A DNA stretch of 28,260 bases from positions 1-28,260 of the forward strand of contig JAJYYD010000137.1 of assembly GCA_021801305.1 (NCBI GenBank). The letters are read 5' to 3'. The notes beneath the pieces were generated by a model. That model had not been told where the DNA came from. It saw nothing but the letters and a program-made list of their open reading frames with translations, and ran no database searches. Below, one piece after another: positions 1-28,260 of this stretch; the first letter of the stretch is position 1; each line of letters opens with the position of its first letter. Source of the DNA: Thermoplasmata archaeon (lineage in GTDB: Archaea; Thermoplasmatota; Thermoplasmata; Thermoplasmatales; Thermoplasmataceae). A program made the translations under genes and the position numbers.

Positions 1-145
1 CCTTCTCTGTGTCATTGCTGAAAAGATCAGCAAGGACGGGCCTGATTCTTTCAAAATCGATGCGGTCAGATATACTGGTTAAGGGATCACCCAGGGATTC
101 AATTTCTTTGTACAGTTCAGATAATCCAGTCTGGAAGAGGTTCAT
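1..145 (-). CDS. IS4/IS5-like transposase, N-terminal part (runs off the window)
   Basis: The reverse strand from an ATG at 145 is open to the window edge for 48 codons. It encodes a segment with the motifs IESLGDPLTSIS and RIDFERIRPVL. An N-terminal run of this kind (short helix, L.GDPL, then a 'DF/DW..FRP' motif) is typical of IS4/IS5-type transposases with a DUF772-like N-terminus. The DDE catalytic core would lie outside the window, so neither activity nor completeness can be judged. A TATA-like sequence near 209-218 sits at a suitable distance upstream on this strand. Family level is inferred from the short N-terminus only. Confidence 0.6.
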   Translation of the reverse strand, partial: MNLFQTGLSELYKEIESLGDPLTSISDRIDFERIRPVLADLFSNDTEK

Positions 146-160
146 GATCTAAGATCATGA
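142..160. repeat. 19-bp palindrome over the transposase start
   Basis: TCATGATC, a 3-nt spacer, then GATCATGA form a perfect 8-bp inverted repeat overlapping the transposase ATG. It could be an autoregulatory operator, or a hairpin hiding the start codon. It may also be part of the insertion-sequence end. The outer terminal repeat of the insertion sequence could not be defined. Confidence 0.5.
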
Positions 161-372
161 GGTCATGAAAAATGGTTTCGGTGGGAGTTTTTGGAAATCC
201 TCCATAATGATATATAACAGTCTTCGACATATATATTTGGTCAAAGTTTAATTTATTACATAAATTTTGGTTGATATTAATAAATCAGCTATATAATTCA
301 TTGATATGAATAATTTTCGAAAGATATATATAGTCATTAAATTAATTTCAAAAAAATCTCATTTCCACATAT

Positions 373-380
373 TATATATA
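373..380 (+). promoter_or_regulatory. Candidate TATA box for the Hint-domain surface protein
   Basis: The run TATATATA lies about 38 bp before the GTG start at 415, inside an otherwise non-coding AT-rich stretch (146-414). With an archaeal spacing of about 26 bp, transcription would begin near 402 and leave a short leader. The whole region is AT-rich, so chance TATA-like runs are expected. Confidence 0.35.
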
Positions 381-414
381 GCAAATTTTATTAACTCTTT
401 CTATTTTTTATTTT

Positions 415-2331
415 GTGGTCAATTTGAAAAGTTCGTCTCTTCTAATGGCTGTAGTTATAGCACTTGCAATTGTGCCAGCATCTGGGTTGTTAGGAATGAG
501 CTCTGGGTCTGTAGGTTTGCCGAATGATCAAAATGTTACTGTATTAATAACTGGACCTCTTGGTCATGACATTAGAAACGCGAGCGTTCAAGGATTTATG
601 GCTACGCCGCCAAACATGGGTGGCGGATTACGGATGGTCTTTGCAGGTCACACAGATGCGAACGGTAGAATCGCCGTGACAAATGTGTCCAAATTGATTG
701 ATTTATCTCATGAATGGGTAAAATATCAGGGAACAAGTTTGGCAAGCATGTCATCACCATACGTGCTGCTTTTTGTAACTAAGGTGTATGGTAATGGGAG
801 TATCTACTTCACGCAAAGTTCAGTACCAATAACTACAATGAATATAATCCATGGGAAGTCAGCCCATGTTCACGTGATTCTTAACACACACGGAAAATCT
901 ACCATGCATCTTCAAAATAATAAAAGGGAAAATGGAAAAGCGCTTTCCAATATTGGAAGTGCCATACCATTGGAGGGGAGTAGTTTGCCGACAATAATAC
1001 CGGGATTTGGGTATGAATGGGTTGAATGCAGTAATTATACGTACTACCCTAGTAATGGCCCTGGAAACATTCCTGTTTCTTGGGTAAACTCTTTAGACTC
1101 TTCATATGGGTGGGTTGGATCGGCTATGTTCGCTTCAACATCTGATAGCTTGAATGTTGGGGTAGCACTAGGTTCAAATGGTTGGTCTTTTGAAAACGGA
1201 GGATCAATTTGGCACGTAACATCAACTTATGCTTCTGGAGACTCAACAGGGCCTGCTAACGGGGGGCAAACATGGTACTTGGATATGTACGGTCAGGTTG
1301 AAGGGGCTTGGTATCAGCTTTGGTATACGTCCTGTGGCTATGCTTTCCCAGAAGGAGAATATCAATACGACACTGGAATAGTAAACGTCCAGAATATCCC
1401 AGGTAGTAGTACCACTTTCAGTGTACAATCAAGTGCTCCTAGCGGTTATGTCAGCAATGTTTTAAAATCCTATTCGTACAACGAAATAGGCGGTGCCTTC
1501 ACCGGAACCGGTTCTTCTGGTTATTATCCCAATGATACTTATCTTGCAAGCACATCTCTCGTAAACGACTATGCAGCTTCAGATACCAGTTGGATAAACG
1601 TCGGATTGCCGGTGGGTGCTTTGTTGTTGCTTGTTCCAGGAATAGATATCCCTGATGCTATTGCACTCGGCATCGTTGCCACTTTGAGTTACACAACTTC
1701 GTCCTCATCCAATGCTGTTTCTTGGGCTGATGCAGGAGCATACAGCGGGAACGATGGAAATATCTGGGCATTAGTTGGTAGCACATCATACACATTAAGT
1801 AACGGTCAAACTGGAAACATACCACTCATGTATGTACAAACCACAAGTTATTCTACTAGTGGCGGAGGTGGAGGAGGTTGCGTCCTGAATGGAACAGAAA
1901 TCACTTTGGCCAACGGCACTCAAATTCCAGTTCAGGATCTAAAGCCCGGAATGAAAACTCTCTCATACGACACCGTCAACAAGCAACTAATAAGGAGCAC
2001 CGTTGTTTCAGATGAATCTCACAATGTTTCATCGGTAATAGAACTTAATCATGCCATCTACATTTCAGGAATGAGTGACCAACCAGTCTATGTTAAATTG
2101 CAAAACGGATCCCAGCAGTGGGTCGTACTAGGTGAGGTTAACTACACAATGAGCTTATTCGACCCTGTAAACAATACCTGGATTCCAGTACACAGTATAA
2201 TATGGAGGCAGGGGAACTTTACAGTATATGATGTAGTAACTGCAAGGCAGTTTGTCAGTCAAAACCACACAGAGGTATTTAACGACTACATTGCAAACGG
2301 ATTTCTCCTGGATATGAAAATAATACCATAA
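415..2331 (+). CDS. Secreted surface protein with C-terminal Hint (intein-like) domain
   Basis: This 638-aa protein starts at GTG 415; a TTG at 424 is an alternative. A hydrophobic segment near residues 8-27 looks like a signal peptide. Residues 30-480 are rich in Ser, Thr, Gly, Tyr and Asn with many N-glycosylation sequons, as expected of an extracellular beta-rich domain whose family I do not recognise. A six-glycine linker (483-488) leads to Cys489, which opens a Hint domain of 150 residues. The block-A-like stretch CVLNGTEITLANGT, then IPVQDLKPGM and LSYD, are the usual Hint signatures, and the end (FNDYIANGFLLD) matches the penultimate Hint block. The terminal His-Asn pair needed for canonical splicing is absent, so N-terminal cleavage or thioester chemistry at Cys489 is more likely than splicing. 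It is followed 35 nt later by the DUF929 gene on the same strand. Confidence 0.75.
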   Translation: MVNLKSSSLLMAVVIALAIVPASGLLGMSSGSVGLPNDQNVTVLITGPLGHDIRNASVQGFMATPPNMGGGLRMVFAGHTDANGRIAVTNVSKLIDLSHEWVKYQGTSLASMSSPYVLLFVTKVYGNGSIYFTQSSVPITTMNIIHGKSAHVHVILNTHGKSTMHLQNNKRENGKALSNIGSAIPLEGSSLPTIIPGFGYEWVECSNYTYYPSNGPGNIPVSWVNSLDSSYGWVGSAMFASTSDSLNVGVALGSNGWSFENGGSIWHVTSTYASGDSTGPANGGQTWYLDMYGQVEGAWYQLWYTSCGYAFPEGEYQYDTGIVNVQNIPGSSTTFSVQSSAPSGYVSNVLKSYSYNEIGGAFTGTGSSGYYPNDTYLASTSLVNDYAASDTSWINVGLPVGALLLLVPGIDIPDAIALGIVATLSYTTSSSSNAVSWADAGAYSGNDGNIWALVGSTSYTLSNGQTGNIPLMYVQTTSYSTSGGGGGGCVLNGTEITLANGTQIPVQDLKPGMKTLSYDTVNKQLIRSTVVSDESHNVSSVIELNHAIYISGMSDQPVYVKLQNGSQQWVVLGEVNYTMSLFDPVNNTWIPVHSIIWRQGNFTVYDVVTARQFVSQNHTEVFNDYIANGFLLDMKIIP

Positions 2332-2366
2332 AAATAATTTTCCTTATTTTGTCAGGGCGGTAAAAT

Positions 2367-3173
2367 TTGAATCGTAGGAAGATGCGAGAACAGGAAATTG
2401 CTAGGCAGAAAGAAAAAGCACGCAAAAAAAGGAAAAATGTAATTATTGCTTCAATACTTGTAGTAGTTTCCGTACTTTCTATAATTCATGTTATAGAATT
2501 TAATTACGTAAGCCATGTGAACGATGGTGACAAAACTACAACAAGCGTTAACACTATACCTTGGGGCAAGGTCTTTTTGGCTTCAAAATCATTGAAATCG
2601 ACGAGTGTGAATATATACTATGTCTCATGGTTGGGATGCCCAATAGGTGCAGTTGACTCTTGGGCTTTCTATTTATCTCTTTCAACAAAGCTTAACATAT
2701 CCCACGAAATATCATTTCACTCATCTGATACCAATGATGTTTTTCCAAACACACCTGGCCTAATTTTCGGCAATGTCACAGGAAACGGCATCTCCTTGCA
2801 TTCGACATACGTGTATGGAAATGCTACAAATCTTACGGTTTATGGGGATCAATACCAAGGAACTGCAATAGAGTATGCGAACCGCGTGTTGCAAAATGAG
2901 CTGCCAACGCCAATATATAACTTAGAAATAAACTTAACAGAAAAAGTTCCAGTACAAGGGCGAGGCGTACCCAGTGCTTATCTATCCGCGTATCCCCACT
3001 TGAACACCAATGTTATCTTAACAACCAAAAACGGTACCTTCATGCTTAATGGCCCCCTTTATTCACCTTCTCTGCTTCAAGGTCTGAGCCCAGTCACTGT
3101 ATATGATAATTTATCGAAATATGCATTCATAAACACTGCGGCAGCGGAATTAAGTTCTTATATAAATGAGTAG
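2367..3173 (+). CDS. DUF929-family membrane-anchored thioredoxin-like protein
   Basis: The 268-aa protein has a very basic N-terminus (residues 1-24) and one transmembrane helix at about 25-45. Its extracytoplasmic domain contains YYVSWLGCPIGAVDSWA around Cys91. The combination 'W.GCP.GA..SWA' in a membrane-anchored archaeal protein is the hallmark of DUF929, a family of unknown function with a thioredoxin-like look found in Sulfolobales and Thermoplasmata. Only one cysteine is present at the motif, so a classical CXXC redox pair is missing. The start is a TTG at 2367, with AGGGCGG 6 nt upstream; an ATG at 2382 is possible. It lies 35 nt after the Hint gene and is probably co-transcribed with it. 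A role in folding or handling secreted proteins is conjecture. Confidence 0.7.
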   Translation: MNRRKMREQEIARQKEKARKKRKNVIIASILVVVSVLSIIHVIEFNYVSHVNDGDKTTTSVNTIPWGKVFLASKSLKSTSVNIYYVSWLGCPIGAVDSWAFYLSLSTKLNISHEISFHSSDTNDVFPNTPGLIFGNVTGNGISLHSTYVYGNATNLTVYGDQYQGTAIEYANRVLQNELPTPIYNLEINLTEKVPVQGRGVPSAYLSAYPHLNTNVILTTKNGTFMLNGPLYSPSLLQGLSPVTVYDNLSKYAFINTAAAELSSYINE

Positions 3174-3333
3174 CATACTTCGATACTGGTCATCCGCCAA
3201 AGGCATTATGGCGCAATTTTCTGATTTCTATAAATCTCCAATAAACTCCTCTAAGATAACAAAGTTTTACTTTATTTGCGTTTCCTGCAGTTAGATGAAA
3301 AAAGTGTCTAAAAGATAGTCTCAAATGATAATT

Positions 3334-3705
3334 TCATGAAATGAAAACGTCACCATGCTTCGTCCTATTGATTGCCATAGTCATTATAAGATCCATTAAT
3401 TTGTCAGGATCTTTCCATTTAGACGATTTCCTAGAGGGATCTAATCTGTGGATACTTATGATTCCTTTAAGATCTGGAACGCTAAGTTGACTTAATCTGC
3501 TTCGCAGATCGTCAACGCCTGACGTTTCAAGTACTTTGAATATTCCTATTGGATCCTTAGATTCAATCTTTTGTCTTTCATTCTTAACTTGACTTAGTTC
3601 CTCAATAATTTTTTTAGGACTTGCTTTGTCGATTTCAATAAGATCGGCAATCGCTCTAAGCAAATCTGCAATCTGTTTATTCCTAGTTTCTTTTAACTTG
3701 GACAT
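3334..3705 (-). CDS. Small ParA-partner-like protein
   Basis: This is a 123-aa, mostly helical, charged protein whose ATG at 3705 overlaps the 3' end of the parA reading frame by 13 nt. The N-terminal half (LLRAIADLIE, then a Lys/Glu-rich helix) may form a coiled coil. The C-terminal half contains DLKGIISIHRLDPSRKSSKW and then KDPDKLMDLI, which resembles a small SAP/HeH-like helical DNA-binding repeat. Its position directly after parA suggests it is the cargo- or DNA-binding partner (ParB/ParG role) of a plasmid partition pair. It appears intact although parA is broken. The function is inferred from position and general look only. Confidence 0.55.
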   Translation of the reverse strand: MSKLKETRNKQIADLLRAIADLIEIDKASPKKIIEELSQVKNERQKIESKDPIGIFKVLETSGVDDLRSRLSQLSVPDLKGIISIHRLDPSRKSSKWKDPDKLMDLIMTMAINRTKHGDVFIS

Positions 3706-4560
3706 AAGCGCAAAAACTCCTCTTTAACATTTCTGTACTGTTGATAAAGACCACTTGAATTATATTTTGCTTTAAAACTCGATGAAAAGCTCTCAAAATT
3801 GAAAGCCTCCTGTCCTTTTATGGTATCTTTTATTTTTGACTCCCAAACTTTTGGATATTCTGCATTATCTGCCTTTTGTCTTAACAGTTGCTCAGTCGAA
3901 CGGTGCAAGTTTACCGACTTAACCTTGGTTAATATCATACCAAGGCATTCAATAGAAACCCCCAAATTCTCGGAGAATCTGTTAACACTTCCTGATATTT
4001 GAGGTATGCCTAATGTTGAAATAATGTCAGGAACAACAGGGATCAAATAGTGCGTGCTTATCTTTAGAGCATTTTGTGTTATTAAACCTAAGTTAGGTGG
4101 GCAATCGATGAGAATGTAATCAAAAATATTGCCTGATATTATGTTTGACATTGCGAGTTGCAATAATTCAACTGGATTATTTCTGTAATATGTCAAGCTA
4201 GGAATTTAGGAAAGCCTATCTTGCATGTCTATTAATTTCAAACTTGAAGGTAGAAGACTTAGATTTTCTATTCCTCCGTGTACATTTGAAACACTATTTA
4301 TTATGGATTGCCAGATATTAAATGAATATTGCCCGGATAGTTTATCTTGAAATAATTGTGCAATTGTTTTACCCTTTTGATCCAAGGTTTGCCATCTATC
4401 TTGTGCGATCAGAGAGACTGTTGCATTAGTCTAAGGGTCTATATCGATGATTAGAACTTTTTTTCTATTTTTCCTTAGCCAGGAACTCCCCTAACGCTAT
4501 CGTAAGAGAGGTTTTTCCCACCCCTCCCTTTAAATTAATTATGCTGATCAGTTTTGCCAT
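3693..4560 (-). pseudogene. parA: Decayed ParA/Soj-type partition ATPase
   Basis: Reading from the ATG at 4560, the first residues give IINLKGGVGKTSLTIALGEF, an intact deviant Walker A (KGGVGKT). The frame is then lost in an A-rich stretch near 4457-4474. In the shifted frame the protein resumes as KVLIIDIDP, but the next codon is TAG (4431-4433) where ParA proteins have Gln (DxDPQ). A further TAA lies at 4206-4208. Downstream the frame is open to 3693 and includes FDYILIDCPPNLGLIT, the conserved Walker B region (DCPP). One frameshift plus two different stop codons make a pseudogene more likely than recoding. ParA would have segregated the replicon, so its loss suggests integration, or replacement of this function. 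Confidence 0.85.
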
Positions 4561-4581
4561 TCAAAAAAATATAAGAGATAA

Positions 4582-4591
4582 GAATATAAAC
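4582..4591 (-). promoter_or_regulatory. TATA box of the parA remnant
   Basis: On the reverse strand GTTTATATTC is centred about 27 bp upstream of the ATG at 4560, and no Shine-Dalgarno site precedes that ATG. This is the spacing of an archaeal leaderless transcript. It also separates parA from the ArdC-like gene that ends 60 nt upstream. Confidence 0.45.
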
Positions 4592-4619
4592 TTAATCATA
4601 CGCCATCTGTCTGGAAAGA

Positions 4620-5624
4620 TTAGTTTAACCTATAGAGAATCTCACCAATCAACCATCTTGCATTATTCATCACACGGTCAAGGTTCTCCTTTCCAAGCCC
4701 CTTTCCATTCTTTTTTGCATCATCAAGCCATCCCTTTATATAGGCAGCTGAATCCTCTCTGAAGTTAAACCCGAAATGTGCTCCCACAAGATAAGTGGAA
4801 AGTTCCGCTTCAGATTCAGCAAGGCCTCTGGGAAGCTCCTTCCTGTAGAGGTGCTCAAGCCTTGCATGGGACATCTCATGTATCAGGGTATGAAGTACAT
4901 TCACATCCTCTCCGGGGATCTTCATAACAACAATCTTCTGGCCTTCCCCTGAATGTGCTGTGTATCCTCTTGCCCCATTGTCAATGGTGGATTCCTCAAC
5001 TGTATAATGCTCTCTTGCAATCTTTTTCAGAGTATTATACAGAGACGTGGCCTTAACGGCCTCTTCAACCGGTCTTGCCTTTCCGGGAATTGGTGTTGTC
5101 TGCGATATGTCATAGACTTTGCCAGTACTGAATACCTTCGTGAAACCTCCACCGGCAGTGTTAAACTTATCCCTGACAAGTTCCTCAATGGCCTCATCAC
5201 TCAGTCCTTCTTCCCTCTTCTTCTCAATGAAGTCCTTTACCTTTCCAGGGCCGTCCTTATGTGCAACGCCAACAGGATAGAGAACACTGATTGGTAACGC
5301 ACCATCGTTCACTTCCCTGCCAAAGTATTTCCATTCATTCCGTGACCTGACTATGGTTGCATTAGGATTCTGCATCCCTATGAGCAGTGAATTGAAACCT
5401 GAATAGTCTCCCAGTGTGCCGGAATACTTTCTCATCTGCAGCAGGAGCTGATCCACTGTTGTTATTTTACTGAGATCTCCAAGGAGGTTCCAGGCCTGCT
5501 TCTCGAGCTGTGCCGGAGTAGGCCCAATATCCTGTATCTGAACTTCTCTGGGTTTCCTCTCAGTCTCTATCTTGACATGCTTATTCTCATTTCCGTTCTT
5601 CTTTGTTATCCATTTCTGCACCAT
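4620..5624 (-). CDS. ardC: ArdC-like antirestriction protein (ssDNA-binding domain plus zinc metallopeptidase domain)
   Basis: This 334-aa protein has the two-part layout of ArdC. Residues about 35-180 resemble the N-terminal ssDNA-binding domain: YSGFNSLLIGMQNPNAT is the characteristic 'N.lLi..Q.P.at' motif, followed by RSRNEWKYFGR. Residues 195-300 form a metallopeptidase-like domain with LIHEMSHARLEH (HExxH, His249-Glu250-His253) and a downstream GLAESEAELSTYLVGAHFG, in which Glu274 is the likely third zinc ligand. In plasmid ArdC proteins the N-terminal domain protects incoming single-stranded DNA from restriction. The start has an excellent site (GGAGGAATGAGAA before ATG), and the preceding 47-aa gene ends 3 nt away. 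ArdC points to a replicon that enters cells as, or passes through, ssDNA, and it is close to a broken parA. Confidence 0.8.
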   Translation of the reverse strand: MVQKWITKKNGNENKHVKIETERKPREVQIQDIGPTPAQLEKQAWNLLGDLSKITTVDQLLLQMRKYSGTLGDYSGFNSLLIGMQNPNATIVRSRNEWKYFGREVNDGALPISVLYPVGVAHKDGPGKVKDFIEKKREEGLSDEAIEELVRDKFNTAGGGFTKVFSTGKVYDISQTTPIPGKARPVEEAVKATSLYNTLKKIAREHYTVEESTIDNGARGYTAHSGEGQKIVVMKIPGEDVNVLHTLIHEMSHARLEHLYRKELPRGLAESEAELSTYLVGAHFGFNFREDSAAYIKGWLDDAKKNGKGLGKENLDRVMNNARWLIGEILYRLN

Positions 5625-5627
5625 TTC

Positions 5628-5771
5628 TCATTCCTCCTTTCTCTCTTTCTCATTTTCAGTATCCTTCTTTTCAACTGGATCCACAATTATGGCCTTACCG
5701 TCCTTGAGCCATACCTGCCTCTGGTACTTCTTCCTTGGTTTTATTCTGTATTTTTCATCTTCCTGATTCAT
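5628..5771 (-). CDS. 47-aa highly charged protein coupled to ArdC
   Basis: A short open frame runs from the ATG at 5771 to a TGA at 5630-5628, leaving 3 nt before the ArdC ATG. The product is rich in Lys, Glu and Arg (RIKPRKKYQRQVWLKDGKA in the middle, an acidic/basic tail at the end) with no membrane segment. A CCGGAG site lies upstream, and the end of the gene supplies the Shine-Dalgarno site of ardC, so the two are probably translationally coupled. It could be a small DNA- or ArdC-binding protein. No family recognised. Confidence 0.55.
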   Translation of the reverse strand: MNQEDEKYRIKPRKKYQRQVWLKDGKAIIVDPVEKKDTENEKERKEE

Positions 5772-5837
5772 ATTTTTTCAACTCCGGTATTTAAAGCGGG
5801 CAAAAATCGGCCGGACCGTCCCCTTTTGTATCATGTG

Positions 5838-5845
5838 TATATAAT
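5838..5845 (-). promoter_or_regulatory. Candidate promoter for the 47-aa/ArdC pair
   Basis: ATTATATA on the reverse strand lies about 70 bp upstream of the 47-aa ATG, inside the only sizeable gap (5772-5949) between the ATPase and ArdC genes. A start site near 5815 would give a leader of about 44 nt carrying the CCGGAG ribosome site. Confidence 0.4.
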
Positions 5846-5914
5846 AGTAGGAGGACAACGTCACTTCATGCCATTTTAACCTGTTTTCTCTTAATTTCTC
5901 CAGTCCTGGGGAGA

Positions 5915-5937
5915 TGGCATGGAACTGGCACATGCCA
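5915..5937. repeat. Inverted repeat downstream of the ATPase gene
   Basis: TGGCATG, a 9-nt loop and CATGCCA form a 7-bp perfect inverted repeat 13 nt after the ATPase stop codon. A third copy of the CATGCCA half-site lies at about 5868-5874. There is no T-run on the transcribed strand. An operator for the ArdC promoter is therefore as plausible as a transcript-ending hairpin. Confidence 0.35.
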
Positions 5938-5949
5938 ATCCGTTTGCCA

Positions 5950-7119
5950 TCACTTTTTTTGATCATCTTTTTCATCTTTGTGTTCATCATCTTCCTTGCC
6001 ATACTTTTTCTTTCCCAACTCTGCAGCCTTTTCAGCAAGCATCTCCATCAGATCCTTCATTTCAGGAGTAATCTTCTCACCATTGCGAATTAGTTTCTCC
6101 GCCATTATATCAAAGATCTCCTCCTTCGTCATTCCTGGTCTGTATGGTGTGTTCATGGGATCGAATGGATCCTCCTTTTCAACTAGTGCATCCTTGGCCA
6201 CATTTACATGCTGCTCACAATTGGGGCAAACTGTCCTGTTTGCACCTCCTGTGTATGTCCAGGCATAGCCGCAATGGTGACATTTGACCTTCTTGCCAGT
6301 CTCTTCCTTCTCCTCCATATCTGCAATGTAGATTCTATGATTGCAGCTGGGGCACTGTGCAACCTTCCTGTAACCAGTGTAATTCCACTCATAACCGCAT
6401 TCATCACACTGGAGCTGAAGAGCAGGTTTTCCATTTTTCAGGGTCAGTTTATTGCCATCCAGGAGTTCAAGCTCCTCCTGGAATTCCTTGAACCTTGATT
6501 CCATGTATTCCTTCTTCTTGGCCTCATACTTCTCTCTCAGGTCATCGGAGGGGAGACGGAACTTCACCAGCTTGACAGTGATCTCTGATATGCCCCTGTG
6601 GATCCTTGGGAACTTCGCCATTGGATGCTCTGGATCGAATGTGTTACGCGAGAGGAGCTTCATCTTCATGAGGCCCTGCACGTCTGTTGCTTCAAACCTG
6701 ATATGGACAAGCTTTCTGGACTGCCTCTCGATGAACGTTTCATCCGGCACTGTTATAAAAGTCAGTATCTGTTTGTACCTGAATCCCTGGGTGAGCATTC
6801 CAAATACCCGGGCACTCATTTCCTGCCACAATCTTGCATTTATACCAAGACCGGCATCATCAAACACAATAACAGATCCAGGCGGAAGGCCTGAGTTCAC
6901 AAGTGCAAGGAAATCCTGGACTGTAAACACAATTCGATCAACATTGAAATTTGGATCCACTCTCTCTGCCAGTCTTATTGATGACAGGGATTTTCCGGAT
7001 CCTGTATCACCGATAAACAGGGCTATGAGATTCCGGTTTTTCTTTATCCTGTTCCTGATCCACTGCAGGAGCCATACACTGTTCTTTGTGGAATCATCCT
7101 TCTCTAAATTCTCGGTCAT
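5950..7119 (-). CDS. P-loop ATPase (Zot/packaging-like) with two zinc ribbons
   Basis: In this 389-aa protein residues 31-44 (LIALFIGDTGSGKS) are the Walker A motif, and VIVFDDAG at 83-90 is Walker B. QGFRYKQILTFITVPD at 111-126 looks like sensor-1. This arrangement resembles the archaeal mobile-element ATPases often labelled Zot-like or FtsK/HerA-like. Two C4 zinc ribbons follow: Cys238-Cys241...Cys256-Cys259 and Cys280-Cys283...Cys298-Cys301. The end is a Lys/Glu/Asp-rich tail. Its ATG overlaps the upstream gene by 4 nt, and GGAGGTG lies before it. As the only large motor-like protein in the structural operon, it is the best candidate for DNA packaging or transfer. It is too short and divergent to be a VirB4 or TraC ATPase. 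The ATPase call is firm; the role is inferred. Confidence 0.75.
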   Translation of the reverse strand: MTENLEKDDSTKNSVWLLQWIRNRIKKNRNLIALFIGDTGSGKSLSSIRLAERVDPNFNVDRIVFTVQDFLALVNSGLPPGSVIVFDDAGLGINARLWQEMSARVFGMLTQGFRYKQILTFITVPDETFIERQSRKLVHIRFEATDVQGLMKMKLLSRNTFDPEHPMAKFPRIHRGISEITVKLVKFRLPSDDLREKYEAKKKEYMESRFKEFQEELELLDGNKLTLKNGKPALQLQCDECGYEWNYTGYRKVAQCPSCNHRIYIADMEEKEETGKKVKCHHCGYAWTYTGGANRTVCPNCEQHVNVAKDALVEKEDPFDPMNTPYRPGMTKEEIFDIMAEKLIRNGEKITPEMKDLMEMLAEKAAELGKKKYGKEDDEHKDEKDDQKK

Positions 7120-7475
7120 ATTCCCTCTTCACCTCCCTCAGTATATACCATGTTTTCTGGAATCATCAATCCCAGTCTCTTGTATAGGCGGGATAAGGTT
7201 CCAAGCCATTCGTAAAGCGCTTCATATCCTTCTGAAATGTATCTTTCCGAAGGGTAAAGCCTGGATATCTCCCTGATATTCTTCTGAGCTAACCGGTATT
7301 CCTGCAAATATTCAGTGTCATGGTAGGAGGATAGAATCTGGTGCAGCGCTTTCAGCTTCTCACCCCAGCTGTACAGATTCCTTGGGTTGTGTGGTGATTC
7401 TCCAGGGAATTCAGATGCCTTGACCAGGAGATCATACAGAAGCCGCATTCCTTCTGGTGTTTCGTTGTCGCTCAT
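7116..7475 (-). CDS. 119-aa helical protein of the structural operon
   Basis: A soluble, helix-rich protein with many Tyr, Leu and Arg residues. It has no cysteine motif, no membrane segment and no family I recognise. The ATG at 7475 follows an AGGAGGAGAGA site, and the frame overlaps both neighbours by 4 nt (ATGA type). It lies just upstream of the P-loop ATPase, so a partner or adaptor of the motor is a reasonable guess, but only from position. Confidence 0.6.
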   Translation of the reverse strand: MSDNETPEGMRLLYDLLVKASEFPGESPHNPRNLYSWGEKLKALHQILSSYHDTEYLQEYRLAQKNIREISRLYPSERYISEGYEALYEWLGTLSRLYKRLGLMIPENMVYTEGGEEGI

Positions 7476-7723
7476 TCTCTCCTCCTGAGTATAAATCTGG
7501 GAATATTGGGAAGACAGGCAAGGCTGATGTCTGTCCTTTCATCACCCATTGGGATTGTTCTCTCTATCTCCTGGAAAATTACTGCCAGTGGGGGAGATCT
7601 CTCTCCCTCGTCCTCCTCTTCCTTATTTCCCTGGTAAAGATGGGAAATGAACTCATTATTACGCATTTCAGGTAGGGAGAAGAAAAGGTCCCGGAATGCA
7701 TGCTCCTTGGACCAGTCTTTCAC
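7472..7723 (-). CDS. 83-aa acidic/basic small protein
   Basis: This short soluble protein has an acidic middle (GNKEEEDEGER) and an Arg-rich C-terminus (RFILRRRE). The start is a GTG at 7723 whose bases overlap the TGA of the upstream gene. At the other end its own stop overlaps the next ATG, so it sits inside a translationally coupled chain. No strong Shine-Dalgarno site is seen, as expected for coupling by overlap. No family recognised. Confidence 0.5.
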   Translation of the reverse strand: MKDWSKEHAFRDLFFSLPEMRNNEFISHLYQGNKEEEDEGERSPPLAVIFQEIERTIPMGDERTDISLACLPNIPRFILRRRE

Positions 7724-8568
7724 GACAGTTCTTGTCGTACTTCCTCACCTCTCTTCTTAATCAGGGCATCAAGATACTGGGGATTCTTCAGCAGCTCCTC
7801 CACTTCCTCCTCATATACCCTGTTCTCCTCTTCCGTGAGCCTTTCCTTCCTCAGCACAGACATTATGCTGTCCTTATGGGCGGAGGTGATTGCACCAATC
7901 AGCTCACGAGACTGCCTTGTACCTTCCGTTATGGATTTTACATCTCCGGTCTGCTTCAGTTTCGCAACCTCAAGAAGTGAGTCCTTGAGCATTGTTGTAA
8001 GATCATCCAGGACGGACTGAAACATTGCGTATTTAGCCCTGTTGTAATGAGCCCATGCTATGTCCACGAACCATGGAATGTTGGAACCTTCCAGGTATTT
8101 GACTTCAATGCACCAGTAGGTGATTCGGCCATTGATTCTCCCGGATTCCAGGGTGAGACCGGTCTTCTTCTCAACCAGTGACCATATCTCATCTGAAATG
8201 AACATCCGCTCCCAGTCCATGAAATCTGATGTCGGCACCATGATGAACACACCATTACGGGTTCTCAGGGTCTTGGAATACAGATAGATCAGTGGGACAT
8301 AGACAATGACCGAGACTGTGGTATATATGGGCCCTACAAGATCGTATTCCACAAAAGCCAGAATGCCCCCAATGATCAGCTGAGGAAGCATGGCCCTTAG
8401 CAGAGACCCCAAGGATACAAATTTCATGAGCCGGGAGATGTTCTCCCCTGATTTTTCCCGGAATGCCTTCCTCAGTTCTTCCCTTCTCTCCTCAACTGTT
8501 TTCCAGGATTTCTCAAATGCGTTTTCACGTCTGCGTTGCCAGTATCCTCTTCCCAGTGCGTCCTTCAT
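7720..8568 (-). CDS. 282-aa membrane protein with cytoplasmic helical domains
   Basis: A charged N-terminal helix (residues 1-45) is followed by two hydrophobic segments at about 52-74 and 78-98, then a soluble domain of about 180 residues ending in a Glu/Arg-rich coiled region. The pattern suggests a two-TM hairpin with both ends in the cytoplasm. The ATG at 8568 is preceded by a near-perfect GGAGGTGATC site and overlaps the upstream surface protein gene by 4 nt. It could tether the ATPase (four genes downstream) to the membrane. No family recognised. Confidence 0.6.
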   Translation of the reverse strand: MKDALGRGYWQRRRENAFEKSWKTVEERREELRKAFREKSGENISRLMKFVSLGSLLRAMLPQLIIGGILAFVEYDLVGPIYTTVSVIVYVPLIYLYSKTLRTRNGVFIMVPTSDFMDWERMFISDEIWSLVEKKTGLTLESGRINGRITYWCIEVKYLEGSNIPWFVDIAWAHYNRAKYAMFQSVLDDLTTMLKDSLLEVAKLKQTGDVKSITEGTRQSRELIGAITSAHKDSIMSVLRKERLTEEENRVYEEEVEELLKNPQYLDALIKKRGEEVRQELS

Positions 8569-9431
8569 ATCCGGATCACCTCCCTTCTTTCCTTTTCAAG
8601 GAGATACTTCCTTGCAGTGAACAGGGCAATGATGATTGCGAATGCCGATGCAACAAAGGCCCTTGCTATACCATATTCATACTCAGAAAGGGTATATTGC
8701 AGCGGAGGGGGTTTCGGGCCGTAGTATTTCTGTATGGGGACAGTGGCAACGATCTCATTGCTGTACTTGAAAATCTTATTTCCCAACCCTATGGTTACGG
8801 TAGCCGAGGACCCGGAAACATTGAAGTCCACTGTTTTCGAACCGTAAACATATCCTGACATGAGGTCCTGACCATTGACGTATATGGAATATGATTCATT
8901 CTGGGTAGATTTCAGACTTACAATCCAGTGTGGATACATCAGTGCACCTGATGTTCCTGATGCAACAGTAAGAAACTGGTCCTGCCCAGAGTATGAGGAT
9001 GATACGGAAACAGATTCAATGGCCTTGTTGGAAAGCTGCCCCGATATTAGGGTATTGAATGTATATGTGGACCCATCAAATATGAGTGTGGCATTGGCAT
9101 TGGATCCTGCAGCCAGATTCCATGAGTATGTGAAGTTGAATACCCCAAGCGATACGCCGGATTCAATGGTAGAACCATTTATTGAGAAATCGAAGCTTCC
9201 GGACCCATAGAGATATACATGCCATTCTGGATAAACCTGGATTCCGGAGGAATTAACCGGTACATACAGATCCTGATTGCTCTGGTTAAACGTTGAATAT
9301 ACTATGACATGGGGTGAGGGTGGTACCGATGCATAGGCCCCAGGAATCATTACGAGGCCAATAATCCCCACCATGACCATCACAGGTATGATTTTACCTC
9401 CTGTCGTGATAAATCCCCTCTTTAGCTTCAT
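8565..9431 (-). CDS. Surface protein with two tandem repeats and a C-terminal anchor
   Basis: The protein has a signal peptide (MKLKRGF, then a hydrophobic run ending near AYAS), an ectodomain with many NxS/T sequons, one C-terminal transmembrane helix (ARAFVASAFAIIIALFTA) and a short basic tail. I chose the ATG at 9431 because it gives a normal signal peptide and has AGGAAAG upstream. An ATG at 9479 would add 16 residues and also has a purine-rich site. The ectodomain contains two similar halves, seen from the matching pairs YPEWHVYL/YPHWIVSL, FSINGSTIESG/IYVNGQDLMSG and STYTFNTLI/KIFKYSNEIV, so it is an internal duplication of a beta-sandwich-like unit. It overlaps the upstream TM protein gene by 38 nt. 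A spike-like envelope role is inferred. Confidence 0.65.
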   Translation of the reverse strand: MKLKRGFITTGGKIIPVMVMVGIIGLVMIPGAYASVPPSPHVIVYSTFNQSNQDLYVPVNSSGIQVYPEWHVYLYGSGSFDFSINGSTIESGVSLGVFNFTYSWNLAAGSNANATLIFDGSTYTFNTLISGQLSNKAIESVSVSSSYSGQDQFLTVASGTSGALMYPHWIVSLKSTQNESYSIYVNGQDLMSGYVYGSKTVDFNVSGSSATVTIGLGNKIFKYSNEIVATVPIQKYYGPKPPPLQYTLSEYEYGIARAFVASAFAIIIALFTARKYLLEKERREVIRI

Positions 9432-9696
9432 TTTCGACTTTCCTGAGTGACCTGGATATGATCCTTCTCCTGATATCATCCAACCTCTTCCTCATCTTTA
9501 CCCGTATCCTGGAATTGCTTGCTGCCATTCCGAACATGACCATTCCTGCGGTTGTGTTGTTTGCAGGGGATGACGGGAAGAAAAACTGTTTGAATACATG
9601 CTCCAGGACAGGGAGTGATATGCCAAGCCTGAAAAGAATGAAGAAACCTATGATTATGACAAATACAGCGATTGCAGCATCCGTGATTTTTCCCAT
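9394..9696 (-). CDS. 100-aa single-TM protein with basic tail
   Basis: The start is taken as the ATG at 9696, which has GGAGTGAG upstream and lies 5 nt after the stop of the preceding gene; a TTG at 9720 would lie inside that gene. A transmembrane helix occupies residues 5-25 (AIAVFVIIIGFFILFRLGI). A second, weaker hydrophobic stretch lies near 50-58, and the last 40 residues are strongly basic (KMRKRLDDIRRRIISRSLRK). The design suits a membrane protein with a nucleic-acid- or membrane-surface-binding cytoplasmic tail, such as a matrix-like component. No family recognised. Confidence 0.6.
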   Translation of the reverse strand: MGKITDAAIAVFVIIIGFFILFRLGISLPVLEHVFKQFFFPSSPANNTTAGMVMFGMAASNSRIRVKMRKRLDDIRRRIISRSLRKVENEAKEGIYHDRR

Positions 9697-9700
9697 AATC

Positions 9701-10873
9701 TCACTCCATCCTAGGTGCAATGATGCCCTTCACTTCTATGTGTTCACCCTTGGGGCCTAGTCGCCTTGTCTCCATTTCGATGGGATATTCCTGCTTAAGA
9801 CGCATTGTCAGAACCGCCATCTTTGGATTCTGGAACTCCTTCCTGCCCAGCATTGTCCTTACTGTCGATCGAAGGTATTCTGTTGCAAAAACCACGCTTT
9901 CAGAATTGTCCCATCCGGTTGGTTTGTTCTCCAGCTTTGGTCTGCTGGATATGGCGTTCACCGATTCGATAGGCACTTCTTTTGGCTTTACTGATTCATT
10001 GTCAGGAATCTGGGTTAATATCTGAACGCTGGCCTTTTGTGAATCCCCATCAAGCCTGAACTTGACAGTGTCTTCTCTGGATTTCTGCAATGCGCTGAGG
10101 AATGTCCTGAGCTGTTCACCTTCAAGCCTGACTGTCCAGGAATCCCTGGAATAGTCAACGGTTGGATATCGGACCCTCTCTGAGTCTGCTGGAGCGGAAT
10201 CGATCCATTGTGTCTTGAAGTCCTTGCCGTATGATACAGGATTTAGATACCCATTGGGAAGGTCCGTTTCCATGGTCTCCTGGAACATTGCTACATGTGC
10301 AGGATCGATGGAAAGGAGGCTGAGCTTCCCGTTTTCTGTAATGATCTTAATGCCACTGCCCTGACCGTAAAACATCTTCAGATCATCACTGTTCAGGTTC
10401 AGCTTTCCCCGGCTGTTGTCTATCCCTAACAGTTCACGGATCTTGACACCATTGTCTGATGATACCTTCCCTGACCCTGCTTTGCTGTTTTCTGTGGATA
10501 TGCCATTGAACATCTCTACCTCTTCCCTGAGCTTTCCTTTAAGCCGGTCAGGATGTACATCTGCCCATGCCTGGGCATCGCTTGTGGTCATTCCCAGAAC
10601 CCTCTCTATCTCCTCGTAGGAGCTGAATTTTCTATTCTCCGGAATCGTTCCAGGAGACAAGGTTGCATCGGTTCCGTCAGGCAGTATTCCCTCATAGGGT
10701 GCATACAGGTCCAGCCTCTGGTTTGTCTTTATGAGCCTGGCCTTCTTCCCCTCTTTCCTGAGTGCCATGACCTCCTCATAGGCAAGCTTCCTTGGAATTC
10801 CGAATGGCTTTTTCTTCTGTATCGGGTATACCTTCCGATCCTTCCCTTTCCCCTTCGACCTGAATTCAGTCAT
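9701..10873 (-). CDS. Divergent PCNA-like sliding-clamp protein with N-terminal extension
   Basis: This 390-aa protein starts at ATG 10873, with GGAGGAAAGAGAA upstream. Residues 1-150 form a basic, linker-like region. From about 155 the order of motifs follows archaeal PCNA. RGKLNLNSDDLKMFY matches the first helix, and GKLSLLSIDPAHVAMFQETM (about 183-202) matches the clamp motif '..MDPSHVALVDL'. TWTVRLEGEQL-type text follows (here SWTVRLEGEQLRTFLSALQ), matching the start of the second PCNA domain. FATEYLRSTVRTMLG matches 'Y L.dmvk', and YPIEMETRR...VKGIIAPRME matches the C-terminal 'MPMKMEF...FLLAPRVE'. PCNA is normally about 245 aa; the C-terminal 235 residues fit that. It is unusual to find it between surface-protein genes. 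The assignment rests on motif order and needs a profile or structure comparison. Confidence 0.6.
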   Translation of the reverse strand: MTEFRSKGKGKDRKVYPIQKKKPFGIPRKLAYEEVMALRKEGKKARLIKTNQRLDLYAPYEGILPDGTDATLSPGTIPENRKFSSYEEIERVLGMTTSDAQAWADVHPDRLKGKLREEVEMFNGISTENSKAGSGKVSSDNGVKIRELLGIDNSRGKLNLNSDDLKMFYGQGSGIKIITENGKLSLLSIDPAHVAMFQETMETDLPNGYLNPVSYGKDFKTQWIDSAPADSERVRYPTVDYSRDSWTVRLEGEQLRTFLSALQKSREDTVKFRLDGDSQKASVQILTQIPDNESVKPKEVPIESVNAISSRPKLENKPTGWDNSESVVFATEYLRSTVRTMLGRKEFQNPKMAVLTMRLKQEYPIEMETRRLGPKGEHIEVKGIIAPRME

Positions 10874-11207
10874 TTCTCTTTCCTCCTGATACAAACCTGA
10901 TGTCCTCCACTATCCTTGATCTAAGAGCAGGCCTGTTGTAATCAAGCCTGTACAGTTCTCCTAGTTTCCTCAGGGTCTCCTTGTGGCCGTATTTCTGTTC
11001 TGCCCTGGTAAGAGCTACCCTTCTCTGACCTACTGGAAGATTGATGTGATACCCAAGACCGGTCAGGGAGCCGGGATTTCTTATTCCTACACCGGTGAGA
11101 TCTTCAACCTCCCTTGGGGTCAGAGCCCTTGTTATTGCAGACTTTCCATTGCGGATCGGTATGACCCGCTTCTTTCCGTTCTTCTTTACTGTTCTAAACT
11201 GTGTCAT
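10866..11207 (-). CDS. 113-aa basic protein sharing its N-terminus with the PCNA-like protein
   Basis: This small, very basic protein overlaps the PCNA-like gene by 8 nt and carries that gene's ribosome site at its 3' end. Its first 37 residues (MTQFRTVKKNGKKRVIPI..., then TRALTPREVEDL) align with those of the downstream protein (MTEFRSKGKGKDRKVYPI..., then PRKLAYEEVMAL). A common N-terminal module is therefore used twice. The rest (VALTRAEQKYGHKETLRKLG) is helical. It has GAGGTAAG before the ATG. Such basic 'FRTVKKNGK..IPI' starts occur in archaeal mobile-element proteins. DNA or protein targeting is only a guess. Confidence 0.55.
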   Translation of the reverse strand: MTQFRTVKKNGKKRVIPIRNGKSAITRALTPREVEDLTGVGIRNPGSLTGLGYHINLPVGQRRVALTRAEQKYGHKETLRKLGELYRLDYNRPALRSRIVEDIRFVSGGKRND

Positions 11208-11217
11208 TTTTCTTACC

Positions 11218-14200
11218 TCATTTCTTGCCCTTCAGCACTATCCTTTCATTTTTTCCCCTCGGGCTCAGACCCTGAACAATCAGATCAGGATTGTCCTGCC
11301 TTCTCAGTGACGCATATGCGATAACAAGGCCTCCAACAGTCAGTATGGTGATCAGGAAGTTGCTAAACCCTCCGAAAAATGATATCACATCCGCCAGGGA
11401 AAAACTCGATGAGGAGTACTGGGATGTGACCTGGAAGTCCGCATTGATATGATTGGACTGTGAATTGTTGTTGAATGCTACAATAGAGATTCCGTATGAC
11501 CCTGCGGAATAATCCCTCTGGTCCATTGTTAGATTGAAGTAGGCCAGCTCTCCTGAGGCTGTGTAGGTGGAATTGACCTCAGAAATGTTCAGGGGAGTTG
11601 TGCCAAGGAAAGCCTCAACGGCGATTATTCCATTGGAGGACAGAACCTTGACAGTGTAATAGTCCATTGGCCCCTTGACGTTTCGGGTGTAGGATATGGC
11701 AATGCTGCTGTTTGTCCCCTGAGGAAGCACCACAATGGTCCTGTGCACTGTTGATGATGCCCCAAGCCCATCCGTTACAGTGACTGATACGGAATAATTG
11801 CCGGGATTCTGGAAGTAATACAGTACGGACTGCCCCGATTCCGATGTGCCATTGATGTCCCAGGAATATGTGAATGTTGAAGAATCAGGGGATGTCGCAG
11901 TGGCATTCAGAGAAAGCATTGTGTCGACCGGTATTATCGATGGAGGGCTGAATGCCAGCACCGGAACTGCAGGTATCATTCTGACTGTAAGATATTGCGT
12001 CCAAGTTTTCCCATCACCGTATGAAAATGTTGCAATAACGGTGTTCAGTTCGTTATAGACAGGGAATTTGTATGATATGTTCATTCCTGTTAATGTCTGC
12101 CCATTGGGGAATGACCATGACATGTTGTAAGGACCTTTGGCATCCCAGTTTGGAATTGCCCTGAAATGGAATGCCCGGGAGATGTTAAGGTCAGTGGAAT
12201 AGAAGAAGGTGACTGGCGGAGGAAGGCTCTGAACTGATATATTAGCTGAACCGGTGGCACCATTGGAACTCGTAACAGTGAAACGGACGGTGTAATTTCC
12301 TACAGGGAATGTGTGGGTTGGATTCTGCTGGAGAGAATAGTGCCCTGGAGAGAAAGTCCAGTTGTACGAGTAACCAGAACCTCCCAGGACAGATGAAGAG
12401 AACTGAACAGCAAGAGGCCCAAGCCCTGAAGTCTGGTTTGCAGCAACGGCAACATAAAGGCCAACGTCAATTGTGAAATTCCTTGTCTCGGTGTATCCTC
12501 CCTGATCGGTTACCTGAACTTCAAATGTGTCAGGGCCTGATGAAGAGAACACATGGGTTATTACCGCTCCGGTCTCATGCTGCCCTGACGGGAATATCCA
12601 TGAAATCTGGTAAGGCTGGATTCCCCCTGAAATGTTTGATTTCAATGGGAATGGCACGGAAACCAGGGGCTTTCCTGACCATGATACCGATACAGCGGGA
12701 TCAGGATGCACCTGCACCGTTATGGATGATGAAGCATCCTTGCCGAATGAATCTGAGAGGATGAGCTGCACCGAGTAGTTTCCGGGTGATTTGAATGCAT
12801 AGGAGACCGTGTTGTTGTTGAACTCATGCCCGGCTATGATCCACTCATACCCGTACGGGCCAATGCCGCCAAAACCAGATGCACGGAACTGATCGCTCAC
12901 GTTAGCATCCAGGTTCGTTGCGGAAGCTATGATCGAAGCATTGGGATATGTTCCAACAGTGATATCGGTTGAATAGGAGTCGAAAATTCCCTGAGAGTCA
13001 GTTATAACAAGCCTTACGGGATAAATTCCGGCCTTACTGAATTCCCATGAAAGGGATGTACCGTTTCCCTCGAAAGTTCCATTGACATACCATTTGTATG
13101 TAAAACCTGGAGTCCCGCCGATTATATTGGAATTGAAATTGTCAGTGACATTTGGGTCGATGTTGCTATACTCAGCATCTATCTTTACCTGAGGTAGTGG
13201 GTTGATGGTGATGCTTACTGATGAGGAAGCCCCATTTCCCGAGCCGTCTATGACCGATACAGTTACATTGTACACGCCTGGCTTGGAAAAAATGTATGTT
13301 AGACTCCTCTGGAATCCAACATATCCATATCCTGAAACAGACCAGGAGTAGTTGAAGAATGGAGAACCTCCTGCGATGGAAGACCTGAACTCCACTGGAA
13401 CCCCCACATCGGTTGAGTTCATGGATTCAGAGACCTCAATCTTTGGAAGAGGTTCCACTGTGATATTCAGGTATGCGTAGGCCTTGGACCCCTGACTGTC
13501 ATCTATGAGAAGGGATATGTTGTATTTACCTGAGGAGGGGAAGGAATATTTGAGGTAAAGCCCTGCGGAGGTGTTTACACCATTCACAAACCAGTAGTAG
13601 TTGTATGGGGCAGTCCCATATGATCCGTAGCCTTCCCAGTATGTTGTTGTGGATTCATCAGTCTTATTGGGGCCTTCAATCAAGGCTGAGGGCTTCGTTA
13701 TGACTTCAATGGTAATTGATGAGGAGGCTTGTTCTCCCAGAGAGTCTACAACGGTAAGATTCAAGGTATATGTGCCGGTGGAAGAGAAATTCATATGGAA
13801 TTCTGCTGAATAGTTGACAATCTTCCCACCCAAGCTCCAGGTATAGTTGAAAGGAGATGTCCCACCTGTAATTGATGCTGCAAATGTGTCGTTTATCCCC
13901 TGATCCACCTTAGTATAGGAGGCCTGGATCACCACTGATGGATCTGCATTTACAACCTCATTGACCGATGCTGATGCTGTGTTTCCATTGGCATCGGTAA
14001 CTGTCAGGGATACGGGGAAGGTGCCGGATGAGGTGAAAGTATAGTTAACGAATGAAGATGAAAATGACTGCCCATTGATGGTCCAGGAGTAATTGAATGG
14101 ACCGGTGCCTCCTGATATGGACCCTGAGAAGTTCGCCCATATTCCAGTGTCAGTGGGGTTGTGCAGCACATGAATGACAACCGAAGGATCAGGATTGACA

Positions 14201-16053
14201 ACTTCCTTCAGAGAGTAAGATGATGAATGGCCATCTGAATCGGTGACGGTGACATTGACATAATGGATGCCCTCTGATGAGAATGAATAGGAGAATGACG
14301 ATGCAGTGGATTCCTGAACTCCATTGATGTACCATACATATGTGTCTGTGCCAGTACCTCCTGATTCTGAAGATGAAAATGTCACAGAGTTTCCCACATC
14401 GGTTGGATTCTGCGATGATGATACCGTTACAGATGGATTCGGATTGATATCCACAGTGACAGAGGCAGTGCTCTGCACCCCGACTGAATCGGTTATTGTC
14501 ACTGTCATGGTGTAGGACCCGGAGGACGAGAAGGAATGGGAGAAGTCCTGGGAAGTGGATATCTGCTTCCCGTTCAAGGTCCAGGAATATGAATAGCTGC
14601 CAGTACCGCCGCTTGGAGTGGAGGAGAATTCTACGGGGTAGCCAACATCAGCACTGCTGACATTGGATGATGCTGATACCGTTGGGTTAGAGTTTACGGT
14701 TTCAGCTATTGTCTTGGAAACCGAATAACCGGCCGCATCTGTTACCGTAAGCTGTACAGAGTATGAACCGGATGAGCTGAATGACACATTGATATCCCGG
14801 GTTGAGAATGTGTTCCCATTCACTGACCAGGAATAGCTATATCCAGGAGTTCCGCCTGAAACAGATGATGTAAATTCAACAGTTATTCCGGAATCCGTGG
14901 GATTCTGGCTGGAAGATATGGAGACAGATGGATCGGAATTTACAGTCTGGGAGAGTGTTGAACTCTGGCCGGAACCCCCATTGCTATCTGTAACTGCAAC
15001 ATATACTGAATTTGAACCGGAGGAAGTGAAGTCCTCTGTCCACTGGTTGCTTGAACCTGATTGGACAGAGTTTCCATTCAGGTAGAAATTGTAGTTTGTA
15101 TATGATCCGGACCCTCCGGAAGCAGAAGCTGTGAAGGTAACACTCTGGCCGGCATCTGATGGGTTTTTTGAACTTGATAAGGACACAGATGGATCAGAAT
15201 CAACGGTGATTGTGATCGTATTACTGCCCTGGGTGTAGCCTGCGCCGTCAGTGACCTTTAGAGATATGGTATAAGAACCGGCTGAAGAGGCTGACCATGA
15301 TGGGCTGGATGCAGTTGTGGAGGAGAATGAACCACCGGATGATGACCATGAGTAGGAGAGAGAACCTGTCGTGCCTGAAACCGATGATGAGAGGGAGATC
15401 GAGACGCCGGCATCTGTGGTGCTTGCGCTTGATGATATGGATACAGATGGCGCGTATATGTCAAGAGACCCGGATTCAGAACCTGAACCCATGGATATTT
15501 CCCATGTCTGCGTGGAACCTCCCGATGACCCATAGGATGTGACCTCATAGGAGGTACCTGACATACTGTATCCTGTCCATGAAGTGGTGGAGTACGCAGT
15601 GGTGAAGTAGTCAGTGTATTCTGTATTGCCCACCCTTCTTGTTGATTGTGAATTCGTGTAATGCTGGGAATAGGACAATCCGCTCCCGGATGATCCACCG
15701 CTTGAAACACTATTTCCAGCAATACTCAATGTCCATCCCGGAGTTCCGGGGTAAGATGGGTAACTGGGGGCCGGATAACCACTGGTACTCTCTGAAGTAT
15801 GTTCGTTGCTAGCGGAACCTGATGACGATACAGAAAACCCCGGAAATGATACAGTTTGACCGTAGTAAACTGTTGTCGTTGACCCTGCTGGTGCGGAGAC
15901 ATCATAGGCCTTTGGTTCTGGGATGCCCGCATGATTCTGATGTGGTTGGGCCGGGTCCCAGTGGCTCAGGGCTTGAAAACCTGCAATACCAATGCCGGAA
16001 AGAACTATCACTAAAACAAGAATTGTTATTCCAGCTTTCCTGGGTATATTCAA
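11218..16053 (-). CDS. 1611-aa PKD-repeat surface protein with C-terminal anchor
   Basis: A signal peptide (ITILVLVIVLSGIGIAGF) opens the protein, followed by a Ser/Gly/Tyr-rich head of about 170 residues. About fifteen PKD-like repeats of roughly 80-88 residues come next. Typical repeat features recur: 'DPSVSISSSQNPTD', 'SGGTGSYSYSW', 'FSSSGSYSV..TVTDA.G'. Repeats 1-6 are close in sequence and later ones diverge. The C-terminus has one transmembrane helix (FLITILTVGGLVIAYA) and a 30-residue basic tail. The start is a TTG at 16053, with AGGTGGTG upstream and a stop codon immediately before it in frame. PKD domains are rigid beta-sandwich rods in archaeal surface layers and adhesins. The protein would be a stalk over 40 nm long, suited to host or partner attachment. 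It lies between the small membrane proteins and the PCNA-like module. Confidence 0.8.
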   Translation of the reverse strand: MNIPRKAGITILVLVIVLSGIGIAGFQALSHWDPAQPHQNHAGIPEPKAYDVSAPAGSTTTVYYGQTVSFPGFSVSSSGSASNEHTSESTSGYPAPSYPSYPGTPGWTLSIAGNSVSSGGSSGSGLSYSQHYTNSQSTRRVGNTEYTDYFTTAYSTTSWTGYSMSGTSYEVTSYGSSGGSTQTWEISMGSGSESGSLDIYAPSVSISSSASTTDAGVSISLSSSVSGTTGSLSYSWSSSGGSFSSTTASSPSWSASSAGSYTISLKVTDGAGYTQGSNTITITVDSDPSVSLSSSKNPSDAGQSVTFTASASGGSGSYTNYNFYLNGNSVQSGSSNQWTEDFTSSGSNSVYVAVTDSNGGSGQSSTLSQTVNSDPSVSISSSQNPTDSGITVEFTSSVSGGTPGYSYSWSVNGNTFSTRDINVSFSSSGSYSVQLTVTDAAGYSVSKTIAETVNSNPTVSASSNVSSADVGYPVEFSSTPSGGTGSYSYSWTLNGKQISTSQDFSHSFSSSGSYTMTVTITDSVGVQSTASVTVDINPNPSVTVSSSQNPTDVGNSVTFSSSESGGTGTDTYVWYINGVQESTASSFSYSFSSEGIHYVNVTVTDSDGHSSSYSLKEVVNPDPSVVIHVLHNPTDTGIWANFSGSISGGTGPFNYSWTINGQSFSSSFVNYTFTSSGTFPVSLTVTDANGNTASASVNEVVNADPSVVIQASYTKVDQGINDTFAASITGGTSPFNYTWSLGGKIVNYSAEFHMNFSSTGTYTLNLTVVDSLGEQASSSITIEVITKPSALIEGPNKTDESTTTYWEGYGSYGTAPYNYYWFVNGVNTSAGLYLKYSFPSSGKYNISLLIDDSQGSKAYAYLNITVEPLPKIEVSESMNSTDVGVPVEFRSSIAGGSPFFNYSWSVSGYGYVGFQRSLTYIFSKPGVYNVTVSVIDGSGNGASSSVSITINPLPQVKIDAEYSNIDPNVTDNFNSNIIGGTPGFTYKWYVNGTFEGNGTSLSWEFSKAGIYPVRLVITDSQGIFDSYSTDITVGTYPNASIIASATNLDANVSDQFRASGFGGIGPYGYEWIIAGHEFNNNTVSYAFKSPGNYSVQLILSDSFGKDASSSITVQVHPDPAVSVSWSGKPLVSVPFPLKSNISGGIQPYQISWIFPSGQHETGAVITHVFSSSGPDTFEVQVTDQGGYTETRNFTIDVGLYVAVAANQTSGLGPLAVQFSSSVLGGSGYSYNWTFSPGHYSLQQNPTHTFPVGNYTVRFTVTSSNGATGSANISVQSLPPPVTFFYSTDLNISRAFHFRAIPNWDAKGPYNMSWSFPNGQTLTGMNISYKFPVYNELNTVIATFSYGDGKTWTQYLTVRMIPAVPVLAFSPPSIIPVDTMLSLNATATSPDSSTFTYSWDINGTSESGQSVLYYFQNPGNYSVSVTVTDGLGASSTVHRTIVVLPQGTNSSIAISYTRNVKGPMDYYTVKVLSSNGIIAVEAFLGTTPLNISEVNSTYTASGELAYFNLTMDQRDYSAGSYGISIVAFNNNSQSNHINADFQVTSQYSSSSFSLADVISFFGGFSNFLITILTVGGLVIAYASLRRQDNPDLIVQGLSPRGKNERIVLKGKK

Positions 16054-16063
16054 TTAGCACCAC

Positions 16064-16381
16064 CTAAACGAATGCGCCAACCACCGGGGTATCCTTCACC
16101 AGCTGGAAAGCCAGAAATCCGATCCCGATCATAACGGCAGTACCAATCACAGATACCGGAAGAGCCAGGGGACCCATTGCAATAGCAATGTCCACAAGCA
16201 ATCCAATGAAGCCCTGAAATATTGACATTATCAGGCCGAAGATCGAAGAAATGACCGTCAACAGCCCATTGAGAATGTCTGCAAACAGATATAGGAGGCC
16301 ATTCTCCAGCTGATGGATGAAGGAATTGGATAGATCCTTGGGATAGTTCCAGGGAAGCCATGGATTCTGCCACCATGCCAT
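16064..16381 (-). CDS. Small membrane protein, third member of a tandem triplet
   Basis: This 105-aa protein has a Trp/Pro-rich N-terminus (MAWWQNPWLPWNYP). Two hydrophobic helices lie at about 35-65, and a third at about 72-95 ends in FQLVKDTPVVG. The last segment (IAMGPLALPVSVIGTAVMIGIGFLAF) follows the same plan as the C-terminal helices of the next two genes: a GxxxxP turn, one long helix and a 'KD..VG' end. The ATG abuts the TGA of the preceding gene, so it is coupled. The arrangement suggests an envelope or pore subunit. Confidence 0.6.
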   Translation of the reverse strand: MAWWQNPWLPWNYPKDLSNSFIHQLENGLLYLFADILNGLLTVISSIFGLIMSIFQGFIGLLVDIAIAMGPLALPVSVIGTAVMIGIGFLAFQLVKDTPVVGAFV

Positions 16382-16639
16382 TCAGCCCACCACATCCTTT
16401 GCTGCATCGAATACCACAAATACCACATAAAGACCGGCCACTGTCACGCCCACTATCCCGACCAGGACGGATGGAATCCATATCCCGAAACCGGAGATTG
16501 ATGCCGCCCAGCTGTAGAACAGAATTGAGATCTTCCCTCCTATCCATCCCATCTCGTACTGGAGATCCACTGCAAAGGCGGAGACTACGGAATGGAAGAA
16601 ATCCAGCAGGATATTCAGAAGGGAGGATGTGAAGGACAT
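16382..16639 (-). CDS. Small membrane protein, second member of a tandem triplet
   Basis: The 85-aa protein has an amphipathic N-terminal helix and a C-terminal transmembrane helix preceded by SISGFGIWIPSVLVGIVGV and ended by DAAKDVVG. It matches the preceding 111-aa protein (SMSGYGVWAPVMFVIGLGL... DAEKDVTG) closely enough to be a paralogue. GGGGAG lies upstream of the ATG at 16639, 13 nt after the preceding gene. A longer overlapping frame (16050-16643) is not favoured because its translation is Cys/Gly-rich and non-membrane. Confidence 0.6.
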   Translation of the reverse strand: MSFTSSLLNILLDFFHSVVSAFAVDLQYEMGWIGGKISILFYSWAASISGFGIWIPSVLVGIVGVTVAGLYVVFVVFDAAKDVVG

Positions 16640-16652
16640 TCAAGGGCTCCCC

Positions 16653-16988
16653 TCACAAGGCAGTTTCAAACCCGGTCACGTCCTTCTCAGCGTCTATGAA
16701 GGTGAAGAACAGGTATCCAACGAGAATGGCCAGTCCAAGGCCTATCACAAACATCACCGGTGCCCATACCCCGTACCCTGACATGGAGAAGCCGAATGAC
16801 TGGAACATGAGGACAACAGACTGGCCGAACCCTGACATCATCTCATTGAAGAGATTGCCAAGACCAGATGCTATTGACTTGAATAGGGACAGTATGACAC
16901 TCCATAGCCCGGAAAATATGGTGCTTCCAATGGATGAAGAGGAGGACGCCGCTACCACCCTGGCAGCGATGAGATGAATGAATGTCAT
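16653..16988 (-). CDS. Small membrane protein, first member of a tandem triplet
   Basis: The 111-aa protein has a Ser/Ala-rich N-terminus and a long amphipathic region with periodic Phe/Gly (LWSVILSLFKSIASGLGNLF). It ends in a transmembrane helix entered by GFSMSGYGVWAP and left by FIDAEKDVTGFE. A strong GGGAGGGAG site precedes the ATG, which overlaps the upstream six-TM gene by 4 nt. No family recognised. It is similar to its two downstream neighbours. Confidence 0.6.
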   Translation of the reverse strand: MTFIHLIAARVVAASSSSSIGSTIFSGLWSVILSLFKSIASGLGNLFNEMMSGFGQSVVLMFQSFGFSMSGYGVWAPVMFVIGLGLAILVGYLFFTFIDAEKDVTGFETAL

Positions 16989-18190
16989 GCCTTTCTCCCT
17001 CCCTTCTTTGCAACGGGGTTGTTGTTCAATGAAATGTCATACACTGAAATCTCAAGGAACGAGCTCGCGAAAAGAATCACTGCCCCTATGATGTAAGAGA
17101 TCTGCATCACAGGGTAAGGTCCGAATACAGTGACAAGCCCGTTATCCCCATACACTGACAGGGAGATGCTCATCGAGGTCAGATTTGCTGAAATCTCGAA
17201 GGTCACCGGAGTGGACTGATTTCCAGACAGGAGATCAGGCGAAATGGCAAATGCCAGTGAAGTTAAGTTTCCGGCTGATCCAGTCTCTATGGGCGTGAAG
17301 GTAGATTTGTTTGTTCCAGTGCCCATGGTGACATTGAAATCCTTGACATTTGCGGCCAGAATTATCTTTGATACAGCGAAATTGTTGAGCTCCGCAAGAG
17401 TAAGGTTGCTCTCCACATATACGGTGTGCGAATAGGTAGTGGTGTTATTCACTGTGCTTGATGGAAAATCAAAGGTTGCCGTGCCATTGGCCTGACCGAA
17501 TGGAACTGGTCCTGATGGACCGGAAACATACTCAACAACACTCTGATCCTGTAGAACATGAGAATTGTCATGCCCGGATACGAAAAGGCCGCCTAGGCCC
17601 GCTCCCACTGGAATTATCAGTATTGCCACAATGAAAATGATCAGGAGGGCAAGCATACCCCTTGCACCCTTGGATGTTCCTGATTCTGCCTTTGTTAGAA
17701 CCGTATTACCTTTGCCCTTCTGTCCCCTGAACCCATGCTTGTGAGACCATGCTGCGTTCCACGTAACTGCGAGGCCTGCCACAAGGACAGATACCAGGAA
17801 GAGGAGGGCATCAGCGTTTCCATTGAAAGCCGGCTCAATTACGTACTTTCCGAAATTGAACAGGTACCCAAGGAGGCCACCAAGGAATGCCCCGACAATG
17901 AATGCAGGTATGATGCGGACCAGGAGATCTGAAATGGACCTTCCTGGTGGGGTGAAGAACTCAACTATCGCCCATATTATTGCACCCATAAGGACTGCAG
18001 GAGCCACTATGCCTTGAGTCAGAATTACTGTGTGGCCTGATATTACGAACTGAGGCCTTGACAGCAATGACACGAGCAGGAGAAACGTACCAAGAAGGGC
18101 CACTATAACTGCACCAAGGGACCAGTTAGGGTTACTCCATCTCTTTCCATCAGAACTATTCTTAACCTTATTTGCGGAATTCTTTTTCAT
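16985..18190 (-). CDS. 401-aa six-TM membrane protein, first gene of the structural operon
   Basis: A basic N-terminus precedes transmembrane segments at about 25-44, 58-79, 90-111, 127-146 and 178-204. An extracellular loop of about 155 residues, rich in Ser, Thr, Asn and Val with several N-glycosylation sequons, comes before a last helix at about 362-385 and a Lys-rich end. The layout (five helices, outer beta-domain, sixth helix) suits a membrane channel or envelope scaffold. The ATG at 18190 has GCGGAGG upstream, but that site is partly inside a predicted hairpin. The gene heads the operon that includes the triplet, the PKD protein and the ATPase. No family recognised. Confidence 0.65.
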   Translation of the reverse strand: MKKNSANKVKNSSDGKRWSNPNWSLGAVIVALLGTFLLLVSLLSRPQFVISGHTVILTQGIVAPAVLMGAIIWAIVEFFTPPGRSISDLLVRIIPAFIVGAFLGGLLGYLFNFGKYVIEPAFNGNADALLFLVSVLVAGLAVTWNAAWSHKHGFRGQKGKGNTVLTKAESGTSKGARGMLALLIIFIVAILIIPVGAGLGGLFVSGHDNSHVLQDQSVVEYVSGPSGPVPFGQANGTATFDFPSSTVNNTTTYSHTVYVESNLTLAELNNFAVSKIILAANVKDFNVTMGTGTNKSTFTPIETGSAGNLTSLAFAISPDLLSGNQSTPVTFEISANLTSMSISLSVYGDNGLVTVFGPYPVMQISYIIGAVILFASSFLEISVYDISLNNNPVAKKGGRKA

Positions 18191-18192
18191 GA

Positions 18193-18268
18193 GGTTTCCT
18201 CCGCAAACCGGAAGAAACGGAAACCCCAGCTAATCGGAGGAATAGAGCTTCCGCTTCTCCGATTAGCT
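18193..18268 (-). promoter_or_regulatory. Structured 5' leader with two hairpins, possible kissing loops
   Basis: Reading on the reverse strand, AGCTAATCGGAG (18268-18257) pairs perfectly with CTCCGATTAGCT (18239-18228) around a 17-nt loop. A second stem follows, GGTTTCC (18225-18219) with GGAAACC (18199-18193). It covers part of the ribosome site GGAGGAAACC just before the ATG at 18190. Loop 1 contains CGGAAG (18253-18248) and loop 2 contains CTTCCG (18214-18209), which are exactly complementary. The stems are exact in the sequence. That they form, or regulate translation, is inferred. Confidence 0.6.
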
Positions 18269-18292
18269 TTGAATAATGATAATCATCGGTTC

Positions 18293-18301
18293 TTTATATA
18301 G
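18293..18301 (-). promoter_or_regulatory. TATA box of the structural operon
   Basis: CTATATAAA on the reverse strand, with its centre near 18297, predicts a start site at about 18270. That is just two bases before the first leader hairpin. This is the best TATA match in the window and the only promoter-like site ahead of the long gene chain from 18190 downwards. Confidence 0.6.
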
Positions 18302-18336
18302 TATAACCCTAGAGTTTAGGTAGAATTATGTTGTAT

Positions 18337-19266
18337 CTAATTTTCGTCTAAACTCTGCACATTCCACTTTTTTAAATTGTTTTCTATCCTTGTTAAAATT
18401 GCTTTTTCGTAATCAAGAGGTTCAAGAGATGGTTCAACAATTTGTTTCTTAACATCCTCTACGAAGGACTTGAAACTTTCTCTATCCCTGGCCTTGAAGA
18501 AGGTACTTCCGATTGATATTGGTACTACTCTTTTGTCAATCACTTCAAATTTATTCCGGACTATGCCAAGTTCGTATATCTTTCTTGATAATTTATCAAG
18601 GTTTATTAAATCCAACTTTTCCCTATAATTTGTAGCACTATCAGAATATCTAATCAGGTTTGAAATTATCCTTTTAAGAAGGTAGTAAGGTTTCGCTTTG
18701 GACGAATAGAAACCGACTAATCCATCAACTTCTAATTCACTAGCATCGTCTACTAATGGACTTATTATACACTCTACGACTGTTTTATGATTCTTCCCAT
18801 CAATTGCTGTACGGATATGGGATATTTTGCTAATGAAATCTACCGCTAAGGATTGTCCGCGCTCGGTCCAAAAAACATCAATAATCGTATCCTTTTCTTC
18901 CGGAGATGTATCTATGAATACGTCTGAATACACTTTCCTAACGCTGGACCAGATATTAAACTGGACCCATAGATCCAATTTCTTAGGAGTTTTTATCTCC
19001 CCCCTTATGATTAAGATGTTTGATTTAAGTAACTGATCTGTCAGGTTAACAAAAGTCTCATTGATGAGTTTTTCATCTTTTATTTCAACTTTTTCGATCA
19101 ATTTACCTCCTAGGGAACGGGAGGTTTCATTTTCCCAAACTTCAATGCTTTTATGATTAAACTCAAATGTGTCTTGCAGAATATGCAAGAAATTGGTAGT
19201 TAGCTCTAGTGAAACTGCAGAATCTTTTTTTCTTACAGCATCGGACAGTGTCACCATTATCGGCAT
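18337..19266 (-). CDS. Unrecognised 309-aa cargo protein paired with a PD-(D/E)XK-like gene
   Basis: This soluble, mostly helical protein has no membrane segment, cysteine cluster or known motif. I chose the ATG at 19266, which has GGAGG 11 nt upstream. A GTG at 19278 would add four residues and overlap the neighbouring gene. The sequence is Lys/Ile/Asn-rich and clearly more AT-rich than the structural genes, which suggests a separate origin. It lies 4 nt after the PD-(D/E)XK-like gene and ends 147 nt before the structural operon, so the pair is a self-contained insert. Possible roles include the sensor or effector partner of a nuclease. No family recognised. Confidence 0.6.
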   Translation of the reverse strand: MPIMVTLSDAVRKKDSAVSLELTTNFLHILQDTFEFNHKSIEVWENETSRSLGGKLIEKVEIKDEKLINETFVNLTDQLLKSNILIIRGEIKTPKKLDLWVQFNIWSSVRKVYSDVFIDTSPEEKDTIIDVFWTERGQSLAVDFISKISHIRTAIDGKNHKTVVECIISPLVDDASELEVDGLVGFYSSKAKPYYLLKRIISNLIRYSDSATNYREKLDLINLDKLSRKIYELGIVRNKFEVIDKRVVPISIGSTFFKARDRESFKSFVEDVKKQIVEPSLEPLDYEKAILTRIENNLKKWNVQSLDEN

Positions 19267-19270
19267 ATAA

Positions 19271-19729
19271 TCATCCACCTCCGAAATTATGCAAATTTCT
19301 CTTCATGTTGTCAAGGTCTCTTTGACTATAAACCTCAATATAAGCTCGATTAAGTATTTTCGTATATCCATCTTTTTTGACTTTTAGCCTTTTGGTGTTT
19401 TTCTCTATTTCATAAGTATAATGTTCCTTTCCGATACCCTTCTCCATATAAAGGATGAATCTGTTAGGAAACGGCAGATTTTTAGGTAAATTTTCAGCAG
19501 ATAGAAACGCATCCCACTTATCTAAAAGGAATGTTAGAAAGGACTCAAACTGATAAACAGCTCTTTTAATATAAGCCGTCTTACACTCCATTAAGCATGT
19601 CCCGGCTGTTTCATAATATATAACGCAATCTGGCTTTGAGATTTTATCGGGAATAAATGATGAAGCATCTATACTGATGGAAACTTTCACCTTATCTATT
19701 TGTGGTATTTTGCAAGATTTGCATTCCAT
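19271..19729 (-). CDS. Possible PD-(D/E)XK nuclease-fold protein of a two-gene cargo
   Basis: The 152-aa protein starts with a Cys pair (MECKSCKIP). It then shows KPDCVIYYETAGTCLMECKT, a pattern of Asp34, a beta strand, a turn, a second strand and Glu48-Cys-Lys50. This D-x13-ExK spacing with hydrophobic strands is how PD-(D/E)XK nucleases present their catalytic residues. Downstream helices (YQFESFLTFLLDKWDAF) fit the fold. It lacks an obvious Gln after the Lys. The gene is AT-rich, follows the winged-helix gene by 41 nt and is joined to the 309-aa gene. It could also be an inactive relative. The nuclease call is inferred from motif spacing only. Confidence 0.5.
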   Translation of the reverse strand: MECKSCKIPQIDKVKVSISIDASSFIPDKISKPDCVIYYETAGTCLMECKTAYIKRAVYQFESFLTFLLDKWDAFLSAENLPKNLPFPNRFILYMEKGIGKEHYTYEIEKNTKRLKVKKDGYTKILNRAYIEVYSQRDLDNMKRNLHNFGGG

Positions 19730-19770
19730 GACACTATGTTCCTCTACAATTTAAGCGCCCGCAGTATTAA

Positions 19771-20049
19771 TTATTTTTCCATATCTCGTTTTAAAATATA
19801 GAACGTTTTTACTGGATGACCGTTTCGGAATCCTCTTGTCCGCCTTTCTAAAATTCCCAGTTTGTACATTTCCAATAAAATCATTCTCACCTTAGTTGTT
19901 GGAATTTTTAAGTACTTAGAAATCTCGTTTGGGGTTCTGGCCAAAGGCAGCGCATTGCATCCTTCCACTGATGACAAGTAATACAAAACGGGCATCCATT
20001 CCTCTGGCAATTCTGTAATTCTCTCTATACTGCACCAGCCTCCATGCAT
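19771..20049 (-). CDS. Winged helix-turn-helix transcriptional regulator
   Basis: This 92-aa protein has a HTH region, RTPNEISKYLKIPTTKVRMI followed by LLEMYKLGILERRTRG, and a short wing (GHPVKTFYILKRD). That is the standard layout of archaeal wHTH regulators of the ArsR/MarR-like type. The ATG at 20049 lies inside the end of the resolvase-like gene (25-nt overlap), and GAGG precedes it by 8 nt. As the last gene of the DNA-processing operon, it may control the cargo pair or the structural operon that follow. Confidence 0.75.
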   Translation of the reverse strand: MHGGWCSIERITELPEEWMPVLYYLSSVEGCNALPLARTPNEISKYLKIPTTKVRMILLEMYKLGILERRTRGFRNGHPVKTFYILKRDMEK

Positions 20050-20426
20050 GAATAATTCCTCTGTTTTTCAAAAAGAAATTTCAGGAACTCTTTTACAGGA
20101 ATACCAAACCCAATGTGCAAAGGTTTCGTATGATTGGGAAATTCAAAACATCTCCACTCTCTTCTATTGAATCGCACAACATAGTAAATCTCAAGCCACG
20201 GGAACCTTTCCTTCTTTTCTTTCAGTGCTTTCCACTGGGCTCCTCCCTTGCCGGAATGCTGTTTGAAGCTGTATGAGTTTCCTTTTGGGTCTTTTACCTC
20301 AATTATCACGTTTGGCGGCACAATGATATCCCCAGGCCTAGATGGAGATCCATGCTCAGCCTCTATTCCATTTTGGAGAAGCATCTTGAGGAGAATTCCC
20401 TCAGCTGCTGATCCTTTTGCGGTCAT
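20025..20426 (-). CDS. Hjc-like Holliday junction resolvase (PD-(D/E)XK)
   Basis: The 133-aa protein has the size and motif order of archaeal Hjc. KGSAAEGILLKMLLQNGIEA carries the N-terminal Glu9. SRPGDIIVPPNVIIEVKD gives Asp33, Glu43 and Lys45 of the catalytic core, and the following Lys/Gln-rich helix (YSFKQHSGKGGAQWKALKE) matches the DNA-contact region. Resolvases of this type cut four-way junctions made during replication or recombination, and are common in archaeal viruses and plasmids. The ATG at 20426 has GGAGGCATTAA upstream and overlaps the zinc-ribbon gene by 4 nt. A related endonuclease of the same fold is the main alternative. Confidence 0.7.
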   Translation of the reverse strand: MTAKGSAAEGILLKMLLQNGIEAEHGSPSRPGDIIVPPNVIIEVKDPKGNSYSFKQHSGKGGAQWKALKEKKERFPWLEIYYVVRFNRREWRCFEFPNHTKPLHIGFGIPVKEFLKFLFEKQRNYSCMEAGAV

Positions 20427-20647
20427 TTAATGCCTCCAGCCAGTGAGAAGAGTGATATCTCATCATCAGTCAATGGAAGCCTGACCTCTATGACTTCCTC
20501 GGTCTTCCAGGTTCCTAGGTCCTGTTTACAGGATGGGCATTCAGGCCTGTAATTCATATAAAAATACTTTTCAGCTTCATATCCAAGTCCACAGTTTTTT
20601 GTCCATGTCCAACCGCAATCCAGGCAGGTTACTTTCGCAAGTGTCAT
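20423..20647 (-). CDS. 74-aa zinc-ribbon protein
   Basis: CLDCGWTWTKNCG and PECPSCKQDLGTW provide two CxxC knuckles separated by about 24 residues, a small zinc ribbon. The first knuckle (C..CGW.W) is very similar to both zinc ribbons of the large ATPase (C..CGY.W). The rest is acidic. It overlaps both neighbouring genes by 4 nt. Likely a DNA- or protein-binding accessory factor; no specific function can be given. Confidence 0.6.
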   Translation of the reverse strand: MTLAKVTCLDCGWTWTKNCGLGYEAEKYFYMNYRPECPSCKQDLGTWKTEEVIEVRLPLTDDEISLFSLAGGIK

Positions 20648-21237
20648 CTCTCAGTTGCCTCCTGCAAGTCTTTGACAGCTTCAGAATCAGGTCTCCATGT
20701 CAACTCAATCTGAACATTTCCGAGGATAACCTTTTCTCCTTTTGCATAACTCCTGATCAGACTTTTACGGCCTTCGGTATCTACTGAGTAAAGAACAAAC
20801 TGATATTTGTTCCGGCTGTATGACAGAATGTATGATCTCTCAACAGGGTTAACTCCTTGGGTTAACGGATTAACGTTAATCCTGTTAATCCTGACACGAA
20901 CCTTTTTGAATAAAAGGGGAGATGCAGTTCCCGGTGTTTCAAGCTGCTGAAAGTGCTCACACACACTCTCAGGCCTGAATGACCTCTTAGGGTTTAATCT
21001 GTTATGGTGATTGCATCTGGGGCATATTCCTACCCAGAATCCATCCTCATAGGCACCGGATACCATTGAGAACCGAGGGTTAACGGGTTTACGGTTAACA
21101 GTTGGGTTAATAGGATTAACGCTTTGGATTAACGGATTAACGGATTTATTGTTGATCTCATTCCTCTTCTGTCTGCGGTACTCCCGCATCTTCTCTCTCA
21201 TATATTGGTTGTACTCATTCTGGTCCTTTCGTGGCAT
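20644..21237 (-). CDS. 197-aa zinc-binding-like protein with repeated VNP segments
   Basis: A basic N-terminal helix (MPRKDQNEYNQYMREKMREY) resembles that of the upstream HNH protein. Next comes a low-complexity stretch rich in Val-Asn-Pro, then a Cys/His group (ICPRCNHHNRLNP...VCEHF) that may bind zinc. A second VNP stretch and a beta-rich C-terminal part follow. The VNP segments correspond in DNA to clusters of GTTAAC-like words. The ATG shares its A with the TGA of the HNH gene and has GGAGGTAAGCTG upstream. No family recognised. Confidence 0.6.
   Translation of the reverse strand: MPRKDQNEYNQYMREKMREYRRQKRNEINNKSVNPLIQSVNPINPTVNRKPVNPRFSMVSGAYEDGFWVGICPRCNHHNRLNPKRSFRPESVCEHFQQLETPGTASPLLFKKVRVRINRINVNPLTQGVNPVERSYILSYSRNKYQFVLYSVDTEGRKSLIRSYAKGEKVILGNVQIELTWRPDSEAVKDLQEATER
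20846..20891. repeat. GTTAAC-type repeat cluster 1 (inside the 197-aa gene)
   Basis: Five copies of RTTAAY-like words in 46 bp on the forward strand: GTTAAC at 20848 and 20861, ATTAAC at 20869, GTTAAT at 20875 and 20884. They encode Asn-containing triplets in the 197-aa protein. The density is far above that of the neighbouring genes. Confidence 0.5.
21076..21144. repeat. GTTAAC-type repeat cluster 2 (inside the 197-aa gene)
   Basis: Six copies in 69 bp: GTTAAC at 21079 and 21094, GTTAAT at 21106, ATTAAC at 21115, 21128 and 21136, plus a near-copy GTTTAC at 21087. Several share a longer GGATTAACG unit. It lies about 190 bp from cluster 1 in the same gene. Confidence 0.5.
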
Positions 21238-21572
21238 CAGCTTACCTCCTTACTCCCCTTCCTTGTGTTGCAGAGCAAACAAATTACCTGGGTGTTCTTT
21301 ATCGAGAGTGGCCCGTTATTGTCAATTCTATCCGCCGTTGGGCTGTATATTTTTTCCTTTCCTCTTGCGTGGAAGACGAATCTGCTCTCACATATCGGAC
21401 AGGAATCTCCAAGCAGTTCCAGCAATTCTTCCACCGTGATGGATACCTTTTTACCAGCGTGTTTATGTGTCCTCCTTGTTAGCTGCGCCCATTGTCTTCT
21501 TTCATCAGTAAGGTGAGTTCTTCTCCATTTCCTCATATACTGAGCTTGTCTTGCTGGGTCTTTGTAAGGCAA
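21237..21572 (-). CDS. HNH endonuclease
   Basis: The 111-aa protein has a basic N-terminal helix (KDPARQAQYMRKWRR) and a C-terminal HNH motif. Cys58-x2-Cys61, then PTADRIDNNGPLSIKNTQV, then Cys98-x2-Cys101-Asn make up the zinc-stabilised HNH core with the DRIDN signature common in phage and plasmid enzymes. The start is a TTG at 21572 following GAGAGG, 1 nt after the stop of the preceding gene. HNH proteins of this size act as homing, packaging or nicking nucleases. Here it sits in an operon with a resolvase, suggesting a role in replication or DNA processing. Confidence 0.7.
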   Translation of the reverse strand: MPYKDPARQAQYMRKWRRTHLTDERRQWAQLTRRTHKHAGKKVSITVEELLELLGDSCPICESRFVFHARGKEKIYSPTADRIDNNGPLSIKNTQVICLLCNTRKGSKEVS

Positions 21573-21573
21573 A

Positions 21574-21942
21574 TCAAACCCTCTCCATTAACTCAAATGC
21601 TTCTCCGGGTTGTCTCCTGACCTTCTCCCTAGTCCTGCGAATCATGCTGTTATAACGACTCTGGAGCGTTGAGAGGTCCTTTTTGAGCCTGACCCTCTCC
21701 TCAGCCAGCTTTTTCCTCGCAGTTCTGTTCTCCCTCTGAAATCTACCAAGTCTGGCCTTTGACTCTCTGAGATCCCGATTCAACTTTGATATTTGTGCCT
21801 GGAGTTGCTTCGAAGTCCTCACGTAAGAATCCTTCAGAGACCTTTCCCTCTGTACAAGTTCCTTGACCCTTTCCTCAGCTTCTACCCTTTGACGTTGGAA
21901 TTCCTCCCTGTTACCTGGAAGTTTCATTAATGGACCCTTCAT
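21574..21942 (-). CDS. 122-aa coiled-coil protein
   Basis: From residue 12 to 110 the protein is almost continuous heptad-like helix rich in Arg, Lys, Glu and Leu (for example VEAEERVKELVQRERSLKD). It would form a rod-like coiled coil that may bind DNA through its positive charge. Stop and start are separated by only 1 nt from each neighbour (TGAAATG upstream), so it is coupled. Similar small coiled-coil genes often accompany replication genes in archaeal plasmids and viruses. No family recognised. Confidence 0.6.
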   Translation of the reverse strand: MKGPLMKLPGNREEFQRQRVEAEERVKELVQRERSLKDSYVRTSKQLQAQISKLNRDLRESKARLGRFQRENRTARKKLAEERVRLKKDLSTLQSRYNSMIRRTREKVRRQPGEAFELMERV

Positions 21943-21943
21943 T

Positions 21944-22225
21944 TCACTTACCCCCTTTCTCCATTAATCTCCCCTTCTCAACCGCTTTCCTGAGTACATT
22001 CACAAGATGCGGCGAATATGGCTTTACAATCCAGTCACCAGGTTTGATGCCGCTCTTCGCCTTAAGGAATGACTTATCGGCTTTGGCCCCGTTCCTTATC
22101 AGGTCAATGAAATGCTTGAAGTCCCCTGACAATACAAAGCGACGGACAACCTCATCAACGAATGCCCTGGGATCTGACAGGGAAAGTTCCATCCAGTTGT
22201 CAGAGAAAGAAAATAGAGAGGTCAT
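21944..22225 (-). CDS. 93-aa protein of the DNA-processing operon
   Basis: I chose the ATG at 22225, which has a perfect GGAGGT upstream and follows the previous stop directly. An ATG at 22246 would add 7 residues without a ribosome site. The protein is helical with a basic C-terminus (LRKAVEKGRLMEKGGK) and a GDWIVKPYSPHLVNVL stretch. No family recognised. It could be a wHTH-like DNA-binding protein, but no clear recognition helix is visible. Confidence 0.5.
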   Translation of the reverse strand: MTSLFSFSDNWMELSLSDPRAFVDEVVRRFVLSGDFKHFIDLIRNGAKADKSFLKAKSGIKPGDWIVKPYSPHLVNVLRKAVEKGRLMEKGGK

Positions 22226-22226
22226 C

Positions 22227-23003
22227 TCAATTCTTACCTCCTGCATCCAGTGAAATGGTCCTGTAGTGGGGCTCCATTCTCATCTTGATCTCTGTCTTTA
22301 TGCTCTCCTTTATGATGGCTGGCTTGAATTTCTGGAAATATTCGATCGGGAGATCTCCAGAAATCAGGTTAGCAAGGAAATCTTCCTGGAACTGGTTGAA
22401 GTCGATGGAAAGCCCATACGTGGACCTGAGGACCTCAAGACCAGGAGCTACCCATGTCCTTGCAGGTATAGGTTCAAGGACATCCCCATGAAGAAACTGC
22501 CTCAATCTCCTTCTTGCATTTGGTGTTGATCTTTCCGTCAGCTTCACTTTGCCGTTAGCTATCTGGACTTCGTAGTGTTTTATTGACCCGGAATTGATCT
22601 CATTCTGTACAAACATGACAGGGTCGACAGCTTCACTGCTGAATACTCTAAAAACACCTGACTGCTCCAGTGATCTGAGATACCAGGCATGGCAATCCCT
22701 TTCAAGCCTGAGATCCAGCTGGATTCTGTCCCTCTCCTCCACCCTCTTGCGGAGACTCTCGTACTCTGCCTCCTTGATGGACAGTTTTGCCCTCATGCCT
22801 GATATTTCCTCTGAAAGCTTTGTAAGTCTTATGGAATCTGAGTCTCTTGGCATCATTCCATGTATTGCCTTCCTGAATACATCAGAGGCATTGATGGATG
22901 GATTCTTCCTCAGAAACTCCTCGATATCAGGAGATGATGTGATGGCCCTCTGGACGAGCTTTGATTCTCCTATGGTTGGCCTTCCAGCTTTCGTCTTATT
23001 CAT
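22227..23003 (-). CDS. RHH-like/coiled-coil DNA-binding protein, first gene of the DNA-processing operon
   Basis: The ATG at 23003 has GAGGAGGTG upstream; a TTG at 23021 is less likely. Residues 1-16 are basic (MNKTKAGRPTIGE). Residues 20-50 (RAITSSPDIEEFLRKNPSIN, then ASDVFRKAIHGM) resemble a ribbon-helix-helix motif with a strand, two helices and a Ser cap. Residues 65-105 form a coiled coil, and a C-terminal domain of about 140 residues has no recognised fold. It follows an AT-rich control region. A replication initiator or a partition or operator-binding protein are the two best readings; no catalytic motif for either is visible. Confidence 0.5.
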   Translation of the reverse strand: MNKTKAGRPTIGESKLVQRAITSSPDIEEFLRKNPSINASDVFRKAIHGMMPRDSDSIRLTKLSEEISGMRAKLSIKEAEYESLRKRVEERDRIQLDLRLERDCHAWYLRSLEQSGVFRVFSSEAVDPVMFVQNEINSGSIKHYEVQIANGKVKLTERSTPNARRRLRQFLHGDVLEPIPARTWVAPGLEVLRSTYGLSIDFNQFQEDFLANLISGDLPIEYFQKFKPAIIKESIKTEIKMRMEPHYRTISLDAGGKN

Positions 23004-23023
23004 GATACACCTCCTCTGCACCC

Positions 23024-23113
23024 AATCTAAAATGAAAAAAAAGAATAAAGAAAAAAGAAAAATAAATAATAAATAAATATTTTAAATATTTATTTAATTT
23101 AGGAAAAAAGAGA
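23024..23113. other. Extreme AT-rich tract with an 11-bp palindrome
   Basis: Nearly all A and T over about 80-90 bp, ending in an A/T palindrome: AAATAAATATT (23071-23081), TTA, AATATTTATTT (23085-23095). It lies between the RHH-like gene and two TATA-centred palindromes. The content is what an easily melted DNA-unwinding element of an origin would have. A frame across it (22996-23259) looks non-coding. Confidence 0.4.
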
Positions 23114-23142
23114 GAATTACTGATTCTGCGGAAGGCAGACCT

Positions 23143-23171
23143 CAGGAATTTGATATATATGAAAATTCCTG
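23143..23171. promoter_or_regulatory. Operator-like palindrome with a central TATA (box A)
   Basis: CAGGAATTT and AAATTCCTG form a perfect 9-bp inverted repeat around GATATATATGA. The TATA-like centre lies about 150 bp before the RHH-like gene on the reverse strand. A protein bound to the arms would cover the TATA sequence and block TBP. Repressor identity unknown. Confidence 0.5.
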
Positions 23172-23209
23172 AAACAATCCCTGAGCGGTTCTGCTGAGCA
23201 TAAGGGTTT

Positions 23210-23237
23210 CCGGAATTTGTATATATGTTAATTCTGG
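23210..23237. promoter_or_regulatory. Operator-like palindrome with a central TATA (box B)
   Basis: CCGGAATT and AATTCTGG (one mismatch) flank TGTATATATGTT. It is a close copy of box A, 67 bp away, and lies about 20 bp after the stop of the 97-aa gene. Two similar operator-promoters in tandem suggest shared control by one regulator. Confidence 0.45.
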
Positions 23238-23255
23238 AGTCAGAAAAACAGGAGT

Positions 23256-23549
23256 TCATCTTCCATACCTCCTTTCTCTCATCTTTATGAAAATATCACG
23301 CTGGGCCTTCTGTTCAGGGTCTTCGAAGAATGTTGGATATATTTTGATGGAAAGGGGATTCTTTCCAAGAACCATGAAGTCATCGGGATGGTTGGACATC
23401 CATATCTCCAGTTGCCTTTCAGCCTCTGACAGGTCATAGTCAACGATCTTCATTATCCCGGCATCGCTGGCCGCCAGTGTGTATGGCCTTTCTATCCGGA
23501 TGAAGGTACAGATCCTGGACTGAATCTGACTGTCCCTCAGGGTGATCAT
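23256..23549 (-). CDS. 97-aa protein, third of a small coupled operon
   Basis: A soluble protein with an acidic helix (VDYDLSEAERQLEIWMSNHP) and a basic end (DIFIKMRERRYGR). The ATG overlaps the stop of the 44-aa gene by 4 nt, and GGGGATGAAGAG lies before it. It ends 19 nt before box B. No family recognised. Its position at the edge of the element suggests an early or regulatory gene. Confidence 0.5.
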   Translation of the reverse strand: MITLRDSQIQSRICTFIRIERPYTLAASDAGIMKIVDYDLSEAERQLEIWMSNHPDDFMVLGKNPLSIKIYPTFFEDPEQKAQRDIFIKMRERRYGR

Positions 23550-23680
23550 CTCTTCATCCCCTTGAAAACAAACTGAAGGATGCTGGCTGCACCCTTCAGG
23601 TCTTCCGGATCAGCAGATCTGAGCTGGCGGAACATGCCCTGAAATGGGTTCTGGTTCTTCTCAGGGATAACGGGCTTCAT
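23546..23680 (-). CDS. 44-aa protein, second of a small coupled operon
   Basis: A very short frame, found by extending the chain upstream: ATG at 23680, with GGAGGTGCTTGA before it, ending in a TGA that overlaps the next ATG. The product contains QNPFQGMFRQLRSADPEDLK and is probably a small helical protein. The correct site and both overlaps are the evidence that it is real. Confidence 0.5.
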   Translation of the reverse strand: MKPVIPEKNQNPFQGMFRQLRSADPEDLKGAASILQFVFKGMKR

Positions 23681-23838
23681 TCAAGCACCTCCAGCAAATC
23701 TTCAAATGAGACTGGGACCCTCCAGTTTTCCCTTTCGAACTCTTCAATCAGGGAATTAGTGGTTAGATCAGAGAGACCTCTCTTTCTGGCTTCTGAATGT
23801 AATAATGACTGAGGTCTCATATCTAATAAGGCAAGCAT
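23677..23838 (-). CDS. 53-aa protein, first of a small coupled operon
   Basis: ATG at 23838 preceded by GAGGTG, ending in a TGA that overlaps the 44-aa ATG. The sequence (MRPQSLLHSEARKRGLSD, then LIEEFERENW) is a small charged helical protein. An in-frame stop lies just upstream of the site, so the start is well defined. It is the first recognised gene of the element's co-directional run. No family recognised. Confidence 0.5.
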   Translation of the reverse strand: MLALLDMRPQSLLHSEARKRGLSDLTTNSLIEEFERENWRVPVSFEDLLEVLE

Positions 23839-24113
23839 AGGGGCACCTCTAGAAATGTCAAATTATCAGGCGAACAATTTTCTCCGCTCCCCCTCGGACC
23901 CGCTTAATCTCTGTTTAACTCTGAGAGCAATTTCAAGAGTTACTTTATGACGTTGGCGAGAAAGTATTCCATATTTTGGTTTTGACTGTGTGAGAACTTA
24001 GGGTTGGACCAGCTTGAAAGTAATGCAAGTAATATAGTTATGAAGAGAAATGTTTAAACGGAGTTGCAGAAGTCTGTCTAAGTATCAATCCACTAGCACC
24101 ATAATATTAAAGT
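23839..24113. other. Non-coding stretch at the right boundary of the co-directional run
   Basis: No convincing gene. A 31-codon frame (+, from about 23856) ends in a stop, and a further readable piece follows; neither resembles a known protein. This is the likely place for an element boundary, but no attachment-site repeat could be identified. Confidence 0.4.
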
Positions 24114-24499
24114 TCATTTCATTCCGTTCGTAGCTTTAACAAATTTTTTGATTCTGATATTCAAAGCTAGTTTTTCTGGAGGGTGCTTTAATTTAGTGAC
24201 ATCTTCCTCCGTAATTGAGAGTTCTTTCCTATCATAGTAGTTTGAAACAACTACCTTGTATTTTTCATTGATACTAAAGAAATGCCTGTCGAACAAGGTA
24301 TGATGATTTACACATAGGGGAATTCCGTTCCTAATATCGTCAGACCCTTTGTCTTTTTTTTTACTATGTGCGCGGTTTCAATGATATCTTCAATAGAAAT
24401 GGAACAAACAGCACATTTTGTGCCATATCGTTTCAATATGCCAAATCTAAAGTCAGGGTCTCTTCTGAAAACTTTGTTATTCATAAAGTCTTTTTTCAA
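24114..24499 (-). pseudogene. HNH restriction endonuclease domain, frameshifted in a poly-A run
   Basis: Reading from a TTG at 24499 gives FRRDPDFRFGILKRYGTKCA, then CAVC and IETAHIVKKK. After a -1 shift at 24353 the second frame continues as DKGSDDIRNGIPLCVNHHTL, then FDRHFFSI. Joined, this is an HNH domain of the type at the C-terminus of many restriction endonucleases ('RRDP.FR..il..Yg..CavC...AHI...NGl.LC..HH.LFDR'). The usual large N-terminal DNA-binding domain is absent, so the gene is truncated as well as frameshifted. The break lies in a run of nine A, within an A AAA AAG heptamer. It follows the methyltransferase gene by 25 nt on the same strand. It could instead be decoded by programmed slippage. 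Confidence 0.7.
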
Positions 24500-24524
24500 G
24501 TCTTCTTCGAATTATTGACCTTGG

Positions 24525-25304
24525 TTATTTTTCAATATATTCCACATTTAACCTCTCGTGTTGAATACTTTTCTGTGGCGGATTCAATCTTTTTTGGATT
24601 ATGCTAAGATAATCCTTATTCTTCTCTATGCCAATTGAGTTTCTCCCAAAGTATTCAGCAACTGCTGAAGTGGTGCCTGAACCTAGGAAAGGATCCAGAA
24701 TTGTATCGCCTTCATTCGTAGATGATAAAATGACCCTTTTCAATAATTCAAAGGGCTTTTGTGTCGGATGTTCACCAGCCCATTTTTCACTCTTGGGTGT
24801 TAATGGAATCGACCACATATTCCTCATTTGTTTACCATCGTTTAACCCTTTCATGACTTCATAATTAAATGTCCATTTTTCCTTGGAATGATTTTTCACT
24901 GCCCATATAAGGTGTTCAGTGCTTTCTGTAAACATCCTTGTAGTAATGTTAGGTTGAGCATTCGGTTTGAACCAAACTATGCTGTTGTTTATTTTCATGT
25001 CGAGGTGTTGCAGGATAAAACCCAATTGATATATGTTGTGAAATGAACCACTCACCCAGAAGCTCCCTCCTGGCCTTACTGCACGTAGAGCCTCACTAAT
25101 CCAATTTAAGTTGAATTCGAAGAGGGAATCCTTTGTGAATATGTCCCATGCCTCTTGCATTGTGATGTGCTTACTGTATGCCCAACTGAGGCCCTTAGAT
25201 TTGGACATCCCATACGGAGGGTCAGCAAACACCATATCTATTGAGTCGTCTTCCAGTTCCTTCAGTATATCTAGACAGTCCCCAAAGTAGATTTTATGGT
25301 TCAT
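24525..25304 (-). CDS. Beta-class N6-adenine DNA methyltransferase
   Basis: The 259-aa protein has motif IV first (VFADPPYGMS, Asp28-Pro-Pro-Tyr31) and the SAM-binding motif late (DPFLGSGTTSAVAE, about 204-217). It also has HPTQKP at 179-184, the hallmark of beta-class amino-methyltransferases. DPPY favours adenine N6 methylation over SPPY-type N4 cytosine. The C-terminus has the usual SIGIEKNKDYL. The ATG at 25304 overlaps the small RHH gene by 11 nt. With the decayed HNH gene downstream it makes a restriction-modification-type pair; the methyltransferase itself looks complete. Confidence 0.85.
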   Translation of the reverse strand: MNHKIYFGDCLDILKELEDDSIDMVFADPPYGMSKSKGLSWAYSKHITMQEAWDIFTKDSLFEFNLNWISEALRAVRPGGSFWVSGSFHNIYQLGFILQHLDMKINNSIVWFKPNAQPNITTRMFTESTEHLIWAVKNHSKEKWTFNYEVMKGLNDGKQMRNMWSIPLTPKSEKWAGEHPTQKPFELLKRVILSSTNEGDTILDPFLGSGTTSAVAEYFGRNSIGIEKNKDYLSIIQKRLNPPQKSIQHERLNVEYIEK

Positions 25305-25449
25305 TAGTTCGGTCTCCGTTTTCTTCTACCCAATGCCTCATTAGTGAATTTATCTTGGTTGAAACCTTTATGTCTTTATCGATGCAAAGTCTCTTAAAAT
25401 CTGACAAAACGTCCTCATCTACAGTGATATTCAGTGCTACTTTACTCAA
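25294..25449 (-). CDS. 51-aa ribbon-helix-helix protein
   Basis: A short gene from TTG 25449. The product reads VALNITVDEDVLSDFKRLCI, then a second helix starting STKINSLMRHW. This fits the ribbon-helix-helix DNA-binding motif: a strand with alternating residues, helix A, and helix B with a Ser cap. A TAG lies four codons upstream, so TTG is the only sensible start. It is about 25 bp after a TATA box, which suggests a leaderless mRNA. It overlaps the methyltransferase by 11 nt and probably controls it, as the C proteins of restriction-modification systems do. Confidence 0.65.
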   Translation of the reverse strand: MSKVALNITVDEDVLSDFKRLCIDKDIKVSTKINSLMRHWVEENGDRTNEP

Positions 25450-25472
25450 CCCACAACACTATCCTTATTGGT

Positions 25473-25505
25473 GTATATTTATAACTATTAATAAACATAA
25501 CTATT
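25473..25505 (-). promoter_or_regulatory. Promoter and direct-repeat operator of the RHH/methyltransferase operon
   Basis: AAATATA on the reverse strand (about 25473-25480) is a TATA box placed for a leaderless start at TTG 25449. Immediately behind it are two direct copies of ATAACTATT (25481-25489 and 25497-25505), 16 bp apart. Tandem direct repeats at helical spacing are typical RHH operators. Confidence 0.5.
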
Positions 25506-25569
25506 GAGTATAGTCTTGATATGGAGATATTTTCTTATATTATTCGAAGAAAGGCCCCAGAGATGATGA

Positions 25570-26181
25570 TTATCTATCCATATACCACATAGGTTTCAGA
25601 TTGCCCGCGTACTTTTTGCTCTTTTTGTTTTCCAAATCTACGTATCTTGAACTTGGAGGTTGTCGATTTGCGACACTCATAGCAAGGTTGTCAATTTCTT
25701 TTGGGCTGTCGATGAACTGCCTTACCCAACCTTGTAAGAATAATGAAGGAGGGTTGTAATTACTTTCTTTATTGTAGCCATACTCTTGTTCTACGATGAA
25801 AGCTTGAGCTAGATATCCAATTAAGAGAATTGGGTTCAAGAAGTGTTTGAAATTCTCTTTCTCAAGCGAGTTTAAAGCGTCTTTTGGGTCTTCGCCATAG
25901 AATATTTTGTCAAAGCCAATCAAAAGATTATTTTTGAGTTCAGGTCTGCTCCTAATCCTAAGATTAAGGTCAAGCAATAACCTTAAATGATTAGGTCTGA
26001 AAGTCCTTTGGCCTTCACTCATCCAAATCTGGAAATTCTTCTTCAAGTCATAACTTCGAAATCTTGGAGGGACCTTAGAAGGTCTGTTAATGTATAATCT
26101 TACACCGTCTTTCTCCAATAATACAAACTCTGTGTCAAATTCCAATCCCTTTACTATGTCTAACAATTCTGATTTATCCAT
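25570..26181 (-). CDS. Unrecognised 203-aa protein next to the methyltransferase
   Basis: The ATG at 26181 lies about 28 bp after ATTTAAATC on the same strand, a leaderless arrangement. The protein is soluble and helical, with FRPNHLRLLLDLNLRIRSRP, IGFDKIFYGEDPKDAL, FLQGWVRQFID and SVANRQPPSSRYV as the most distinctive stretches. It ends in Lys-rich and Trp-containing text. No metal or nuclease motif is obvious to me. It is transcribed in the same direction as the methyltransferase, with its own promoter, and could be a specificity or restriction component of the same island. This is inferred from position only. Confidence 0.6.
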   Translation of the reverse strand: MDKSELLDIVKGLEFDTEFVLLEKDGVRLYINRPSKVPPRFRSYDLKKNFQIWMSEGQRTFRPNHLRLLLDLNLRIRSRPELKNNLLIGFDKIFYGEDPKDALNSLEKENFKHFLNPILLIGYLAQAFIVEQEYGYNKESNYNPPSLFLQGWVRQFIDSPKEIDNLAMSVANRQPPSSRYVDLENKKSKKYAGNLKPMWYMDR

Positions 26182-26350
26182 GCAAGTTCCAACACAGGTT
26201 TTGATTTAAATTAATGTCCCTTGAATATGAGTCTAACCAATATAAATTTCAACGAGGCTTATTAAGACTTTAAAATTAATAGGAATTACTCATAGGAGAG
26301 CAAAGGAATTATAAAATAAATTAATATACAAAAGTCTCTCATTTTTACCA

Positions 26351-26623
26351 ATGCCTAACCACATAATACTACTCTCTGGTCAGATTTCTTCTGAAAAATC
26401 TACATTATCAAAAGGGTTGGCTGAAAAGTACAACATAAATGTATTCAAAACTAGGGACGTACTTAAAGAGAAACTAAGCGGGAACATGAATATCAATAGG
26501 ACAACTCTACAAGAAGGAGGAGAAGTGCTCGACCGCAAGACAAATGGAAAATGGGTTCTTGATGAAATGAATATTTGGGGGACGAACAACAAAATTCAGA
26601 AAGGTGCGATTGTAGATTCATAG
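26351..26623 (+). pseudogene. Fragment of a P-loop kinase-like protein
   Basis: MPNHIILLSGQISSEKSTLS starts like a nucleotide kinase, but the P-loop reads GQISSEKST instead of GxxxxGKST, so the key Gly has become Glu. It continues with a NVFKTRDVLKEKL stretch and WVLDEMNIWG, then stops after 90 residues. The usual kinase length is at least 180. A further frame after a -1/+1 shift is readable for about 30 codons. Archaeal TATA-like text (TTATAAAATA) lies about 40 bp upstream. Most likely a decaying gene. A short functional protein cannot be excluded. Confidence 0.5.
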
Positions 26624-26920
26624 AAGGCAAAAAAACAATAAAAGGGCTGGTAACCAAGGTGAGAGTACTACGGCAGACATTAGCAGGAGAGTATATCCCG
26701 AATTGTTTGGAAACAGGTTAAAATAAGACAAAGACTGCATGACCGCCCCAAATGACAATAAAATGGATGCAGCATAAAAGAACCATTTGCCCATTGGAAA
26801 ACAATATATTTATTTATAGTAATATTAGCAATAACCTCTCCAATCGGCAAAATAACGGTTTGAATATCGACTGAAGCCACACTACTGATTTATTGCAGTC
26901 ACTTATTCTATCGGCTTAGG
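26624..26920. other. Stretch without a convincing gene
   Basis: About 300 bp of AT-rich DNA between the kinase fragment and vapB. A reverse-strand frame (26680-26880) has a Cys-rich, unstructured translation and no ribosome site. Part may be the decayed rest of the kinase gene. Confidence 0.5.
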
Positions 26921-26954
26921 AAAGCTTAATAGTGCATACACATATATATGTGTA
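26921..26954 (+). promoter_or_regulatory. vapBC promoter and 18-bp palindromic operator
   Basis: AAAGCTTAAT is a TATA/BRE-like element about 25-30 bp upstream of the probable transcription start. It is followed by TACACATATATATGTGTA (26937-26954), a perfect 18-bp palindrome. VapB antitoxins bind such palindromes with VapC to repress their own operon. The palindrome covers an upstream ATG (26948), which is one reason to prefer the ATG at 26960 as the vapB start. Confidence 0.6.
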
Positions 26955-26959
26955 ACATC

Positions 26960-27196
26960 ATGGGAAGCAAGAACATTTCAATCTCAGACGAAGCCTATTC
27001 CAGGCTGAAGAAGTTCAAGGGAAAGAATGAAAGTTTCACGGACGTGATAAACAGGTTAACAAACAAAGCGACCATTCTAGACCTCAGTGGAACACTTACA
27101 CAAGATGAGGCAGAATCGATTCTGAAAAATATAAATGATGCGAGGAAGTTGAGCAGAATAAGATACCAAGACTTTAGTGAGAGGTCACATCATTAA
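26960..27196 (+). CDS. vapB: VapB-type antitoxin
   Basis: The 78-aa protein has SKNISISDEAYSRLKKFKGK followed by NESFTDVINRL, the usual start of DUF217-type VapB antitoxins: a strand, a basic helix and the ESF/ESFSDVI motif. The C-terminal half (LSGTLTQDEAESILKNINDA) is an acidic helix that would occupy the VapC groove. The TAA shares its last A with the vapC ATG, a typical toxin-antitoxin overlap. An ATG at 26948 would add four residues. Confidence 0.8.
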   Translation: MGSKNISISDEAYSRLKKFKGKNESFTDVINRLTNKATILDLSGTLTQDEAESILKNINDARKLSRIRYQDFSERSHH

Positions 27197-27588
27197 TGAT
27201 TGCTGATACCACATACCTTATAGATGTAATGAGGGGAGACTGTTCAGCCATAGAAAAGGGTGAGGACCTGGAAAAAGATGGTGTGCAGGTCAACATAACT
27301 ACAGTTTCCATCTTTGAACTATACGTGGGACTTAACTTAAGTACCAGGCCAATAGAGGAGAAGAATAAAATCGACATTGTTCTTGGAAATATTGTAGTTC
27401 ACAACTTCGATTTTGATTCTGCAAGAGAGGCTGGAGAAATATTTGCAGACAAAAAACGCAGGGGACTTACCATTGATCCAGAAGATGCTATGATAGCAGG
27501 GATATGCATAACTAATGAGGAGACCATTCTGACTAGAAATGTTAACCATTTCTCAAACATCGGCAGACTTACGGTTGAGTCTTATTGA
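27196..27588 (+). CDS. vapC: VapC-type PIN-domain toxin
   Basis: The 130-aa PIN-domain ribonuclease has all four acidic/polar positions: Asp4 (ADTTYLIDVMRG), Glu41 (FELYVGL), Asp97 (IDPEDAMIAG) and Asn115 (ILTRNVNHFS). VapC enzymes cut structured RNAs, often tRNA or rRNA, when VapB is degraded. The gene looks complete and active. A toxin-antitoxin pair beside a restriction-modification island is a common stability-and-defence neighbourhood. Confidence 0.85.
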   Translation: MIADTTYLIDVMRGDCSAIEKGEDLEKDGVQVNITTVSIFELYVGLNLSTRPIEEKNKIDIVLGNIVVHNFDFDSAREAGEIFADKKRRGLTIDPEDAMIAGICITNEETILTRNVNHFSNIGRLTVESY

Positions 27589-27730
27589 ATTATAGCGGTT
27601 GTTCTTATTCTGTTAATTATTTTTAGGTTTTTAGACAATAACCTGCCCTATAGGTCGGGGATTCGAAGTTCTCCGAACCTGCTTTAGCATGTTTATTTCT
27701 GTGAGCTTTGTTATCATTAAAGTTTTGTAA

Positions 27731-27907
27731 GTTGTCAGTAAGGCAAGTGAGTTCGGAGTCACTATAAGGATGCGGACATTAGATATATTGCATATCGCCG
27801 CTGGGGTTGTAATAGAGGCAGATAGTTTTTTGACTTTTGACCATGAATTCCTAAAAAAAAAAAGAGATTGCAAATATTGGATTAAGAGTCAAGTTATTAT
27901 AACATAA
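27731..27907 (+). pseudogene. C-terminal remnant of a second VapC-like PIN protein
   Basis: The open frame from 27731 reads EFGVTIRMRTLDILHIAAGV, then ADSFLTFDHEFLKKK. That matches the C-terminal PIN motif 'R.LDalHlA.A....ad.flTfD'. The upstream part of the gene is broken by several stops, and the end runs into a poly-A stretch. Only the last third is recognisable. It differs from the intact vapC next door, so it is a separate decayed copy. Confidence 0.6.
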
Positions 27908-28260
27908 AACCTGCTATAGGGAAGAACCGTCCGATAAACTACTAATCCGCATTTCCTGGATTCGAACCACCTTGGATCCTCTTGCATAGTTTTGGTGTTT
28001 GTGATCCCTTATCTAATTCATATTGAGAATAAATGTTCATTGAATTGATTACTATCTTAAAATTCAGTTCCCCCTAGAGATACTTATTGACCAGGTTAAA
28101 CTCCACTGAGAAACACGTCAGAAACGATCCTTCTGCCTAAATAGAATCAATTTCTTCTATTCCAGGAACCCCTTTTTAATTCAGGTATCATTCAACTATG
28201 ACACTATAATTAGGAAAATGTTAGGATGGTTACTGATTACTGATTCAGTAATTCTTTTCA
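27908..28260. other. Non-coding stretch at the right end
   Basis: I see no gene here. One short palindrome, TTACTGA-T-TCAGTAA (28237-28251), and a T-loop-like word (27958-27968) that does not fold into a tRNA are the only signals. The region may contain remnants of older mobile elements. Confidence 0.5.

Follow-up and report, generated by a model that had tools for sequence, protein, structure and literature searches.

Why a protein resembling the archaeal sliding clamp should be encoded among surface- and membrane-protein genes, and what it might do there, are questions raised by a gene in the 28,260-nucleotide stretch of Thermoplasmata DNA analysed here (assembly GCA_021801305.1, contig JAJYYD010000137.1; hereafter the window). 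A first-pass annotation had flagged this gene as divergent and PCNA-like, and had considered that a mobile element might make such a clamp. The 390-residue frame that it described is present at 9701–10873 and lies on the minus strand, a detail absent from that annotation, with its ATG at 10873 and its stop at 9701. A longer alternative frame of 397 residues begins with a TTG directly before the AGGAGG that probably serves as ribosome-binding site. As the clamp gene overlaps the upstream gene for a 113-residue protein by 8 bases and the next ATG lies only a few bases beyond its stop, it sits in a tight operon. Its neighbours are as first described: a 1,611-residue surface protein upstream and predicted membrane proteins downstream (Table 1). 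The host genome's own PCNA is encoded elsewhere, on contig C158 (E 7e-15).

Table 1. Positions in the window of the clamp gene, the parts of its product and the surrounding genes.
Feature	Position	Strand	Basis
PCNA-fold protein gene, 390 aa, ATG start	9701..10873	minus	
N-terminal module, residues 1–62: tag FRSKGKGKDRKVYPI (about residues 4–18) and helix-strand-strand part; net charge +11	10688..10873	minus	
Variable linker, residues 63–136, predicted helices between 86 and 123	10466..10687	minus	
Domain I, first beta-alpha-beta3 unit, residues 142–202, with IDPAHVAM	10268..10450	minus	
Site of the reduced second unit of domain I, residues 203–233; no inner helix predicted	10175..10267	minus	
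Putative equivalent of the interdomain connecting loop, residues 234–244, with P237 and Y241 (own assignment)	10142..10174	minus	
Domain II, both units complete, residues 245–390, with YPIEME and IIAPRME	9704..10141	minus	
AGGAGG, likely ribosome-binding site	10882..10887	minus	read directly
Small basic protein, 113 aa, with N-terminal tag MTQFRTVKKNGKKRVIPI as on the clamp	10866..11207	minus	
Repeat-rich surface protein, 1611 aa, N- and C-terminal hydrophobic segments	11218..16053	minus	
Upstream of the surface protein: proteins of 105, 85, 111 and 401 aa with predicted membrane segments	16064..18190	minus	
Conserved module genes downstream of the clamp: 119, 83, 282, 304, about 100 aa; predicted membrane segments in 282 and 304	7116..9720	minus	
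Zinc-ribbon protein in which a P-loop motif is visible by eye; its relatives bear the name DnaA-like replication initiation protein	5950..7119	minus	
ArdC-like protein carrying the tag in a W-type form, MVQKWITKKNGNENKHVKI, on weaker evidence	4620..5624	minus	Pfam ArdcN and MPTase-PolyVal, both sub-threshold; anti-restriction protein in PHROG

Homology to PCNA, and with it a PCNA fold, can be regarded as practically certain: the claimed likeness was borne out by profile–profile comparison, a sub-threshold NCBIfam sliding-clamp match and structure models. A database search returned 105 proteins at E values up to 1, 80 of which make up alignment A1 after exclusion of near-duplicates, short proteins and P0105; A1 contains two proteins with C-ends that are not clamp-like, P0067 and P0100, the former being removed in the conservation counts only. 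For the host set, 25 of 30 PCNA loci were kept by an end-motif filter. The C-halves of the family matched these 25 Thermoplasmata PCNAs with a probability of 98.7% (E 4e-16) and a score of 109; none of 100 host alignments with shuffled columns scored above 20, and reversing the alignment gave 11.7. Domain I matched domain I at 89% (34 columns) and domain II matched domain II at 98% (116 columns), with the cross-comparisons at 0.3% and 2.7%. When four subgroups covering 77 of the 80 A1 rows (P0066, P0067 and P0087 excluded; P0100 in the fourth) were compared separately with host PCNA, probabilities were 98.0, 94.6, 95.4 and 86.0% over 186, 169, 57 and 36 columns, and each subgroup's best shuffle score in 30 shuffles stayed below 22. 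The motifs picked out in the first-pass annotation (DPAHVAM at residues 190–196, YPIEME at 363–368 and APRME at 386–390, in the same order as in PCNA) coincide with the corresponding segments of PCNA, domain I with domain I and domain II with domain II.

Chance matches of such motifs on another fold were considered as an alternative, for which several searches could be cited. Pfam gave 0 families for the window protein as a single sequence, so no PCNA_N or PCNA_C above gathering score; PCNA was absent from the PHROGs and PDB-sequence matches of that sequence and from the 25 of 34 Pfam families listed for the 80 family members; and the family profile found no PCNA among PDB sequences, its three rows (best E 0.0073) looking like noise. 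Set against these are the NCBIfam archaeal sliding-clamp match (NF002222, residues 357–397 only, E 4.7e-5, 23 bits against a curated cut-off of 207 bits) and the profile–profile, shuffle and fold comparisons, which rule this alternative out to the point of extreme improbability. Across the class, A1-profile matches occurred in 96 of 400 genomes and full-length members in six genomes (eight loci); the other matches were mostly weak, over the C-half and in PCNA-length frames, and three that were checked against known PCNA places (G000:C158, G026:C84 and G006:C48) proved to be the cellular PCNA.

The first-pass annotation had also looked to two clamp domains and a head-to-tail ring. Predicted models of the single chain have the PCNA fold with two similar domains, of which domain I is partial: the window protein has three complete beta-alpha-beta units as against four in canonical PCNA, and so has a divergent member (linking stretch at pLDDT 65–75). 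Domain II is complete, whereas in the models most of the second beta-alpha-beta unit of domain I is missing, which makes a canonical trimer doubtful. Because the models do not contain the four beta-alpha-beta3 units per chain of canonical PCNA (12 inner helices per trimer), it would be unjustified to file the protein as an ordinary PCNA. Between two anchors in domain I the family has 40 residues and host PCNA 71, a shortfall of about 31; these anchors were set by pattern, which located the pair in 55 of the 80 family proteins and in 21 of the 25 host PCNAs, and the family range of 18–102 means that some were mis-set. We consider it very probable that domain I is reduced. The span from the D of DPAH to APR, measured in 74 of 80 family members and 24 of 25 hosts, is only slightly shorter in the family (median 191.5 versus 201); the loss in domain I is largely made up by longer stretches elsewhere in the clamp part.

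Conservation within the family points to the pocket through which PCNA partners bind. The four most conserved of the 254 clamp-half positions are P364, A386, P387 and P237, which we take to be the equivalents of P234, A252, P253 and P129 of human PCNA (own assignment). By our sequence-level assignment, the top 25 positions include 10 of the 15 PIP-pocket equivalents and the top 37 include 13; the mean rank of the 15 is 29.5, where random picks average 127.5, and the residues matched to human L126 and I128 are unconserved (ranks 106 and 144). This test is not fully independent, because the pocket columns overlap the motifs by which homology was recognised. The putative ring-contact strand of domain II (residues 298–309, own assignment) is poorly conserved, with a mean rank of 154, and the reduced unit of domain I has a mean rank of 170. 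With a conserved pocket and an unconserved ring contact, selection appears to hold the partner pocket and not the ring. We predict that the protein binds PIP-box partners, which seems probable, and a clamp-like function in partner binding is likely; recruitment of the host polymerase, as first proposed, would fit the conserved pocket. The inner helices carry little net charge either in the family or in host PCNA, which neither favours nor excludes threading of DNA. Window frames contain one PIP-like motif, against a mean of 0.66 in shuffled sequences, and so give no sign of an element-encoded partner.

The N-terminal extension reported as basic and 150 residues long does exist, but it spans about 136 residues and only residues 1–62 are basic (net +11); the predicted helices of the linker are missing from some members, such as P0006 and P0021. 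A search with residues 1–80 yielded 92 proteins from 116 candidates, and at least 11 of the 123 proteins collected in this search and the earlier database search carry the module on C-halves with ends that are not clamp-like by eye. Those C-halves are of two, perhaps three, kinds, and two of the proteins are DUF3560. The module is a separate unit that is also joined to other C-halves. Its tag recurs on the 113-residue protein (hhalign comparison of seven such proteins, 88.7%, E 2.6e-6). The W-type version on the ArdC-like protein reached a profile probability of 36%, scoring 19.6 where the best of 16 internal slices scored 12.1; W-type tags are also present on clamp members P0077 and P0079 and on a paralogue of the 113-residue protein in locus L084. 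Among 153 pairs of gene starts in the window, ArdC/113 (31) and ArdC/clamp (29) scored highest and 113/clamp (24) was level for third with an unrelated pair; 500 shuffles of ArdC/113 gave a best of 31 as well, with a mean of 17. Independently, a repeat search singled out the start regions of the genes for ArdC and the 113-residue protein, over 53 nt at 72%. The tag link from the clamp and the 113-residue protein to ArdC may be called suggestive. Coupling of replication to packaging, another early proposal, is speculative, with some indirect support from the shared tag. In locus L053 (8880–11354), four consecutive genes bear an FR...VYPI-type tag or a variant of it on different proteins; the one of 84 residues scores weakly, and one of the four has a relative in the two-clamp locus L047.

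The surroundings of the gene are conserved. In all seven related loci, which come from five other genomes, the clamp is flanked by the surface-protein gene on one side, sometimes with small genes in between, and by the membrane-protein genes on the other, and the P-loop protein and ArdC come next as far as the contig extends. Relatives occur in five named records, all of them metagenome assemblies of Thermoplasmata, and a tyrosine-recombinase gene lies near the module in both G021 loci. The surface protein has polycystin/PKD-type repeat matches, the best of which is below the NCBIfam cut-off. Among 50,697 phage records the P-loop protein has a single relative, which is 31.6% identical to it across 43% of the query (E 7e-19) and belongs to LSV-48N, a lemon-shaped Haloferax virus. 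In the LSV-48N record and in PHROGs alike, the name given is DnaA-like replication initiation protein; with relatives so named, the P-loop protein need not be a transfer or packaging ATPase. The element's gene order is similar to that of the pleolipovirus core, where a small membrane protein, a spike and an ATPase occur together; among pleolipoviruses and LSV-48N-like viruses a relative was detected only for the P-loop protein, in LSV-48N. The conserved module and this kinship with a protein of a haloarchaeal lemon-shaped virus support the early suggestion of a mobile element, and one of virus-like kind; we call it virus-like whether or not it forms particles. Neither the clamp nor the P-loop protein has a relative in viral_contigs, and the clamp has none in INPHARED by tblastn at E 1; seven plasmid matches at E 0.4 were dismissed as noise. 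The window, G119:C24 and the complete contigs L049, L052 and L055 show no end overlap of the kind left by a circular contig, and there is no tRNA in the window or six loci.

Several further features of these loci were recorded. One genome of another family of the class, G119, has two copies of the module (L083 on contig C24 and L084 on C26), with differing clamps that are 54% and 32% identical to the window protein, and L085 (1–3703) holds a diverged version with a short clamp remnant (a 97-residue frame). In the window itself, 3334–4196 encodes a short ParA-like protein that is missing its N-terminal region, together with a small neighbour, and may be a remnant of plasmid partition; a 49-nt direct repeat (20842–20890 and 21109–21157, 76%) in a gene for 197 residues gives a repeated NP-rich peptide; and 24525–27588 encodes a type II-like DNA methyltransferase, a 203-residue neighbour of no recognised kind and a small gene pair that resembles VapBC toxin–antitoxin genes by eye, with no PADLOC match.

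Known clamps and header-bearing proteins offer partial likenesses. Archaeal PCNA (host copy L001) is homologous, with a common domain order, IDPAHVAM, DYP...LAPRME and fold; the window protein differs in being about 31 residues shorter in domain I, in lacking the second inner helix (model), in its N-terminal module, in its sub-cut-off Pfam and NCBIfam scores and in its surface- and membrane-gene surroundings. Herpesvirus processivity factors UL44 and UL42 partner a viral polymerase, whereas none was found among the frames scanned here. Two Thermoplasmata loci, guessed to be mobile elements, carry two clamp genes each (L046 5307–6371 and 10101–10952; L047 4849–5808 and 8137–8985): an N-extended, Pfam-recognised PCNA, with an extension different from that of the window protein, and a few kb off a diverged PCNA-like gene with no Pfam match (hhalign 95.7% to host PCNA). 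As here, these PCNAs lie outside the host's own PCNA locus, as do those of Methanococcales pT26-2 plasmids; PCNA is named among the replication proteins of these plasmids and of archaeal viruses. HCIV-1 VP1 is a confirmed alphasphaerolipovirus virion protein with two predicted PCNA domains, from a virus in which no polymerase was recognised (PMC4958249). It too places PCNA domains in an archaeal virus protein, but that protein is 1,608 residues long with two PCNA-like regions; by hhalign these match host PCNA at 74.6 and 98.6% and the clamp family at 2.7 and 12.5%, and the two are probably separate captures. Polyvalent proteins, in which ArdC-N is described as a header of proteins transferred with DNA (Iyer et al. 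2017, PMC5512222), provide a likeness in the ArdC-like neighbour and the idea of an N-terminal header; here the tag is instead on separate, smaller proteins. The text of PMC5512222 contains 0 occurrences of 'PCNA' and 'sliding clamp', and our literature search, with most subscription papers outside its reach, found no title or abstract describing the clamp family.

What, then, would such a protein do? Our tentative preference, which we would put somewhat short of an even chance, is for a virus-like element of the acid-loving Thermoplasmata with a PCNA-fold protein that is reduced and draws host replication enzymes to element DNA. The computed part of this reading comprises the PCNA-homologous C-half, a complete domain II, the one remaining unit of domain I in the models, conservation centred on the PIP pocket and the separate basic N-terminal module. 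The pocket would hold host PIP-box proteins (replicative polymerase, clamp loader, FEN1 and ligase) and the basic module would bind either element DNA or the machinery by which the element is transferred or packaged; together they would bring host replication enzymes to element DNA. The protein may act as a monomer or as an open or non-canonical oligomer instead of a closed PCNA trimer. Less certainly, it might travel into a new cell with the DNA, along with ArdC and the 113-residue protein that bear related tags; such delivery we think doubtful. A sharper version, which is unlikely as a whole, has a ring-less clamp of three units, sharing its tag with ArdC and delivered with DNA, gather host PIP-box enzymes without a clamp loader, or in a variant form a four-subunit ring with 12 inner helices.

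An ordinary element sliding clamp—a ring, perhaps of another subunit number, loaded by host RFC and holding host polymerase, with an incidental N-terminal part—would also account for the fold, the pocket and a total clamp length near that of host PCNA, and has precedent in the PCNAs of pT26-2 plasmids and archaeal viruses. The reduced or missing second unit of domain I in the models, the poorly conserved strand at 298–309 and the position amid surface and membrane genes in all seven related loci make it rather unlikely. A retained pocket with a poorly conserved putative ring contact, and the reduced domain I, would suit a decoy that competes for host PIP-box proteins or joins host PCNA and blocks closure of its ring, slowing host replication or repair to the element's benefit; since the link with a basic tagged module and ArdC points to element DNA instead, we hold this to be quite unlikely. 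Least favoured among these is reuse of the clamp fold as a structural or assembly part of a particle, with no partner binding: HCIV-1 VP1 is a precedent for it and the gene's place between surface and membrane genes agrees with it, yet conservation is focused on the partner pocket, and it appears very unlikely.

If the preferred reading, of a recruiter that draws host enzymes to element DNA, is true, the partner-binding half of a sliding clamp can persist while the ring is lost, and archaeal elements may keep such a recruiter within a block of surface and membrane genes. The N-terminal tag may mark proteins that accompany DNA in Thermoplasmata elements, and the family offers a direct test of whether a clamp that does not surround DNA can still be of use.
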